Origin: Zobellia barbeyronii
GTDB taxonomy: Bacteria; Bacteroidota; Bacteroidia; Flavobacteriales; Flavobacteriaceae
DNA: 64,000 nt
Assembly (NCBI RefSeq): GCF_018603515.1
Contig: NZ_JACATN010000001.1
Coordinates: 434,001 to 498,000 of the forward strand
Reading direction: 5' to 3'
In this document: piece after piece, positions 1-64,000 of the stretch
Position numbering within the stretch: position 1 is the first letter of the stretch
Layout of the letters: each line of letters opens with the position of its first letter
Program-made: the position numbers and the translations under genes
The notes under the pieces: generated by a model
What the model saw: only the letters and a program-made list of their open reading frames with translations
The model's database searches: none
Told to the model about the DNA's origin: nothing

Positions 1-105
1 TCACCTTAACTGAACCAACAACCTTTTCGACATATAAGCTTCTTACCAACGTAAGAATACTACCTATATTGACAATTTGAAAAGAGGCAAAACGCCAGAA
101 GAACT
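1..105. other. Left edge, no gene supported
   Basis: No convincing coding region or RNA is visible here. The stretch is AT-rich and leads into the dehydrogenase gene. It probably holds that gene's leader, but no TAnnTTTG box could be placed with confidence. Confidence 0.5.
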
Positions 106-117
106 ATGGAAGGAAAA

Positions 118-1080
118 ATGAAAATTTTACATGTGGATGTTAACCATCCGCTACTAATAGAACAGTTTAATGAATTAGGTTTTCAGAACGATGAGGACTA
201 CACTTCTTCTAAAGCGGAAATTGAAGCTAAAATTCATGAATACGACGGACTTATTATTCGTAGCCGTTTTAGCATTGACAGTGAATTTTTAAACAAGGCT
301 TCCAAACTAAAATTTATAGGAAGACTAGGTGCTGGATTAGAAAATATTGATGTTCTTCATGCCGAAGCCAATGATATATTCTTGGCCGCCGCTCCAGAAG
401 GCAATAGAAATGCCGTTGGAGAGCATACTTTGGGCATGCTACTATCACTCTTCAACAAACTACAAAAAGCCGATAGGGAAGTTCGCACGGGAAAATGGGA
501 CCGCGAAGGTAACCGTGGCATTGAATTAGATGGCAAAACCGTTGGCATTGTTGGTTATGGCAATATGGGTAAAGCCTTTGCCAAAAAACTCCGTGGTTTT
601 GATGTAGAAGTTATCTGTTATGACATTCAAGGTGGTGTAGGCGATGAAAATGCACGCCAAGTAGGCATTATGGAACTGCACCAACGTACGGATGTTCTAA
701 GCCTACATGTTCCCCAAACCGAACTTACTATTGGCATGGTGAACACTGAGTTTATAGAAAAGTTTCACAACCCTTTTTGGATATTGAACACAGCAAGAGG
801 CAAGGCTGTTATCAGCGATGATTTAGTGTCGGGATTAAAATTAGGTAAAGTTTTAGGCGCTGGCCTAGATGTACTTGAATATGAAAAAGCCTCTTTTGAA
901 AATATGTTTGGTATTAGTGCTAGTGGCACTCCGGACTTGAGTAAAATGCCGGAAGCTTTTCAATACCTGATTCAAGCAGAAAATGTATTGCTTACACCTC
1001 ACGTAGCTGGTTGGACGATAGAAAGTCTTGAAAAACTGGCTCAAACTGTAGTAGATAAGGTAAAGGCAAAATTTTGCTAA
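118..1080 (+). CDS. D-isomer-specific 2-hydroxyacid dehydrogenase (phosphoglycerate dehydrogenase-like)
   Basis: Probable cytoplasmic NAD(P)-dependent 2-hydroxyacid dehydrogenase of 320 residues. The Rossmann motif GYGNMG sits near residue 145, NTARG supplies the catalytic Arg, DVLEYE the Glu, and TPHVAGWT the catalytic His near the C-terminus. It has the length of a short, two-domain enzyme and lacks the C-terminal ACT domain of long SerA proteins. SerA (3-phosphoglycerate oxidation in serine synthesis) is one candidate role, but the substrate cannot be read from the sequence. An in-frame ATG lies four codons upstream at 106; I prefer 118 because family members start MKILH-like. It stands alone, with no serC visible beside it in this window. 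Confidence 0.85.
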   Translation: MKILHVDVNHPLLIEQFNELGFQNDEDYTSSKAEIEAKIHEYDGLIIRSRFSIDSEFLNKASKLKFIGRLGAGLENIDVLHAEANDIFLAAAPEGNRNAVGEHTLGMLLSLFNKLQKADREVRTGKWDREGNRGIELDGKTVGIVGYGNMGKAFAKKLRGFDVEVICYDIQGGVGDENARQVGIMELHQRTDVLSLHVPQTELTIGMVNTEFIEKFHNPFWILNTARGKAVISDDLVSGLKLGKVLGAGLDVLEYEKASFENMFGISASGTPDLSKMPEAFQYLIQAENVLLTPHVAGWTIESLEKLAQTVVDKVKAKFC

Positions 1081-1163
1081 CTTAGAAGACCATAGTCCAA
1101 ATTGCATATACCTCCCCCATCGGATTATGAGGCGTATAGTTTATTCATCTAAAATCAAAAACG

Positions 1164-1535
1164 ATGCAATTAGGAAACTTTTCAGTAAGCCTGAATGTCA
1201 AGAACATTCAGGCTTCCAAACAATTTTACAAAACTCTTGGCTTCTCTGTTTTTGGAGGAGATATTTCTCAAAATTGGTTAATCATGAAAAACGGCAATGC
1301 TACTATTGGCCTTTTTCAAGAAATGTTCGACCAGAATATCTTAACTTTTAATCCAGGTTGGAATTCCAACGCTGAAGCTCTTGATTCTTTTATGGATATT
1401 CGGGAAATTCAAAAGCAACTTAAGAACAAAGATGTTGAACTAGACCTAGAAGCAGATGAAAAATCTAGCGGACCTGCAAATATTATACTGAAGGACCCGG
1501 ACGGTAATCCCATCTTGATTGACCAACATATTTAG
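1164..1535 (+). CDS. VOC-family (glyoxalase/bleomycin resistance-like) protein
   Basis: Small 123-residue protein with the vicinal-oxygen-chelate fold. The N-terminal NVKNIQASKQFYKTLGF and the C-terminal LKDPDGNPILIDQ are typical of the paired beta-alpha-beta-beta-beta units. Members bind a metal or small ligand and serve as lyases, isomerases or antibiotic-binding proteins. The canonical metal ligands are not all evident (the first strand has S/N where His is usual), so catalysis is uncertain. It follows the dehydrogenase by 83 bases on the same strand. Substrate unknown. Confidence 0.75.
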   Translation: MQLGNFSVSLNVKNIQASKQFYKTLGFSVFGGDISQNWLIMKNGNATIGLFQEMFDQNILTFNPGWNSNAEALDSFMDIREIQKQLKNKDVELDLEADEKSSGPANIILKDPDGNPILIDQHI

Positions 1536-1656
1536 CAATAAAATTCGCCTATAAGTTTCAAGGAACAAATTAGTTATGTGAACCAGTATACATTACCTTT
1601 TTATTTTCGAATAAACTAGTTACACTTAAAATTTTATAATCAACAAAACCAATACA

Positions 1657-2055
1657 ATGGCAGACGAGAATAAAGATTTTGGAAAAGACTTTGCAGATGA
1701 TGCCAAGAAAGCGGCAGATGATTTTAAAGAAGAGGTAAAGAAAACTTTTGACCCCAATAGTCCGGACAACGGTAAAATTGTGGCCATTATAGCTCACCTT
1801 ACTATTATAGGGTGGGTTGTAGCACTTATAATGAACTCTCAGAACAGAACTGAGTTTGGGAGCTTCTATATTCGTCAAACACTCGGAATTTGGCTACTGA
1901 CCATTGTTTTGGGTATCATACCTATTGTAGGTTGTTTTGCCGCCGTAATAGGACTTGTATTGATTATAATGAGCTTAATAAATGCAGCCAGCAACAAAAT
2001 GAATCTTACTGTTGTAGTAGGTGAGTATTTTCAAGATTGGTTTAAAGGTCTATAA
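1657..2055 (+). CDS. DUF4870/Tic20-like small membrane protein
   Basis: A 132-residue protein. The first 40 residues are highly charged and rich in Asp, Lys and Ala. They are followed by about three hydrophobic segments: near residues 45-60, a stretch starting YIRQTLGIW, and a long one around GIIPIVGCFAAVIGLVLIIM. This matches the DUF4870 family, sometimes labelled Tic20-like import component. The family has no established biochemical function in bacteria. It lies 23 bases before the acetyltransferase gene, so they may be co-transcribed. The Tic20 name should not be read as evidence of protein import. Confidence 0.65.
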   Translation: MADENKDFGKDFADDAKKAADDFKEEVKKTFDPNSPDNGKIVAIIAHLTIIGWVVALIMNSQNRTEFGSFYIRQTLGIWLLTIVLGIIPIVGCFAAVIGLVLIIMSLINAASNKMNLTVVVGEYFQDWFKGL

Positions 2056-2078
2056 AACAAAATCTGCACCCTCAGAAA

Positions 2079-2579
2079 ATGATTGAAATAGAACTAAGAG
2101 CCATGTTACCTGAAGATTGGCCATCCGTTTCTAAAATATATTCTGAAGGGATATCCACGGGCTATGCTACTTTTGAACAGCAAACACCAACTTATGAAGC
2201 TTGGTCTACTAATCATCTTGAAAAGTGCAGACTAGTTGCTTTTTTAGGCGATAAATGTATGGGGTGGGCAGCACTTTCTCCTGTATCAAAAAGAGCGGTG
2301 TATAGTGGCGTTGCAGAAGTAAGCATATACATATCAACACATGCCCAAGGAAAAGGCGTAGGTTCTAAATTAATGCAAGCTCTAATTACGCAAAGTGAAG
2401 AAAGCGGCCTTTGGACATTGCAGTCAGGGATATTTCCTGAAAATAATGGCAGCATTAAACTTCACGAAAAAATGGGTTTTAGATATATAGGGAAACGCGA
2501 ACGAATTGCCCAAAGAGATGGAATTTGGAAAGACAACTTATTATTTGAAAGAAGAAGTAAAATAGTTGGGACTAATTAA
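2079..2579 (+). CDS. GNAT N-acetyltransferase, phosphinothricin/MnaT-like
   Basis: GNAT-fold enzyme of 166 residues that transfers acetyl from acetyl-CoA to an amine. The acetyl-CoA pyrophosphate loop is AQGKGVGSKL near residues 88-98, and the motif PENNGSIKLHEKMGF near residue 125 is typical of the Pat/MnaT/ArsN group, which acetylates phosphinothricin, methionine sulfone or arsinothricin. The true substrate is unknown. Its stop is one base from the stop of the convergent OlsF-like gene at 2581, so there is no room for a dedicated terminator between them. Confidence 0.8.
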   Translation: MIEIELRAMLPEDWPSVSKIYSEGISTGYATFEQQTPTYEAWSTNHLEKCRLVAFLGDKCMGWAALSPVSKRAVYSGVAEVSIYISTHAQGKGVGSKLMQALITQSEESGLWTLQSGIFPENNGSIKLHEKMGFRYIGKRERIAQRDGIWKDNLLFERRSKIVGTN

Positions 2580-2580
2580 C

Positions 2581-4404
2581 TTAGTCCTGCCCTTCTACGT
2601 TTTCTTGAGACTCCATAAATTTACGCTCCAATTCTGCCTGAAACTCTTCCATAACAGGTTTTACAGTACTTTGTGGTAAATCTGCAATCTTAATATACAT
2701 TAACCCATCTATTGCGTTGTTGAACAATGGATCTACGTTGAAGGCTACTACTTTCGCATTTTGTTTGATGTACTTCTTAATCAATACTGGTAGCCTAAGA
2801 CTTCCTGGCTCCACTTCATCAATCAGCTTATCAAACTTATTCAAATCAGCCTGAGTTTCATCAAAAACAAACTCTTTATCTGCATCTTTTAGTTTTACCT
2901 TAAATTCCTTTTTAGGGCGGATATATTGGGCTACATAGGGATCCCAATAGTTACTTTTCATGAACTCGATCATTAAAGATTTAGAGAAATTAGAAAACTG
3001 ATTACTGATACTCACGCCACCAATCAAATACTTATGCTCAGGATGTCTTAATGTGGTATGTACAATTCCCTTCCATAGTAAAAATAAAGGCATTGGTTTT
3101 AGCTGATACTCTTTTACGATATAAGCCCTGCCCATTTCAATAGAATGGCTCATCATATCAAAAAGTTCGGGTTCAAAACGAAAGAGGTCCTGCAAGTAGA
3201 AACCATTAATCCCGTGTTTGGCAAAAATCTCTGACCCAAGCCCCATACGATAGGCTCCGGCAATTACCTTTGCTTCATTGTCCCATAAAAACATATGGTG
3301 ATAATAAGCATCGAACTCATCAATATCTATGGAGTTATTGGTACCCTCCCCAATTTCACGAAAGGTAATCTCCCGCTGACGTCCAATTTCTTGAAGGGTA
3401 AATGGTATTTCATTAGCAGGCGCCAAAAACACCTCGTAATTCTTACTCTGCAGCAATCGCCTGTCATTTTCAGCAAGCTTTTCTATTTCAGATTCAATAA
3501 CCTCAGATGCTACTGGCTGAACTATTTTTCGTGGTTGTTTCGGCAATTTTAATGAAGTAGGTATTTGGTCAATCAACCTCTCCTTTTCGTAAGCATTGGC
3601 AAGTATATACGTTTTTTTGCGTAGTAGGTCCGTATACTCTTCCAAGGTCTTTTGCTCATTCTGAGTTGCTACAGAAATAGGTTGCCCAATCCGTATCTTA
3701 ATAGGCCTATTTCTCTGAGAATACACTTCAGATGGCAGCTTTGCAGTTCTAAAGACTCCGCTGATTTTCGCAAGGCGATAAAACAACTTACTGTTTTTAG
3801 CATGAAAATATATGGGTACAACAGGCACTTCTGCCTTTCTAATAAGTTTAATCGCAGTTTCTTCCCAAGGTTTGTCTACGGCAATCTTGCCTTCTTTTTT
3901 TGTAGATACTTCTCCTGCAGGAAAAATACCAATAGGATGGCCTTCTCTTAAGTGCAACATAGCATTCTTGAAACCTGCTATACTGCTCTTAGCTTCCTTC
4001 CTGTCTTCAAACGGATTAACTGGGAATATATATTGTGCTAATGGCTTAAAACGTTGTAAAAGAAAATTAGCCATCACCTTGTAATCGGGTCTGTGGCGAA
4101 GCATTAACTTCAGCAGAACAATACCATCCATACCACCTAAAGGGTGATTACTTACGGTGATATAAGGACCTTCTTTGGGTAAGCGTTTTAAATCTTCTTC
4201 GGGAATCTCATAATCAATCTCGTACTCCTCAAGAACTGCATCTAAAAAATCAGGGCCATCTAGATGACTCATCTTATCGTAACGCCTGTTCATGTTAGAA
4301 ATCTTCGTGACCCTAAGCAATACCCAAGCCGAAAAAGTACCAAAAACTCCGTATTTATCAAGTTTGGTAGCTTTGGCCACTTCTTTCGCGGTCACTAAAC
4401 CCAT
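2581..4404 (-). CDS. Bifunctional acyltransferase, OlsF-like (amino-acid lipid synthase)
   Basis: A 607-residue fusion. Residues 60-280 form a PlsC-type lysophospholipid O-acyltransferase with the block SNHPLGGMDG and a second block FPAGEVSTKKEG. Residues 310-510 form a GNAT-like N-acyltransferase of the OlsB/hemolysin type, with EMGRAYIVKEYQ and LIGGVSISNQFSNFSK. Known OlsF of Flavobacterium and Serratia has this order and makes ornithine lipid by N-acylating then O-acylating the amino acid; related GlsF/GlsAB proteins make glycine lipids. Which amino acid is used here cannot be told. His87 and Asp93 are separated by five residues, not the four of the usual HX4D motif. Likely associated with the inner face of the cytoplasmic membrane. 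It lies 89 bases after lysC. Confidence 0.8.
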   Translation of the reverse strand: MGLVTAKEVAKATKLDKYGVFGTFSAWVLLRVTKISNMNRRYDKMSHLDGPDFLDAVLEEYEIDYEIPEEDLKRLPKEGPYITVSNHPLGGMDGIVLLKLMLRHRPDYKVMANFLLQRFKPLAQYIFPVNPFEDRKEAKSSIAGFKNAMLHLREGHPIGIFPAGEVSTKKEGKIAVDKPWEETAIKLIRKAEVPVVPIYFHAKNSKLFYRLAKISGVFRTAKLPSEVYSQRNRPIKIRIGQPISVATQNEQKTLEEYTDLLRKKTYILANAYEKERLIDQIPTSLKLPKQPRKIVQPVASEVIESEIEKLAENDRRLLQSKNYEVFLAPANEIPFTLQEIGRQREITFREIGEGTNNSIDIDEFDAYYHHMFLWDNEAKVIAGAYRMGLGSEIFAKHGINGFYLQDLFRFEPELFDMMSHSIEMGRAYIVKEYQLKPMPLFLLWKGIVHTTLRHPEHKYLIGGVSISNQFSNFSKSLMIEFMKSNYWDPYVAQYIRPKKEFKVKLKDADKEFVFDETQADLNKFDKLIDEVEPGSLRLPVLIKKYIKQNAKVVAFNVDPLFNNAIDGLMYIKIADLPQSTVKPVMEEFQAELERKFMESQENVEGQD

Positions 4405-4493
4405 AGTTCATTTATCAATTAGGAGACCGCTAAGATAGGAAAAACGCAAGAGGAGAACCCCTTTTTAACAAATTTAGACCTGCAGCGGCAAGA

Positions 4494-5744
4494 TTACTTT
4501 ACGACTAACTGTAAAGTCTCTTTACCCCTTTGTTCTAACAGAACTTCATGTCCGTTTTGCAAAGACTCAATTGCCTTTTCATCAAAATGTCTAATAGTAT
4601 AAAGAGATACACCTTCATGATGAGCAACTTTGAATCTGCTTTTTAGAAGATTCAAAAGGTCTTCCAACCTACCAAAACGATTATCTACACAGACTGAAAA
4701 ACTAATTGCCGAATTCTGAATCAGGCCAACTTTCATCTTATGGTCATGGAATAATTTAAAGAGCTCACTAATACTATCTTCTACGATAAACGAAAAATCT
4801 AAGGATGACAACTTCATCAGTACTTGGTCTTTCTTAACTATAAAACATGGTACTTTTGGTTCTATACCTACTCCTTTACCTACCGTAGTACCTGGGTCCT
4901 TTGGATTAATAAATGATTTTACGTGAAGCGGAATTTCCTTTTGCTGTAACGGTTGTAATGTTTTTGGGTGAATTACCGAAGCTCCGTAGAAAGCAAGTTC
5001 AATTGCCTCACGATACGATATATTATTAAGTAGTTGCGTTTCCGTAAAATAACGTGGATCGGCATTTAAAACACCTGGCACATCTTTCCATATAGTAACA
5101 GAATCTGCATTTAAGCAATACGCCAGAATAGCTGCCGTATAATCGGAACCTTCCCTACCCAATGTAGTTGTAAAATTATTATCATCACTACCCAAAAAAC
5201 CTTGGGTTATATTCAATTTAGATTTATCAACACCTTTAGATATCGTTTCTTGGGTCTTTTCCCAATTCACAGAAACATCACGATAAATATCGTTGGTTTT
5301 GATAAAATCGCGAATATCTATCCAGTTGCTTTTGATGCCTACCTCGTTTAAATAAGCATTTAATATAGTTGTAGACACCAACTCTCCGTAACCCACAACC
5401 TGATCATAAACAAAGTTATAATTAGGCGATTTGTTCCATGCCAGAAACCCCTGCACCTCATCAAACAAGCCTTTTACCTGAGCAAAAACTTCATGATTTG
5501 TATTTGGGAAAAGATCTTTAAGTATTGCATCATGATAGGCTATAGTTTCTTGAAAAGCAGCTTTCAAAGCAGACTTATCACTAAAATAAGCGTTAACCGT
5601 AGCTTCCATAGCATTCGTGGTCTTACCCATTGCGGATACGATTACGATAGTATTATCATGGCCTGTTTGCTCTAATACACTAACTACGTTTTTTACTCCA
5701 TCAGCATCTTTTACGGATGCACCACCAAACTTAAATACTCGCAT
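4494..5744 (-). CDS. lysC: Aspartate kinase (aspartokinase), monofunctional
   Basis: Catalyses ATP-dependent phosphorylation of aspartate, the first step toward lysine/diaminopimelate, threonine and methionine. The N-terminus RVFKFGGASVKD is the aspartokinase signature, and LGREGSDYTAAILAYCL and WKDVPGVLNADPR are the conserved catalytic blocks. Residues from about 300 on carry the ACT regulatory region. At 416 residues it has the size of a monofunctional enzyme; no homoserine dehydrogenase is fused. It is the third gene after the GNAT and the small beta-rich gene on the same strand, probably one transcription unit. The symbol lysC is by family; the allosteric effector is not known. Confidence 0.88.
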   Translation of the reverse strand: MRVFKFGGASVKDADGVKNVVSVLEQTGHDNTIVIVSAMGKTTNAMEATVNAYFSDKSALKAAFQETIAYHDAILKDLFPNTNHEVFAQVKGLFDEVQGFLAWNKSPNYNFVYDQVVGYGELVSTTILNAYLNEVGIKSNWIDIRDFIKTNDIYRDVSVNWEKTQETISKGVDKSKLNITQGFLGSDDNNFTTTLGREGSDYTAAILAYCLNADSVTIWKDVPGVLNADPRYFTETQLLNNISYREAIELAFYGASVIHPKTLQPLQQKEIPLHVKSFINPKDPGTTVGKGVGIEPKVPCFIVKKDQVLMKLSSLDFSFIVEDSISELFKLFHDHKMKVGLIQNSAISFSVCVDNRFGRLEDLLNLLKSRFKVAHHEGVSLYTIRHFDEKAIESLQNGHEVLLEQRGKETLQLVVK

Positions 5745-5819
5745 ATTCTTGAATCTTTATTCTTATTTCCGCTTAATGGAAAAAGTATTTTTTTCTTATT
5801 TCTTTATGTTGAAAAATGG

Positions 5820-6155
5820 CTAAAGCTCTTCTAGTATAGAGTTGCCTTTAGACCTGTCTCCAGAAGTCCACTGCCAGCTTTCATGCAATCTTATTTTTCC
5901 GTCTTTGGTAATCTCTGGTTTTGACGAACAAAAACCAGTCATTAGCTCACCATCTGTATTAACTTGATGATAACGCATATCTATATTTCCATCATCACCT
6001 ACCAAACCAATAAGATGTCCCTTTACTATTTTTCCGCCAGCGTATTCAGAAATAAGTATATTTCCTGTTTGTTGGTAATGAAAGATAGTATCTTGGGTAG
6101 TCTCTCCATTATTGGAATTCTGTAAGGGTCGAAACTTTTTACCATCGTAATTCAT
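5820..6155 (-). CDS. Conserved small beta-rich protein (often mislabelled N-acetylglutamate synthase)
   Basis: A 111-residue cytoplasmic protein with no signal peptide. It is built of short predicted beta strands, for example TIFHYQQTGNILISEY and GNIDMRYHQVNTDGELMTG, and ends in RLHESWQWTSGD. I recognise it as a family widespread in Bacteroidota and Firmicutes whose members are often called N-acetylglutamate synthase by transfer. It has no GNAT or acetyl-CoA motif that would justify this. A lipocalin-like barrel is a plausible fold. It sits 14 bases downstream of a true GNAT gene (6170-6646), which may be how the label arose. Function unknown. Confidence 0.65.
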   Translation of the reverse strand: MNYDGKKFRPLQNSNNGETTQDTIFHYQQTGNILISEYAGGKIVKGHLIGLVGDDGNIDMRYHQVNTDGELMTGFCSSKPEITKDGKIRLHESWQWTSGDRSKGNSILEEL

Positions 6156-6169
6156 AAAAACAACTCTTA

Positions 6170-6646
6170 TTAAAGGTCCAAAAATGCTTTAATTCCGTTT
6201 TCATCTAATTGAACTACATCCCAATCTCGCATAACTCGTGCACCATTCTTTTCATAGAAAGCAATAGCAGGTTCGTTCCAGTCCAATACTTCCCAACAAA
6301 TCCTCCGTACTCCAAGGTTATTTCCGTATTTCACCACTTCCTTCAAAAGCGCACTTCCTAATCCGCTACCACGCATTTTTTCCGTAACGATAAGGTCTTC
6401 TAAGTGAATGATTGGACCTTTCCATGTAGAGTATCTTGGGTAGACCAATGCCATTCCTACTATTTCACCATTTGTTTCACCAATGAAACAATGGAAAAGT
6501 TTTTTCTCACCAAAACCGTCTTTTTTCAAATCTTCTACGGTTACTTCTACCGCATTAGATTCTTTTTCAAAAATAGCCAGTTCCTTAATAAGGGTCAGTA
6601 CTTGTGACATATCACCCTCTTGTGCTTCCCGAATTGAATAGTTCAT
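6170..6646 (-). CDS. GNAT N-acetyltransferase, diamine acetyltransferase-like
   Basis: Acetyl-CoA-dependent N-acetyltransferase of 158 residues. The conserved elements are LEDLIVTEKMRGSGLGSALL (strand 4 and the pyrophosphate-binding loop) and the C-terminal WEVLDWNEPAIAFYEKNGA, typical of the spermidine/spermine N1-acetyltransferase (SAT) branch. The substrate is not proven. It is the first gene of a minus-strand unit running on to the beta-rich protein and lysC, and it is divergent from fbp across a 110-base region that holds a good minus-strand promoter. Confidence 0.82.
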   Translation of the reverse strand: MNYSIREAQEGDMSQVLTLIKELAIFEKESNAVEVTVEDLKKDGFGEKKLFHCFIGETNGEIVGMALVYPRYSTWKGPIIHLEDLIVTEKMRGSGLGSALLKEVVKYGNNLGVRRICWEVLDWNEPAIAFYEKNGARVMRDWDVVQLDENGIKAFLDL

Positions 6647-6687
6647 AATTGTTACAAATAAAACACAAAGTTATAAATTTAAAAGTT

Positions 6688-6719
6688 CAAATATAAACCA
6701 AAGGGTCATAGTTTCACAA
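6688..6719 (-). promoter_or_regulatory. Promoter for the GNAT-lysC unit
   Basis: Read on the minus strand, a perfect -7 box TATATTTG (6695-6688) is preceded by a -33 TTG (6719-6717) with a 21-base spacer, the Bacteroidota consensus. It predicts a start near 6681 and a leader of about 35 bases. A second, weaker TAnnTTTG box (TAACTTTG, 6673-6666) lies closer to the gene. Confidence 0.6.
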
Positions 6720-6756
6720 AATTGCCGATATTTGTGGTCAAATAAACAGTCTATAC

Positions 6757-7767
6757 ATGCACACTAAAAAAAACCAAACTCTAGGAGAATTTATTATTGA
6801 AAATCAAGATTCGTTTCAATATTCCTCCGGTGAGCTTTCTAAATTGATCAATGCCATTCGTTTGGCAGCAAAAGTGGTCAACCATGAGGTTAACAAAGCA
6901 GGCCTAGTAGATATTCTTGGTAAAGCTGGGGAGACTAATATTCAAGGCGAAGACCAACAGAAATTGGATGTATTCGCCAATGAAAAATTTATAAATACAC
7001 TTGCCAACCGAGAGATTGTTTGTGGAATAGCCTCTGAAGAGGAAGATGATTTTATATCTATAAACAGTAATGATGAGCGTAACCAGAACAAATATGTGGT
7101 TCTAATTGACCCATTAGATGGCTCGTCTAACGTAGATGTAAATGTCTCTGTGGGTACCATTTTCTCAATTTACCGCAGAGTTACTCCTGTAGGTACACCT
7201 GTTACCTTAGAGGATTTTCTACAACCAGGAAACCAACAGGTTGCAGCAGGATATGTTGTTTACGGAACTTCTACCATGCTTGTTTACACAACAGGAGATG
7301 GTGTAAACGGATTCACATTAAACCCTGCTATTGGTACTTTTTATCTATCACACCCTAACATGCAGTTTCCTGAAGATGGAAGCATTTATTCTGTAAACGA
7401 AGGAAAATACATGCATTTTCACCAGGGGGTGAAAGACTATATCAAGTATTGTCAACAAGAAGAAGGTGACAGACCTTATACTTCTAGATATATTGGTTCT
7501 TTAGTATCTGATTTTCATAGAAATATGATTAAAGGTGGTATCTATATGTATCCTAAAAGTAGTGTAACCCAAGAAGGTAAATTACGTTTGCTATACGAAT
7601 GTAATCCGATGGCATTTATAGCTGAACAAGCTAACGGAATGGCTACAGGTGGTAAAACGCGTATTATGGATATTAATCCAACGGAGTTACACCAGCGCGT
7701 ACCTTTCTTTTGTGGGAGCAAAAACATGGTAAATAAACTTCAAGAATTCTTGGAGAAATACCATTAA
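6757..7767 (+). CDS. fbp: Class I fructose-1,6-bisphosphatase
   Basis: Hydrolyses fructose 1,6-bisphosphate to fructose 6-phosphate in gluconeogenesis. The metal and phosphate site is clear: GIASEEEDD, then [19 protein letters not shown], the family signature, and a C-terminal substrate block [13 protein letters not shown]. At 336 residues it has the usual length of the bacterial FBPase I enzyme and lacks a signal peptide. It is a single-gene unit: a divergent neighbour upstream and a strong bidirectional terminator about 90 bases after the stop. A small hairpin AAGGTA/TACCTT at 7781-7797 followed by four T may also contribute to its termination. Confidence 0.95.
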
Positions 7768-7856
7768 TAAATGAAATACGAAGGTAATTACTACCTTTTT
7801 ATATAGCAGCCGCCTGATGGCTAAGAAAGCCAAAGAATTCATGGCAGTTTAGAACA

Positions 7857-7901
7857 AAAAAAAGCCCCGGAAAAATTTAAAATTTTTCCGGGGCTTTTTT
7901 T
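7857..7901. terminator. Bidirectional rho-independent terminator between fbp and the TerB-like gene
   Basis: An almost perfect palindrome with arms AAAGCCCCGGAAAAATTT (7861-7878) and its complement (7880-7897). It is flanked by seven A on the left and seven T on the right, so it gives a GC-rich stem with a U-run in both directions. It lies between two convergent genes and ends 8 bases before the TerB-like stop codon. Confidence 0.9.
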
Positions 7902-7908
7902 AAGTTCC

Positions 7909-8331
7909 TTAGTGTTTCAAAAGATATACATAATCATCAAAATCTATTCGACCACTAAAAATAGCGACAGATTTCTCAATTACCTTATCAGCTTGATCTC
8001 CTGAAAAGCCCAAACCAATTGCGTATTTCTTCAATAGCACCATTTCTTCATTATCTATATGATGGTCTGAAAAAATAATACGAAAAAGATCATAAACACG
8101 CTCAAGTCTATTTTCTGAAGTATGTGGTGGGTCAATAGGGTATTTATTATCCTTTTTCAACACCTCCTTATACTCAGTTTCAGTAATATCTAGCTTAGCC
8201 GCAAAGCGGTCCAACATACTTTTTTCTTCTGAGCTTATTTCACCATCTACACTAGCCAAAGTTGCAATAGCTGCAAAATGAGCTAGGTTTCTCCTGTGCT
8301 CACCACTACTATATAAATCTGCGATTGCCAT
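7909..8331 (-). CDS. TerB-family (tellurite resistance-like) protein
   Basis: All-helical cytoplasmic protein of 140 residues. The pattern FAAIATLASVDGEISSEE followed by LFRIIFSDHHIDNEE is the duplicated acidic helix-loop of TerB-like proteins, in which Asp/Glu clusters may bind metal. TerB domains occur in tellurite-resistance and stress operons, but single-gene copies such as this have no proven role, and no terC/D/Z genes are nearby. I place the start at the ATG at 8331, not the in-frame ATG at 8355, because a TATATTTG -7 box at 8360-8353 overlaps the upstream codon. Confidence 0.78.
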   Translation of the reverse strand: MAIADLYSSGEHRRNLAHFAAIATLASVDGEISSEEKSMLDRFAAKLDITETEYKEVLKKDNKYPIDPPHTSENRLERVYDLFRIIFSDHHIDNEEMVLLKKYAIGLGFSGDQADKVIEKSVAIFSGRIDFDDYVYLLKH

Positions 8332-8352
8332 AAATATCAATTTTATTGGCAG

Positions 8353-8360
8353 CAAATATA
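8353..8360 (-). promoter_or_regulatory. -7 box for the TerB-like gene
   Basis: TATATTTG on the minus strand, 21 bases before the chosen start at 8331. No clear -33 TTG was found at the right distance. An inverted repeat AGAGGT-5-ACCTCT (8369-8385) lies nine bases upstream of the box and could be an operator, though it is short. Confidence 0.45.
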
Positions 8361-8479
8361 ATTTTTTTAGAGGTCATTCACCTCTTACTGAATGATTATT
8401 TTGGTCCCTTAATTAGGTACTATCCGCATATAGATTAGGATCTACGTCATTTTAGAACATTCCGTAACTTTCAAAAACT

Positions 8480-9514
8480 ATGAAAAATCCACTTCTTGAA
8501 TTCACCGATAAAGGCATCTATTGCAGTGCTGCCAAGGTTTATTTAGACCCATGGAAACCTGTAGATAAGGCTATAATTTCTCACGGTCATGCAGATCATA
8601 GTAGATGGGGACATAAACAATATATTACGCATCATAGAAATGTTCCTATAATTAGTCATCGTTTGGGCGAAATTAGTGTGACGGGAAAAGAATGGGGCGA
8701 GACTTTTCTGGTCAATAATGTGAAATTCACCTTATATCCGGCCGGACATATTATTGGATCTTCCCAAATTAGGGTAGAACACAAAGGTGAAATATGGGTG
8801 TTTACGGGCGATTACAAAACCGAAAACGATGGTATATCAACTCCCTATGAATCCATTAAATGCGATACTTTCATAACCGAATGTACTTTTGGACTGCCTG
8901 CTTTTAAGTGGACACCTCAGCAAGAGGTTTTCGAGAATATCAACCAATGGTGGGCAGAGAACAAATCTGAAGGCAAAACTTCGATTTTATTCGGGTACAG
9001 TCTAGGCAAGGCACAACGGCTTCTAAAATATCTTAACACCGATATCGGAAAAATATACACGCATGGCGCCATTGAAAACATGACCCAAGTATTGCGCCCT
9101 TTAGTAGATTTCCCTGAAACGACCCTGATTACTAAGGAAACCAAAAAAGAAGAACTATTGGGAAACATTGTTCTTGCACCACCCAGTGCCCACGGAAGCA
9201 CGTGGATTCGTAAAATGGTGCCATATGTAACAGCTTCAGCAAGTGGTTGGATGACCTTTCGCGGAGCCCGCCGGCGTCGGGCTATTGATAAAGGTTTCGT
9301 TTTGAGCGACCATTGCGATTGGCAAGGACTTTTATCCAGCATTGAAGCCACCGGAGCGGAAAAAATTATCTGCACCCACGGGTATACGGAAATATTTTCT
9401 AGATACCTGCGCGAACAGGGTTATGATGCACGTACCGAAGAAACTCAGTATGGAGACGAGGAAGATAATACCGCTACTGATGAAACAGCAACTTTAGAGA
9501 AGCAAACATCATGA
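8480..9514 (+). CDS. Ligase-associated DNA exonuclease (metallo-beta-lactamase fold)
   Basis: MBL-fold nuclease of 344 residues related to the CPSF/SNM1 type. The metal-binding HxHxDH is present as SHGHADHS near residue 36, followed by the GHIIGSSQ and FTGDYK blocks and a late HCDW/CTHGY region. In the ligase-associated system it is thought to process DNA ends before sealing. It is the first gene of the unit and overlaps the ligase start by four bases (ATGA at 9511-9514), which points to translational coupling. The extreme C-terminus is acidic and Thr-rich. Identification rests mostly on motif plus context. Confidence 0.88.
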   Translation: MKNPLLEFTDKGIYCSAAKVYLDPWKPVDKAIISHGHADHSRWGHKQYITHHRNVPIISHRLGEISVTGKEWGETFLVNNVKFTLYPAGHIIGSSQIRVEHKGEIWVFTGDYKTENDGISTPYESIKCDTFITECTFGLPAFKWTPQQEVFENINQWWAENKSEGKTSILFGYSLGKAQRLLKYLNTDIGKIYTHGAIENMTQVLRPLVDFPETTLITKETKKEELLGNIVLAPPSAHGSTWIRKMVPYVTASASGWMTFRGARRRRAIDKGFVLSDHCDWQGLLSSIEATGAEKIICTHGYTEIFSRYLREQGYDARTEETQYGDEEDNTATDETATLEKQTS

Positions 9515-11178
9515 AGCAACCACAAAACACATCGGAGATTGATAGCCCAACAGCCATTGCTTCAAATGAACTTGGCATGAGAGGTTTTGCCGCACTCATC
9601 AAAACATTAGACAGCACAAATAAAACCAATGTAAAGGTTCAGGCTTTAGCAGATTATTTTCAGGTTGCTAATGATACGGATAAGGTATGGACCATTGCTA
9701 TTCTATCTCATCGCAGACCACCAAGACCCGTAAACACAACGCTATTGCGCGAATGGGCTTCGGAATTGGCGAATATACCCCTTTGGCTATTTGAAGAGAG
9801 CTATCATATTGTGGGCGATTTGGCGGAAACCATTGCCCTAATTGTTCCTTCGAGCAAAACATCTACAGAAAAAACACTGACCCAATTTCTAGAGGAGATG
9901 ATTTCGTTAAAGAAGAAATCAGATGTCGATAAAAAAACTTACCTCTTTGAGAACTGGAAAGTTCTTGATTACTACGAACGTTTTGTTTTTACCAAATTGA
10001 TTACCGGAGGGTTCCGTATTGGCGTCAGTCAAAAATTAATGACCCGAGCCTTAGCCAAGGCAACTGAAATAGATGAGGATATCTTGGCATATAAACTCAT
10101 GGGGAATTGGGACCCTAATAAAATCACCTTTCAAGAACTTATTTTAGAAGAAAACGAAAGCGATTATCTATCCAAACCCTATCCGTTTTATCTAGCCTAC
10201 GCCATTGAAAATGAACCACAAGATTTAGGCGATGTCACCCATTGGTCGGCAGAACATAAGTGGGACGGTATCCGTTCACAGGTTATCCTTAGAAATGATG
10301 AGCTTTTTGTCTGGAGCCGTGGTGAAGAATTAGTAACCGATAAGTACCCGGAATTCAACCTATTCATTCAAAAAATACCAAACGGTACTGTAATTGATGG
10401 AGAAATATTACCCTATATAGATGGGCAAATAGGCACCTTTAATGATTTACAGACACGCATAGGTCGCAAAACGGTTTCAAAGGCTTTACTCAAGAAAGTC
10501 CCTGTTATTTTAAAGGCCTATGATATTTTAGAATGGGAAGGAAAAGATATTAGAAACAAACCTTTTACCGAACGTAGGGTTATCTTAGAAAGATTATTCA
10601 AGGAAACAAACCATACAGACTTACCTTTTCACCTTTCAGAAACCATACATTTTAATTCATGGGAAGAGGCCGCCAAAGAAAGGGAACGTTCCCGTGAAAT
10701 GTTCAGTGAAGGGCTTATGCTAAAACATAAAGACTCCCCTTATTTAGTCGGTCGAAAAAAAGGCGATTGGTGGAAATGGAAAGTAGACCCGTTGACTATT
10801 GATGCCGTGCTTACCTATGCCATGCGAGGACATGGTAGGCGTAGCAATTTATTTACGGATTACACCTTTGCCCTCTGGAACGAGAATGATGAAGGTGAAA
10901 AAGAACTGGTTACTTTTGCCAAAGCGTATTCAGGCCTTACAGATGCCGAGTTTAGAAAGGTAGATGCCTGGATCAAGAAAAATACTCTGGAACGCTTTGG
11001 ACCGGTACGTTCGGTTACGCCCCACCATGTTTTCGAAATTGCCTTTGAAGGTATTGCATTATCTAAGCGACATAAAAGCGGGGTTGCCACAAGGTTTCCA
11101 AGAATATTGAGATGGCGAAAAGATAAAAGCATTCACGAAGCCAATTCCTTAGAAGATTTAAAGTTGATGATTCCCTAA
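9511..11178 (+). CDS. ATP-dependent DNA ligase, ligase-associated repair type
   Basis: Seals DNA nicks using ATP. The nucleotidyl-transfer motif is EHKWDGIRSQ near residue 250, with Lys as the predicted AMP attachment site; later motifs are VIDGEILPY, SEGLMLKHKDSPY and WWKWKVDPL. An N-terminal helical domain (residues 20-200) precedes the catalytic core and a C-terminal OB fold ends in RWRKDKS. Length 555 fits the family. It is separate from the NAD-dependent housekeeping LigA, which is not in this window. Neighbours are the exonuclease (overlap 4 bases) and the helicase (gap 7 bases), so the three act as one operon. Confidence 0.92.
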   Translation: MKQPQNTSEIDSPTAIASNELGMRGFAALIKTLDSTNKTNVKVQALADYFQVANDTDKVWTIAILSHRRPPRPVNTTLLREWASELANIPLWLFEESYHIVGDLAETIALIVPSSKTSTEKTLTQFLEEMISLKKKSDVDKKTYLFENWKVLDYYERFVFTKLITGGFRIGVSQKLMTRALAKATEIDEDILAYKLMGNWDPNKITFQELILEENESDYLSKPYPFYLAYAIENEPQDLGDVTHWSAEHKWDGIRSQVILRNDELFVWSRGEELVTDKYPEFNLFIQKIPNGTVIDGEILPYIDGQIGTFNDLQTRIGRKTVSKALLKKVPVILKAYDILEWEGKDIRNKPFTERRVILERLFKETNHTDLPFHLSETIHFNSWEEAAKERERSREMFSEGLMLKHKDSPYLVGRKKGDWWKWKVDPLTIDAVLTYAMRGHGRRSNLFTDYTFALWNENDEGEKELVTFAKAYSGLTDAEFRKVDAWIKKNTLERFGPVRSVTPHHVFEIAFEGIALSKRHKSGVATRFPRILRWRKDKSIHEANSLEDLKLMIP

Positions 11179-11185
11179 CCGATAC

Positions 11186-13654
11186 ATGAATAGAGAAGAA
11201 CTTTACCATATTGCCCAAAATTGGTTCGACCAACAGAACTGGAAGCCCTTCAAGTTTCAAAAAGATACTTGGAAAGCCTTCCTTCGGGGTAAAAACGGAT
11301 TATTGAATGCTCCAACAGGGAGTGGCAAAACCTATGCTCTTTGGTTTCCTATTGTTCTGAACTACATCAAAAACAATCCACAGTACAAGACCAAGCACAA
11401 AAAAGGATTAAAAGCGATATGGATTACCCCATTACGGGCCCTTTCCCAAGAAATTAGACAATCCGCGGAACGAGTCACTGCCGATTTGGAAACGCAAATG
11501 ACCGTTGGCATCCGCACTGGGGATACAAATACTAAAGAACGGGCGAGTCAAAAAAAGCAAATGCCCGATTTGCTGATTACTACGCCCGAAAGCCTACAAC
11601 TCTTACTGGCCACAAAGGGCTACGATAAAATTTTCAAGGACTGCTCTGCTATTGTAGTTGACGAGTGGCACGAGCTGTTAGGCACCAAACGTGGAGTTCA
11701 GATGGAACTGGCCTTATCCCGACTGAAAACCATTTCAAAAGACCTTCGTATTTGGGGAATTTCCGCAACCATAGGCAATCTGGAACAGGCACGAGATGTA
11801 CTGCTCGGCCCCGAAACGGAAGCCTTAGAAAACTCGGTGATGATTAGGGCGAACATTAAAAAGAAAATCACCGTTAAGAGCATCATCCCAAAAAAGATGG
11901 AAACCTTCCCGTGGCGTGGGCATTTAGGATTGCATTTGCTTGAAGATGTTGTTCCTATAATCAACAACAGCAGAACTACCCTACTTTTCACAAATACACG
12001 TAGCCAATGTGAAATATGGTTCCAGAAAATTCTGGAAAAACATCCTGAATATGCAGGCGATATTGCCATGCATCATGGCAGTATTAATAAAGATACCCGC
12101 AATTGGGTAGAGAATGCCATCAGAAATGAAGAATTAAAAGCTGTTGTCTGCACTTCTAGTTTGGACTTAGGGGTTGATTTTGCCCCCGTAGAGACCGTTG
12201 TCCAGATAGGCGGCCCCAAAGGGGTTGCTCGTTTTCTACAACGGGCCGGCCGTAGCGGACATCGCCCTGGGGAGGAAAGTGTGATTTACTTTTTACCCAC
12301 CCACGCCATTGAGCTTATTGAAGCTTCCGCCCTGCAGCAAGCTGTAAAGAAAAATGCAGTAGAAGACCGTATGCCCTACCTCAACTGCTACGATGTACTG
12401 CTGCAATATTTGACTACGCTGGCTATTTCTGACGGATTCTATCCTGATGAAATTTATGAAGAAGTCCGCCAAACATTCTGTTATCAAACTTTGACCTTAG
12501 ACCAATGGCAATGGTTGCTCAACTTTTTGGTTATGGGAAGTCAGAGTTTGCAGTCCTATGACGAATACAAAAAAGTGGAAGTTGAAGAAGACGGAAAATT
12601 TAAAGTAAATAACCGTGGCGTTGCCATGCGGCACCGTTTTCAGATTGGTACTATTGTGGGCGATGTTAACCTTACCGTTCGTTATCAAAAGGGAGGATAT
12701 ATTGGCTCCATAGAAGAGTTCTTTATTTCGAAATTAAATAGAGGCGATGTTTTTACGTTTGCGGGAAGAAACCTAGAATTTATCAGAATAAAGGATATGC
12801 AGGTACACGTACGTAACTCGACCAAAAAGACCAATAAAATTTCTAGTTGGTCCGGAAGTCGTATGACCCTATCCGCCCAGATGTCTAAATTACTACGAGA
12901 AGAACTGTATACTTCCAGTGAAGATAAAAAATACCAATCGGTTGAAATACGTTCGTTAGCCCATATATTCGAGCGTCAACGTCGTGAAAGTATTGTTCCC
13001 AAACCCAATGAATTCCTAATCGAAACCTTTAAAACCCGAGAAGGTTACCACCATGTTTTCTATCCTTTTGAAGGACGTTTTGTTCACGAGGCCATGGGCA
13101 GTCTTTTGGGCTATCGCATCAGCTTATTATCTCCTATTACCTTTTCACTAGCATTTAACGACTATGGTTTTGAGTTGCTTTCTGACCAACAGATAGACAT
13201 ACAACAAGTCCTAGACAATGATTTATTTACAGCTGAATATTTACTGGACGATTTACAAAAAAGCCTGAACGCCACAGAAATGGCCCGTCGTAAATTTCGG
13301 GACATCGCAATTATAAGTGGTATGGTATTTACTGGCTATCCAAACAAGGGCGTTAAAATGAAACATTTGCAAAGTAACTCCCAATTGCTTTTTGAAGTTT
13401 TCCGAGATTACGAACCAGAAAACCTACTCTTTCAACAAGCTTTTACGGAAACCTTTCAGCACCAGCTGGAAGAAGGGCGTTTGCGGCTTTCCCTAGAACG
13501 TATTGCTGAACAGGAGATTGTTTGGAAACCATGTGAAAAAGCTACTCCTTTTGCCTTTCCATTAATTACCGACCGTATGAGTAGGGAGAAACTATCTAGT
13601 GAAAAATTAGCTGACCGTATTAAACGTATGTCTGCCATATTGATGAAGAAATAA
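11186..13654 (+). CDS. Ligase-associated DEXH-box helicase (Lhr-like)
   Basis: Superfamily 2 helicase of 822 residues. Motif I is APTGSGKT near residue 47, motif II is VVDEWHELLG near residue 158, motif III is SATIGN, and motif VI is LQRAGRSGHRPG. The DEWH form and the long C-terminal part (from about residue 420) place it with Lhr-Core helicases, which translocate 3' to 5' and unwind duplexes. In this operon it is expected to expose or remodel ends for the exonuclease and ligase. It ends 77 bases before the stop of a convergent lipoprotein gene. Confidence 0.92.
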   Translation: MNREELYHIAQNWFDQQNWKPFKFQKDTWKAFLRGKNGLLNAPTGSGKTYALWFPIVLNYIKNNPQYKTKHKKGLKAIWITPLRALSQEIRQSAERVTADLETQMTVGIRTGDTNTKERASQKKQMPDLLITTPESLQLLLATKGYDKIFKDCSAIVVDEWHELLGTKRGVQMELALSRLKTISKDLRIWGISATIGNLEQARDVLLGPETEALENSVMIRANIKKKITVKSIIPKKMETFPWRGHLGLHLLEDVVPIINNSRTTLLFTNTRSQCEIWFQKILEKHPEYAGDIAMHHGSINKDTRNWVENAIRNEELKAVVCTSSLDLGVDFAPVETVVQIGGPKGVARFLQRAGRSGHRPGEESVIYFLPTHAIELIEASALQQAVKKNAVEDRMPYLNCYDVLLQYLTTLAISDGFYPDEIYEEVRQTFCYQTLTLDQWQWLLNFLVMGSQSLQSYDEYKKVEVEEDGKFKVNNRGVAMRHRFQIGTIVGDVNLTVRYQKGGYIGSIEEFFISKLNRGDVFTFAGRNLEFIRIKDMQVHVRNSTKKTNKISSWSGSRMTLSAQMSKLLREELYTSSEDKKYQSVEIRSLAHIFERQRRESIVPKPNEFLIETFKTREGYHHVFYPFEGRFVHEAMGSLLGYRISLLSPITFSLAFNDYGFELLSDQQIDIQQVLDNDLFTAEYLLDDLQKSLNATEMARRKFRDIAIISGMVFTGYPNKGVKMKHLQSNSQLLFEVFRDYEPENLLFQQAFTETFQHQLEEGRLRLSLERIAEQEIVWKPCEKATPFAFPLITDRMSREKLSSEKLADRIKRMSAILMKK

Positions 13655-13692
13655 AAAAAACCTGCTAAAACATATAAGTTCTAACAGGTTTC
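13655..13692 (-). terminator. Rho-independent terminator of the lipoprotein gene
   Basis: Arms at 13658-13667 (AAACCTGCTA) and 13682-13691 (TAACAGGTTT). On the minus strand the single unmatched position becomes a U-G pair and the stem is followed by eight T. On the plus strand the stem has a C-A mismatch and only a short T run, so it mainly serves the minus-strand gene, but it may also slow the helicase transcript. Confidence 0.7.
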
Positions 13693-13730
13693 AAATATCT
13701 AAGTGATTGAGCTAAGCTCAATTTTACAGA

Positions 13731-14165
13731 CTATTTCTTAACGTAAACATATTTGTTAACATCTGTTTCTCCTTCGTATTCATCTACAGCTGTAATAGTA
13801 AGTTCATTTCCTGAAATTGAATATTCAAGAACGTTCTCATCACTATCAGTAACAATTAATATTTTACCAGAAGAAGGTAGTGACCATTCGCCTGACTCTA
13901 AACCATCTTCATCTATAGCACATTCATTCTCATTTCCTTCAACTGGATTGTAATCTATCAAATCATAGATTCCATCAGATTTAAAAATAATTGTTTCTTC
14001 TAAATCGCAATTATCAAGCTGGTAAGTTTCACCGTTTTCAAACTCTGCCGTAAGTTGCCAAGAGCCCATTAGAGAGTTTTCCGGGCTATCTTCACTATCA
14101 TCATCACTACAAGAGGTAAAGAAACCAAGCGTCAGCGCACTAAATAAAATAAATACTTTTTTCAT
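13731..14165 (-). CDS. Lipocalin-like lipoprotein
   Basis: A 144-residue lipoprotein. The signal peptide ends in the lipobox GFFTSC (Cys19), and the mature protein starts SDDDSEDS, an acidic stretch like the lipoprotein export signal that sends flavobacterial lipoproteins to the cell surface. The rest (LMGSWQLTAEFENG, then alternating strands) resembles Bacteroidota lipocalin-like domains. It is very acidic. Ligand unknown. It is inserted in opposite orientation between the helicase and phosphoesterase genes of the ligase repair set, with its own terminator, so it looks like an unrelated passenger. Confidence 0.75.
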   Translation of the reverse strand: MKKVFILFSALTLGFFTSCSDDDSEDSPENSLMGSWQLTAEFENGETYQLDNCDLEETIIFKSDGIYDLIDYNPVEGNENECAIDEDGLESGEWSLPSSGKILIVTDSDENVLEYSISGNELTITAVDEYEGETDVNKYVYVKK

Positions 14166-14241
14166 AAGGTCAAAAATTTGGGTTTTTAATTATGATTTTT
14201 TACAAAACGGTTCACTTCTCGATTTATTATCTTTATCCGTC

Positions 14242-14907
14242 ATGGTGCAAGATTTAGAAATACGTTCTCAACATTTTATTATGCATCCGTCCGGAGTTCT
14301 TTTTTGGAAGGAAAAATCAATGCTACTGATTAGTGACGTGCATCTAGGAAAGATTTCACACTTTAGAAAATTTGGAGCGGCTGTACCCCAAGCTGCAGTG
14401 TTGAAAAATTTTGAAGCGATGGATAGGGCCATCAATTTCTTTCAACCAGAGATTATCGTCTTTATGGGAGACCTTTTTCACTCTTCATTAAACAAAGAAT
14501 GGCAATTATTTGAAAAGTGGGTTAGCACTGTTATTTCTGAAATCATCTTAGTTGCCGGCAACCACGATATCATTTCCCCTCTTAAATATGAAGATTTGGG
14601 AATACGAGTTATTTCGGAAATACAACTAGACGGTTTTTTGTTGACGCATCACCCAGAAGAACGAGAAGGTTTTTTTAATTTCTCTGGACATATTCACCCT
14701 GCAGTTCGTTTGCAAGGCTTGGGACGCCAATCCGTACGATTATCTTGCTTTTTTAAATCAGACAATCAGATGATTTTGCCCGCTTTTGGGACCTTTACGG
14801 GAACTTATGTTTTAGAACCCGAACCCAACAACGAAATATTTGCTCTAACCGAAGATGAAGTTTTTCAAGTACAGTTCAAGGAATCGCGCCGTAAGAAGCG
14901 CTATTGA
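14242..14907 (+). CDS. pdeM: Ligase-associated phosphoesterase/endonuclease PdeM
   Basis: Calcineurin-like metallophosphoesterase of 221 residues. The metal-binding blocks are LLISDVHLGK, MGDLFHSSLNKEW, AGNHD and SGHIHPA, in the right order for the fold. This subgroup accompanies the bacterial ATP ligase, DEXH helicase and MBL exonuclease, and is named ligase-associated DNA damage response endonuclease PdeM. The three partners end 588 bases upstream on the same strand, but the inverted lipoprotein gene lies between, so it must have its own promoter. That promoter should lie in the 76-base divergent gap, where no strong box is seen. Confidence 0.85.
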   Translation: MVQDLEIRSQHFIMHPSGVLFWKEKSMLLISDVHLGKISHFRKFGAAVPQAAVLKNFEAMDRAINFFQPEIIVFMGDLFHSSLNKEWQLFEKWVSTVISEIILVAGNHDIISPLKYEDLGIRVISEIQLDGFLLTHHPEEREGFFNFSGHIHPAVRLQGLGRQSVRLSCFFKSDNQMILPAFGTFTGTYVLEPEPNNEIFALTEDEVFQVQFKESRRKKRY

Positions 14908-14970
14908 ATCAGTCCGTTTTATTTCAGTTTGAATCAATTGCCTTTCAGCCATTAACGTACATTTACAAAA

Positions 14971-15780
14971 ATGAATTTTATGAAAAAGAGTCTGGCCTTA
15001 CTCAACTTGTTTTCTGTTTTATTTGTCATTGCCGTTAACTACGTATCCCAGATGTACCGGCTAAACGATACTACTATTGGTGAAATAAGCCGTAGATATG
15101 ACAACCTCTTTACTCCAGCACCGTACGCATTTTCTATTTGGGGCATCATTTTCTTAAGCCTCCTAGCATATGCTATCTTCCAAGTAAAACGAGCCTTTTT
15201 CAGTAAAAAAGAAAGCAACTTTATTTCTCAAACCGGATATTGGTTTTTTATCGCCAACATTCTAAATGCTTCTTGGGTTTTAGCTTTTGCATTTGATTAC
15301 ACCGGAATTTCAGTGTTGATTATGCTGGGGATTCTTTTTTCGCTCATTAAAATTATATTAAATACCAATATGGAAAGATGGGATGCTCCCGTTGAAGTTA
15401 TTGCCTTTGTTTGGTGGCCTATCTGTTTGTATAGCGGATGGATTGCGGTGGCAACCATTGCCAACATTTCTGCATACCTCACAAAATTAGGTTGGGAAGG
15501 CGCACCTCTTTCTGAAGTATCATGGACTATTATTCTAATTGGTATTGCCACAATAATTAACCTTGCTATGACTTGGAAACGTAATATGCGCGAATTTGCA
15601 CTAGTTGCCGTATGGGCCTTTGTCGCTATTTTCGTTCGACATAAAGATAACTATGAAATTGTTGCGTACTCCGCACTTACAGCAGCTATTATCCTATTTA
15701 TTTCTTCTATGGCTCATGCTATGAAAAACAAAGAGACCAGTCCCGGTAAAAAGTTAAAAGAACGATTACAAAATCATTAA
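14971..15780 (+). CDS. TspO/MBR-like tryptophan-rich membrane protein
   Basis: Integral membrane protein of 269 residues with about seven to eight hydrophobic segments. The block FTPAPYAFSIWGIIF resembles the first conserved TspO/MBR motif, and the later FVWWPICLYSGW is Trp-rich. It is longer than classic TspO (about 160 residues, five helices), as in many Bacteroidota relatives labelled tryptophan-rich sensory protein. TspO proteins bind tetrapyrroles and affect stress signalling; that role is not shown here. A near-consensus promoter (TTG 14938-14940, 17-base spacer, TACATTTA) lies just upstream. The first two Met codons are close together (14971 and 14980). Confidence 0.62.
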   Translation: MNFMKKSLALLNLFSVLFVIAVNYVSQMYRLNDTTIGEISRRYDNLFTPAPYAFSIWGIIFLSLLAYAIFQVKRAFFSKKESNFISQTGYWFFIANILNASWVLAFAFDYTGISVLIMLGILFSLIKIILNTNMERWDAPVEVIAFVWWPICLYSGWIAVATIANISAYLTKLGWEGAPLSEVSWTIILIGIATIINLAMTWKRNMREFALVAVWAFVAIFVRHKDNYEIVAYSALTAAIILFISSMAHAMKNKETSPGKKLKERLQNH

Positions 15781-15795
15781 ACAATCAAGATTACT

Positions 15796-17145
15796 TTACA
15801 CCATAGATTTAATATCATTAGACCACGATGGGTAAGTAAAAATAGTCTGCTTGATTTGTTTAGCGGTCATACCCTGATTTATAGCAAGTGCAAATAAATT
15901 AATTGTTTCACCTGCGGCAGGACCTATCAAATGGGCTCCCACAATTACATTTGTACGTTCGTTTAGTAAAAGTTTATAGGCATACACTGGTGCGTTGATA
16001 CGCTTAGCATTGAACCCATCGGAAATTGACTTATAATTGACCACTACATTTTTATATCGACTCTTTGCTTCTTCTTCCGAATATCCTACTGACGCTAAGT
16101 TTGGCAACGTGAACACCACTGATGGAGTAACCGAAATCTCTAGTTTTTTCTTATTTCCTTTAATAATATTGATGCCCACTACATTTCCCTCTTTACTAGA
16201 AAGCGGTGTTAACGGCAACCCTTTGTCCGAAACATCGCCACAAGCATACACATTTACGTTACTCGTGCTTTGCAAATAATCATTTGTCTCAATTCCGTTC
16301 TCATTAAAAGTTACATTTCCTTTTTCTAGCTGTAATTTTGAAATTGCGGGAACCCTTCCTGCGGAATTAAATACTGCCTTTGTTTTTAATATCTCTGTCT
16401 TACCTTTTTTCTCAAAAGATACTTTCAAGTTTTTAGTCCCCTTCTTTAATCCAATAATTTTCGCGTTAAAAATAAATTCGATTCCCAATTCCTTAGAATA
16501 GGCAGTTAGTTCTTTAACCAAATCTGCGTCAAAAGCTTTCAATGGCCTCTTACCTGAATCTATTACAGTTACTTCTGCCCCAGCCCTGGCTGCAATATGT
16601 GCAAATTCCATTCCCACATATCCAGCTCCAATGAAAGTGATTCTTTTGGGTAACTTTTTCTGACTTAAAAAATCATCGCTAGTTTTTAAATACTTGCTTC
16701 CCTTAAAATTCAATTCGCGTGGCTCATAGCCTGTAGCAATTACAATTTTATCTGCCTGAATAATCTTTCCCTCTACCGAAAGCGTATTCTCATCTATAAA
16801 TTTTGGAGATTGATGGTACATGTCAATTCCCAAGTCCCTCAATTTTTTCTCCGTAGATTTCGGAACAGTTTGCGAAAAATTCTCTTTAAAACTCATCAAC
16901 TTTTTCCAATTTAGTTCAGGAACATCTTTGATGCCTTTCCCTAGAAGATTTTTACTTGCTTCTATAACTTCTGTTGCTCCCAACAATACTTTTTTAGGGT
17001 CACAACCTCTATTGGCACAAGTACCGCCATATTCTCTTTTATCAGAAATACCAACTTTAAGTCCTGACTCCACACAAGCCTTGGCAACAGCTTGTCCCGC
17101 AACTCCACTTCCTATAACAAATACATCATATTTTTGTTCTTTCAT
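15796..17145 (-). CDS. FAD/NAD(P)-dependent disulfide oxidoreductase-like protein (class I variant)
   Basis: Flavoprotein of 449 residues with the class I pyridine nucleotide-disulfide oxidoreductase layout. The FAD motif VIGSGVAGQA is near residue 10, the redox pair Cys43/Cys48 sits in GGTCANRGCDPKK, the NAD(P) motif is FIGAGYVGMEFA near residue 175, and YACGDVSDKG contacts FAD. The usual C-terminal His-Pro...Glu catalytic pair (as in AHPTLSE) is replaced by TYPSWSND, so the acid-base residue of glutathione reductase or lipoamide dehydrogenase is missing. It may reduce another acceptor. It is a single gene, convergent with the TspO-like gene (15 bases). Confidence 0.82.
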   Translation of the reverse strand: MKEQKYDVFVIGSGVAGQAVAKACVESGLKVGISDKREYGGTCANRGCDPKKVLLGATEVIEASKNLLGKGIKDVPELNWKKLMSFKENFSQTVPKSTEKKLRDLGIDMYHQSPKFIDENTLSVEGKIIQADKIVIATGYEPRELNFKGSKYLKTSDDFLSQKKLPKRITFIGAGYVGMEFAHIAARAGAEVTVIDSGKRPLKAFDADLVKELTAYSKELGIEFIFNAKIIGLKKGTKNLKVSFEKKGKTEILKTKAVFNSAGRVPAISKLQLEKGNVTFNENGIETNDYLQSTSNVNVYACGDVSDKGLPLTPLSSKEGNVVGINIIKGNKKKLEISVTPSVVFTLPNLASVGYSEEEAKSRYKNVVVNYKSISDGFNAKRINAPVYAYKLLLNERTNVIVGAHLIGPAAGETINLFALAINQGMTAKQIKQTIFTYPSWSNDIKSMV

Positions 17146-17446
17146 CTTTTGAATATTATTTTAATCTGGAATCCTCTTTTCTAGAAGGTTGAATCTCCTC
17201 TTTTAACACGAATTAAATGAATCCTTCCCGTCTAATTATTGACGCAACAAAACAAACATGACTAACTTTAATCCATCAATACTTAATAACGCACAAAAAG
17301 CAATTCATTGGGCATAAAAACTTAAAGGGAGTTCGCTACCTTTGCTTTTCAAAATTTAGAGACCTGTTTTATTCTCAGGTCAAGGTATTATCATCTTGGA
17401 CGAGCCAGTTAAGCTGACTTTGTTTGAGTTCTTAAAAAACTAACGG
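17146..17446. promoter_or_regulatory. Divergent intergenic region with mfd promoter and leader
   Basis: No gene is seen in these 301 bases. On the plus strand TACCTTTG at 17337-17344 fits the -7 box; the nearest upstream TTG (17308-17310) is 26 bases away, a little too far. That predicts an mfd leader of about 95 bases holding a short hairpin GACCTG-9-CAGGTC (17361-17381). I see no known riboswitch. No good minus-strand box was found for the oxidoreductase. Confidence 0.45.
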
Positions 17447-20400
17447 TTGACGCAATCTTCTATTCAACAACTGTTTTCTCAGTCTTCGCAAACGCGAAAA
17501 CTGCAGGATACTATTGCCCAAAAATTTCCGGCAAACGCAGAAAAAAATCAAAATACAAATCACGCAATTATTTTAAAAGGACTTACGGGTTCTTCTTTAT
17601 CCTTTGTGTTTTCTGATGTTTTTCAAAATTCAGATAGGCCATTCCTTTTAATTTTCAACGATAAAGAAGAAGCTGCTTATTATCTGAACGATTTAGAACA
17701 AATTATAGGAGAGAAAGATGTACTTTTCTATCCTGGAAGTTACCGTAGGCCTTACCAGATTGAGGAGACGGACAATGCCAATGTTTTATTACGCGCCGAA
17801 GTTCTTAACCGTATCAACTCACGTAAAAAGCCGGCTATAATAGTTACTTACCCAGATGCTCTTTTTGAAAAAGTGGTTACCCGCCGCGAACTTGAAAAGA
17901 ACACGCTTAAGGTTAAATTAAATGATACCCTCTCACTGGACTTTCTAAATGAGGTGCTTTTTGAATACAAATTTAAACGAGTAGATTTTGTTACCGAGCC
18001 AGGAGAATTCTCGGTTCGTGGTGGTATAGTAGATGTGTTCTCATTTTCTAACGATGAGCCCTACCGTATAGAATTTTTTGGTGATGAAGTAGACAGTATT
18101 CGTACGTTTGATGTAGACACACAACTCTCTACAAGTAAAGTGAACAAAATAAACGTTATACCTAATGTAGCAAGCAAATTCTTAGAAGAAAACAGGCAGA
18201 ACTTCCTAGAATATGTCTCTTCTGATACCGTAATTTTTGCTAAAAACACAGATTACATTTTTGACCGCTTAGATGATTTCTTCGCGAAGGCCATAGAGGC
18301 GTTCACAAAATTATCCGAAGATATTAAGCACGTAGAGCCTGAAGCTCTTTTTATGAATTCTAAGAGTTTTAAAAAACAACTAAAGGCTTTTGCTCTTTTA
18401 ACTACAGAGACTTCTACGTCATCAGAATTGGTTGATAAAGCTGTAACCGTTCAGTTTAATACACATCCTCAACCTTCGTTCAATAAAAAATTCGATTTAT
18501 TAATTGAAAACCTGAATGCTTACAAGGCTAGAGGATATACCAATTACATTTTTTGCGCTAGTGATCAACAGGCAAAACGCTTCCATGCTATTTTTGAAGA
18601 AGTAAACGAGCACGTAGATTACAAGACCATAGTTACACCGCTTTACCAAGGTTTCATTGATGATGACCAAAAATTAGTTTGTTATACGGACCACCAAGTA
18701 TTTGAGCGTTACCACAAATTCAACCTTAAGAATGGATACGCCAAAAAGCAGGCAATTACACTAAAAGAACTCAACAAGCTTGAAATTGGAGATTACGTCA
18801 CCCATATTGATCACGGTATTGGCAAATTTGGCGGACTTCAAAAGATTGATGTAGAGGGCAAAAAGCAAGAGGCCATTAAATTAGTATACGGCGAACGAGA
18901 CATTCTATATGTTAGCATTCACTCGCTTCACAAAATATCTAAGTTTAATGGTAAAGACGGTGCAGCACCAAAAATTTATAAACTAGGTTCTGCTGCTTGG
19001 AAAAAACTTAAGCAAAAAACCAAGACCAGAGTCAAGAAAATTGCTTTTGACCTAATAAAGGTTTATGCCAAGCGAAGGTTGGAAAAAGGTTTTCAATATG
19101 ACCCTGATAGCTACTTGCAAACTGAACTGGAAGCTTCCTTTATTTACGAAGACACACCAGACCAGAGCACTGCTACGGAGGATTTTAAAAAGGATATGGA
19201 AAGTGAACGCCCTATGGATCGCCTTATTTGTGGTGATGTAGGTTTTGGTAAAACCGAGGTCGCTATTCGTGCTGCTTTTAAAGCTGTTGATAACGGCAAG
19301 CAGGTAGCCGTGCTTGTACCTACTACAATCCTCGCCTTTCAACACCATCGTACTTTTACAGAACGATTAAAAGAAATGCCGGTAAACGTAGATTACTTAA
19401 ACAGGTTTAGAACGGCAAAAGAGCGTAAAGAAACTTTAGCAAAACTTGAAGCTGGCCAAGTAGATATTATTATTGGCACACACCAATTGGTGAATAAAAA
19501 CGTAAAGTTTAAAGACCTAGGGCTCCTCATTGTTGATGAAGAGCAAAAATTTGGGGTTGCTGTAAAAGATAAATTAAAGTCCATAAAAGAAAATGTTGAT
19601 GTCCTAACATTAACTGCCACGCCTATCCCTAGAACATTGCAATTTAGCTTAATGGCAGCACGGGATCTTTCGGTCATTAAAACGCCACCACCAAACCGTT
19701 ACCCTATTGAAAGTAGAGTAATTCGTTTTGGAGAAGAAGTTATCCGTGATTCTATTAGCTATGAAATACAACGTGGCGGACAAGTATTTTTTATTCATAA
19801 CCGAATTGAAAATATAAAAGAGGTTGCGGGTATGATTCAACGCTTGGTACCAGATGCCAAAGTAGGTATTGGACATGGCCAAATGGATGGTAAAAAGTTG
19901 GAAAACCTTATGCTTTCCTTTATGAACGGTGAATTTGATGTTCTGGTTTCCACAACCATTATTGAAAGTGGGCTAGACGTTACTAACGCGAATACTATCT
20001 TCATTAACAACGCAAACAATTTTGGTCTGAGCGATTTGCACCAGATGCGTGGGCGTGTAGGACGTAGCAATAAAAAAGCTTTCTGTTATTTTATAACTCC
20101 ACCTTATGAATCAATGACTGCTGAAGCCAGAAAACGTATTGAGGCATTATCTCAATTTACAGAACTGGGTAGCGGGTTTAACATTGCCATGAAAGATTTA
20201 GAGATTCGTGGTGCAGGAGATTTATTAGGAGGAGAACAAAGTGGTTTCATCAACGAAATTGGTTTTGAAACCTATCAGAAAATATTAGCGGAAGCTATTG
20301 ATGAGCTGAAAGAAAACGAATTCAAGGATCTTTATGAAGAAGTAGAAGGGCATCAAGAAAAACCTTTTGTAAAAGAAACGCAGCTAGATTCCGACTTTCA

Positions 20401-20851
20401 ACTACTCTTCCCTGATGATTACATCAACAACATTACTGAAAGGCTTACTCTCTACACTGACTTGAATGATGTTGCCGATGAAGAAAGCCTGCTAAAATTT
20501 GAAGCGCAATTAATTGACCGCTTTGGAGAGATTCCTATTGAGGCCGAAGATTTACTAAATTCTGTTCGTGTAAAATGGATTGCAAACAGCATTGGTATTG
20601 AAAAAGTGGTCATGAAAAAAGGCAAATTGATAGGTTATTTTATTTCAGATCAAGAGTCACGTTTTTATCAAAGTCCAATTTTCACTAAGGTCCTTCAATT
20701 TGTGCAAAACCATCCACAGCTTTGTAAGGTCAAAGAAAAGCAAACTAGAAATGGGCTTCGATTAATCTTAGTATTTGAACGAATAACTTCGGTAGAGAAA
20801 GCATTAAAAGCTATGGCACCTTTTAAAGAAACGGTCGTAGCAGTTTCATAA
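17447..20851 (+). CDS. mfd: Transcription-repair coupling factor Mfd
   Basis: DNA translocase that removes stalled RNA polymerase and recruits UvrA, 1,134 residues. The UvrB-homology domain (LKGLTGSSLSF, then SYRRPYQIEETDNANVL) comes first, the RNA-polymerase-interacting CarD-like domain (LEIGDYVTHIDHGIGKFGG) is near residue 445, and the RecG-like motor has GDVGFGKTEVAIRAAFK and VDEEQKFG, with MRGRVGRSNK and the C-terminal TRCF domain following. The reading frame starts at TTG (17447-17449): no in-frame ATG precedes the essential N-terminal domain, so TTG initiation is strongly implied. Single-gene unit, 88 bases before the esterase gene. Confidence 0.96.
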   Translation: MTQSSIQQLFSQSSQTRKLQDTIAQKFPANAEKNQNTNHAIILKGLTGSSLSFVFSDVFQNSDRPFLLIFNDKEEAAYYLNDLEQIIGEKDVLFYPGSYRRPYQIEETDNANVLLRAEVLNRINSRKKPAIIVTYPDALFEKVVTRRELEKNTLKVKLNDTLSLDFLNEVLFEYKFKRVDFVTEPGEFSVRGGIVDVFSFSNDEPYRIEFFGDEVDSIRTFDVDTQLSTSKVNKINVIPNVASKFLEENRQNFLEYVSSDTVIFAKNTDYIFDRLDDFFAKAIEAFTKLSEDIKHVEPEALFMNSKSFKKQLKAFALLTTETSTSSELVDKAVTVQFNTHPQPSFNKKFDLLIENLNAYKARGYTNYIFCASDQQAKRFHAIFEEVNEHVDYKTIVTPLYQGFIDDDQKLVCYTDHQVFERYHKFNLKNGYAKKQAITLKELNKLEIGDYVTHIDHGIGKFGGLQKIDVEGKKQEAIKLVYGERDILYVSIHSLHKISKFNGKDGAAPKIYKLGSAAWKKLKQKTKTRVKKIAFDLIKVYAKRRLEKGFQYDPDSYLQTELEASFIYEDTPDQSTATEDFKKDMESERPMDRLICGDVGFGKTEVAIRAAFKAVDNGKQVAVLVPTTILAFQHHRTFTERLKEMPVNVDYLNRFRTAKERKETLAKLEAGQVDIIIGTHQLVNKNVKFKDLGLLIVDEEQKFGVAVKDKLKSIKENVDVLTLTATPIPRTLQFSLMAARDLSVIKTPPPNRYPIESRVIRFGEEVIRDSISYEIQRGGQVFFIHNRIENIKEVAGMIQRLVPDAKVGIGHGQMDGKKLENLMLSFMNGEFDVLVSTTIIESGLDVTNANTIFINNANNFGLSDLHQMRGRVGRSNKKAFCYFITPPYESMTAEARKRIEALSQFTELGSGFNIAMKDLEIRGAGDLLGGEQSGFINEIGFETYQKILAEAIDELKENEFKDLYEEVEGHQEKPFVKETQLDSDFQLLFPDDYINNITERLTLYTDLNDVADEESLLKFEAQLIDRFGEIPIEAEDLLNSVRVKWIANSIGIEKVVMKKGKLIGYFISDQESRFYQSPIFTKVLQFVQNHPQLCKVKEKQTRNGLRLILVFERITSVEKALKAMAPFKETVVAVS

Positions 20852-20939
20852 AATGTTTTTAATCAACTATATTAGTTATGGCTAAAACAGATAGCGTTTT
20901 GGCCAAAATTCTTTTGTTGACCAAACAACCTATATTTCT

Positions 20940-22232
20940 ATGAAACTTAAAATCTGCTTTAGCCTAGCGGCAATCCTCCTTTTGTGCTTTAATCTTAGTG
21001 CGCAACCCAGTAAAGAACTTGTAAATGTTATCGTAACGCCCAACCACACAGATTGGACGTACAGTGTTGGCGAACGCGCCGAGTTCTCTATTACGGTTTT
21101 ACGTAATAATGTGCCTCTAGAAAACATTACCATAAACTATACCGTTGAAACCGACCCAGGGTATCGCTCCGTGAAAATATGGGATGAAGGAGAACTGACT
21201 TTGAAAAACGGTGTAGTAAAAGTTAAATCGAACAAATTCAATGAGCCGGGTTTTCTTCGCTGTACAGCCAAAGTAACGGTAGATGGCAAAGAATATAGTT
21301 CATACGCAACAGCTGGCTTCTCACCTGAGAAAATAAAGGCAACGACCACATTACCGTCAGACTTTGAAGCTTTTTGGAATAAAGGCAAAGCAGAACTTGC
21401 CGCAATACCTATGAATGCAGTACTGACCCTTATGCCAGAAAGATGTACGGACAAGGTAAATGTCTATCATGTACGATTAGACAATATAAAAGGTAAAATC
21501 TACGGCATACTTTGTACCCCTAAAAAAGAGGGTAAATATCCCGCTATTTTACATGTGCCTGGAGCGGGCATTCGCCCATATTATGGAGAAGTAGACGAAG
21601 CCGCTCAAGGTTTTGTCACTTTCACTATGGGTATACACGGTATTCCCGTGAATCTTGACCAGCAAGTTTATGATGATTTAAAAGCAGGACCTTTAAGCAG
21701 TTATAATACTATTAATTTAGACGATAAAGAAAATACGTATTACCACAGAGTTTACCTTGGTTGCATACGTGCAGTAGATTTTTTGGAGAGCGTAGCTAAC
21801 TTTAATGGCGAGGATATTGCTGTTACCGGAGGAAGCCAAGGTGGAGCATTATCTATTGTAACCGCAGGTATGGATGACCGCATAGATTATCTAGCGGCAT
21901 TTTACCCAGCGTTAAGTGACCTTACAGGTTTTTTACACGGCCGTGCTGGTGGATGGCCTCAAATATTCATTGATGATTTCACCATCAAGCCCGAAAAAAT
22001 TGAAGTCTCAAAATACTATGATGTTGCTAATTTCTCCCGTTTTGTAAAAGCTGAGGGTTGGTACAGCTGGGGTTACAACGATAATGTTTGCCCGCCTGCA
22101 TCTACATATTCCGCTTTTAACTTAATTCCTGCCAAAAAAGAATTACATGTTTTTCAAGAAACTAGGCATTGGACATTTCCAGAGCAGCAAGAACTTAAAA
22201 ATAAGTGGCTTTTTTCAAAGTTGAGGAACTAG
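20940..22232 (+). CDS. Secreted acetylxylan-esterase-like alpha/beta-hydrolase (CE7-type)
   Basis: A 430-residue exported hydrolase. A signal peptide (LAAILLLCFNLSAQ) is followed by an N-terminal Ig-like beta domain (residues 25-125) and an alpha/beta-hydrolase with nucleophile motif TGGSQGG near residue 298, acid NDNVCPP and base ETRHW. This is the acetyl xylan esterase AXE1 (CE7) arrangement, which removes acetyl groups from sugars or cephalosporins. The actual substrate is unknown. It lies 51 bases upstream of another secreted hydrolase on the same strand. A near-consensus -7 box TATATTTC ends two bases before the ATG. Confidence 0.8.
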   Translation: MKLKICFSLAAILLLCFNLSAQPSKELVNVIVTPNHTDWTYSVGERAEFSITVLRNNVPLENITINYTVETDPGYRSVKIWDEGELTLKNGVVKVKSNKFNEPGFLRCTAKVTVDGKEYSSYATAGFSPEKIKATTTLPSDFEAFWNKGKAELAAIPMNAVLTLMPERCTDKVNVYHVRLDNIKGKIYGILCTPKKEGKYPAILHVPGAGIRPYYGEVDEAAQGFVTFTMGIHGIPVNLDQQVYDDLKAGPLSSYNTINLDDKENTYYHRVYLGCIRAVDFLESVANFNGEDIAVTGGSQGGALSIVTAGMDDRIDYLAAFYPALSDLTGFLHGRAGGWPQIFIDDFTIKPEKIEVSKYYDVANFSRFVKAEGWYSWGYNDNVCPPASTYSAFNLIPAKKELHVFQETRHWTFPEQQELKNKWLFSKLRN

Positions 22233-22282
22233 CTCAAAACCTTGTAAATTCCTATCTTTAAACACACACAAAAAACACTACT

Positions 22283-24208
22283 ATGAAATTCAGGTTTATA
22301 CTGGTCTTCCTTGTTAGCATGGGAGCACTATCCCTTCAAGCCCAAAATGCAGATTCCCTTTACTTCAGACAACATTATGACTTAAAGGAATACCGTATAC
22401 CTATGCGAGATGGCGCGGAACTTTTTACCGCTATTTACACTCCAAAAGACAAGTCTAAAGACTATCCTATTCTACTAAACCGTACCTGCTATAATGCAAG
22501 TAAATATTCAAACTTTAATTACAGCAGCTACCCTTCAAGATATCTAATAGAAGACGGTTATATATTGGCTTTTCAAGATGTACGCGGAAGATACATGTCC
22601 GATGGTGAATTTGATAACATGCGCCCCAACATCCCTGGAAACAATCGCAAAAACAAGAAGGATATTGACGAGAGTTCGGATACCTACGATACCATAGATT
22701 GGATGATAAAGAAAATCAAAGGAAACAATGGTCGTGTTGGTATGTATGGCATTTCATATCCAGGACATTATACTGCTGCAGGTATGATAGATGCGCATCC
22801 AGCGCTAAAAGCATCCTCTCCGCAAGCACCAATCGCTGATTTTTTCTTTGACGATTTTCACCACCAAGGTGCATACTTAGAAAGCTACACCGCTGCTTTT
22901 GCTGTTTTCGGTTATCAGAAAGACAGCTTAACAAGAGACTCATGGTATATGGATAAATTGATGCGCCTTTATGGAGACCCTGCTCCAGACGCTTATGATT
23001 TCTTCTTGAAACTTGGGCCACTTAAGAATATTACAAAAAATTATCATCACGATAATTTTTTCTGGAACCAGATTGTAGACCACCCCAACTATGACGAATT
23101 CTGGCAAAAAAGAAACATCCTTCCACATTTAAAAAATATTGACCACGCGGTTATGACCGTTGGCGGTTGGTTTGATGCCGAAGATCTTTATGGACCTTTA
23201 AACATTTACAAAACGGTTGAAGCTACCAGCCCAAAAGCAAAAAACAGTATTGTTATGGGCCCTTGGGACCATGGTGCATGGGCGCGGGAGAAAGGGAAGA
23301 CTATCCATAACCATATATATTTTGGTGATAGTATATCATCATTCTTTTTAAAAAATATTGAAAGTAAATTCTTTGCACACCATTTAAAAGATGACGGCCC
23401 GGACACCTTGCCTGAAGCCTATATGTTTGATACTGGAGCTAAGAAATGGGAAACTTTTGATGCATGGCCTCCAAAAGAAATTGAACCCATCAGTCTTTAT
23501 TTTGGCGAAAACGGAAAACTTAGCATCAATAAACCAATTGATGAAAAGGCAATCTTTGAATACACTAGTGACCCACATAAACCAGTGCCATACACTTCAC
23601 AGATAGAAGGATTGACTTTTACACCACGTAGATATATGTCAGACGATCAAAGACATGCATCAAGGCGTCCAGACGTATTAACTTTTGAAACAGATGCTCT
23701 TGAAGAAGACAGAGTCTTGGCTGGTGAAATTATGGCGAAACTAAAAGTAGCCATGACAGGAACAGATGGTGATTTTATTGTAAAATTAGTAGATGTTTAC
23801 CCAGATGACCATGAAAAATACGAGCACAACCCAGACAATATTATAATGGGCGGTTACCAGCAGCTTGTGCGTGCCGAAGTTTTTAGAGGCCGATTTAGAA
23901 ATAGCTTTGAAAATCCAGAACCTTTCGTTCCCGGTGAACCAAGCGATGTTAATTTTAGACTGCAAGATATATTACATACGTTCAAAAAAGGCCATCGTAT
24001 TATGATACAGATTCATAGTACTTGGTTCCCATACATTGACCGTAACCCGCAGAAATATGTGGACAATATTTACAAGGCTAATGAAGAAGATTTTATTAAA
24101 TCTACGATTCAAGTATTTGGATCTTCATCCGTAGAAGTAGGCGGTACACAAGATTGTTGTGCGCCACTACCGTTTAGCTCAAAAAATGAAAAAGTAATAA
24201 AAGACTAG
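22283..24208 (+). CDS. Secreted CocE/NonD-family hydrolase (X-Pro dipeptidyl-peptidase S15-like)
   Basis: A 641-residue exported protein with signal peptide (VSMGALSLQAQ). The S15 core has the nucleophile motif GISYPG near residue 156, MGPWDHGAW supplying the catalytic His region, and the C-terminal jelly-roll X-Pro domain (PEPFVPGEPSDVNFRLQDI, HRIMIQIHSTWFP). Family members act on acyl esters, such as cocaine esterase and glutaryl-7-ACA acylase, or on X-Pro peptides. The sequence does not tell which. It is probably co-transcribed with the CE7-like gene and acts in the periplasm or outside the cell. Confidence 0.85.
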   Translation: MKFRFILVFLVSMGALSLQAQNADSLYFRQHYDLKEYRIPMRDGAELFTAIYTPKDKSKDYPILLNRTCYNASKYSNFNYSSYPSRYLIEDGYILAFQDVRGRYMSDGEFDNMRPNIPGNNRKNKKDIDESSDTYDTIDWMIKKIKGNNGRVGMYGISYPGHYTAAGMIDAHPALKASSPQAPIADFFFDDFHHQGAYLESYTAAFAVFGYQKDSLTRDSWYMDKLMRLYGDPAPDAYDFFLKLGPLKNITKNYHHDNFFWNQIVDHPNYDEFWQKRNILPHLKNIDHAVMTVGGWFDAEDLYGPLNIYKTVEATSPKAKNSIVMGPWDHGAWAREKGKTIHNHIYFGDSISSFFLKNIESKFFAHHLKDDGPDTLPEAYMFDTGAKKWETFDAWPPKEIEPISLYFGENGKLSINKPIDEKAIFEYTSDPHKPVPYTSQIEGLTFTPRRYMSDDQRHASRRPDVLTFETDALEEDRVLAGEIMAKLKVAMTGTDGDFIVKLVDVYPDDHEKYEHNPDNIIMGGYQQLVRAEVFRGRFRNSFENPEPFVPGEPSDVNFRLQDILHTFKKGHRIMIQIHSTWFPYIDRNPQKYVDNIYKANEEDFIKSTIQVFGSSSVEVGGTQDCCAPLPFSSKNEKVIKD

Positions 24209-24214
24209 GGTATC

Positions 24215-24253
24215 GCTCCAAAACTAATACTTTTGTGGTATTATTTTTGGAGC
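24215..24253 (+). promoter_or_regulatory. Long inverted repeat enclosing a -7 box before the TlpA-like gene
   Basis: Arms 24215-24230 and 24238-24253 (GCTCCAAAACTAATAC and GTATTATTTTTGGAGC) pair over 16 positions with one mismatch and a 7-base loop. The -7 box TACTTTTG (24228-24235) lies across the top of the stem. It could act as a terminator-like hairpin for the upstream hydrolase gene, an operator around the promoter, or both. It supports the gene start at 24263. Confidence 0.55.
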
Positions 24254-24262
24254 ATTTATATT

Positions 24263-25582
24263 ATGAAGAAATATCTTTTTGTATTCACGTTGCTTTTTGC
24301 TTTTTGTGCACAAGCCCAACATACCATTTCAGGAACATTTACACCTGCCAAAGATTATAAGTATTTACTTGCCTATAGATTAAAGGCCGGTTCGCAGTCT
24401 TTCATTGCAAACACTACCATTAAGGACGGGAAGTTTACACTGCAAATACCTAAAAATGCTAAAACAGGTATGTACCGTTTGGTATATGCCGTTCCTCAAG
24501 ATGAATTCTATTTTGATGTTATTTACAATGGCAAAGAAGATATTGAACTAGCTTTTGATGCCACACAAGGTGTTTCCTTTATCTCATCAAAGGAAAATAA
24601 AATCATGTCGTCCTATTTTCAGAGCATAGGTTCTTCGGTAGAGCAATTGGTTAATTTTTATATAGAAGGGCAGTCAGACAAAAAGGAATTTAAAGAATGT
24701 ACCGACCAATTAAGAACTACCCAAGATGCCTATGAGGAGCAGGCGAAAGATTTGATGGTCGAAAACTTCATTTTAGCGAACAGACCTTATATTCCAGCAA
24801 AATTTGAATCGGTTCAAGAATACATCGCCAATAAAAAAGAACATTATTTTGACCACTTAAAGGTTGATAACCAAGTTTTGCAGGCTTCTGATTTTTTAAC
24901 CGATAAGTTGAAGAATTACGTTTTTACCGCTTTACCAGCCGAGCAACTATCCTCTACCGAAACGGAAAAAGCAATTCAAGCTAATATTAAGAAAGTAAAC
25001 ACCAAACTTGCACCGGTAGCAGATGCTTATAAATTTGATGTATTTTACAGCTTATGGAAAATGAGTACTAACGGTGGACTAAACGAAACCACAGATTTCA
25101 TTTACGATACCTATTTAAAATCTCTTGCCACAGCATCAAGTGACCCAAACAAAGCTCAAGAATTAGCATCTCAACATCGTTTACGTATTGGTGCAAAAGC
25201 ACCGGAACTGGAATGGACAGCTGCTGATGTTCAGAAGAAATTGAGTGCAATGGAAGGTGCAGAGAACTATCTCCTTGTTTTCTGGAGCAGTACGTGTTCT
25301 CATTGCCTAAAGGAACTTCCCGAGCTTCATAAAGAATTAAAAAAGTATCCAAATGTAAAGGTCATTGCTGTAGGTCTAGAAGACAATACGGACACATGGG
25401 TGCCGGAATCTGCCAAGCTACCTGCCTTTGAGCATGCTATTGCTTTAGGAAGATGGGAAAGTAAGTATGCTAGATTATACGATATTCGTTCAACGCCAAC
25501 TTATTTTCTTTTAGATTCTGATAAGCGTATTATGGCTAAACCAGAAAGCGACAAGGGAGTAATAGAGTTACTAAAAAAGTAA
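24263..25582 (+). CDS. TlpA-like thioredoxin-fold protein with DUF4369-like N-terminal region
   Basis: Exported protein of 439 residues. Signal peptide KYLFVFTLLFAFCAQAQ, then a beta-rich DUF4369-type region (residues 20-130), a helical middle, and a C-terminal thioredoxin fold with the redox site STCSHCLKELPEL near residue 345 and the cis-Pro loop RSTPTYFLLD. Such proteins reduce or rearrange disulfides in the periplasm; the CSHC dithiol is intact. The start at ATG 24263 is preferred because the -7 box TACTTTTG covers the upstream in-frame TTG. It is convergent with the ACT-domain gene, with four bases between the stops. Confidence 0.8.
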   Translation: MKKYLFVFTLLFAFCAQAQHTISGTFTPAKDYKYLLAYRLKAGSQSFIANTTIKDGKFTLQIPKNAKTGMYRLVYAVPQDEFYFDVIYNGKEDIELAFDATQGVSFISSKENKIMSSYFQSIGSSVEQLVNFYIEGQSDKKEFKECTDQLRTTQDAYEEQAKDLMVENFILANRPYIPAKFESVQEYIANKKEHYFDHLKVDNQVLQASDFLTDKLKNYVFTALPAEQLSSTETEKAIQANIKKVNTKLAPVADAYKFDVFYSLWKMSTNGGLNETTDFIYDTYLKSLATASSDPNKAQELASQHRLRIGAKAPELEWTAADVQKKLSAMEGAENYLLVFWSSTCSHCLKELPELHKELKKYPNVKVIAVGLEDNTDTWVPESAKLPAFEHAIALGRWESKYARLYDIRSTPTYFLLDSDKRIMAKPESDKGVIELLKK

Positions 25583-25586
25583 CCTC

Positions 25587-26246
25587 TTAAAGCATTTTCA
25601 AATCTTTTATAGTCTTGAAAGCTACATCTACTTGCTTATCATCAACTAGGATGGTAAACTCGTTGGTTGTAGAAATTACCTCGTAAAGAACAATCCCTTC
25701 CCAAGCTAAGCGCTGAAAAATGAAATAATAAATTCCAGGAACGGACACGTTTTCCGCAGGAAGTTTCACAGTAATAGATGATAAGTTCATAGCCTTTTGT
25801 GTACACTTCTCATTCTTGAAAAGATCTTCTACCGTACCATCTAAGCTATTACTTACTACTATATTCAATTCATTTACACCACGAGAAGAAGTATAGAAAA
25901 CATCTTTGTTCTTATTTACTTCCTCCAATAATTGACTCTGGTTTTCAAGAATGGATTCAGAAACCAAAAACGTAAAATCAGTGAGTGATGAGCGCACCGT
26001 AATCTCACCAATATTCTTTAAAACTTTAATAATTTTGTGGGTAGCCCTGAATTCTAAATCATCTGAAAGGCGTTTTAAAGCCATTACAATTGCTCCGTTG
26101 CGAATGTCTTTTCCTAATTCGTTCTCAATTTCAGGTTTTACAATCCTAGAAAGTGATGTCAAGTTAATAATGCCCTGTGCTAGTGCACTTTGCAAGAAAG
26201 GCTTCTTTTTAATGTACTGTTCGACTACGGAAGAAATCGTTTTCAT
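25587..26246 (-). CDS. Winged-helix-like protein with aspartokinase-type ACT domains
   Basis: Predicted cytoplasmic protein of 219 residues. The N-terminal YIKKKPFLQSALAQGIINL with SLSRIVKPEIENELG resembles a small winged-helix region. The C-terminal half has two ACT-like units, the second reading VPGIYYFIFQRLAWEGI and VLYEVISTTNEFTILV, very like the ACT repeats of aspartokinase, but there is no kinase domain. ACT domains bind amino acids, so an amino-acid-sensing regulator is a fair guess and no more. The start at ATG 26246 is chosen because a full promoter lies at 26272-26302, downstream of the more distal in-frame start at 26366. Confidence 0.6.
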   Translation of the reverse strand: MKTISSVVEQYIKKKPFLQSALAQGIINLTSLSRIVKPEIENELGKDIRNGAIVMALKRLSDDLEFRATHKIIKVLKNIGEITVRSSLTDFTFLVSESILENQSQLLEEVNKNKDVFYTSSRGVNELNIVVSNSLDGTVEDLFKNEKCTQKAMNLSSITVKLPAENVSVPGIYYFIFQRLAWEGIVLYEVISTTNEFTILVDDKQVDVAFKTIKDLKML

Positions 26247-26271
26247 GGGTTCACAAGTATTGGTTGCTGGA

Positions 26272-26302
26272 CAAAAATAACATATTGTTATAAATAAAAC
26301 AA
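26272..26302 (-). promoter_or_regulatory. Promoter for the ACT-domain gene
   Basis: Minus-strand -7 box TATTTTTG (26279-26272), 20-base spacer, -33 TTTG ending at 26300. The predicted transcript starts near 26266, about 20 bases before the ATG at 26246. Confidence 0.6.
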
Positions 26303-26396
26303 ATTGTGTTGTAATGTTCTTTACCAAAATTTTCGGACCATCCATAATCACCGTAAAGACGGGCATTATTCAAGGAGGCACTAGTTTCAAAAAAGA

Positions 26397-26756
26397 CTAA
26401 AAATGATAAAAAGCACTTTCTAAATGCTCTATTTTAAAGATTTTAGGGTTCTTCAAAATGGTAATTACATCAAAACGGACGTCTACATCTAGGTCATTGT
26501 CAGTAATGTAGTAATCTGCAGCAATGACTAAAAGCTTAATTTTTTTTGCTGTTATCGTTTCTGCAATAGGTATAATCTGATCATTACTACGGGCACGAAC
26601 TTCTACAATAACCAATACATCTTCTTTTTGCGCTATGATATCTATTTCGGCTTTTAAATAGCGATAGTTTTTATCGAGAATTTCATATCCCTTTTCAAGC
26701 AAAAAATCGGCTGCCAGCTTCTCCCCTTCTTTACCAAATTCATTGTGTTTTCCCAT
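26397..26756 (-). CDS. YraN family (UPF0102) endonuclease-like protein
   Basis: A 119-residue protein of the UPF0102/YraN family, which has a restriction-endonuclease-like fold. The typical N-terminal GKEGEKLAADFLLEKGYEIL and the catalytic-like core AEIDIIAQ...VIVEVRAR are present. In most members the last motif is EVK(T/A)R; here Lys is replaced by Arg, which may affect metal-dependent cleavage. The role is unproven, though the fold suggests action on DNA. It is divergent from the DUF1800 gene. Confidence 0.85.
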   Translation of the reverse strand: MGKHNEFGKEGEKLAADFLLEKGYEILDKNYRYLKAEIDIIAQKEDVLVIVEVRARSNDQIIPIAETITAKKIKLLVIAADYYITDNDLDVDVRFDVITILKNPKIFKIEHLESAFYHF

Positions 26757-26951
26757 ATAAATACATATAAGTCTTAATAAAACGTGTAATTCATCGAAAA
26801 AGCGTGTAAAACGACATCAATAATTGAATAGCAGCCGTAAATCATTTTACAGTATGTCGAAAATACCAGAAAACACATACTATCCAAAATCTTTGTGCGT
26901 TAAGAACTAGCCCCAAACACATGAAACTGTTCTTTAAAGCCTACGAAAATT

Positions 26952-28445
26952 ATGGAATATTTTGTTAACTGTAATACGGCGCCTTTGGCACCGTATACTA
27001 CTCCCTTAGACAGAAACAGGGCGGCTCATCTGTACAGAAGACTTGGATTTAGCGCTTCGGTTCAAACTATTGACCAAGCCGTTGGTTCTACTGCAGAGAC
27101 TATTGTAAATGCAATAATGTCTCAAGCTGCTAGCGCTCCAACTATACCCAAGCCCGAATGGGCAGATTGGAACAACAGCAATTACCCTGAAGATAGTACT
27201 TTAAGAGGTCAGTTAAAGCGAAAGCAAGAAGACGACTTTAGTTTAGCATACGCTAAAAGTATGCTGAACAACAACCTTCGTGATCGTATGAGCTTTTTCT
27301 GGAGCAATCATTTTGTTACAGAACTGGATATATACCAGTGCACTCCATTTCTTTACAGTTACGTTAATTGTCTACAGCGAAATTCGCTAGGCAATTTTAA
27401 AACATTTACAAGTGAAATTGGGATTACAGATGCCATGTTATATTATCTAGATGGAGTTTATAATAATGGACACAACCCCAACGAAAACTATGCAAGAGAG
27501 CTTTATGAACTTTTTACCTTAGGTGAGGGTAATAATTATACGGAAGAAGATATTGTAGAAACGGCACGGGCCCTTTCCGGCTATGTTGAGCGTGGCGAAT
27601 TAGGTTGCGAGCAAGTAACTTTTGATCCTGAAAAGCATGATACGGATAGTAAGACCATTCTAGGCCAAACAGGAAACTGGGGTTATGACGATGTTATCAA
27701 TATTCTATTTGAACAACGATCAGCGGAAATAGCAGGTTTTATCTGTCAAAAATTATACGAGTTTTTTGTACACCCAGATTCTAACGACAATGCGGGTAAC
27801 GCCCAGGTTATAATTTCTGGTATGGCAGCTACGTTTATTGCCAACGATTTTGAGATTGCCCCTGTACTTTCACAGTTATTTAAAAGTCAGCATTTCTTTG
27901 ATGACGAGGCTATTGGTGTAATCATCAAGAGTCCTTATGACTTCTATTTCAATATACTCAAAGAAAGTAGCTTTACTTATGACGATACCGTTTTAGCAAG
28001 TCTTATAAATTACAGCGGACTTCTTAGTCAGCGTATGTTTGACCCATTTGATGTGGCGGGTTGGCAACGAAACCGTTCTTGGATCAATACCAACTTTATG
28101 ATTGGCCGATGGTTGACCATAGAAACTATAATGGAAGAATTCTTTAATTCCGATGATGAACAATTTAGAGCCTTTGGCCTATCCCTCGTTAGCGTGAATG
28201 AGGGTAATGAAAGTAATCCCGATGTAATCGCAAGAGCAATCATTGATTTTATTTTACCCAAAGGTTTACTTAACGATTCAGAATACACTAAAGCATATGT
28301 CATTTTTAGAAGTGACGTTCAAGAACAATACTATGAAGGCGGCTCAACACCAAGTTGGTCCTTGCAAACCTCCATGGAAGGCCCTACCCAAGTATATCTA
28401 CTCTTACAATATTTAGCCAGACAACCCGAATTTCAACTAAAGTAA
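26952..28445 (+). CDS. DUF1800 domain-containing protein
   Basis: A 497-residue protein of the DUF1800 family, recognised by AAHLYRRLGFSAS, FFWSNHFVTE, NENYARELYELFTLGEGN and the ending YLLLQYLARQPEFQL. No signal peptide is visible at the annotated start. The gene pairs almost always with a DUF1501 gene, here 10 bases downstream, so the two very likely work together. No reaction has been assigned to the family; an envelope role is inferred only from the partner's export signals. The 195-base region upstream is divergent with the YraN gene and holds no perfect -7 box (AATCTTTG at 26888 is the closest). Confidence 0.85.
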   Translation: MEYFVNCNTAPLAPYTTPLDRNRAAHLYRRLGFSASVQTIDQAVGSTAETIVNAIMSQAASAPTIPKPEWADWNNSNYPEDSTLRGQLKRKQEDDFSLAYAKSMLNNNLRDRMSFFWSNHFVTELDIYQCTPFLYSYVNCLQRNSLGNFKTFTSEIGITDAMLYYLDGVYNNGHNPNENYARELYELFTLGEGNNYTEEDIVETARALSGYVERGELGCEQVTFDPEKHDTDSKTILGQTGNWGYDDVINILFEQRSAEIAGFICQKLYEFFVHPDSNDNAGNAQVIISGMAATFIANDFEIAPVLSQLFKSQHFFDDEAIGVIIKSPYDFYFNILKESSFTYDDTVLASLINYSGLLSQRMFDPFDVAGWQRNRSWINTNFMIGRWLTIETIMEEFFNSDDEQFRAFGLSLVSVNEGNESNPDVIARAIIDFILPKGLLNDSEYTKAYVIFRSDVQEQYYEGGSTPSWSLQTSMEGPTQVYLLLQYLARQPEFQLK

Positions 28446-28455
28446 ACCTACTACT

Positions 28456-30168
28456 ATGTGCGATACTCACCACACAGATCCCCATAAAGGCCTAGAACAT
28501 GATGGCCACGATCAAGAACATAAATCTTGGAGCAGACGCTCATTTTTACAGGCTTTAGGAATTGCCGGTTCTGGCTCAATGATGCTAGGCAGTAATATGC
28601 TTACCGCTTCTGCACCATCTCCCTTAACAGCGGCAATAGCCAATTCGGAAACGGATAAAATTTTAATATTAATTCGACTTTCGGGCGGTAATGACGGACT
28701 TAGTACTGTTATTCCTATTGAACAATACGATTCATACGCCAAGGCCCGACCTAATATATATATTCCAGAAAGTAAAGTTTTAAAACTTACCGATGAGTTT
28801 GGTATACCTTCTTATATGAAGTCTCTGCAACCCATGTGGGGCGAAGGTCAATTTAAAGCTGTTCATGGTGTAGGTTACGAAGGCCAAAGTCTCTCGCATT
28901 TTACAGGATCCGATGTTTTTGCTAATACCGATTTAACCTCAACTGGTTTCAGCGGTCTCAACACAGGTTGGATGGGAAGGCATTTTGAAGAGTGTTACCC
29001 AGATTATCTCGTATCTCCCCCACCTGCTCCGGCTGCCATTCAAATTGGTCAGTTTGGAAGTTTGGTTTTTCAAGGAGATGAAACCAATTACGCATTTGTA
29101 ACCTCAAATGTGGAACAACTAGAAGAAATAGCAGAGTCTGGTGTGCGTTACGGTCTTGAACAAGAATTATTCAATGATTGTATGTATGGTGACCAATTGC
29201 AATTCTTAAGAGGAGTTGCCAATACCACATATGAATATTCAGGAGTAATTCACGAGGCATGGTCACGTGGGTCAAATCAAGTAGAATACCAAGAAAATAG
29301 TTTTGCTAAACAATTGGCGTTGTTGGCCCGATTAATAAAAGGAAATTTAGGAACTAAGGTCTATATGATTTCTATGGGTGGTTTTGACACACATGGTAAC
29401 CAGCCTTTGGCGCATGAGCGTTTAATGAGCAACCTTTCTATTGCTATTGATAATTTCTATGAGGATTTAGCATATACGGAACAAGATGACAATGTACTTA
29501 GTATGACGTTTTCCGAGTTCGGGAGACGTATTTTTGAGAATGGTTCTAACGGTACGGATCATGGTAAAGCTGCTCCTACTCTATTTTTCGGACCTGGTTT
29601 GCAGGGCAGTGCTTTTGTAGGCGAACATCCTACACTTGATAATCCTGACGGCAGAGGAAACCTAGAATACACGATGGATTTTAGAGATTTATATGCCACC
29701 GTTTTGGCAGAATGGCTTTGTGTACCCATACCTCTAGTAGAGCAACATTTATTAGGACATACGTATGCTCCTGTAAATCTTGGGTTTAACTGTAGTGGTA
29801 CTGATTTCCCTGACGTTGTTTATAGCGATGGAGAACCAACAATACCTACGTCAGAAAATGGCGGATTGACCGATAAGCCTGTAGTACCAAATAGCGAACA
29901 ACTGAACTCTATAGTTCATAAACCGTTCTACCCAACGGACAACTCACCACATATCTACTTAGAAATGCCGGTAACGGCCCATGTAGATATTCAGCTTTTT
30001 AATATTATAGGACAAAAAGTAGGCACAATCAGTAACGCTATAATGTCCGAAGGTGTGAACGAGATTAATATTAAGGAAAACATTCCTGGTCATTTGGCTG
30101 CGGGAAAATATATTTATCGCATTCAAGTGCAACAACATAAAATGAGTAAATCTGTAATGGTCGCATAA
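28456..30168 (+). CDS. DUF1501 protein with Tat-like N-terminus and T9SS C-terminal sorting domain
   Basis: A 570-residue protein of the DUF1501 family, related to sulfatase/alkaline-phosphatase-like proteins. The N-terminus has SRRSFLQALGIAG with Arg27-Arg28, a twin-arginine export signal after a His-rich leader. The core holds LIRLSGGNDGLSTVIP, GGFDTHGNQ, SEFGRRIFENGSNGTDHGKA and ATVLAEWL. The last 75 residues (QLFNIIGQKV to GKYIYRIQVQ) form a type IX secretion sorting domain of type A. The protein would cross the inner membrane folded, perhaps with a cofactor, and then leave through T9SS to the surface. It is second in an operon with the DUF1800 gene. Confidence 0.85.
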   Translation: MCDTHHTDPHKGLEHDGHDQEHKSWSRRSFLQALGIAGSGSMMLGSNMLTASAPSPLTAAIANSETDKILILIRLSGGNDGLSTVIPIEQYDSYAKARPNIYIPESKVLKLTDEFGIPSYMKSLQPMWGEGQFKAVHGVGYEGQSLSHFTGSDVFANTDLTSTGFSGLNTGWMGRHFEECYPDYLVSPPPAPAAIQIGQFGSLVFQGDETNYAFVTSNVEQLEEIAESGVRYGLEQELFNDCMYGDQLQFLRGVANTTYEYSGVIHEAWSRGSNQVEYQENSFAKQLALLARLIKGNLGTKVYMISMGGFDTHGNQPLAHERLMSNLSIAIDNFYEDLAYTEQDDNVLSMTFSEFGRRIFENGSNGTDHGKAAPTLFFGPGLQGSAFVGEHPTLDNPDGRGNLEYTMDFRDLYATVLAEWLCVPIPLVEQHLLGHTYAPVNLGFNCSGTDFPDVVYSDGEPTIPTSENGGLTDKPVVPNSEQLNSIVHKPFYPTDNSPHIYLEMPVTAHVDIQLFNIIGQKVGTISNAIMSEGVNEINIKENIPGHLAAGKYIYRIQVQQHKMSKSVMVA

Positions 30169-30189
30169 CCTTACTAGATTCACTTCATA

Positions 30190-30231
30190 AAAAAACCTTC
30201 GCTAATGGATTACCATTGGCGAAGGTTTTTT
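30190..30231. terminator. Rho-independent terminator after the DUF1800/DUF1501 operon
   Basis: Arms 30190-30208 and 30213-30231 (AAAAAACCTTCGCTAATGG and its near-complement) pair with one wobble, a four-base loop, and T6 at the 3' side. The A-run on the left also gives a U-run in the other direction, so it can serve the convergent small gene at 30274-30450. Confidence 0.88.
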
Positions 30232-30273
30232 AGTTGCTTTTCGTCTTATCTTAAGAAAATACTTTGCCTACTA

Positions 30274-30450
30274 TTAACTCCATTTAGACTTATCATTTTT
30301 AGTCTTGAACGATAGTTCTTTTGAGACACGGGAACCTTTATTTTTATAAAGTCGGGCTACATCTTCTTTTTCTTGACTATTTGTTACCGCTTCCACGCCT
30401 TCTTTGATGTCTTCTAAAATTTTAAATTTGTTTGGGTTTCCTGTACTCAT
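30274..30450 (-). CDS. Small hypothetical protein, 58 residues
   Basis: A complete frame from ATG (30450) to TAA (30274), reading MSTGNPNKFKILEDIKEGVE at the start and ending KTKNDKSKWS. It is charged, Lys/Glu-rich and soluble, with no signal peptide or Cys. Support for coding: the frame has no in-frame stop, it ends 42 bases before a bidirectional terminator, and the amphipathic pattern looks protein-like. I recall similar short proteins in flavobacteria but cannot name a family. Function unknown. Confidence 0.55.
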   Translation of the reverse strand: MSTGNPNKFKILEDIKEGVEAVTNSQEKEDVARLYKNKGSRVSKELSFKTKNDKSKWS

Positions 30451-30582
30451 GGTTTATGTGTTTAAGTTAATGGTTAAATAAGGGACTCTTATATAAAACT
30501 GTACCATTACCAAATTCGTATACATCTCCGTTGAACTGCAGGACCGCTTCCTATTCAATTAAAAATCATTCTTTTAACTTTC

Positions 30583-30600
30583 ATTTGTTAGCTAACAAAT
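30583..30600. promoter_or_regulatory. Perfect 18-bp palindrome upstream of the metG promoter
   Basis: ATTTGTTAGCTAACAAAT is fully self-complementary and ends five bases before the -33 TTG of metG. This is the size and position of an operator. It could also form part of a promoter for the divergent small gene. No regulator is known. Confidence 0.45.
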
Positions 30601-30604
30601 CCTC

Positions 30605-30636
30605 TTGTGTAATGCAGTGCAAAATCAGTACTTTTG
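30605..30636 (+). promoter_or_regulatory. metG promoter
   Basis: -33 TTG at 30605-30607, 21-base spacer, -7 box TACTTTTG at 30629-30636. The predicted start is near 30642, which leaves a leader of about 13 bases before the ATG at 30655. This excludes the upstream in-frame TTG (30634) as the start codon. Confidence 0.72.
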
Positions 30637-30654
30637 CACCCTAATTCGAAATCA

Positions 30655-32733
30655 ATGGCCGAGAAGCTAAAACACCCAGAAAGATATACCATTACAGCCG
30701 CATTGCCTTACACCAATGGCCCAATACACATTGGTCATTTGGCCGGTGTTTATGTGCCTGCAGATATTTACGCACGTTACTTACGCTTAACTGGCAATGA
30801 TGTTGCTTTTGTATGCGGAAGCGACGAGCATGGTGTAGCTATCTCAATGAAAGCTAAAAAAGAGGGTATTACACCTCAAGAGGTCATTGATAAGTATGAC
30901 GGAATCATTCGTAAATCGTTCGAGGATTTCGGTATTACTTTTAACAATTATTCTAGAACATCTAGGGAAATTCATCATAAAACAGCTTCTGACTTTTTTG
31001 TGAAGCTTTATGAGCAAGGGGATTTTATTGAAGAAACCACGGCACAATTGTATGATGACGAAGCGAAACAATTTTTGGCCGACCGTTTTGTAGTTGGTAC
31101 TTGTCCAAAATGTGGATACGAAGAAGCATATGGCGATCAATGCGAAAATTGTGGTTCTACCTTAAACGCAACGGATCTTATTAACCCAAAATCTACAATT
31201 ACCGGTACGGTTCCTACCACCAAAGAAACCAAACATTGGTTTTTACCTTTGGACAGATATGAAGATTTTCTAAAAGAATGGATATTAGAAGGACATAAAT
31301 CTGATTGGAAACCCAACGTTTACGGTCAATGTAAAAGCTGGATTGACGACGGACTAAAACCTCGTGCTGTAACTAGAGATTTAGATTGGGGTATTCCTGT
31401 GCCTGTAGAAGGTGGTGAAGGAAAAGTGCTATATGTTTGGTTTGATGCACCTATCGGTTATATTTCATCTACAAAAGAATGGGCAGCGCGTGAAGGTAAA
31501 GACTGGGAGCCTTACTGGAAAGATGAAAATACCAAGCTTGTACACTTTATAGGAAAGGACAATATAGTTTTTCACTGTATTATCTTTCCAGCTATTTTAA
31601 AAGCACATGGTGATTATATTCTACCTGAAAACGTCCCTGCCAATGAGTTCTTGAACCTAGAAGGCAACAAACTTTCTACTTCAAAGAACTGGGCGGTGTG
31701 GTTGCACGAATATTTAGAGGAATTCCCGGATATGCAAGATGTACTTAGGTATACCTTAACCGCGAATGCTCCTGAAACCAAGGATAACGATTTTACTTGG
31801 AAAGATTTTCAAGCTAGAAACAACAACGAACTGGTTGCTATACTCGGAAACTTTATAAACCGTGTAGTAGTCTTGACCAATAAATACTATGAAGGTATTG
31901 TCCCCTCTCCTTCTGAATTTTCTCAGGTAGATAAGGAAACTTTAGAATCACTTCAAAAATTCCCAGAAACCATTTCTAGCTCTATAGAGCGGTATCGTTT
32001 TAGGGAAGCAGGTCAAGAACTTATGGGCTTAGCACGTCTGGGTAATAAGTATTTGGCAGATGAAGAACCGTGGAAAGTAGTCAAACAAGATGAAGAACGT
32101 GTTAAGACAATTATGTTTGTTGCCCTTCAGATTGCAACCGCATTATCCGTATTAAGTGAACCGTTCTTACCGTTTACTGCTGAAAAACTTAAAAACATAT
32201 TAGCTATTGAATCTGGTGAAGTTGATACCTCATGGGCAGAAGTTTCTACCAAAGAAACATTGCTTCCTGCTAATCATAAAATCAACAAGGGCGAGCTACT
32301 CTTTAGAAAAATAGAAGACAGCGAAATACAAGCTCAGTTAGACAAACTTGAAGCCACAAAAAAGGCAAACGAAAACGAGAACAAAGAACTTATGCCACAG
32401 AAAGATACTATCAATTTTGATGATTTTACAAAACTAGACATGCGTGTAGGCACCATTTTGGAAGCCGAAAAAATGCCTAAGACCAAGAAATTACTAGTAT
32501 TAAAAGTTGATACTGGCTTGGACACACGTACTATTGTATCTGGTATTGCAGAGAGTTTCACCCCTGAAGAAGTGATTGGCAAAAAAGTTACCGTTCTTAT
32601 CAACCTTGCTCCAAGAGCATTGCGTGGTGTAGAAAGTGAAGGCATGATTTTAATGACTGAAAACGCAGACGGAAAACTGGTTTTTGTAAACCCAGATGAA
32701 GACAGTGTTGGCAATGGGGAAGGGATAAGCTAA
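30655..32733 (+). CDS. metG: Methionyl-tRNA synthetase
   Basis: Charges tRNA-Met with methionine; 692 residues. Class I signatures: the HIGH motif as PIHIGHLAG, a zinc knuckle region [18 protein letters not shown] near residue 145, and the KMSKS equivalent KLSTSKN near residue 340. Residues from about 590 on form the EMAP-II/Arc1p-like tRNA-binding domain ([20 protein letters not shown]), as in the dimeric bacterial enzyme. The start at 30655 follows from the promoter just upstream. It is followed 70 bases later by tex. Confidence 0.96.
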
Positions 32734-32803
32734 ATTCCTTAAAGGCTTGCCTAAGATTCCCTCAATTGTGTCAACTATTTTCAACGGTCGTTAATAAAGT
32801 CCT

Positions 32804-34930
32804 ATGCAACTCATTTCCTTCATCACTAAAAATACTCAACTCCTTCAAAAGAGTATTGAGAATACAGTAGAACTTCTTAACCAAGATTGTACCGTACCTT
32901 TTATTTCGCGTTATAGAAAAGAAATAACAGGCAATTTAGACGAGGTTCAGATTGGAGCCATTGTACAATTTAAAACTCAATTTGAAGCACTTGAAAAGCG
33001 AAAGACTGCAGTTTTAAAAGCTATAGAAGAGCAAGACGGATTAACTGATGAGCTTCGGCTTAAAATTGAACAGACTGACGACCTTGTTACGCTTGAAGAT
33101 TTATATCTACCCTTCAAGAAAAAACGAAAGACCAAGGCCGAAACCGCTCGTAAAAATGGATTAGAGCCTTTAGCTAAAATGATTATGGCTCAAAACCATA
33201 ACGATATTGAAGCGGCTGCCAACCAATATACCAATGGTGAAGTTGCCAATACGGATGAAGCTTTAGAAGGTGCTAGGCATATTATTGCAGAATGGATTAA
33301 CGAGCGTATATCTATAAGAAACCAAGTACGAAATCAATTAGAGCGAAGCGCACTAATTGTAACAAAAGTTATCGCAACCAAGAAGGCAGATGAGAAAGCG
33401 CAAAAATTTCGTGATTATTTTGATTGGAGCGAAGCGTTAAAACGATGCCCTTCTCACCGATTATTGGCTATTTTACGTGCCGAAAACGAAGGTTTTATCC
33501 GCGTAAAAATAGAAATCGATTCTGATGAGATGCTTCGGCGTATTGAAGACCGAGTTATAAAATCCAACAATTCCTGTACGCCTCATATTGAATTGGCTAT
33601 AGCGGATGCATATAAGCGTTTGCTTTATCCTTCATTATCGAATGAAATCCTCAAAAACGCAAAAGAAAAAGCAGATGATGATGCCATTATGGTATTTTCT
33701 AAAAACTTGAAACAACTCCTATTGGGAGCTCCTTTAGGTGAAAAGCGGATTTTAGCAATAGACCCTGGCTTCCGGTCAGGCTGTAAAGTAGTTTGCTTGA
33801 GCGCACAAGGAGATTTAGAACACAATGAAAACATTTATCCGCATGCCCCGCAGAACAAGGACACGGAAGCCATAAAAAAAATAAGCTCGCTGTGTGATGC
33901 TTATAAAATAGAGGCTATTGCCATTGGTAATGGAACGGCATCCCGTGAAACCGAGCAGCTGGTAAAGCGCATTCACTTTAAAAATCCTATTGAAGTTTTT
34001 GTCGTTAGTGAGGCTGGAGCTTCAATTTATTCTGCTTCGAAAATAGCTCGTGATGAATTTCCGAATTATGATGTAACGGTAAGAGGTTCTGTTTCCATAG
34101 GAAGAAGACTAGCCGACCCTTTAGCGGAGCTTGTTAAAATAGATGCCAAATCTATTGGTGTTGGACAGTACCAACATGATGTAGACCAAAGTAAACTTCA
34201 GACTTCTTTAGATAGCGTGGTAGAGAGTTGTGTGAATTCTGTTGGCGTGAATATCAATACTGCTAGCGTACCTTTGTTGAGCTACGTTTCTGGTATTGGA
34301 CCTAAATTGGCAGAAAATATCGTCACCTACCGAAACGAAAATGGAGCTTTCAAAAGCCGGACTGAAATTAAAAAAGTAGCCCGTCTTGGCGGTAAAGCGT
34401 TTGAACAAGGAGCAGCTTTTCTAAGGATAAAAAATGCCAAGAATCCATTGGACGATTCTGCCGTACACCCAGAAAGCTATTCCATAGTTCAGAAAATAGC
34501 CAAGGACAAAGGAATTCCGCTCACAGAACTGATAGGAAATAGCAGCACTTTAAAAAGTGTAAACTTGAAGGCGTATTGTACTGAAACCATAGGCTTACCC
34601 ACTCTAAAAGATATTGTAGAAGAACTTGAAAAGCCAGGTCTTGACCGTCGTGAGAAAGCCAAAGTTTTCGCTTTCAATCAAAACATCAAATCTATTACAG
34701 ATTTAGAAGAAGGTCAACTATTGCCGGGTATTGTGAACAACATTACCAACTTTGGATGTTTTGTAGATATAGGCATTAAAGAAAGTGGTCTTATTCATGT
34801 ATCCAATTTATCAGATACATTCGTGAAAGACGTGAACGAGCATGTACATCTTAATCAACAAATCATTGTAAAGGTTTTGTCCATTGATATTCCAAGAAAA
34901 CGAATTCAGTTGGCCTTGCATAAAAAATAG
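32804..34930 (+). CDS. tex: Tex-family RNA/DNA-binding protein
   Basis: Cytoplasmic nucleic-acid-binding protein of 708 residues, related to the eukaryotic Spt6 core. The N-terminal helical part has FISRYRKEITGNLDEVQ, the YqgF-like domain AIDPGFRSGCKVV near residue 320, the helix-hairpin-helix motif SYVSGIGPKLAENIV near residue 490, and the C-terminal S1 domain GIVNNITNFGCFVDIGI. Tex proteins affect transcription and RNA processing. It is on the same strand as metG. A short hairpin CTTCTAT-6-ATAGAAG follows the stop (34953-34972) without a T run. Confidence 0.93.
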   Translation: MQLISFITKNTQLLQKSIENTVELLNQDCTVPFISRYRKEITGNLDEVQIGAIVQFKTQFEALEKRKTAVLKAIEEQDGLTDELRLKIEQTDDLVTLEDLYLPFKKKRKTKAETARKNGLEPLAKMIMAQNHNDIEAAANQYTNGEVANTDEALEGARHIIAEWINERISIRNQVRNQLERSALIVTKVIATKKADEKAQKFRDYFDWSEALKRCPSHRLLAILRAENEGFIRVKIEIDSDEMLRRIEDRVIKSNNSCTPHIELAIADAYKRLLYPSLSNEILKNAKEKADDDAIMVFSKNLKQLLLGAPLGEKRILAIDPGFRSGCKVVCLSAQGDLEHNENIYPHAPQNKDTEAIKKISSLCDAYKIEAIAIGNGTASRETEQLVKRIHFKNPIEVFVVSEAGASIYSASKIARDEFPNYDVTVRGSVSIGRRLADPLAELVKIDAKSIGVGQYQHDVDQSKLQTSLDSVVESCVNSVGVNINTASVPLLSYVSGIGPKLAENIVTYRNENGAFKSRTEIKKVARLGGKAFEQGAAFLRIKNAKNPLDDSAVHPESYSIVQKIAKDKGIPLTELIGNSSTLKSVNLKAYCTETIGLPTLKDIVEELEKPGLDRREKAKVFAFNQNIKSITDLEEGQLLPGIVNNITNFGCFVDIGIKESGLIHVSNLSDTFVKDVNEHVHLNQQIIVKVLSIDIPRKRIQLALHKK

Positions 34931-35125
34931 GTTATAAATTTTTCCAATATCCCTTCTATTAAAGGATAGAAGAGGTTCTACATCAGAATAAAGTACTCAA
35001 AACCAACACGCTAAAACTACCCTGCATTAAAATCTCATTGAAGCTAAACATCAATTTTAACTTTTAAAGCTTATTTAGATTTATTTAAAATAACTACATT
35101 TGTTCAATATCTAGAGCTAAGACCC

Positions 35126-35320
35126 GTGTCAAAAAAGAAGAAATCGTCCAAAAAGAAGGATAAAAAAGGAGCAAAATCCGAACTTCTACAACGTAAAGTT
35201 GAAAATGCACTTGCAGATAACACTAAGCTGAAAAGCAAGTGTTGTAAAAAGTATAAAAAAAACGAAAGCAAAAGGTGTGGGCGCTGTCCTTGTTTTGACC
35301 TTTTAAAGAAAGTAGCTTAG
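35126..35320 (+). CDS. Small Lys-rich protein with a Cys cluster (GTG start)
   Basis: A 64-residue, strongly basic protein. The first 16 residues are nearly all Lys and Ser. The C-terminal third has a five-Cys cluster (KCCKKYKK and then KRCGRCPCFDLL) that could bind zinc. The frame begins with GTG at 35126, with no in-frame ATG nearby. I recall similar short proteins in Flavobacteriaceae but can name no family. The Lys-rich N-terminus suggests nucleic-acid or ribosome contact, which is inference only. Confidence 0.55.
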   Translation: MSKKKKSSKKKDKKGAKSELLQRKVENALADNTKLKSKCCKKYKKNESKRCGRCPCFDLLKKVA

Positions 35321-35365
35321 GCAATTTCTCTCTTCAAAAACTTACCCGTCTACTTTTACAATTTC

Positions 35366-35400
35366 TTGATTTCAAAAAGGAGATAGACCTCCTATATTTG
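35366..35400 (+). promoter_or_regulatory. Promoter of the histone-deacetylase-family gene
   Basis: -7 box TATATTTG at 35393-35400; -33 TTG at 35366-35368 with a 24-base spacer, slightly long. The ATG at 35405 begins only four bases after the box, so the mRNA is probably leaderless or nearly so. Confidence 0.55.
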
Positions 35401-35404
35401 CAGT

Positions 35405-36307
35405 ATGCTCAAGATTGCGTATCACCCTATTTACAAACATTCCTTACCCGAAGGGCATAGGTTTCCAATGCTTAAGTACGAGTTGTTACCCAAACAGCTT
35501 TTACATGAAGGCACGTGTACGCTTGAAAACTTCTTTGAGCCAGAAATACCAAACGATAAATACATTGTTGCTGTTCACGACCCAGAATACTTCTATGATC
35601 TTTTAAATATAAAAATTCCATCTCGTGAAGCCAGAAAAATAGGGTTTCCACTGACCGAAGATTTAGTTGAGCGCGAACGGATGATAGCAGATGGCACAAT
35701 GAAAGGTTGCCTATATGCTTTAGAAAACGGTATAGCCATGAATATTGCCGGTGGAACGCACCACGCCTACTCTGATCATGGTGAAGCTTTTTGTATGTTG
35801 AACGACCAGGCTATTGGAGCAAGATATTTACAGGCAAAAAGCTTGGCTAAAAAAATACTTATTGTTGATTTAGATGTGCACCAAGGAAACGGTACTGCAG
35901 AAATTTTTCAGAACGATGCTTCCGTATTTACATTTTCCATGCACGGGGCCAGCAACTATCCCTTTAAGAAAGAACAATCGGATTTAGACATTGCCCTCCC
36001 AAAAGATACTGGTGATAGCGATTATTTGTCTTTATTAAAAGAAACTTTACCGAAACTGATTTCTGAAGAAAAACCAGATTTCATCTTTTATCTTTGCGGT
36101 GTAGACGTAATTGCTTCGGACAAACTTGGTACTTTAGGGCTTAGTATTGAAGGTTGTAAAGAACGGGATGCGTTCGTACTAGAAACTTGCAACCAGCTTC
36201 AAATACCTGTTCAATGTAGTATGGGCGGCGGGTACTCACCAGACATTAAAACTATTGTTGACGCTCATGCCAATACCTTTCGTCTTGCGCAAGAAATCTA
36301 TTTCTAG
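35405..36307 (+). CDS. Histone-deacetylase-family metallohydrolase
   Basis: A 300-residue class of zinc-dependent deacetylase related to HDACs, acetoin utilisation proteins and acetylpolyamine amidohydrolases. Visible catalytic parts: GGTHHAYSDHGEAFCMLND (charge-relay His pair), DLDVHQGNGTA (Asp and His metal ligands) and LCGVDV (third ligand region). The bacterial substrate could be an acetylated lysine, polyamine or other amide; it is unknown here. No signal peptide, so cytoplasmic. It is a single gene with its own promoter almost abutting the start codon. Confidence 0.88.
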   Translation: MLKIAYHPIYKHSLPEGHRFPMLKYELLPKQLLHEGTCTLENFFEPEIPNDKYIVAVHDPEYFYDLLNIKIPSREARKIGFPLTEDLVERERMIADGTMKGCLYALENGIAMNIAGGTHHAYSDHGEAFCMLNDQAIGARYLQAKSLAKKILIVDLDVHQGNGTAEIFQNDASVFTFSMHGASNYPFKKEQSDLDIALPKDTGDSDYLSLLKETLPKLISEEKPDFIFYLCGVDVIASDKLGTLGLSIEGCKERDAFVLETCNQLQIPVQCSMGGGYSPDIKTIVDAHANTFRLAQEIYF

Positions 36308-36459
36308 CGTAAAACCCTTCTTTTTCATCAACTGCACAATTGATAATTCTATCCATTTATTCCGTATCTTAACAAAAGACCCGAACTTCACGAACACAAT
36401 TACAACCGATAGAGTCTATTTTTTTCGACTTTAAGTATGGAAGGTTTTCAAAATACATC

Positions 36460-36467
36460 TAGTTTTG
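36460..36467 (+). promoter_or_regulatory. -7 box of the PAP2 phosphatase gene
   Basis: TAGTTTTG ends nine bases before the ATG at 36476 and lies downstream of the more distal in-frame ATG (36437). It therefore supports the shorter protein, whose N-terminus is also a cleaner signal peptide. No -33 TTG is clear. Confidence 0.5.
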
Positions 36468-36475
36468 CAGTCATT

Positions 36476-37309
36476 ATGAAAAAGACCATAGCCTTACTCT
36501 TTATTTTCCTTACAATTGGGACATACGCTCAAGATTCTATTGTAGCACCTACTGAAAAAAGGTGGGATATGTTTAAATACGACTTTGTAAATATGTTTAA
36601 AGGTGTAGGATATTCCTATGCTAGACCACTTCATTGGAAGGGCCAACAGTGGGCACAACTGGGCGGTGTGGTAGCTGGTACGGGAGCAGTTTATCTTTTT
36701 GATGAAGAAAGCTCTGAGTTTATACAAAGACAAAAAGAAAGTGTACCACATGTTATTCGTGAATATGGCGAACTTTATGGTAGCCCAGAAAATAATTATT
36801 TAGCAACATCAGGAGTTTACTTGGCTGGACTAATCACCAAGAATGAAAAACTTCGCCGTACGGGTGTTCTTCTAATTGCATCTGCAACTTCTTCAGGTTT
36901 TTTACAGCAAGTTTTAAAATCTGTTGTAGGTCGTGCAAGACCGGTAGCGGAAAAAGGAAAAGATACCTTTGACCCATTCAATTCAAACCGAAACTATCAT
37001 TCTTTTCCATCCGGGCACGCATTGTTGGCATTTACCAACGCCTATGCTATTGGTAAGCAATTTAAAAGCCCGTGGATAAAAGCAGGTGTTTACACTTTGG
37101 GAGCTATCCCCGGAATTTCCCGTATTTGGGACGGTCAGCATTATTTAAGTGACTTTGTTTTTGCTGTTGCAATCAGCATAGCTACCGTAGAATCTATAGA
37201 CAGGTATCTTGATAAAAAATACGACCAAAAATACAACGACCAAACTAAAAAGACCAGTTGGAACCTCAACTTTGGACCCGGAACACTTGGTGTGGTTATT
37301 CAGTTTTAA
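36476..37309 (+). CDS. Exported PAP2-family phosphatase
   Basis: A 277-residue protein with signal peptide (LLFIFLTIGTYAQ) and the three phosphatidic-acid phosphatase motifs: KSVVGRARP (K-x6-RP), PSGHALL, and SRIWDGQHYLSD (SR-x5-H-x3-D). The full set of catalytic residues is intact, including the final Asp. Likely substrates are lipid phosphates such as undecaprenyl pyrophosphate or lipid A phosphates on the outside of the inner membrane. It differs from the PAP2 haloperoxidase-like lipoprotein at 41832-43154, which lacks the final Asp. It ends 12 bases before the convergent symporter gene. Confidence 0.85.
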   Translation: MKKTIALLFIFLTIGTYAQDSIVAPTEKRWDMFKYDFVNMFKGVGYSYARPLHWKGQQWAQLGGVVAGTGAVYLFDEESSEFIQRQKESVPHVIREYGELYGSPENNYLATSGVYLAGLITKNEKLRRTGVLLIASATSSGFLQQVLKSVVGRARPVAEKGKDTFDPFNSNRNYHSFPSGHALLAFTNAYAIGKQFKSPWIKAGVYTLGAIPGISRIWDGQHYLSDFVFAVAISIATVESIDRYLDKKYDQKYNDQTKKTSWNLNFGPGTLGVVIQF

Positions 37310-37321
37310 ATTCTTCCTTAT

Positions 37322-38971
37322 TTAGAATATCAAATAAGTACTCAGTACCAAAGCTGTGATGGCTGCTCCTGCTATAAAAGCATATTTCCATGGCTCAACA
37401 CTTACAGCATCTGTAGTCATCGGCTCGTAATCTGTATCCCTTGGATAAAGTTTTCCGATTACCAACATAATGATAATGTTCAAAACAAACAAGATAGCCA
37501 TTACATGTAAAAAGTGTGGATAGGCTTCTGCCTGTATCACACTCAAAGCTTTAGCTTCAGTTATTCCGTTCTGGGCAGCCTCAGCAAGCGCATTGTCCAC
37601 ATAATAAGGCTTGATAATAAACTGACTTATAGAATACAGGACAACCCCTGAAATTACGCCAATCTTAGCGGCTATTGCTGGCACACGTTTCGTAAAGAAG
37701 CCAATAACAATTACAGTTAGAATAGGAATACTATAACAACCATTTGCTTCTTGCAACCAAGCAAAAAGACCTTGTGGAGCATTAGCAATCAAAGGTGCTA
37801 CGCACATCCCTAAAATACCAAGCACAAGACCAAATACCTTACCTGCCTTCACAGTTTCTAATTCAGTAGCTGTCTTTTTAAAATATTGTCTGTAAAGGTC
37901 AAATCCGAATAAAGTAGCACTACTATTCAACAAACTATTGAACGAGCTTAGAATGGCACCAAAAAGTACCGCGGCAAAAAGACCTGTAAATGCAGCAGGA
38001 AGCACTGTGGCCACCAATTTAGGATAAGCTTGATCAGGATTATCTAATTTACCTTCAAAAATATGCCAAGCAATAATACCTGGTAATACTACAATTATTG
38101 GTATCAAAAATTTCACTAAAGCTGCTAGGATTACCCCTTTTTGACCCTCCTTTAAATTTTTTGCTCCAAAAACACGCTGTAAAATAACTTGGTTCGTACC
38201 CCAATAGAACATCTGTACAAGCATCATTCCCGTAAAAATAGTTCCAAAAGGTATAGAAGCATCTACATCTCCTTTTACATTAAATTTCTCAGGATGAGTT
38301 TCCCATAGAATAGATATTCCATCTGAAATACTCCCATCACCTATAGCCATTAGCCCAAAAACAGGAATAAGAAGCCCACCAATTAAAAGACCGATTGAAT
38401 TGATAAGGTCAGAAACCGCAACAGCCTTTAATCCGCCAAAGATTGCATAGATTATACCGATTGTACCAATACTCCAAACACAGAGCCACAACGTAGCTGT
38501 ATCGGAAAGTCCAAGGAGGCTAGGTAAATCAAACATTGTACTAAACGCCAGGGATCCTGAATACAATACCGAAGGAATCACCACAATTACATAACCGGAC
38601 AAGAATAAAGCCGTAAGAATAGCTTTTGTACCATGATCGAATCTATCTTCCACAAATTGCGGAATCGTTGTTATACCACCTCTCATGTATCTAGGAAGAA
38701 GGAATACAGCAGTTATAATCATTGCTATAGCCGCCAATGTTTCCCAAGCCATTACCAAAACACCTTCGGTAAACGCTTGTCCGTTCAACCCCACAATCTG
38801 CTCTGCAGAAAGGTTGGTCAAAAGCAACGAACCAGCAATTGTAATTGCCCCTAGGCTTCTCCCGGCTAGAAAATAACCGTCAGCAGAATTTTCATTGGTA
38901 CTTCTTGTAGCATACCAAGCGATAACGGCTACTAAAAGTGTAAAACCTACAAAAGAAACTATTGAGAGCAT
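37322..38971 (-). CDS. Sodium:solute symporter (SSS/SLC5 family)
   Basis: Inner-membrane transporter of 549 residues with about 13-14 hydrophobic segments. The SSS hallmark YFLAGRSLGAITIAGSLLLTN (first helices) and the region GGLKAVAVSDLINSIGLL identify the family, which couples Na+ to uptake of sugars, amino acids or vitamins. It follows the GH36 and acetyltransferase genes on the same strand (gap of 48 bases to the latter), so a sugar or oligosaccharide cargo, such as a galactoside, is the natural inference. It is the last gene of that unit. Confidence 0.88.
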   Translation of the reverse strand: MLSIVSFVGFTLLVAVIAWYATRSTNENSADGYFLAGRSLGAITIAGSLLLTNLSAEQIVGLNGQAFTEGVLVMAWETLAAIAMIITAVFLLPRYMRGGITTIPQFVEDRFDHGTKAILTALFLSGYVIVVIPSVLYSGSLAFSTMFDLPSLLGLSDTATLWLCVWSIGTIGIIYAIFGGLKAVAVSDLINSIGLLIGGLLIPVFGLMAIGDGSISDGISILWETHPEKFNVKGDVDASIPFGTIFTGMMLVQMFYWGTNQVILQRVFGAKNLKEGQKGVILAALVKFLIPIIVVLPGIIAWHIFEGKLDNPDQAYPKLVATVLPAAFTGLFAAVLFGAILSSFNSLLNSSATLFGFDLYRQYFKKTATELETVKAGKVFGLVLGILGMCVAPLIANAPQGLFAWLQEANGCYSIPILTVIVIGFFTKRVPAIAAKIGVISGVVLYSISQFIIKPYYVDNALAEAAQNGITEAKALSVIQAEAYPHFLHVMAILFVLNIIIMLVIGKLYPRDTDYEPMTTDAVSVEPWKYAFIAGAAITALVLSTYLIF

Positions 38972-39019
38972 GTTTTTGGTGTTTTAAGTTGGTATTGAGT
39001 AATAGATATAACTGGATTA

Positions 39020-39577
39020 TCAGTTATCAATTTTCTTTAATACGCGGCACGGATTGCCTACAGCGACTACATTTTCAGGAATATCCTTAACAACGACACT
39101 ACCGGAACCGATAACGCTGTTGTTTCCGATAGTAACTCCAGGGTTAACGATTACCCCACCACCAATCCAAACGTTATCTCCTATCCGGATAGGTTTTGCA
39201 TATTCAATACCTGAGTTTCTTGCTTCAAATTCTAGAGGATGCGTGGCCGTTAGCAGTTTTACACCTGGTGCCATCATCACATTCTTACCGATATATACTG
39301 GTGCGGCATCCAAAATAATACAATCAAAATTAGCATACGAGTTTTCACCCCAATAAATATTGAAGCCATAATCACACGTAAAACGATTTTCGATGTAAAA
39401 ATTCTTACCAGTCTCGGCAAATAGTTCTTTAAAAAAATGTTTGCGTTGCCGTTCTTTGTCCATAGGTATAGACTCAATTTCACGCATCAATCTTCTTGCA
39501 TTTAACCTTACCCTAACCAATTCTTTATCATTGGGATTATAGGGTTCCCCGCTAATCATTTTTTCTTTTTCGGTCAT
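39020..39577 (-). CDS. Maltose/galactoside O-acetyltransferase-like protein
   Basis: A 185-residue left-handed beta-helix acetyltransferase of the Maa/LacA group, which transfers acetyl from acetyl-CoA to a sugar hydroxyl. The N-terminal MISGEPYNPNDKELVRVR is the Maa-type cap, then the hexapeptide turns VWIGGGVIVNPGVTIGNN and VVVKDIPENVVAVGNP. The His acting as base is expected in TATHPL near residue 110. It is encoded between the GH36 enzyme (10 bases upstream) and the symporter, and may detoxify or tag non-metabolised sugars as LacA is proposed to. Confidence 0.88.
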   Translation of the reverse strand: MTEKEKMISGEPYNPNDKELVRVRLNARRLMREIESIPMDKERQRKHFFKELFAETGKNFYIENRFTCDYGFNIYWGENSYANFDCIILDAAPVYIGKNVMMAPGVKLLTATHPLEFEARNSGIEYAKPIRIGDNVWIGGGVIVNPGVTIGNNSVIGSGSVVVKDIPENVVAVGNPCRVLKKIDN

Positions 39578-39587
39578 TTGATGTCTA

Positions 39588-41357
39588 CTATATTTTCTCG
39601 GCTCTTATAATTCCACAAGCAGGAACCTCTATCTCGAGTACACCTTTCGAAAATACTACATTATCCTCCCTTATCAAACTTCCTTGGCAATCATAGATTT
39701 TACAGCGGTAAGCTCCTAAATCTTTGGTGCTTCGGACGATAATTTGATCCGCAATTTGACCATTTAAGATATCTATAAGTTTATGCGCTTCATTAAGCTC
39801 AGTAACCCAAGCATCATAAACACCAATAATTACCTGCCCATTCTTAGATACCCTTTCTGTGGGATAGTTGGCAAGAGGTTTAGAAGGAAGAAAATCGCCG
39901 TTCATAAGAACATCTGCATTTTCATTCCAGTACTTGGTGTAAAACCCGATCATATTTAAATATTCCTTAGGTGTATCACTTAACATTACCGAAAGTTGAG
40001 GAACACCAAAAAGCGTATTAATGACTTGAAGTGCCGCAATTTCCAATGGTTCATCTGCATGCCAAGTCACCATATCTGAATGTACAGCCGTATTACCCGC
40101 AAGCATACGGATATCTGCTATTCGCAATCGGTTCATGGTAGCATCTCCCGGGCAATCAAAAGCCCGGAACATGTTTCCATATTTACGCATTGCCGGTCCA
40201 GTATATTTCTGTCTGAACTCGATAAAAATTTCGGGGTTAATTTCTGTTAAAGCATTTTTTACATCGGTCAACAATCTGTCAACAGCTCCGTTTATTGAAG
40301 CGTAATCCGCATCTGCCCCTAACTTAATAGGTGTGTCTTTATAGAATCTAAAGTCGTCTATAAAATCTAATTTAAAACCGTCTAAATTCCAGTCTTTAGC
40401 TGCATTTGTATAAATATCGATAAGGTATTGTCTTACATCTGGATACCGTGGGTCAAAAACAGGTGCCCATCTGTGGTCTTCTGTTAAGTATTTACCCTTA
40501 AAACGCTTGAAGGCCTTTGATTTTTCACCACAGAAAGGAACTGAATACCAAAGGGCTACTTTCATACCCGTTTCGTGAACACTTTTTACGAATTCTGCCA
40601 TTTTAGGAATACGATCCGGCTGCCAATCGCCCGTAAAATCATATCCTCTATTTGTATCAAACGTTTGCCAACCATCATCAATGATGATAGCTTCGTAACC
40701 TAAATTTTTCGCCAATCTACACTCTTTTAAAAGTAACGATACATCAAGATTTTGATGAAATTGATACCAAGTAGAGTACAATGGCTTTTTTGCAATAGCA
40801 GGAACATATGCCGGCTTTAGTTCCTCAAAGGTTTCCCACCAAGAAGACACAGCCCTTAGGCTATCTGAAAAATGCCTGTTTTGGTTATCCAGTCGTAATT
40901 GGACTTTGAAATTTTTTAGTGGATAATGCTGTTCCGTAAAAAATGTAATATGGCAATAAAAACAATTGTCCTCTTCACGTAAACGAGCGTTCATTTCCAA
41001 TTTATTGATAGCATTGGAACAAGCAAAAGTTAAAACATTCTCATCGCTATTACCAAACAGAGAAATTACGGGAGAATCAATAGAAATTCTTGACTCCATA
41101 TTATCTAATTCCCAGTCTGCCTGAATACGTTTATTGAAGTCCGTAGTAGGTTTCCAAACACCCTTTACATTTACTGCCGGAACCTTCCATTGTAATGTAA
41201 TTGGCTTAGGAATTATTTGTTCGTCACTTGTTACTTCAAAATTGTAGATAACCGTACCATCATGGTCATGTACTTTTTTAAGGGAGGTTCGTAAATTTTG
41301 CTTTGCTCCTGTTATAGTTATCTCGGGATTTGCTTTAGTGGTCTTATTTACAATCAT
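39588..41357 (-). CDS. GH36-family glycoside hydrolase (alpha-galactosidase-like)
   Basis: Cytoplasmic enzyme of 589 residues, no signal peptide. The TIM-barrel has IIDDGWQTFD near residue 225, the predicted nucleophile Asp in KLDFIDD near residue 325, and the acid/base region RAFDCPGDATMNRLR around residue 400. The N-terminal beta domain is shorter than in 720-residue classic GH36 enzymes. Alpha-galactosidase or a related alpha-glycosidase activity is likely. It heads an operon with the acetyltransferase and symporter. Its promoter region shares a 32-base block with that of susC (41484-41515), so the two units are probably co-regulated. Confidence 0.85.
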   Translation of the reverse strand: MIVNKTTKANPEITITGAKQNLRTSLKKVHDHDGTVIYNFEVTSDEQIIPKPITLQWKVPAVNVKGVWKPTTDFNKRIQADWELDNMESRISIDSPVISLFGNSDENVLTFACSNAINKLEMNARLREEDNCFYCHITFFTEQHYPLKNFKVQLRLDNQNRHFSDSLRAVSSWWETFEELKPAYVPAIAKKPLYSTWYQFHQNLDVSLLLKECRLAKNLGYEAIIIDDGWQTFDTNRGYDFTGDWQPDRIPKMAEFVKSVHETGMKVALWYSVPFCGEKSKAFKRFKGKYLTEDHRWAPVFDPRYPDVRQYLIDIYTNAAKDWNLDGFKLDFIDDFRFYKDTPIKLGADADYASINGAVDRLLTDVKNALTEINPEIFIEFRQKYTGPAMRKYGNMFRAFDCPGDATMNRLRIADIRMLAGNTAVHSDMVTWHADEPLEIAALQVINTLFGVPQLSVMLSDTPKEYLNMIGFYTKYWNENADVLMNGDFLPSKPLANYPTERVSKNGQVIIGVYDAWVTELNEAHKLIDILNGQIADQIIVRSTKDLGAYRCKIYDCQGSLIREDNVVFSKGVLEIEVPACGIIRAEKI

Positions 41358-41483
41358 CTTAATTTTATTATGGCCGGCAATTAACTAGCAATTGGTGGTT
41401 TTCTGATATTTCTCTTGAAGCAAAAAATTATATTTCACCTAACATTTACTGTAGGAAAACAAGAAACAACTATTATTTATTAT

Positions 41484-41507
41484 ACTATGATATTCTATGC
41501 TACTATT
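41484..41507 (-). promoter_or_regulatory. Operator-like direct repeat at the GH36 promoter
   Basis: Two CTATG-type half-sites (CTATGATA at 41485 and CTATGCTA at 41495), ten bases apart, sit just downstream of the -7 box over the predicted transcription start. With the box, they form a 32-base block (41484-41515) that is 26/32 identical, without gaps, to 55187-55218 before susC. A likely regulator-binding site. Confidence 0.6.
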
Positions 41508-41537
41508 CAAATATACAGTGTATTCTAAATATCTCAA
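41508..41537 (-). promoter_or_regulatory. Promoter of the GH36 operon
   Basis: Minus-strand -7 box TATATTTG (41515-41508), 19-base spacer, -33 TTTG with its TTG at 41537-41535. A start near 41501 gives a leader of about 145 bases. Confidence 0.7.
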
Positions 41538-41831
41538 AAAAAATAACCCCAAAAGTGTATATAGACTTGATTTACAGAGCAAAATGATATAACATTAAGA
41601 AGAGGAATTATTTTTTCGCAACTTATCCAAACCCTTTATTTTTAGTAAAAAATAATATTTTGACAAAATTTTATTGAAATATACATATAATTCAGTTCAT
41701 AGCTAAGAAAAATCCTTCATTACAAGTAAACCCTATTATAACTATAGATAATGGTAAGAATAAGCTGTCCGAAAGAATTTATGCTAACATTGCATAAGTA
41801 TAATTTATATCCACTGCTGTAAAACTAATTA

Positions 41832-43154
41832 CTATTTATCAGATTTAATTTTCTTAATAATATAGCTACCTACTGCCTTACCTTGCTGAATCCCAAGTTC
41901 AATAGCCGGCCTGTAATGAATCCCCCCATATAAACGGCTAATGGCAGCTTCTTCAGCGGCTCCCCAAAAGGACTGAAAGCTTCTTGGAGGAAGACCGTAT
42001 GGCACTTCTGTAGCATCTACAAAAGAATAGTTCTCACCAAAGAGATGTGTAAGTACAGTTGCCGCAGCGCTAGAAGCAACACTATGACCAGAAGTATGTT
42101 CTGGAAAAGCAGGTGTTTGAAGAATAGGTTGCCAATCCTGGTCTATATACTGGTTTATATAGGTTTCAGGCCTGGTTAGACTACTCTTATACTTTTGATC
42201 CCAACAACTTATAAAGGCATCTGCAATAGTAACTCCTAACAATGACATGGTTTCAGCTGACTCTAATACACCAGCCTTTTGTTCATCTAATATTTGTGCA
42301 GCAATATGCATCCAATGCCCCCCAGGTGAAATTTGTTGTTGAAAATACATGACATGACCATTAGTAGTTGAAATATTAGGATTGCAATCCCAAAATTTGG
42401 CAACTTCTAATTTTGCAGAATCGATATTTTTAACCGTTTCGTATACTTCATTTGCTTCTTTATAGAATTTTGAAGATTCGGTACTATCAAATTGAGTTGG
42501 CAAACCAGGGTCGAATTGCCCAGCTGAGTCTAGTACGAACGGTTTTATTGTTCTCCAGTGCGGTTCAATAGCTTCCATGTAGTCAGGCGGAGTGGGTTTC
42601 CATCGACCGGGGTCATCTGAAATACTGAACCTTGGTAAAGCTGTTCTTCTCAAATATCCATCCTTGCTGGCACGAGCTAAAATTTCTTTCCCTAATTTTT
42701 CACCTAAAGAAACCGAGTTTTCATAGGTCTTCTTATCAATGCCAATTTCCTGAACGTCACTAAGCAATTCTTTCTGCATGTTGTCAATCAGCTCTAAATC
42801 AAAAACAAGTGATTTGGCTACATCAGTAAAAGCAACCAAAGAGGTTAATGGGTAATAATAGGCTTTGTTGGCTTCCGGCTTACTTAAATTATCTAAATCG
42901 TTTAATTGACCGCCTAAAGATTGTTTTGAGTCATCTTGAAAACGTATTCCTTCGTATGCTGCGATATTGGCATAAGCATAGATTCTACTAGCCACAGGTG
43001 GAGTGAATATGTCAGCAACTATTACATCAGTAAGTTTTCGATTGTAGGTCGAAATACTTCCTTCAAAATAAGCGTCAAGGCCTTCTTGATTATGATTCGG
43101 CCCACAAGCTGATATTACTATTAGAACAAAAAGTAGAAGACTACTTAACTTCAT
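41832..43154 (-). CDS. Vanadium-dependent haloperoxidase-like PAP2 lipoprotein
   Basis: A 440-residue lipoprotein (signal peptide ending LIVISACG, Cys17) with a haloperoxidase/PAP2 fold. The vanadate- or phosphate-binding residues lie in KYKSSLTRP (K-x6-RP, near 320), PEHTSGHS (near 356) and SRLYGGIHYRPAIELG (near 403). The last motif has the SR-x5-H of haloperoxidases but lacks the Asp three residues later that PAP2 phosphatases use. Known relatives oxidise halides with peroxide or hydrolyse phosphate; neither is proven here. Its start overlaps the end of the VCBS gene by 14 bases, implying coupling. A start at 43190 is possible but would spoil the signal peptide. Confidence 0.85.
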   Translation of the reverse strand: MKLSSLLLFVLIVISACGPNHNQEGLDAYFEGSISTYNRKLTDVIVADIFTPPVASRIYAYANIAAYEGIRFQDDSKQSLGGQLNDLDNLSKPEANKAYYYPLTSLVAFTDVAKSLVFDLELIDNMQKELLSDVQEIGIDKKTYENSVSLGEKLGKEILARASKDGYLRRTALPRFSISDDPGRWKPTPPDYMEAIEPHWRTIKPFVLDSAGQFDPGLPTQFDSTESSKFYKEANEVYETVKNIDSAKLEVAKFWDCNPNISTTNGHVMYFQQQISPGGHWMHIAAQILDEQKAGVLESAETMSLLGVTIADAFISCWDQKYKSSLTRPETYINQYIDQDWQPILQTPAFPEHTSGHSVASSAAATVLTHLFGENYSFVDATEVPYGLPPRSFQSFWGAAEEAAISRLYGGIHYRPAIELGIQQGKAVGSYIIKKIKSDK

Positions 43155-46100
43155 TTTTATTAAAAACTGTTTTTGTTTTTCCCGATGCATCAGTAAATAT
43201 TATTTCTTTTATTTTATTTTGTATTTGAATACTTCTAGAACTATTTGACAGATAGCCTGAACCATAATAGAATTCCTTTCTTACTTTTTTTCCATTTTCG
43301 TAAAAGATTTCTGCAAATAGCGTTTCTTTTTCTGCATTAATAATTTCAATGCTTTCTTCAGGAGTATTTGTAGTGAAAATCTTTAAAGGTCCATTATTAT
43401 TGGCAACAATTATTTGTAATTCTCCTTTGCCATTACGGATGCTAGCTAAGCCACTTCCATCAAAATCATTTATGAAACCACTTTCTTTGAGAGAGAGTGT
43501 TTCAAAACTACCATCACCCTTTCCCTTTAGAACTAATCCTTTTAAAGCATCATATCTTCCTGTAGCTACATCAGTTGAGTAGGAGTTGCCAGTTAAAATC
43601 ACATCTTCATTACCATCTTGATTAAAATCTTCAATAACAATTCCTTCAATAGGAGCCATTTGAGCAGCTATTGGTAAATCACTTATCTTAAAGCTACCAT
43701 TTCCTAAGTTTTCTACATAGCTACTAGCGAAGTTATGACTTTTCACAACGTACGCATTTTCTAATTCTTCTGGAAGAAATGATTTCTCAAAAGGAGTTTC
43801 TGCGTATGATTTATAGGTTTTAAAACGGGATCGCATAGCACTTATTTGACTAATAAGCTCATCTCGAGAATGAGCAATATAGTTTTCGCCATCATTATAA
43901 TAACACATTATTGGATCTATGCGACCATCTTTGTCATAGTCGTTAGCATAAATGGATAGCGGTTCATTTTCTGAAGCCTTGAATTTATTGTTTAACCCTT
44001 GATTACCAATAATATAGTCAATGTCTCCATCGCCATCAAAATCACCTCCGTTAATACTATTCCACCAACCTTCTGTTTTCTGGAGTCCTATTGTATTTGT
44101 AGCACGTATTAACTTGCCATTCTCATTATGAAAAAATTCCACTTGCATGAATTCACCCACAACAATTAAGTCACTCCATCCATCGGAATCATAATCGGTC
44201 CAAAGTGCTGAGGTTACCATAGTTAGTTTATCCCAATCACTAATTTGATTACTGATATCTCTAAACTTAAGATTCTCTGCATCTTCATTGGATAAATTCT
44301 CCAAGAGATAACTTTTAACAGGCATAGGATATTTACCAGGATTTACACGACCACCTACGAACAAATCTAAATCACCGTCATGGTCAAAATCAACCGCGTT
44401 TACCGTTGATCCACTTATTTTGATTTGTGGCAAGGCATCTGATTTGGAAAATTTTCCAGAACCGTCATTGAGGTAAAGTCTGTCTTGATAAATAAAATCC
44501 TCAGTTAAAAGTACTCCGCCACTTACAATATAAAGATCAAGATAGCCATCATTATTGGCATCAAAGAAAAGGCTACCCAAATCCTCTTTACTTACATCAA
44601 AGGGAATAGTGGATTTACTAAAAGTAGCATCTTTATTTTGAACGAAAAATTCTCCAAATTGACCAGAACCACCACCCACATAAAAATCTTCTAGACCATC
44701 AGCATTATAATCCCCAACAGCTATACCGGGGCCATTTCTTGATGTCATATGTGGTAAAATGGGCTGAATTTTGAAATCAATCATACCATCTTCGATATGA
44801 CTAAAGTCAATTTTTGACTTTTCAGTTGTTGACGTAAACCAAGCTTTATCTTGGCTGATTGTCTCTTTGCTTTCTAAAGTAACTTGATCAGTTTGTTTTA
44901 TAAGTAACTGTTGATCCGCTTTAATACCTGTTAAGTTTTGATAACTATTGTCTGGCCACCAAATTTCAATTCGCTCAACGACATCTTCTTTCCCTAATCC
45001 GAAATGAAGTATAGGATCTGTACTAGATTCATAGCCCCTACTCAAGAAATTTTCCTCAAACTGTGTACTGGTTTTTGTGGTTATTTTAACCTTGGCTCCA
45101 ATACCTTGAAGATTTCCTTGTTTTCCTACTAACTGTATTCTAAGATAATGATTTATGGTATCGTTCAGAGTTCTATTTTCATAAACAAAAGCAGGTTGAT
45201 TAACATTATTAACTACCAAGTCTAAATCACCATCATTGTCTAAATCAGCATATGCAGCACCATTTGAGCAGCTTGCATCTACTATTCCCCAATCTTCGGA
45301 AGTGTCTTCAAAAGTTGTATTGCCAGAATTACGATATGAATAATTCACCAGTTTAGCTGGAGGTAATTCTTGAATAGATTTTAATTTTTGATTGATTTTC
45401 GCTTCTCGCTCACCAAGTGGATTGTCGTATATGTTTTGATAGTGAATGTAGTCAAGGTTTCCTAAATCCCTCAAAAATCCATTTGTAATATAAATATCTT
45501 TATACCCATCGTTGTCATAGTCAGCAAGAAGCGTACTCCAGCTCCAATCAGTACTGCTTATACCAGCCATATTTCCAATTTCACTAAACTCACCTTCACC
45601 CATATTTAGCTGCATGGTATTTCTGCTGTACTGTGCCTGATAACCAGCATTGAGCATCATTTGAAAGCGGTCATAACCGGTAGATGAAATAATCAGTTTT
45701 TGTCGTTCATTATCTTCTGGTCTCATGTCGAGAACCATTATATCAGGTTTACCGTTATTATCAATGTCTGAAATACCGTTACCCATACCGGCGTAAGATG
45801 TATGGTTCATGTTTTCTGTAATCTCATCTTTAAAAGTGCCGTCGCCTTTATTTATGTATAGGATATCATTACCAACAAAATCATTTGAAATATAAATATC
45901 TGGCCAAGAATCATTATTGATATCTGATATAGCAACACCTAAGCCGTAACCTTCTACTAAAATCCCAGCTTCTAGAGATACATCTGTAAATTTTCCATTG
46001 CCTTCGTTTCGATAAAGTCGGTCATTACTTATTGATTTTCCATCTAGTTTTCTAGGATTACTGGAATTCACTTGATGTTCATAAGCAGCAGGGTTAACCA

Positions 46101-46671
46101 ATAAGTACAAGTCTAAATCACCATCCTTGTCATAATCAAAAAATGCTGAATGCATGGATTGCCTTGTGTCTGCAAGACCGTATTCTTTTGCTTTTTCAGT
46201 AAAAGTAATTTCACCTGAATTTGACGAAGGGCCATTATTGATGTAAAGTAGGTTGGCACGTTTTGATTCTTCGGCTCCGCCAGAAACTGCTATATAAATA
46301 TCTAGAAAACCATCTTGATTGATATCAATCATTGATGCTCCAGTGCCCCAACTATTATTCAAAAGACCGGCCTTTTCAGAAAAATCTTCAAATTTTAAAT
46401 CGCCTTTATTTAGATATAATCGCCCTGAAACCATGTTACCACTAAAATAGACATCAGTTAAGCCATCATTGTTCACATCACCTACAGCAACTCCAGCTCC
46501 CGTATAAATATTCATGTATTTAAATACATTAATACTGTCATTTTCTGTAATAAGGTTATTGAAATCTATTCCTGTATCAGACGGATTCAATAATTTAAAA
46601 CGCTTCGGCTTTTCGGTTTCACAAGAGGTCAAAAGAACTACACTTGCCAATAGAAGTATTAGATTTCTCAT
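43141..46671 (-). CDS. VCBS/FG-GAP repeat lipoprotein with UnbV domain (second copy)
   Basis: A 1,176-residue lipoprotein (LLTSCETE, Cys17). Residues 40-500 carry a row of calcium-binding FG-GAP blades such as DINQDGFLDIYI and DYDKDGDLDLYL. Residues 520-600 match the ASPIC/UnbV domain (GIGAKVKI, SRGYESS, HFGLGKEDVVERIEIWWPD). A second FG-GAP propeller runs from about 650 to 900, with YDKDGRIDPIMCYYND and a conserved AMRSRF block. It looks like a surface-exposed beta-propeller for binding or display. It overlaps its paralog upstream by four bases (46668-46671). Confidence 0.88.
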   Translation of the reverse strand: MRNLILLLASVVLLTSCETEKPKRFKLLNPSDTGIDFNNLITENDSINVFKYMNIYTGAGVAVGDVNNDGLTDVYFSGNMVSGRLYLNKGDLKFEDFSEKAGLLNNSWGTGASMIDINQDGFLDIYIAVSGGAEESKRANLLYINNGPSSNSGEITFTEKAKEYGLADTRQSMHSAFFDYDKDGDLDLYLLVNPAAYEHQVNSSNPRKLDGKSISNDRLYRNEGNGKFTDVSLEAGILVEGYGLGVAISDINNDSWPDIYISNDFVGNDILYINKGDGTFKDEITENMNHTSYAGMGNGISDIDNNGKPDIMVLDMRPEDNERQKLIISSTGYDRFQMMLNAGYQAQYSRNTMQLNMGEGEFSEIGNMAGISSTDWSWSTLLADYDNDGYKDIYITNGFLRDLGNLDYIHYQNIYDNPLGEREAKINQKLKSIQELPPAKLVNYSYRNSGNTTFEDTSEDWGIVDASCSNGAAYADLDNDGDLDLVVNNVNQPAFVYENRTLNDTINHYLRIQLVGKQGNLQGIGAKVKITTKTSTQFEENFLSRGYESSTDPILHFGLGKEDVVERIEIWWPDNSYQNLTGIKADQQLLIKQTDQVTLESKETISQDKAWFTSTTEKSKIDFSHIEDGMIDFKIQPILPHMTSRNGPGIAVGDYNADGLEDFYVGGGSGQFGEFFVQNKDATFSKSTIPFDVSKEDLGSLFFDANNDGYLDLYIVSGGVLLTEDFIYQDRLYLNDGSGKFSKSDALPQIKISGSTVNAVDFDHDGDLDLFVGGRVNPGKYPMPVKSYLLENLSNEDAENLKFRDISNQISDWDKLTMVTSALWTDYDSDGWSDLIVVGEFMQVEFFHNENGKLIRATNTIGLQKTEGWWNSINGGDFDGDGDIDYIIGNQGLNNKFKASENEPLSIYANDYDKDGRIDPIMCYYNDGENYIAHSRDELISQISAMRSRFKTYKSYAETPFEKSFLPEELENAYVVKSHNFASSYVENLGNGSFKISDLPIAAQMAPIEGIVIEDFNQDGNEDVILTGNSYSTDVATGRYDALKGLVLKGKGDGSFETLSLKESGFINDFDGSGLASIRNGKGELQIIVANNNGPLKIFTTNTPEESIEIINAEKETLFAEIFYENGKKVRKEFYYGSGYLSNSSRSIQIQNKIKEIIFTDASGKTKTVFNKNEVK

Positions 46672-49600
46672 TGAACGGTAAGGATTTCGGTAGCGTTACC
46701 TTCAGAATCTAGTATTCTAACGGAAATAACGTTCTGTGGGATAACTAGTTTACGACTACCCTGCGATAAATACCCGGTTCCATAATAAAATTCTATCTTT
46801 TGTTTTTTACCGTTTGCGTATTCAATGAGTGCATAGGCATCTTTGTTTTTAGGCGAATATACCTTTTGCGCCTTGCTTAGCTTTTTATGAACTTTAAGGT
46901 TGCCATCATTTACACTAGAAATAATCAACTCATCGTTTGCTGTAAACAAGTTAACTTGTCCTTTTGCATCTGCCTGAACAAAGAAGCCACTTTTATCAAC
47001 ATTAACTGAATTGAAGTGACCCGTACCGTTACCTTCAAGTAATGTTCCTATGGAAGCGTCATACCGACCCGCGAAAGTTTCGCCACTATAAAAATTACCA
47101 ATAGCCAAAACGTCCAAATTGCCATCGTCATTAAAATCACTAATTGTGGTACTGTATATAGGAGCAATTTGAGATGTTCTTGGGAGATTGCTAATTTTAA
47201 ATTTGCCTCCGCCTGTATTTTCTAAGTAAGCATTCGCAAAAGTTTCGCTTTTAACTACATACGCATTCTCTATTTCTTCTTTAGTGAATGATTCTTCAAA
47301 TGTAGCTTTTGAATAATCTTCAAATGTTCTGAATCGCCCACGCATAGCATTGATTTGGTCGATGAGGTCACTTCTTGAGTGAGCTACGTAGTTTTTACCG
47401 TTGTTGTAATAACACATTACAGGGTCAATTCTTCCATTTTTGTCATAATCGCTTGCATAAATGCATAAAGGTTCTTTAGCATTTGCTTTATACCGACTAT
47501 TAAGTCCTAAATTACCTAGGATATAGTCAGTGTCACCGTCATTATCAAAATCACCTGCATTGATACTGTTCCACCAGCCATGGGTGTTTTTTAACCCTGT
47601 TTCACTGGTCACTTCTTTTAATTTACCTAAATCGTTTTGAAAGAAGCGGATTGCCATAAACTCACCTACAACGATAAGATCAAGCCAAGAATCGTTATTA
47701 AAATCAGTCCACAACGAAGCCGTCACCATGCCAAGATTGGAAAATGTTTTGGAAATAGGTTGATTATCTTTTTCAAATTTAATATTGCTGGGAGTGCTTT
47801 CATTTTTTAATAATACACTTTCAGGAGCCATAGGGTATTCCCAAGGACGTAATCTGCCACCAACGAAAAGGTCTAAGTCACCATCCTTATCATAGTCTGC
47901 GGCGTTTACGGTAGCGCCACTAATATTTAATTCAGGAAGTACATTGGTTTTAGTAAATGACCCAGAACCATCATTTTTATAGAAACGGTCTTGGTATAAG
48001 GTGTCTCCAGTTTCATGCGATGAACCACCGCTTACTATATACAAATCTTGGTCACCATCTGAATCAGCATCAAAAAATAATGCTCCCATGTCTTCGTATA
48101 ATTTATCTTGGAGGGGAGTTTCTTTAAAAGTCCCGTCATTTTGTTGAATTTTTAGCACTCCTACTTGTCCAGCTGCACCTCCTATGAAAACATCTTCCAA
48201 CTCATCTCCATTAACATCAGCAACAGCCATTCCAGGTCCGTTTTTTGAGTGCATATGGGGTAATAGGGGTTGAACTTTATAATCTACAAACTCATTTTCT
48301 TGATGTTTGAAATCTAGACCAATACTGTCGATTTCTTGAAATAATGTCGGACTACTATCTTTTACACGTTTTATTAATTCAGATGCATCCTTTTGATGTA
48401 AAGTGATTTCTTGATTTACAGGTACATCTTTCAAAATTTGCTGAAGACCATTAGGCCAAGTTACCTGTACACTATCTATTACATTTATATTGCCTATACC
48501 AAAGTGAACAGATTGCTCAACAGTTGATAAGTATCCTCTATATGGGGTAAAGTATTGTTTTTGTAATTGTCCGTCGTAAAATAGCTCAACTTGACTTCCT
48601 AAGCCTTCAAGGTTGGGTGCTTCTCCTTGGAATTTAAATTTTATATAATGTTTATTTTCGCCAATGTTGGTATTGTTTTTTAAAATGCTAGCGTGCTCGT
48701 CAATATTATTTATCACCAAATCTAAATCACCATCATTGTCTAAGTCGGCATAAGCCATGCCACTTGAATAAGTAGGCGTATTAAAGCCTGCCTCTTCAGA
48801 CATGTCGTCAAAAGTAAAATCACCTTTGTTTTTGTAGAGGTAATTTTGCTTCTTAATGCCAGGTAATTTGCCTAGTGCTTTTATACGTTCTTTTCTATTG
48901 GCCTCTTCGGTACCCATGGTTAAAATTCGGTTACCATATACCATAAAATCCAAATTGGTAATATCTTGTCTGTAGCCATTGGTAATGCACAAATCCTTTA
49001 AGCCGTCATGGTCATAATCGAATAGTAAGGCACTCCAACTCCATTCTGTTCCAGAGATACCAGCAATCTGGCCTACCTCGCTAAAGGATCCATTTCCATT
49101 ATTTAGCTGTAGCGTATTCCGAATATATTGGGGTTGATACCCGTCTTTAATACTTTTTTCAAATACATCATAGCGATTTCCTGCCATAGTAAGTTTCCAT
49201 CGCTCGTTATCCGGAGGCAGCATATCTAAAACTATAACGTCCATATTTCCATCGTTATTAATATCCCCGATATCATGACCCATTCCATTATAGGTTAGAT
49301 GTTTGAAATATTTCTTGTTTTCATTTTTAAAAGTTCCATTTTGTTGATTGATATATAATAGGTCATCCGTAAGAAAATCATTGGATACATATACATCAGG
49401 CCATCCATCGGTATTAATATCACAGATTTCAACACCTAGACCAAAGCCTTCTATTAAAATTCCTGAATCGGCTGAAACATCTGTAAAAGTTTGGTCACCG
49501 TTATTGCGATATAGTTTATCTACCGAAGGTGATTTACCAGATCTATCTTTTGGTCGTGATACGTTACGGTTATAATCTACTAAGTCATTACTTAAGACAT

Positions 49601-50180
49601 ACAAGTCTAAATCACCGTCAGAATCATAATCAAAGAAAGCAGATTGTACTGAATAGCCAGTATCTGCTATACCCCAAATTGCTGCTTTTTCTTCAAACTC
49701 TATCTTTCCCGTCTCCTTTGTTTTATTAATAAACAATAGGTTTTGTCTTTCGTTCGCTTTCGAGCTTCTTGGTCCACCTTTACTAATATAAATATCCTTG
49801 TAGCCATCTTGGTTAATGTCTACTATTGCAACTCCGTTAGACCAATAAGATGATCCGGATTTAGAAGATTCAGTAATGTCATCAAATTTAAAATCACCTA
49901 AATTTTTATACAATCGATTACTGTTCATATTGCCGATGAAATAGATGTCTTGTAAACCGTCGTTGTCAAAATCAGCAGTTGCAACTCCAGCACCGTTATA
50001 CATGTATTCAAAGTCTAATACACTTAGGCTTTCCGAGTATGTTAAATTGTTTGAAAAAGTAACACCTGTGTTATCAGGGTTCAATGCTTCGAACAAACTA
50101 TTGTTGTTATTGCATGAAACGAATAATACAATGATTGAAAACAAGAAATACGGGAGCTTCCCTTTGAATTTATAGTGCAT
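46668..50180 (-). CDS. VCBS/FG-GAP repeat lipoprotein with UnbV domain (first copy)
   Basis: A 1,170-residue lipoprotein (LFVSCNNNN, Cys23), paralogous over its whole length to the next gene. The same order is seen: FG-GAP blades with Dx-DxDG-type calcium loops (DFDNDGLQDIYF, DYDSDGDLDLYV), a UnbV domain at about 520-600 (GLGSQVEL, YRGYLSTVEQSVHFGIG), then a second propeller with YDKNGRIDPVMCYYNN. The family is common next to SusCD in Bacteroidota and has no proven ligand; a surface binding role like that of SusE/F is a guess. It starts 105 bases after susD, across a perfect 14-bp hairpin. Confidence 0.88.
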   Translation of the reverse strand: MHYKFKGKLPYFLFSIIVLFVSCNNNNSLFEALNPDNTGVTFSNNLTYSESLSVLDFEYMYNGAGVATADFDNDGLQDIYFIGNMNSNRLYKNLGDFKFDDITESSKSGSSYWSNGVAIVDINQDGYKDIYISKGGPRSSKANERQNLLFINKTKETGKIEFEEKAAIWGIADTGYSVQSAFFDYDSDGDLDLYVLSNDLVDYNRNVSRPKDRSGKSPSVDKLYRNNGDQTFTDVSADSGILIEGFGLGVEICDINTDGWPDVYVSNDFLTDDLLYINQQNGTFKNENKKYFKHLTYNGMGHDIGDINNDGNMDVIVLDMLPPDNERWKLTMAGNRYDVFEKSIKDGYQPQYIRNTLQLNNGNGSFSEVGQIAGISGTEWSWSALLFDYDHDGLKDLCITNGYRQDITNLDFMVYGNRILTMGTEEANRKERIKALGKLPGIKKQNYLYKNKGDFTFDDMSEEAGFNTPTYSSGMAYADLDNDGDLDLVINNIDEHASILKNNTNIGENKHYIKFKFQGEAPNLEGLGSQVELFYDGQLQKQYFTPYRGYLSTVEQSVHFGIGNINVIDSVQVTWPNGLQQILKDVPVNQEITLHQKDASELIKRVKDSSPTLFQEIDSIGLDFKHQENEFVDYKVQPLLPHMHSKNGPGMAVADVNGDELEDVFIGGAAGQVGVLKIQQNDGTFKETPLQDKLYEDMGALFFDADSDGDQDLYIVSGGSSHETGDTLYQDRFYKNDGSGSFTKTNVLPELNISGATVNAADYDKDGDLDLFVGGRLRPWEYPMAPESVLLKNESTPSNIKFEKDNQPISKTFSNLGMVTASLWTDFNNDSWLDLIVVGEFMAIRFFQNDLGKLKEVTSETGLKNTHGWWNSINAGDFDNDGDTDYILGNLGLNSRYKANAKEPLCIYASDYDKNGRIDPVMCYYNNGKNYVAHSRSDLIDQINAMRGRFRTFEDYSKATFEESFTKEEIENAYVVKSETFANAYLENTGGGKFKISNLPRTSQIAPIYSTTISDFNDDGNLDVLAIGNFYSGETFAGRYDASIGTLLEGNGTGHFNSVNVDKSGFFVQADAKGQVNLFTANDELIISSVNDGNLKVHKKLSKAQKVYSPKNKDAYALIEYANGKKQKIEFYYGTGYLSQGSRKLVIPQNVISVRILDSEGNATEILTVQ

Positions 50181-50220
50181 GTTCTAACAAAATATAAACA
50201 ATATGTTTGTATTGCAAATA

Positions 50221-50251
50221 AAAGAATCCAATCTAAGAGATTGGATTCTTT
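50221..50251. terminator. Perfect hairpin between susD and the VCBS genes (attenuator or terminator)
   Basis: Arms AAAGAATCCAATCT (50221-50234) and its exact complement (50238-50251) with a three-base loop. On the minus strand it is followed by TTATTTGC, only moderately T-rich, so partial termination is likely. This could lower the VCBS and haloperoxidase transcript relative to susCD. Confidence 0.7.
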
Positions 50252-50285
50252 ATATCAATTAAATCATAAAATATTTTAATGCATT

Positions 50286-51824
50286 TTAGTAACCTGCATT
50301 CTGGGTCATAAGACCTCCTGAACGATCTATTTCAGAAAGAGGAAAAGGAAATACCTCAAGTTTTGGATCCCAAGAAGAACCAAAGATAGTTGGACCTAAA
50401 TCCCATCTTACAATATCAAACCAACGGTGTGGTTCAAACGCCATTTCAACTCTCTTTTCTTGCATCATTGCTGCTAAAGGGTCTGAATTCATGGGAGCAG
50501 TTAAACCCGCTCTATCTCTAATATCCTGAATCTGTTGAACCGCGATACTAACATCACCACCTCCTCTAATCAAGGCTTCAGCATATAGTAATTTCAATTC
50601 AGCAAATCTAAACCAACGCTCGTTATTGAAATCGCCAACACCATTTGGCGAATAATTAGCCGCAACCATATTAGTTTCACCACGATACTTCTTAATTGAA
50701 AGACTATTAGACGACCAAATAGGATCATAGTCTAATACATTTAGAACTCCACCAGGACTCAATTTATAATAAGTTTCCCCTGGTTGGTAAATACTGGCTT
50801 CCAATCTTGTATCTCCTGGCTCAAAAGCATCAACTAAATCTTGTGTTGGAATAAACCAACCTTGCGCTTGTGCAGGAGCACCATTTGCCGGATCCCAATA
50901 CCATGCTCTACCTGAACCTTGTGACCCCTTGAAATTTTCACTGTGATTGTCATCAAAAACCCAAATATTATCATCAGAGAATGGTCCACCATACTGGATT
51001 TCAAAAATAGATTCTGAATTATTTTCGTTGTTATAAGCAAAAACATCATCGTAAGAAGATGTCACAAGGCTATAAGGTCCGTTATCAACAACATCACCTA
51101 TTGCAGTTATTGCCGCTGGCCAATCTTCTTTAAATACATTTACCTTACCAATAAAAGACTTAGCTGCCCATGCGGTAGCTCTTCCTGTATTACCTCCATC
51201 CCATACTTCCGGTAAACCAGCTGCAGCATCAGAAAAATCAGCAAGAATTTGAGCATATAACTCCCCAGCACCCGCATTTGGAAGTGCTAAATTATTTAAA
51301 TCTTTACCTACAGCAATAGCAATGGGAGAGGTTTCACCAAAAAGCTTTAAGGCTTGAAAATGGTAAAATGCTCTTAAAAACTTGGCTTCAGCAGATAGAA
51401 CAGTTTTGTCTTCTGCTGTTAACTCGTTCTCAGCATCTAAATTTTCAAGTACAATATTAGCTCTGTAAATACCTTCATAAATTTCACCGAACACAGCTTG
51501 AAAAGCTACATCAACAGAGGTCACCTGGAGATTATCTGCAGCTCGAGTTCTTGTATCTCCAGAGTTGGCATCTACTTCAGCATCATCGGTAATAATCATT
51601 GAGATTTTCCAATATTCTCCTGTTTCCCCAAGAGTCTCGGTACTTGTACCGTAAAAATCTTGGAGTGAAGAATAAGACGAAAATATTGCTCCATCAAAAT
51701 CGGCCCTAGTTTTGTAAAATGTGTTGGGGGTCACCCTGTCAAGGGGAGCTAAGTCAAGCTCGTCCGCACATGAATAGAAGCCAAAAATAGCCACTAAAAA
51801 AATATAAAAATTTGTTTTTTTCAT
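50286..51824 (-). CDS. SusD/RagB-like nutrient-binding outer-membrane lipoprotein
   Basis: A 512-residue lipoprotein that forms the lid on its SusC partner and binds the substrate outside the cell. The signal peptide ends GFYSC (Cys19) followed by ADELDLAPLDRVTP, typical of SusD with an acidic surface signal. The helical TPR region has AEAKFLRAFYHFQALKLFG, and the C-terminus has RFAELKLLYAEALIRGG and EKRVEMAFEPHRWFDIVRW. It starts 44 bases after the susC stop. The start at 51824 drops two extra codons before MKK. Ligand specificity cannot be read. Confidence 0.95.
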   Translation of the reverse strand: MKKTNFYIFLVAIFGFYSCADELDLAPLDRVTPNTFYKTRADFDGAIFSSYSSLQDFYGTSTETLGETGEYWKISMIITDDAEVDANSGDTRTRAADNLQVTSVDVAFQAVFGEIYEGIYRANIVLENLDAENELTAEDKTVLSAEAKFLRAFYHFQALKLFGETSPIAIAVGKDLNNLALPNAGAGELYAQILADFSDAAAGLPEVWDGGNTGRATAWAAKSFIGKVNVFKEDWPAAITAIGDVVDNGPYSLVTSSYDDVFAYNNENNSESIFEIQYGGPFSDDNIWVFDDNHSENFKGSQGSGRAWYWDPANGAPAQAQGWFIPTQDLVDAFEPGDTRLEASIYQPGETYYKLSPGGVLNVLDYDPIWSSNSLSIKKYRGETNMVAANYSPNGVGDFNNERWFRFAELKLLYAEALIRGGGDVSIAVQQIQDIRDRAGLTAPMNSDPLAAMMQEKRVEMAFEPHRWFDIVRWDLGPTIFGSSWDPKLEVFPFPLSEIDRSGGLMTQNAGY

Positions 51825-51867
51825 GATCAAGTATTTTTTGATTAAATAAAATTTAATAATCTTTTAT

Positions 51868-54800
51868 TTAAAAGTTTACTGTTAAACCAAGTTGGAAAGT
51901 CCTTGGCGCTGGGCCAGTTCCTCCGTCTTGACCGGTTGCAAGTGCATTAGCTCCTTTTTGGAAACTCTGAGCTCGTGTAACTTCAGGATCCCAACCTAGA
52001 TAGCTTGTGAAAGTTGCAAGGTTTTGAGCTCCAACATATACTCGAAGTCCGTTAACAAAACCACCTGACCAAGTTTCTAGCTTATCGCCTGGCAGGCTAT
52101 ATCCAATTTGGAGATTTTGAATACGTAAATAATCCGCATCCTCAATCCAACGATCTGAATAACGATTATTTCCGTTAGGATCATCAAGGGTTAATCTAGG
52201 AATATCGTTACTTGTTCCTTCACCTGTCCATCGGTCTAAAACACGAGCACTAAAGTTATTAGTACTACTAAGGTCTTCTCTTGCACTACGAGCTGAATTA
52301 TAAACTTGATAATCCCCAACACCTCTAAGCACTAATGAAAAATCGAAGTCTTTATAATTGGCATTAAAATTCATCCCATAAAAATAACCAGGTATCGGAC
52401 TACCCAAAATTGTTCTGTCATCTGGTGAAATCTCACCATCTCCATTTACATCAACAAAACGAATATCTCCCGCCTCTGCTCCAATTGATCCAGCATCTGT
52501 TAGTGCACCTGCAGCTTCGTTAGCATTTTGATAAAGACCATTGGTCTTATAACCATAAAAATGTCCAAGGCTTTCACCAACAACAGTACGGTGCGTTTGA
52601 GCCCCACCAATACCAGAATTAATAGAAGTTACATCACCTAAATCCGTCACTTCATTTTTAACAGTAGTTATGTTTGCTCCTATACTATATGTGAAATTGT
52701 CTCCTACTTCTCCTCGGTAGTCAATAGCGAATTCAATACCAGAATTTTTAATGGATCCTAGGTTAGAATCAGCACCATAAAATATACCAGAAACAGATGG
52801 CAATGGAACGGCAAGTAAAACATCATCACTCTCTTTATTGTAATAATCTGCAGTTATAGACATTCTACCTTGTAACAGACTTGCATCTATACCAATGTCA
52901 AATTGAGTACTTGTTTCCCAGCCAAGAGCTGCATTAGCAAACCTTGTAGGAGCAGGAGCTCTAACCACATTTTGATCATCGCCAATTACATAAAATATGT
53001 TGCCTTCAAGCGCTGGTAAATATGGAAAACTGTCTGGTGTTTGTTGGTTTCCTAATTGTCCCCAACCTGCACGTATTTTTAAATCATTTACCACGCCGTC
53101 TGCATTAAAGAATTCTTCAGATGAAATTCTCCAACCTAATGAAGCAGAAGGAAAAACACCTGATCTGTTATCTTCGGCAAAACGAGAACTTGCGTCTCTT
53201 CTAAAGTTTATGGTAGCAAGATATTTACCTTCAAAGTCATAATTAACACGACCTAGTAAACCTTGAATTGTCCAAAGGTCAGCTTCTTGAGTTCCTGTCG
53301 AATTAAGACTTGTAGTTGCAAAATTAGGGTTGAATAAATCTGTACCCTGAACTCTAATTTTATCAAACGTAAATTTTGTCTGCTCAAAACCAACTAAGGC
53401 AGAAAGGTTATGTGACTCTCCAAAAGTTTTATCATAACTTAAGGTTGCACCTGTTGTAAGTGTAAATTGTTTCGTAAGGTTTTGCACTCTTAATGATTGT
53501 CTACCGCCTGTCCCATTAAAATCGGCAGGTGTTTGATTAAAAAGACCCTCACCTGTAATATGGTCAACACCTACAGAAGCTCTTGCTTTTAAACCTTTGG
53601 CTATTTCTAATTCTCCATAAAAGTTACCAAGTACTTGGCGCACCTCAATAGTTGTATAGTTCACTCTGGCATCATTTCTCCATAACGTATTTTGAGAACC
53701 ATTACCTGCGCCTATATTTTCAACGGACTCAATGTTATAACCAAATGGGCCTGATGCATCAAATGGAGCATAATACGGAGCATTTCGTAATGATATACCG
53801 GCAGAGTTAACCCCACCACCTTCAGGTTGAACTTGTCTGTCAGAATGACTAATAGCCAATGATTGTCCAAATTTTAAACGTTTACCTACTTTAAAATCAG
53901 AATTTGCCTTTAGAGAATATCGTTCGAAAGCCTGAGATTGTTCAATACCTTCTTGATCTAAATACCCACCAGAAATATAATAGTTTGCATTATCATTACC
54001 TCCACTAGCACTTAAGTTGTGACTTTGAACAAAACCGGTTTTAAAAAACTCGTTTTGCCAGTCAACATCTGCATTATTAGCAAAACCTGAGTAATCACGT
54101 CCAAGTTGACTTTGAATATCAATGTATTCAGAAACATTTAATACATCAATTTTTTCTCTTAACTCACTAAAAGCGGTATACCCACTATAGGTCATTTTAC
54201 CAATACCACTTTTACCACGTTTTGTGGTTACAATTATAACACCATTGGCACCTCTTGCTCCATAAATAGCTGCAGAAGCTGCATCTTTAAGCACTGTTAT
54301 AGACTCAATATCATTTGGGTTTAAGCTAGCCAAAGGGTTAGAATCTGTAGTTGAAGAAGTATTTACTGTAATGTTGGTTGTTTGAACTAATGGAATACCA
54401 TCAATTACCCATAACGGATCATTATTCCCTGGAGAGCCAACACCACGAATACGAACGTTTATTGGAGCTGCTGGATCACCACTACGATTGGCGATGTTCA
54501 CACCAGCAATAGTTCCCGCCAATGCTTGGTCAGGACTAGTCAACGGTTTTGTGCCAATTTCATCGGCTCCAATTGAACCTACAGCGCCAGTTAGATTTCC
54601 TTTTTTCTGCGTTCCATAACCTACAACAACAACCTCGGTTAGAGCCTGCGCATCTTCAGATAAGACAACATTAATCGTGGTTCGGCCATCGATAGCCACT
54701 TCTTGTCTGGAGAATCCTACATAGGAAAACACCAAAGCAGAGCTACCTTCCGGCACCTCTATACTATAATTTCCATCAAAATCGGAAACACTTCCTACGG

Positions 54801-54969
54801 TTGTGCCTTTCACCAAGACATTTACACCAGGTAGAACACCTTGGTCGTCAGAAGTAGTACCTGAAATTGTGGTTTGTGCGCACAAAGATGCAACACTGAA
54901 GAAAAATAAGGCTGCGAGCACAAAACCATGTGATCGAACCCTATTTAATCTCTTAAAGTTCTGGTTCAT
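51868..54969 (-). CDS. SusC/RagA TonB-linked outer-membrane transporter
   Basis: A 1,033-residue TonB-dependent importer. Signal peptide (FFFSVASLCAQ), a carboxypeptidase-like beta domain (residues 35-110: GVLPGVNVLVKGTTVGSVSD), the TonB-box area EVVVVGYGTQKKGN, the plug with the SusC signature VIIVTTKRGKSG, and a beta-barrel ending in FQLGLTVNF. It imports the substrate bound by SusD across the outer membrane using TonB energy. It heads the operon with susD, two VCBS lipoproteins and a haloperoxidase-like protein. A leader of about 235 bases precedes it, with a shared operator-like repeat at the promoter. Confidence 0.97.
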   Translation of the reverse strand: MNQNFKRLNRVRSHGFVLAALFFFSVASLCAQTTISGTTSDDQGVLPGVNVLVKGTTVGSVSDFDGNYSIEVPEGSSALVFSYVGFSRQEVAIDGRTTINVVLSEDAQALTEVVVVGYGTQKKGNLTGAVGSIGADEIGTKPLTSPDQALAGTIAGVNIANRSGDPAAPINVRIRGVGSPGNNDPLWVIDGIPLVQTTNITVNTSSTTDSNPLASLNPNDIESITVLKDAASAAIYGARGANGVIIVTTKRGKSGIGKMTYSGYTAFSELREKIDVLNVSEYIDIQSQLGRDYSGFANNADVDWQNEFFKTGFVQSHNLSASGGNDNANYYISGGYLDQEGIEQSQAFERYSLKANSDFKVGKRLKFGQSLAISHSDRQVQPEGGGVNSAGISLRNAPYYAPFDASGPFGYNIESVENIGAGNGSQNTLWRNDARVNYTTIEVRQVLGNFYGELEIAKGLKARASVGVDHITGEGLFNQTPADFNGTGGRQSLRVQNLTKQFTLTTGATLSYDKTFGESHNLSALVGFEQTKFTFDKIRVQGTDLFNPNFATTSLNSTGTQEADLWTIQGLLGRVNYDFEGKYLATINFRRDASSRFAEDNRSGVFPSASLGWRISSEEFFNADGVVNDLKIRAGWGQLGNQQTPDSFPYLPALEGNIFYVIGDDQNVVRAPAPTRFANAALGWETSTQFDIGIDASLLQGRMSITADYYNKESDDVLLAVPLPSVSGIFYGADSNLGSIKNSGIEFAIDYRGEVGDNFTYSIGANITTVKNEVTDLGDVTSINSGIGGAQTHRTVVGESLGHFYGYKTNGLYQNANEAAGALTDAGSIGAEAGDIRFVDVNGDGEISPDDRTILGSPIPGYFYGMNFNANYKDFDFSLVLRGVGDYQVYNSARSAREDLSSTNNFSARVLDRWTGEGTSNDIPRLTLDDPNGNNRYSDRWIEDADYLRIQNLQIGYSLPGDKLETWSGGFVNGLRVYVGAQNLATFTSYLGWDPEVTRAQSFQKGANALATGQDGGTGPAPRTFQLGLTVNF

Positions 54970-55186
54970 AATGAGTAGTTTAAGTTAGTAATAAATTGAG
55001 TTAGTAATCTTGTTTTAGGCCTACCTCTCAATCTTGGAGAGTGTTAAGAAAGACATAAAACACTATTGAGCATACTATCGCATAATTGCACTTTAACGAT
55101 AATTTTATACAAGTTACCTTCTTTTTTTTGAAAAAATCAGAATTTCAAAGGTGTAAATGACATAATAATTAACAATTCAAAGGCAA

Positions 55187-55210
55187 ACTATGCTACTCTA
55201 TGCTATAAAT
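55187..55210 (-). promoter_or_regulatory. Operator-like direct repeat at the susC promoter
   Basis: Two perfect CTATGCTA half-sites (55188-55195 and 55198-55205) with a ten-base period, one DNA turn, cover the predicted transcription start just downstream of the -7 box. The same arrangement lies at the GH36 promoter (41484-41507). A repressor bound here would block initiation. Confidence 0.62.
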
Positions 55211-55243
55211 CAAAAATAATAATTTTTTTGACACGATAGACAA
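55211..55243 (-). promoter_or_regulatory. susC operon promoter
   Basis: Minus-strand -7 box TATTTTTG (55218-55211), 22-base spacer, -33 TTTTTG with its TTG at 55243-55241. The predicted start is near 55204. Confidence 0.65.
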
Positions 55244-55349
55244 AAATCTACCATCATAAATGAGAAATACCTGATTTAAGTGCGAAAAATTAACTATTAT
55301 ATAATTTTGAAGTGTGATCTTGTCAACAAATACGGCTTATCGCAGCGCG

Positions 55350-56363
55350 TTATAAAGAATTGCGCTTGAATAGTTTTGAAGTAACAATAATCTGAGAAAC
55401 CATGTTATTTTTGATATGCTGCGCTGCTATTGTGGCCATATCCTTAAAATCTGTAGAAATTGTCGTGATACCACCAAAGGCAATTTCCTTAATAATATGG
55501 TCATTATGCGATAGTACACCAACATCTTCCCCAACTACCAAACCAGAATTATGGCAATCTTTAAGTAATTCCCAGAGAGAAGCATCATTTATAAAAAAGT
55601 AGATTGACCCTTTTTCTAGTGAGCCTTCTACGTAATCTTCCAATACAATGCCATTTAAACCGTAATCCGCCACGAACCTATGAAATGCCATTAAAATCCC
55701 CCTTGGATAATCTTTATTCTCTGCATAGAAAAGCACTATCTTCTTATACTTTTGTATCTGCGGAAGTAACTCTATTAGCTTATCAAAAGTAGTAGCCTCA
55801 AATTCTTGAGCGATGTAGGAATATTCTTCAGGCATAGGTAAATACCGGTCAACAATTAAAAGCTTTTGGGGCTCAATAGATTCTAGAAGCGGTCTTATTA
55901 CCGAGTTAGGGATTGGTGCCACTACGTACATTCCGTACTTGCCACGGATGTTATTGAAAATAGTTTCAAAAATGGCAACATTATTATGATGAAAAAAGAC
56001 ATCTATTTGATAGCGGTCTCCTAATTCTTTTCTAAACGTATTATAAAAATCTTCTTGAAAACGCTGAAAAGAGAATAAAAGCAATGCTATCCTTAGTGTT
56101 ACTTTCGTTTCGTCACTAATGATAAAGTATCCTTTTAATTTTTTAGACTCTACTAGACCCCTCTCCTTTAACTCTTCGTATGCTTTAACGATGGTCTTTC
56201 TTGCATAACCTATATCGCTTACCATTTTATTTATTGATGGTAATTTATCTCCCACAGAAAGCTCCCCGGAATCCAAAGCTTCAATTACGCCATGAACCAA
56301 TTGTTCGTGCTTTGTTAAGCTATTTACTTCTTTTAGTCGATGGATTATGTGGAGTAACGACAT
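55350..56363 (-). CDS. GntR-family transcriptional regulator with LacI-type sensor domain
   Basis: A 337-residue regulator. Residues 15-85 are a GntR winged helix (LSVGDKLPSINKMVSDIGYARKTIVKAYEEL), and residues 90-330 resemble a periplasmic-binding-protein/LacI sensor (IALLLFSFQRF, VGVLSHNDHIIKEIAFGGIT). In Bacteroidota this type often controls nearby sugar-utilisation genes and releases DNA on binding a sugar. It lies directly upstream of susC on the same strand and is the obvious candidate to bind the shared repeat at 55187 and 41484; this is inference from position. A weak -7 box lies at 56415-56422. Confidence 0.88.
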   Translation of the reverse strand: MSLLHIIHRLKEVNSLTKHEQLVHGVIEALDSGELSVGDKLPSINKMVSDIGYARKTIVKAYEELKERGLVESKKLKGYFIISDETKVTLRIALLLFSFQRFQEDFYNTFRKELGDRYQIDVFFHHNNVAIFETIFNNIRGKYGMYVVAPIPNSVIRPLLESIEPQKLLIVDRYLPMPEEYSYIAQEFEATTFDKLIELLPQIQKYKKIVLFYAENKDYPRGILMAFHRFVADYGLNGIVLEDYVEGSLEKGSIYFFINDASLWELLKDCHNSGLVVGEDVGVLSHNDHIIKEIAFGGITTISTDFKDMATIAAQHIKNNMVSQIIVTSKLFKRNSL

Positions 56364-56414
56364 TAGGTAATGTTAAAAATTAAAAACTGCGGCGAATTTG
56401 TAAGTATAATAATA

Positions 56415-56422
56415 CAAATCTA
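56415..56422 (-). promoter_or_regulatory. Possible -7 box of the GntR gene
   Basis: TAGATTTG on the minus strand, 52 bases before the start codon. No -33 TTG at the usual spacing. The surrounding 267-base gap (56364-56630) is AT-rich and shows no other gene or structure. Confidence 0.35.
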
Positions 56423-56630
56423 TCATAATAAACTTCTAATATCATGATTTTTGCGATACAAATAAAAAAATAAATGTTTCACAAGAAAACAAATATCAAT
56501 TTCATTTTAAGAAAAATGTCTAATCGATTATAAATAAATTTAAATCAACTTAACACCTAAAGTCAAATAAGAGAATGATTTTACGAGCAGGCCAAAGGTC
56601 TTATACACCAAAAACTAAGCTATTTCTATA

Positions 56631-57185
56631 TTACTTTTTCCATCTTAAGCTCTCCATAACCCCACGAATGTCATTCTGAAGATAAGCTGCTGCCGGATAA
56701 ATGGAATCATAGTTAGGCCTTGTATAGAAATACAATGAGCCTGTTACAAAATTATTAGTACTGTCAGTAACATAAAACTGTGCTTGTGAAGCTGCATTAC
56801 CGCTAACTTCGAAGAACATACCATAAACTCCGTTTTCTTCGTTCACAAAGGGCTGTTCCGCTATACCATCTGCCTTTGCAGCATGCTCATAACTTAACCT
56901 TTGAGCATCAGAAAGTAGTTTTTGAACATTGTTCTCTACTTTCTTATAGTTGATATAGATTTCTCCTTTCATCTCCGGATATCCTAAGACTAGTGAAGTC
57001 TTTGTTTTACTTTTTATATTAGCTTGGGTATTATATTTAAAAGAGAAGTAATCTGTTTCTAACTCTCCCTGTTTTGGCGCCCCATACTCTAGTCTAAGTT
57101 GGGCTTTAGGCTTGGGCAGAACTTGCTCATTACAGCCAACAGCCAATATAAATATCATTAAAAGGAACAAACTATATCTGTACAT
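56631..57185 (-). CDS. gldD: Gliding motility lipoprotein GldD
   Basis: A 184-residue lipoprotein (FILAVGC, Cys18) needed for gliding in Flavobacterium. Recognised by KAQLRLEYGAPKQGE, VLGYPEMKGEIYINYKKV, QPFVNEENGVYGMFFEV and the ending GVMESLRWK. It is part of the Gld set that links type IX secretion with surface adhesin movement; its own biochemical role is not settled. Its start overlaps the end of gldE by 14 bases, so they are translated together. It is the last gene of the mutY-ssb-gldE-gldD series, an order common in this family. Confidence 0.93.
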   Translation of the reverse strand: MYRYSLFLLMIFILAVGCNEQVLPKPKAQLRLEYGAPKQGELETDYFSFKYNTQANIKSKTKTSLVLGYPEMKGEIYINYKKVENNVQKLLSDAQRLSYEHAAKADGIAEQPFVNEENGVYGMFFEVSGNAASQAQFYVTDSTNNFVTGSLYFYTRPNYDSIYPAAAYLQNDIRGVMESLRWKK

Positions 57186-58491
57186 CTTGGGGCAACGTTA
57201 TTTTTATTTGCTTTAACCTCTTTTTGTCTAAGCTTTCTACTATGAACTGATATTCGTTAAATACAATTACTTCACCTCTCTTAGGGAAACTTCCTGCTAT
57301 CTCAAGAACAAAACCAGCAATGGTCTCGGATTCTCCTTTCTGTTCCTCAAATTCGGTTTCGTTCTCAATTTTTGCGACTCGATAAAAATCCTTCAATGCG
57401 GTCTTACCGTCAAAAACATAATTAAAATCATCTAATTTTGAGAATATAAGGTCTTCATCATCAAACTCATCACTTATATCGCCAACTATTTCCTCTATAA
57501 TATCTTCTAAGGTAACAATACCTGAAGTACCACCATATTCATCTACTACTACTGCTAAATGGTTCTTCTTTTCCTGAAATTCCAGCAACAAATCATCAAG
57601 CTTTTTATTCTCGGGAACAAAATATGGCTCACGAATAAGTGTCATCCAATTAAAGGTCTTCCTGTCTATATAGGGCAACAAATCTTTAACGTAGAGCACT
57701 CCAAGAACATTGTCCATATGCTCTGAAAAAACGGGGATTCTAGAATAGCCGTGCTTTTTAATTTCACCTACCACCTCAAGAAACTTCATGTCTTCACTAA
57801 TCGCAAATATGTCTATACGAGGACGCATGACCTGTTTTGTGTCCGTATTACCAAACGTAACTATACCCTGCAGAATTTTTTGTTCTTCTTTAGTAGTATC
57901 GCCATCTGCCGTTAACTCTAAAGCTTGGGAAAGTTGATCTATGCTTAAACCAGATTTTTGTTTACCCAATTTATTATACATAAAAAGAGTACCCGCTCTC
58001 ATAGGAAGACTCAATGGGCTGAACAGAAAATCCAATACATTAAGAGGATAAGACATTAAGTGAGCAAACGCAATTCTATTTCGGTTTGCGTATACTTTGG
58101 GCAAAATCTCTCCGAACATCAATATTAAAAAAGTCGCTACCACTACTTCCAAAAGAAACCTAACCCATTCCAATTCTACGTTGGCAAATAGTGAATTACC
58201 TATATTACTAAAAAGTAATACAACACCTATATTAATAGCATTATTTGCTATAAGAATGGTGGCCAGTAGTTTTTTAGGCCTCTCTAGAAGCTTAATGATT
58301 ATATTACCTCGTACACTTTTATTTTCTGCAATCTCATTGACCTCTGTTTGTGAAAGACCAAAGAAAGCCACCTCCGCACCCGATATTAAGGCAGACAACA
58401 TTAACAATACAACAAGAATTGATATTTCAAATGCAAACGCACCTGCAAAAGTAAAAAAGTACGGTACTAAGCTAAGGGGGTCAGGGTCCAA
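57172..58491 (-). CDS. gldE: Gliding motility-associated protein GldE (CBS-pair membrane protein)
   Basis: A 439-residue inner-membrane protein. About four hydrophobic segments (residues 10-190, including LSALISGAEVAFFGLSQTEV) form a DUF21/CNNM domain, followed by a CBS pair (MRPRIDIFAIS to VVDEYGGTSGIVTLEDIIEEIVGD) and a C-terminal CorC/HlyC domain (FVLEIAGSFPKRGE). It resembles magnesium or cobalt efflux proteins and supports GldD function. A 12-bp imperfect hairpin lies in its leader at 58544-58574. Confidence 0.92.
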   Translation of the reverse strand: MDPDPLSLVPYFFTFAGAFAFEISILVVLLMLSALISGAEVAFFGLSQTEVNEIAENKSVRGNIIIKLLERPKKLLATILIANNAINIGVVLLFSNIGNSLFANVELEWVRFLLEVVVATFLILMFGEILPKVYANRNRIAFAHLMSYPLNVLDFLFSPLSLPMRAGTLFMYNKLGKQKSGLSIDQLSQALELTADGDTTKEEQKILQGIVTFGNTDTKQVMRPRIDIFAISEDMKFLEVVGEIKKHGYSRIPVFSEHMDNVLGVLYVKDLLPYIDRKTFNWMTLIREPYFVPENKKLDDLLLEFQEKKNHLAVVVDEYGGTSGIVTLEDIIEEIVGDISDEFDDEDLIFSKLDDFNYVFDGKTALKDFYRVAKIENETEFEEQKGESETIAGFVLEIAGSFPKRGEVIVFNEYQFIVESLDKKRLKQIKITLPQDVQI

Positions 58492-58543
58492 CGGTCAGAA
58501 ATTTAGTAGTAAACTGTGGTTTGTGAACATAACTTCAGCGCAA

Positions 58544-58574
58544 AGCTCTGCTTGGTATATGGCCAAGCAAAGTT
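58544..58574. repeat. Imperfect inverted repeat in the gldE leader
   Basis: Arms 58544-58555 and 58563-58574 (TGCTTGG pairing CCAAGCA at the core, 12 positions with one mismatch and one wobble). No T run follows on the minus strand, so it is more likely a leader structure or RNA-stability element than a terminator of ssb. Confidence 0.45.
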
Positions 58575-58667
58575 CGAAAATGCTGTAAAACTACAATTGT
58601 CTGAATATGCTTTTGTCATACGTATTGATTGTATTTCTAGGGGTTTACTAAAAATACATAATTTTTC

Positions 58668-59132
58668 TTAGAAAGGAAGATCATCTTCTTGATCAGGACG
58701 AACTAAAGGAGCCGCTTTAGGGCTACTTGGTGTATTTGAAGCTGCATTTTGTTGCGGCTTTTGCGCTCCAGATTGCTGGTTTGCCATACTTTCTTTCTTT
58801 GTAGAAAGAAATGTAAAATCCTGCACATGAACTTCGGTACTGTAACGTGTATTACCATCTTCACCTTGCCATTGGCGGTTTTTCAAACGGCCCTCCACAT
58901 AAACCTTATCGCCTTTACTCAAATACTTTTCGCATATTTCAGCTGCCTTATTTCTAACAACAACATTATGCCAATCTGTATTGGTAACACGCTCTCCGGT
59001 TTGTTTATTGGTATAGGTTTCATTAGTAGCAATAGGAAAGCGACCAATGGCCCCTCCTCCTTCAAAATAATGCATTTTGACTTCATCACCTAAGTGGCCA
59101 ATCAACATTACTTTATTTAACGTACCGCTCAT
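58668..59132 (-). CDS. ssb: Single-stranded DNA-binding protein
   Basis: A 154-residue SSB. Residues 1-110 form the OB fold (LNKVMLIGHLGDEVKMHYFE, TDWHNVVVRNKAAEICEKYL, KGDKVYVEGRLKNRQW), then a Gln/Ala/Pro-rich flexible linker and the acidic C-terminal tip DDLPF that docks repair and replication partners. It covers ssDNA during replication and repair. A -7 box TATATTTG lies 28 bases upstream. Confidence 0.95.
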   Translation of the reverse strand: MSGTLNKVMLIGHLGDEVKMHYFEGGGAIGRFPIATNETYTNKQTGERVTNTDWHNVVVRNKAAEICEKYLSKGDKVYVEGRLKNRQWQGEDGNTRYSTEVHVQDFTFLSTKKESMANQQSGAQKPQQNAASNTPSSPKAAPLVRPDQEDDLPF

Positions 59133-59159
59133 AATCTCCTTTTTTGCAATTTGAATCTA

Positions 59160-59167
59160 CAAATATA
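59160..59167 (-). promoter_or_regulatory. -7 box of ssb
   Basis: TATATTTG on the minus strand. No -33 TTG at the usual distance, so ssb may also depend on transcription from mutY. Confidence 0.42.
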
Positions 59168-59262
59168 CTCGTTTTTTAGCCTTGATTACTACCTGTTTCA
59201 TCAACGATATTCAAATTTAACCTATACATTAACAGAAATTAATACTGTATAAGAGGTCGCTA

Positions 59263-60309
59263 TCAGAAATACTGTTTTTTAAAACCCTCTAAAAAGTCGG
59301 CAATAAGCACGGGAACGGGATATTTCTCCACTTCCTCCAAGGAAATACTATCTATTATGCTTCCTTTTGTACGCACTATCCAAAATGTAGTATACAAGTG
59401 TTGATGAGATAATTTATGTACAATGGCGTCCGTGTTGAATTTATCAACGGATATAATTTCTGGCTGATAATCAAAACTGATTAGTTGCTGAGTAAAAGTT
59501 TCTTCTAAAAGGCTTTCTTGAGACTCTAAAAGTGGGAATTGCCATAGATTCTGCCAAATTCCTTTCCCTTTTCGCTGCTCAAGTATCATTTTGTTCTCTT
59601 CGGACATAAAAACAACGTAATTGAAATATCTATTACGAACTTTAGTCTTTTTTAGCTTTACTGGGAGCTCACCTACTTTGTTAGTTTGAAGCGCAATACA
59701 ACTTTTATTGAACGGACATTCTTCACAATTTGGTTTTTTTGGCGAACATTGAATTGCACCAAATTCCATGATACCTTGGTTATAATCACGAATGTTTTCT
59801 GCATTCATCACCTCTCGTGCTAACTTTTTGAAATATTTAACACCCTCAGTACTATTGATAGCTAAATCAACTCCAAAATAACGTGCCAAAACCCTATAAA
59901 CATTACCGTCCACAACGGGTTCAGGCCTATCAAAACAGATAGAGGCTATAGCACTTGCGGTGTAGTCTCCAACCCCTTTAAGTTTCAATAGTTCCTTATA
60001 AGTATCAGGAAAATCACCCCCATATTCCCTTACTACCATCTTAGCTGTAGCATGTAAATTCCTTGCCCTAGAATAGTAGCCTAAACCTTGCCAAAGCTTT
60101 AAAACCTCCTCTTCTGAAGCGTTTGCCAAGTCATGAACTTTAGGGTAATTACCTATGAATTTCAGGTAGTACGGAGTACCCTGCACCACCCGTGTTTGTT
60201 GCAACATAATCTCCGAAAGCCAAATCTTATACGGGTCTCGTGTACCCCTCCACGGTAGGCTTCTTTTATTTTCGTCGTACCAAACAAGAATTCTCTCTGA
60301 AAAAGTCAT
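59263..60309 (-). CDS. mutY: A/G-specific adenine DNA glycosylase MutY
   Basis: Removes adenine mispaired with 8-oxoguanine. The 348-residue protein has SEIMLQQTRV with the catalytic Glu, the helix-hairpin-helix LKGVGDYTASAIAS, the aspartate in VVDGNVYRVLARYF, and an iron-sulfur cluster motif CSPKKPNCEECPFNKSC (C-x6-C-x2-C-x5-C). The C-terminal NUDIX-like domain (about 230-345) is the one that reads the oxidised guanine. It is the first gene of a minus-strand series and divergent from the HU gene. Confidence 0.96.
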   Translation of the reverse strand: MTFSERILVWYDENKRSLPWRGTRDPYKIWLSEIMLQQTRVVQGTPYYLKFIGNYPKVHDLANASEEEVLKLWQGLGYYSRARNLHATAKMVVREYGGDFPDTYKELLKLKGVGDYTASAIASICFDRPEPVVDGNVYRVLARYFGVDLAINSTEGVKYFKKLAREVMNAENIRDYNQGIMEFGAIQCSPKKPNCEECPFNKSCIALQTNKVGELPVKLKKTKVRNRYFNYVVFMSEENKMILEQRKGKGIWQNLWQFPLLESQESLLEETFTQQLISFDYQPEIISVDKFNTDAIVHKLSHQHLYTTFWIVRTKGSIIDSISLEEVEKYPVPVLIADFLEGFKKQYF

Positions 60310-60329
60310 TTTTATAACTGCTATGCGAC

Positions 60330-60337
60330 AAAACTAA
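60330..60337 (-). promoter_or_regulatory. -7 box of mutY
   Basis: TAGTTTTG on the minus strand, about 20 bases before the start codon. No clear -33 element. Confidence 0.42.
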
Positions 60338-60441
60338 CGGTTTATAAAACGATATAAGCCTTCCAGAACGGGCATAAATTGAAAAGTGATGGTGAACGAC
60401 TTAAAATTAACCCTTTAGCACGAAAGATTGATTTTAATTTA

Positions 60442-60449
60442 TATATTTG
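60442..60449 (+). promoter_or_regulatory. -7 box of the HU gene
   Basis: TATATTTG, 38 bases before the ATG at 60488. No -33 TTG at proper spacing. Its position makes the upstream in-frame codon (60428) unlikely as a start. Confidence 0.5.
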
Positions 60450-60487
60450 CATCCCAAAAAAATTATACTGAAAATTTAACACGAAAG

Positions 60488-60778
60488 ATGACGAAAGCAG
60501 AAATTGTATCGAAAATCTCAGACAAGCTGGGAATTGAAAAAGGAGACGTACAGGCTACAGTTGAGAGTTTTATGGAAGAAGTGAAATCTTCTTTGGAAAG
60601 TGGAGACAATGTGTATCTTCGCGGTTTCGGTAGTTTTATTATTAAAACTAGAGCCGAGAAAACTGGAAGGAACATTAGCAAGAACACAACAATTAAAATA
60701 CCGGCACATAATATTCCTGCATTTAAACCTGCAAAGGTTTTTGTAGAAGGTGTCAAAAGCAACGTACAAGTAAAATAA
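60488..60778 (+). CDS. HU-family DNA-binding protein
   Basis: Nucleoid protein of 96 residues that bends DNA as a dimer. The N-terminal helices (KAEIVSKISDKLGIEKGDVQ) and the DNA-contact arm region (LRGFGSFIIKTRAEKTGRN, IPAFKPAKVF) are typical; the intercalating Pro lies in IPAHNIPAF. The start at ATG 60488 gives the standard HU length. It lies 25 bases before the tiny basic protein gene and ahead of the RNase E/G gene, all on one strand. Confidence 0.94.
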   Translation: MTKAEIVSKISDKLGIEKGDVQATVESFMEEVKSSLESGDNVYLRGFGSFIIKTRAEKTGRNISKNTTIKIPAHNIPAFKPAKVFVEGVKSNVQVK

Positions 60779-60803
60779 ATATACTAACTTAAAGTAGAAT
60801 TTT

Positions 60804-60893
60804 ATGCCGAGTGGTAAGAAGAGAAAGAGACATAAGGTAGCTACCCACAAACGCAAAAAGCGTAGGAGAGCTAACAGACACAAGAAGAAATAA
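60804..60893 (+). CDS. 29-residue basic protein with AURKAIP1/COX24 (mS38/bS22-like) character
   Basis: A complete frame from ATG to TAA, reading MPSGKKRKRHKVATHKRKK and ending RRRANRHKKK. Nineteen or so of 29 residues are Lys, Arg or His. I recognise it as the short Bacteroidota protein labelled AURKAIP1/COX24 domain-containing, related to mitochondrial mS38 and mycobacterial bS22, which bind the small ribosomal subunit rRNA. That function is inferred from the family. It sits between HU and the RNase E/G gene and is followed at once by a strong terminator. Confidence 0.8.
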   Translation: MPSGKKRKRHKVATHKRKKRRRANRHKKK

Positions 60894-60897
60894 TTGC

Positions 60898-60936
60898 TAG
60901 GGGTTGAAAATTTTCAACCCCTTTGCTTGTTTTTTC
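60898..60936 (+). terminator. Rho-independent terminator after the HU/basic-protein unit
   Basis: Perfect palindrome GGGGTTGAAAA/TTTTCAACCCC (60900-60921) followed by TTTGCTTGTTTTTT. It separates the abundant HU transcript from the RNase gene 146 bases later. Confidence 0.88.
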
Positions 60937-61066
60937 ACCCAAACGTTCATTGACATAGAGATTTCAGAAAATCTCGGCGAATTATTGTGGTTCGTTTCAA
61001 ATATTGTTTAATCGATTTGTCCACTTATTTTTACTAGTAAGTGTTGACAAATACAAATACATTCAG

Positions 61067-62614
61067 GTGAATAGAGAATTAATCGTAAGATCAAGTTCTG
61101 ATGCCGTCGATTTTGCCCTCTTAAAAGATGGAAAGCTCACTGAATTGCATAAAGAAGAAGACAACAACGATTTTTCCGTTGGTGATATATTCTTAGCAAA
61201 AGTTCGCAAGCCCGTAACCGGTCTAAACGCAGCTTTTGTAAATGTTGGTTATGAAAAAGATGCTTTTCTGCATTATCATGACCTTGGCCCTCAATTGGCC
61301 ACTATGCTAAAATTCATTAAGGGCGTGAGTTCCAATAAGATTACGGATTACTCACTAGCCAACTTTCCATTCGAAAAAGACATTGACAAGAATGGCGTAA
61401 TTACAGACGTCATCAAAGCAAACCAGTCTTTATTGGTTCAAATCGTAAAAGAACCTATTTCAACCAAAGGACCAAGAATTAGCTCCGAACTTTCTATAGC
61501 GGGGCGTTATTTGGTAATGGTACCTTTTTCTGATCGTGTTTCCGTATCTCAAAAAATTGGAAGCAGCGAAGAAAAAGAAAGGTTAAAAATACTCGTTAGA
61601 AGTATCAAACCTAAAGGATTCGGGGTCATTATAAGAACAGTGGCCGAAGGCAAAAAAGTAGCGGAACTAGACAAAGACCTAGAAAATTTGTTGGCCAAAT
61701 GGTCAACAATGTGTAAAAAATTGTACAAGGCTCACACGCCTTCAAAAGTGTTGGTTGAACTTAACAGGGCATCTTCTATCCTTAGGGATATATTCAATGA
61801 TTCTTTTACAGGAATTGAAGTTGATAACGAGACCCTTTATGATCAAATCAAAGATTACGTGCTAGAAATAGCACCAGGAAAGGAATCCATAGTAAAACTG
61901 TATGATTCGCCTGTTCCTATTTTTGAAAAATACGGAATTGAGCGACAGATTAAAACTTCTTTTGGCCGTACCGCCAGCATGAGTAAAGGCGCGTACCTTA
62001 TTATTGAACATACCGAAGCACTACACGTTGTAGATGTAAACAGTGGTAACCGTTCTAACAAGGCCAAAAATCAAGAAGATACTGCTTTAGAGGTCAATCT
62101 ATTGGCAGCTTCAGAAATAGCCAGACAATTGCGCTTGCGCGATATGGGTGGTATTATCGTAGTCGATTTTATTGACATGGTAAAAGCACCACACAGGAAA
62201 AAGCTTTTTGATCATCTTCGCGATGAAATGAAAGATGACCGTGCAAAGCACAAAATATTGCCTCCGAGCAAGTTTGGACTTATACAGATTACTAGACAAC
62301 GGGTCCGGCCCGAAATGAACATTAAGACAACCGAGGAGAATCCGAATGGTAGTGGGAAAGAAATAGAAGCCCCAATAGTCTTAATAGACAAAATTAACGC
62401 CGACCTTGAAAAGTTGTTGAAAGGACCTAAGAAAGATAACGGGATTACACTTAACATTCATCCGTTTATCGCAGCCTATATTACTAAAGGCTTTCCTTCC
62501 ATGCGTTCTAAATGGTTCTTAGAACACAAGAAATGGATTAAAATACAACCTAGGGATGCGTATACGTATCTTGAATATCGTTTTAAAGATAAAGACGGTA
62601 AGACCATATATTAA
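61067..62614 (+). CDS. rng: Ribonuclease E/G family protein (RNase G-like)
   Basis: Endoribonuclease of 515 residues that cleaves AU-rich single-stranded RNA and matures rRNA. An S1 domain (GDIFLAKVRKPVTGLNAAFV) is near residue 35, then the 5'-sensor and the catalytic Asp blocks VDVNSGNR and GGIIVVDFIDM, ending ITRQRVRPEM. The start is GTG at 61067 (VNRELIVRSSSD), since family proteins begin M(N)KELI; the upstream in-frame ATG (61004) would add 21 unusual residues. The CPxCxG zinc link of E. coli RNase E/G is absent; that site reads TTEENPNGSGKE. The symbol follows size and lack of a long C-terminal tail. Confidence 0.9.
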   Translation: MNRELIVRSSSDAVDFALLKDGKLTELHKEEDNNDFSVGDIFLAKVRKPVTGLNAAFVNVGYEKDAFLHYHDLGPQLATMLKFIKGVSSNKITDYSLANFPFEKDIDKNGVITDVIKANQSLLVQIVKEPISTKGPRISSELSIAGRYLVMVPFSDRVSVSQKIGSSEEKERLKILVRSIKPKGFGVIIRTVAEGKKVAELDKDLENLLAKWSTMCKKLYKAHTPSKVLVELNRASSILRDIFNDSFTGIEVDNETLYDQIKDYVLEIAPGKESIVKLYDSPVPIFEKYGIERQIKTSFGRTASMSKGAYLIIEHTEALHVVDVNSGNRSNKAKNQEDTALEVNLLAASEIARQLRLRDMGGIIVVDFIDMVKAPHRKKLFDHLRDEMKDDRAKHKILPPSKFGLIQITRQRVRPEMNIKTTEENPNGSGKEIEAPIVLIDKINADLEKLLKGPKKDNGITLNIHPFIAAYITKGFPSMRSKWFLEHKKWIKIQPRDAYTYLEYRFKDKDGKTIY

Positions 62615-62620
62615 AATATT

Positions 62621-62654
62621 AAAGCGACCTTCAGCAACGATGGTCGCTTTTTTT
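62621..62654 (+). terminator. Rho-independent terminator of the RNase gene
   Basis: Arms AAAGCGACC (62621-62629) and GGTCGCTTT (62642-62650) with a 12-base loop and T7 at the end. It begins six bases after the stop codon. Confidence 0.85.
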
Positions 62655-62704
62655 ATGCCTTATATTTAGATGTAAACAGTCACCATTCTTTATGCATCAA
62701 ATTG

Positions 62705-62712
62705 TACTTTTG
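62705..62712 (+). promoter_or_regulatory. -7 box of recX
   Basis: TACTTTTG, 27 bases before the ATG at 62740 and downstream of the earlier in-frame ATG at 62692. It therefore supports the shorter RecX. Confidence 0.5.
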
Positions 62713-62739
62713 AGTTATAAAGCGCCAAGCAAAATTAAT

Positions 62740-63213
62740 ATGAAGGAACAACGAGCTTATTCCGTAGAGGAAGCGAAAAGAAAACTGGAAGGTTATTGCG
62801 CCTACCAAGACCGTTGTCATAAAGAGGTGGTTACTAAACTTCGCGAAATGCGCATGATTCCAGAAGCCATAGATCAAATTGTAGTTCATTTGATAAATGA
62901 AAATTTTCTTAACGAAGAACGCTTTGCCCAGAGCTATGCCAGAGGCAAATTTTCTATAAAAAAATGGGGGAAAAGACGTATTGTAAACGAGCTGAAGCAA
63001 CGTAACATCTCAAAGTATAACATTACCACCGCACTCAAAGAAATAGACGCTGAGGACTACCTAAGTACACTAGACGCTCTAGCAGAGAAGAGAATCTCCC
63101 AAATTACAGAGCGTAACCCAATGAAGCGAAAGAAAAAATTGGCCGACTACCTTCTTTACAGAGGATGGGAAAGCCATTTGGTCTATGAAAAATTAAAGGA
63201 ACTAGTGCCGTAG
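62740..63213 (+). CDS. recX: RecX-family regulatory protein
   Basis: Predicted modulator of RecA filaments, 157 residues, all-helical. The three RecX repeats are seen in EEAKRKLEGYCAYQDRCHKEV, LINENFLNEERFAQSYARGK and the last part GWESHLVYEKLKEL; KWGKRRIVNELKQRNIS is the typical second-repeat start. No recA is nearby, as is usual in this phylum. The ATG at 62740 is supported by the promoter and by family N-termini. It is convergent with the small outer-membrane-like gene (13-base gap). Confidence 0.88.
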   Translation: MKEQRAYSVEEAKRKLEGYCAYQDRCHKEVVTKLREMRMIPEAIDQIVVHLINENFLNEERFAQSYARGKFSIKKWGKRRIVNELKQRNISKYNITTALKEIDAEDYLSTLDALAEKRISQITERNPMKRKKKLADYLLYRGWESHLVYEKLKELVP

Positions 63214-63226
63214 CACCAACTTTTTA

Positions 63227-63724
63227 CTAAAGGAAATTAAATACAGCCCCAATATTGACCATAAACTGATTGTGCAGTTTTTCAGAAGGTTCTAGATTTT
63301 CTGTTTTATACTTGGCTATAGGAAAACCTAATTCCGTAAAAACACCAAGCCCGTCAGAAAAGAAAAAACGTGCACCCATATGAAAGCCAAAATTCTTAAG
63401 ACCTAAATCTAATCCAGGATAGATATCAACCTGATCGCCCAAACCTATTATATTACCTAAATGCGCACTGAAACGTGCCTTTGCATCAAAACGTTCCCAA
63501 GTACTGGCAGACACACTTTCATTTACACCTAAAAGATAGGTAGCAGTTGCCCCTATTGATATGTTTTCGCCAAGACCATAATCATAAGAAGTCATTATTC
63601 CTGTACCATTACTCTGTAAATTAGCACCTACTTGAAATTTTTGATCATCTCTGCCATCATAAGCTTGTGCAGAAAGATAAGTTGTTGAAAGAAGTAAGCA
63701 AACAGATAGAATGTAGAATTTCAT
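63227..63724 (-). CDS. Small outer-membrane-like beta-barrel protein (DUF6646-like)
   Basis: A 165-residue exported protein (signal peptide LLLSTTYLSAQ). After AYDGRDDQKFQVGANLQSNG come about eight alternating strands rich in Gly and aromatics, ending in a terminal beta-strand NIGAVFNFL with C-terminal hydrophobic residue, as for an outer-membrane barrel. I recall a flavobacterial family of this pattern, DUF6646, but am not certain. Function unknown. Confidence 0.6.
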   Translation of the reverse strand: MKFYILSVCLLLSTTYLSAQAYDGRDDQKFQVGANLQSNGTGIMTSYDYGLGENISIGATATYLLGVNESVSASTWERFDAKARFSAHLGNIIGLGDQVDIYPGLDLGLKNFGFHMGARFFFSDGLGVFTELGFPIAKYKTENLEPSEKLHNQFMVNIGAVFNFL

Positions 63725-63759
63725 TATAGTATTTTTTTTAAGAAAAGGATTTCAAAAAA

Positions 63760-64000
63760 TTATCGGGACAAAAGTTTAGCCGTTCGCTCAATTGCCTTTT
63801 TATTCTTTTTATCTATCCATTTCTGACCTTGTAATTTTCGCATTAATATATCAAAATTACGCATTATGAAAACATTATAGACACCCTCCGCAAAATTTAT
63901 AGGATTCTTTGGCCACGACCTTAAACTCATTGAAAAACCAGGAGTTTTATACTCCATATAATGCCAATATCCTTCAGGCATATAAAGAACTTCACCATGA
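63760..64000 (-). CDS. C-terminal part of a cupin/JmjC-like protein (cut by window edge)
   Basis: Only the last 80 codons are in the window; the gene continues past 64000. The visible part begins HGEVLYMPEGYWHYMEY, which matches the C-terminal iron-ligand strand (PxGYWH) of cupin_8/JmjC-type dioxygenases, and ends KKAIERTAKLLSR. These enzymes hydroxylate proteins or other targets with 2-oxoglutarate. The identity depends on this one motif. Confidence 0.6.
   Translation of the reverse strand, partial: HGEVLYMPEGYWHYMEYKTPGFSMSLRSWPKNPINFAEGVYNVFIMRNFDILMRKLQGQKWIDKKNKKAIERTAKLLSR

Follow-up and report, generated by a model that had tools for sequence, protein, structure and literature searches.

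The window, by which we mean the whole 64,000-nucleotide stretch of Zobellia barbeyronii DNA that was analysed, contains two similar promoter blocks, one before a susC gene and one before a gene for a GH36-like glycosidase. The genes surrounding these blocks, from a GntR/LacI-type regulator through a sodium:solute symporter, all lie on the minus strand (Table 1). Pfam searches of the regulator identified an N-terminal GntR winged helix-turn-helix (PF00392, 39.4 bits, cut-off 27) and a C-terminal LacI/GalR-type sugar-binding domain (PF13377, 29.3 bits, cut-off 26.5), and its best Foldseek matches were LacI-family regulators. The adjacency of susC and susD places the locus among the SusCD-type polysaccharide/glycan utilisation loci. 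The PAP2-superfamily protein aligned over residues 17-448 with the haloperoxidase listed in Table 1 (434.6 bits), which makes it a putative haloperoxidase.

Table 1. Genes and promoter features of the regulator-susC-GH36 region in the window.
Feature	Coordinates	Strand	Remarks
GntR/LacI-type regulator, 337 aa	55350..56363	minus	GntR winged helix and Peripla_BP_3; proposed operator binder
-7 box of susC	55211..55218	minus	TATTTTTG; ends 5 bases before the operator
Candidate operator before susC	55188..55205	minus	direct repeat TAGCATAG-AG-TAGCATAG; half-sites 55198-55205 and 55188-55195
SusC-type TonB-dependent outer-membrane transporter	51868..54969	minus	
SusD-type lipoprotein	50286..51830	minus	Pfam
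FG-GAP/VCBS and UnbV_ASPIC protein 1	46668..50180	minus	
FG-GAP/VCBS and UnbV_ASPIC protein 2	43141..46671	minus	
PAP2-superfamily protein	41832..43190	minus	related to vanadium haloperoxidase PDB 4cit
-7 box of GH36-like gene	41508..41515	minus	TATATTTG; ends 5 bases before the repeat
Candidate operator before GH36-like gene	41485..41502	minus	TAGCATAG-AA-TATCATAG
GH36/GH31-clan glycosidase, predicted alpha-galactosidase	39588..41357	minus	
Maltose/galactoside-type O-acetyltransferase	39020..39577	minus	below NCBIfam cut-offs for either type
Sodium:solute symporter	37322..38971	minus	related to sodium/glucose cotransporters (SGLT)

The GH36-like protein scored 25.1 bits against the Pfam Melibiase model, below the cut-off of 27, and 24.1 bits against the GH31 barrel (cut-off 23.5). 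Foldseek searches with its structure model, which is of low confidence (mean pLDDT 63.7), returned alpha-galactosidases, several of them titled GH36, and an alpha-galactosaminidase as the top matches, followed by GH31 enzymes. The DDGW and KLD motifs, which we take to mark the galactose site and the nucleophile of GH36 enzymes, were invariant in 12 sequences. Judged from its sequence and this model, the protein is predicted to be an alpha-galactosidase that would hydrolyse alpha-galactosides.

The initial annotation had described the two minus-strand blocks (55187-55218 and 41484-41515) as aligning without gaps with 26 of 32 bases identical, and re-alignment returned the identical count; their 18-base cores, which are the candidate operators of Table 1, agreed at 16 of 18 positions. 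The features it had read within the blocks were likewise recovered, namely a -7 box in each, an equal distance from box to repeat in both, measured here as 5 bases, and, before susC, two identical half-sites ten bases apart, each TAGCATAG (CTATGCTA on the opposite strand). Its view that chance would rarely give such a match also held, since dinucleotide shuffling of both promoter regions (350 and 474 nt) gave best ungapped 32-base matches with a mean of 21.2 and a maximum of 24, and 26 or more was reached in 0 of 300 shuffled pairs. A chance likeness of the two blocks was rejected on these shuffles, a test that the comparative data then superseded. The core consensus is the direct repeat TAGCATAG-NN-TA[G/T]CATAG, placed 5 bases past a -7 box of the form TAnnTTTG.

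In the 64-kb window the pattern TAGCATAG-NN-TA[G/T]CA[C/T]AG, with two or fewer mismatches, occurred at the susC and GH36 sites only. The annotation had also proposed a search of the genome, and in its 4.98 Mb the annotation's 18-base pattern had the two blocks as its sole exact matches, with six further matches at two mismatches. One of these six (L003) was the promoter of the glycerol kinase gene. Three lay within long reading frames (L004, L006, L008) and another within the start of the frame of a predicted secreted protein (L007), and these four were treated as chance. The remaining, weaker site (L005) lay in the gap before a gene of 366 amino acids; in two Zobellia (L005, L213), such a weaker site precedes this conserved, secreted-looking protein.

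Conservation was studied in a footprint set of 13 loci, the window's own and 12 orthologous ones (8 from Zobellia and 4 from other genera), whose GntR proteins were 54-96% identical. The site was found at all 11 of the susC promoters present in this set, with 14 to 17 of the 17 specified positions matching, and at 10 of 13 GH36 promoters; in the three loci with no site there, GH36 lies 152-363 nt behind susD. The conservation at orthologous promoters on which the initial annotation had made its proposal depend was therefore observed for both genes. Orthologues of the regulator were present in 33 of 397 genomes of the family, the last orthologue scoring 402 bits and the next relative 269. An intergenic site was present in each of 25 further GntR loci. 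These were compared with the plain repeat word (one mismatch in 19, two in 4 and three in 2), the refined pattern having been made after the first loci.

A third, named set comprised the best 80 of 191 GntR relatives, in partial overlap with the other genome set, and included Zobellia, Maribacter, Aquimarina, Croceitalea, Muricauda and relatives, Dokdonia and Poritiphilus. Within 700 nt of GntR, a site with two or fewer mismatches was found in 71 of these 80 flavobacterial loci (59 exact, 11 with one mismatch and 1 with two), while the reversed pattern gave 0 of 80 at the same threshold. Nine loci had no near site. Seven of the nine were convergent loci in which the susC operon points towards GntR, an orientation that puts the susC promoter outside the 10-kb flank. 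Each of these seven genomes had two exact sites, which lay at the two divergent promoters, that of susC and that of GH36; this indicates that the site follows the promoters and not the GntR gene. In the eighth (L255) a contig end lies close to GntR, and a separate susC contig of the same genome carried a one-mismatch site (L311). In the ninth (L281) the site was absent both nearby and from the whole genome. All these loci share descent, so the locus counts are not independent trials.

Several loci departed from the arrangement in the window. A Zobellia locus with no susCD-VCBS-haloperoxidase genes (genome G002; L039, L091) had an exact site at another SusC gene, whose product is 37% identical to that of the window, about 734 kb from GntR. 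Five loci of the divergent type (L165, L166, L170-L172) kept GntR, the operator, susCD, VCBS and PAP2, and GH36 was not seen within the stretch read; their PAP2 proteins are 27-30% identical to that of the window and belong to the same regulon. Upstream of the window's own GntR gene no site was found, the best candidate having six mismatches, and autoregulation of GntR in the window was dropped.

The pattern was also specific on the scale of whole genomes. In 38 genomes with this GntR there were 76 matches with at most one mismatch, against 13 for the reversed pattern, and 46 of the matches, in 28 of the 38 genomes, were exact. Occurrence at many unrelated promoters, which the annotation had named as evidence against its proposal, was not seen, as all 46 exact matches could be placed: promoters of GntR loci accounted for 34, glpK for 8, a TetR unit for 3 and the distant susC of G002 for 1. 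In 38 genomes lacking this GntR (9 with a GH36 relative and 4 less than 90% complete) there were 0 exact matches, and 7 one-mismatch matches against 10 for the reversed pattern. The site of G352 was missed in this search because it differs from the refined pattern at two positions.

Fourteen out-of-locus matches with at most one mismatch were inspected; three were at glpK, three at glpD and one at the TetR unit, and the other seven had no plausible target. Other out-of-locus matches were within reading frames (L092, L101) or in a gap whose target was not recognised (L093), and those read from the genomes of the exceptional loci lay in coding sequence (L295, L303), at susC (L311) or at glpK (L312-L314). 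The weak near-matches of G025, G026 and G033 were either in reading frames (L096-L098) or in gaps with no recognised target (L099, L100). A one-mismatch site at position 2259 of L206 (G168), 30 nt before a lipoprotein gene whose product resembles, by eye, a gliding-motility lipoprotein, is probably due to chance.

None of ten GH36 loci with no orthologous GntR adjacent (L155-L164) had an intergenic site. Four of them were not counted as controls, namely L155 and L156, which are part of GntR divergons, L161, whose genome has its GntR on another contig, and L162, where the GH36 gene is the second one in a genome that has GntR; among the six valid controls (L157-L160, L163, L164) the site was found in 0. 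In two of these loci (L158 and L163) the GH36 relative (45% and 40%, respectively) stands beside a GntR/LacI protein of another group (33% and 36%), and the operator is absent.

The position and form of the site were analysed at 70 near sites with at most one mismatch. A -7 box with at most one mismatch ended 4-7 nt, mostly 5, before the repeat at all 70, and 61 of the boxes were exact TAnnTTTG and 9 had one mismatch. With the box test moved 15 to 75 nt upstream (seven places), boxes were found at 0-22 of the 70 sites, with 0-3 exact, and shifting it downstream (five places) gave 1-6 of 70, with 0-2 exact. The DNA farther from the site and box was poorly conserved. From the position of the box, the repeat would cover the transcription start. 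Read as a direct repeat at a distance of 10, the 70 sites averaged 6.99 of 8 matches, compared with 5.07 of 8 for the best inverted arrangement, a comparison that favours the direct repeat because the sites had been selected by the repeat pattern; the palindrome reading was set aside as the weaker of the two. At the glpK promoters of all nine Zobellia, the repeat was again directly past the box and its orientation was reversed. The TetR sites and some glpD sites, as judged by eye, lay before and not after the likely -7 box, so that a single simple geometry fails for some promoters.

The genes joined to the site beyond susC and GH36 concern glycerol and galactose. The glpK promoter carried the site in the nine Zobellia and in G105, G406, G425, G426 and G431 (in L210, L312 and L313 the mechanical frame begins ahead of the probable start of glpK and extends over the site), and glpD carried it in G116, G241 and G370. 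In other genera, the operon itself holds GH36, the symporter, glpK and glpD (L049, L050, L134, L137-L139), and L140 has a frame that opens with glpK and is truncated where the stretch ends. In L142 a 1055-aa frame that fuses glpK and glpD (1182-4349, minus strand) follows the GH36-symporter genes. In six loci, galK and/or galT stand in the place of glpK/glpD (L131, named by Pfam, and L133, L136, L146, L150 and L151, identified by eye from the opening residues), and among the 80 named loci galK was in the flanks of 18 and galT in those of 13.

A site upstream of a TetR gene was also seen in four Zobellia (G001, G003, G004 and G007; L088, L089, L090 and L211). In L088 and L090 the TetR gene is followed by genes for GAPDH and galactose mutarotase (Pfam for L088), and in L088-L090 the site appears by eye to lie before a -7-like box.

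A sister group of more distant GntR/LacI proteins has a direct repeat with a different word, CTAC[C/T]AGT-NN-CTAC[C/T]AGT, at an unchanged period of 10 bp. This word was read off L022-L029 and L031 and tested on 20 other loci (L322-L341). In 18 of them it occurred upstream of the regulator gene with three or fewer mismatches, compared with 0 of 400 shuffles; galK was within 3.1 kb in 11 of the 20. The recognition helix differs in line with the operator words, residue 56 being K in 101 of 105 window-group sequences, a sample in which some genomes were counted in two sets, and D in all 29 sister-group sequences. That the sister group has its own 10-bp repeat suggests that head-to-tail operators may be a subfamily rule in Flavobacteriia. 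In the same genome as the window, two paralogous GntR/LacI loci have further candidate 10-bp direct repeats between genes, at about 2870-2890 of L052 and about 6400-6440 of L053, with the words CCGTACTA and TCCTGTAC.

Based on these comparisons, which establish the conservation of the operator, its place past the -7 box, its linkage to GntR and the gene content of the regulon at the level of sequence, the best explanation of the whole is that the shared block combines a core promoter with an operator at which the adjacent GntR/LacI-type repressor binds, and that this operator joins a scattered regulon for a galactosyl-glycerol; we give this reading a probability of about 0.78. In the operator, TAGCATAG would occur twice, head to tail, at an interval of one helical turn. 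The pair would lie over the start expected from the -7 box, and this position favours repression by blocking of the start site. We infer that the repressor, when bound there, would keep RNA polymerase from the promoter, and that a sugar in its LacI-like domain, either the substrate or a product, would release it.

Three units would be controlled in this way: susC-susD-VCBS-VCBS-haloperoxidase; the GH36-like alpha-galactosidase, O-acetyltransferase and SGLT-like symporter; and, elsewhere on the chromosome, glycerol kinase. The proposal of the initial annotation that one regulator, probably the adjacent GntR protein, controls the first two units is supported by the conservation and specificity of the site and was too narrow; it missed the glycerol kinase, and hence the likely substrate, and the site fits a head-to-tail repeat better than a palindrome.

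A galactosidase, a sugar symporter and glycerol and galactose kinases under one switch suggest that the substrate is a galactosyl-glycerol, which the products of the regulon would bind, import and split into galactose and glycerol. The scattered genes thus probably serve to import and split a compound of galactose and glycerol in seaweed-associated marine bacteria. The most likely substrate is floridoside or isofloridoside of red algae, and the GH36-like enzyme may be what splits floridoside. According to the available portion of PMC8703398, red algae use floridoside as a main storage carbohydrate, and a GH36 alpha-galactosidase is reported, in the available part of PMC8509150, to join galactose and glycerol into isofloridoside.

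The most probable rival to this reading concerns the substrate. With the operator and GntR as proposed, the regulon might instead serve an algal galactolipid head group or a longer alpha-galactoside, the glycerol genes being co-regulated otherwise. For a molecule as small as floridoside, a SusCD pair with two large VCBS proteins and a haloperoxidase would seem an elaborate apparatus, GH36 was not seen in the five loci that retain GntR, susCD, VCBS and PAP2, and within the genus SusC varies more than GH36 or the symporter. What recurs, however, is the set of GH36-like enzyme, SGLT-like symporter and glycerol or galactose kinase; no lipase was recognised among the reading frames identified, and the isofloridoside synthesis cited above is catalysed by a GH36 alpha-galactosidase. 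We consider these other substrates somewhat unlikely. A different role for the regulator, as an activator or as a repressor at some promoters and an activator at others, is suggested by the TetR-unit site and the glpD site of L203, both of which, by eye, appear to be upstream of their -7-like box or promoter. The sites of susC, GH36 and glpK, by contrast, are downstream of the -7 box, where their position would be typical of a repressor, and we regard activation as unlikely.

The available text of two sources offers some ground for a binder other than GntR, such as an AraC-type hybrid two-component regulator (HTCS), in that the sites predicted for HTCS and SusR in Bacteroides take the form of direct repeats (PMC3878776) and GntR sites are mostly palindromes (PMC4494728). 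However, the HTCS repeats are on average 21 bp apart and those of SusR 67 or 77 bp (PMC3878776, same portion), compared with 10 here. The site moreover tracks GntR over the 80 named loci, exact matches were absent from the 38 genomes lacking this GntR, even though 9 of them have a GH36 relative, and the sister GntR group has a 10-bp direct repeat of its own before its own gene. An HTCS-type binder was rejected on the repeat spacing and the linkage to GntR, and any binder other than GntR is very unlikely. More improbable still is a block with no operator, which would be either a core promoter of variant form or an element conserved in the leader RNA. Such an element would form the 5' end of the transcript, and the repeat does abut the -7 box in 70 of 70 GntR-locus sites; yet it is reversed at the glpK promoters of the nine Zobellia, precedes the -7-like box, by eye, in the TetR unit and, among the matches listed, is found at a handful of promoters and not genome-wide. 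The reversed repeat at glpK and the upstream repeat at TetR fit DNA binding and not one RNA element, and the reversal at glpK led us to reject the RNA reading.

If the repressor-operator reading of a galactosyl-glycerol regulon is correct, floridoside gains a predicted bacterial pathway of uptake and breakdown, together with its switch, that is testable in Zobellia, and the head-to-tail operator code for GntR/LacI chimeras would allow regulons to be predicted from sequence. We put at even odds a broader proposal with two parts: that a subfamily of these chimeras in Flavobacteriia follows a head-to-tail 10-bp operator rule in which a few residues of the recognition helix set a separate word for each group, and that the window's member governs a hitherto unrecognised floridoside regulon (outer-membrane import, alpha-galactosidase, sodium symporter and glycerol kinase, and in some species glycerol-3-phosphate dehydrogenase or Leloir genes), by which bacteria would break down what is the chief soluble carbon reserve in red algae. 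None of the titles and abstract openings listed from the open-licence literature, which was covered in part, described a bacterial pathway for floridoside or isofloridoside or the present regulon.

Several known systems resemble this one in part. In Zobellia galactanivorans, a repressor of alginate catabolism (Dudek et al. 2020, as cited in the part of PMC9296495 available) is likewise of the GntR family and controls an algal-sugar regulon in the same genus. Its sugar is alginate, compared with the galactoside proposed here. The alginate repressor is reportedly named AusR and is said to have a C-terminal domain of another type. The carrageenan regulon of Z. galactanivorans also has algal-sugar genes outside its main locus, and the regulator tested there, cgrA, belongs to the AraC family, unlike the GntR protein here (PMC5698469, main text, in which floridoside and GH36 have 0 occurrences). 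According to the available part of PMC3878776, FucR (BT1272) and ManR (BT2103) of Bacteroides thetaiotaomicron are GntR-family sugar regulators too, and the targets of ManR include a SusC/SusD unit, as in the window; the sugars of both differ from that of the present regulon. The HTCS and SusR operators described in the same portion have about 21 or 67/77 bp between direct repeats, and the distance here is 10 bp.

Within the GntR family, the accessible text of PMC4494728 describes NanR, NagQ, FarR and a MocR group as direct-repeat exceptions, as is the case here; these belong to the FadR, HutC and MocR subfamilies and have other C-terminal domains and other repeat words. AraR, the arabinose repressor of Bacillus subtilis and namesake of the AraR subfamily, is like the window regulator in joining a GntR winged helix to a LacI-type sugar-binding domain, and both are local regulators of sugar genes. 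AraR is described, in the same text, for Firmicutes, and its DNA complex serves there as the reference for palindromic GntR sites (PMC4494728). The operator of AraR is a palindrome and its genes are for arabinose, whereas the regulator of the window would recognise a 10-bp head-to-tail repeat, and its identified neighbours are genes for galactosides, glycerol and galactose.
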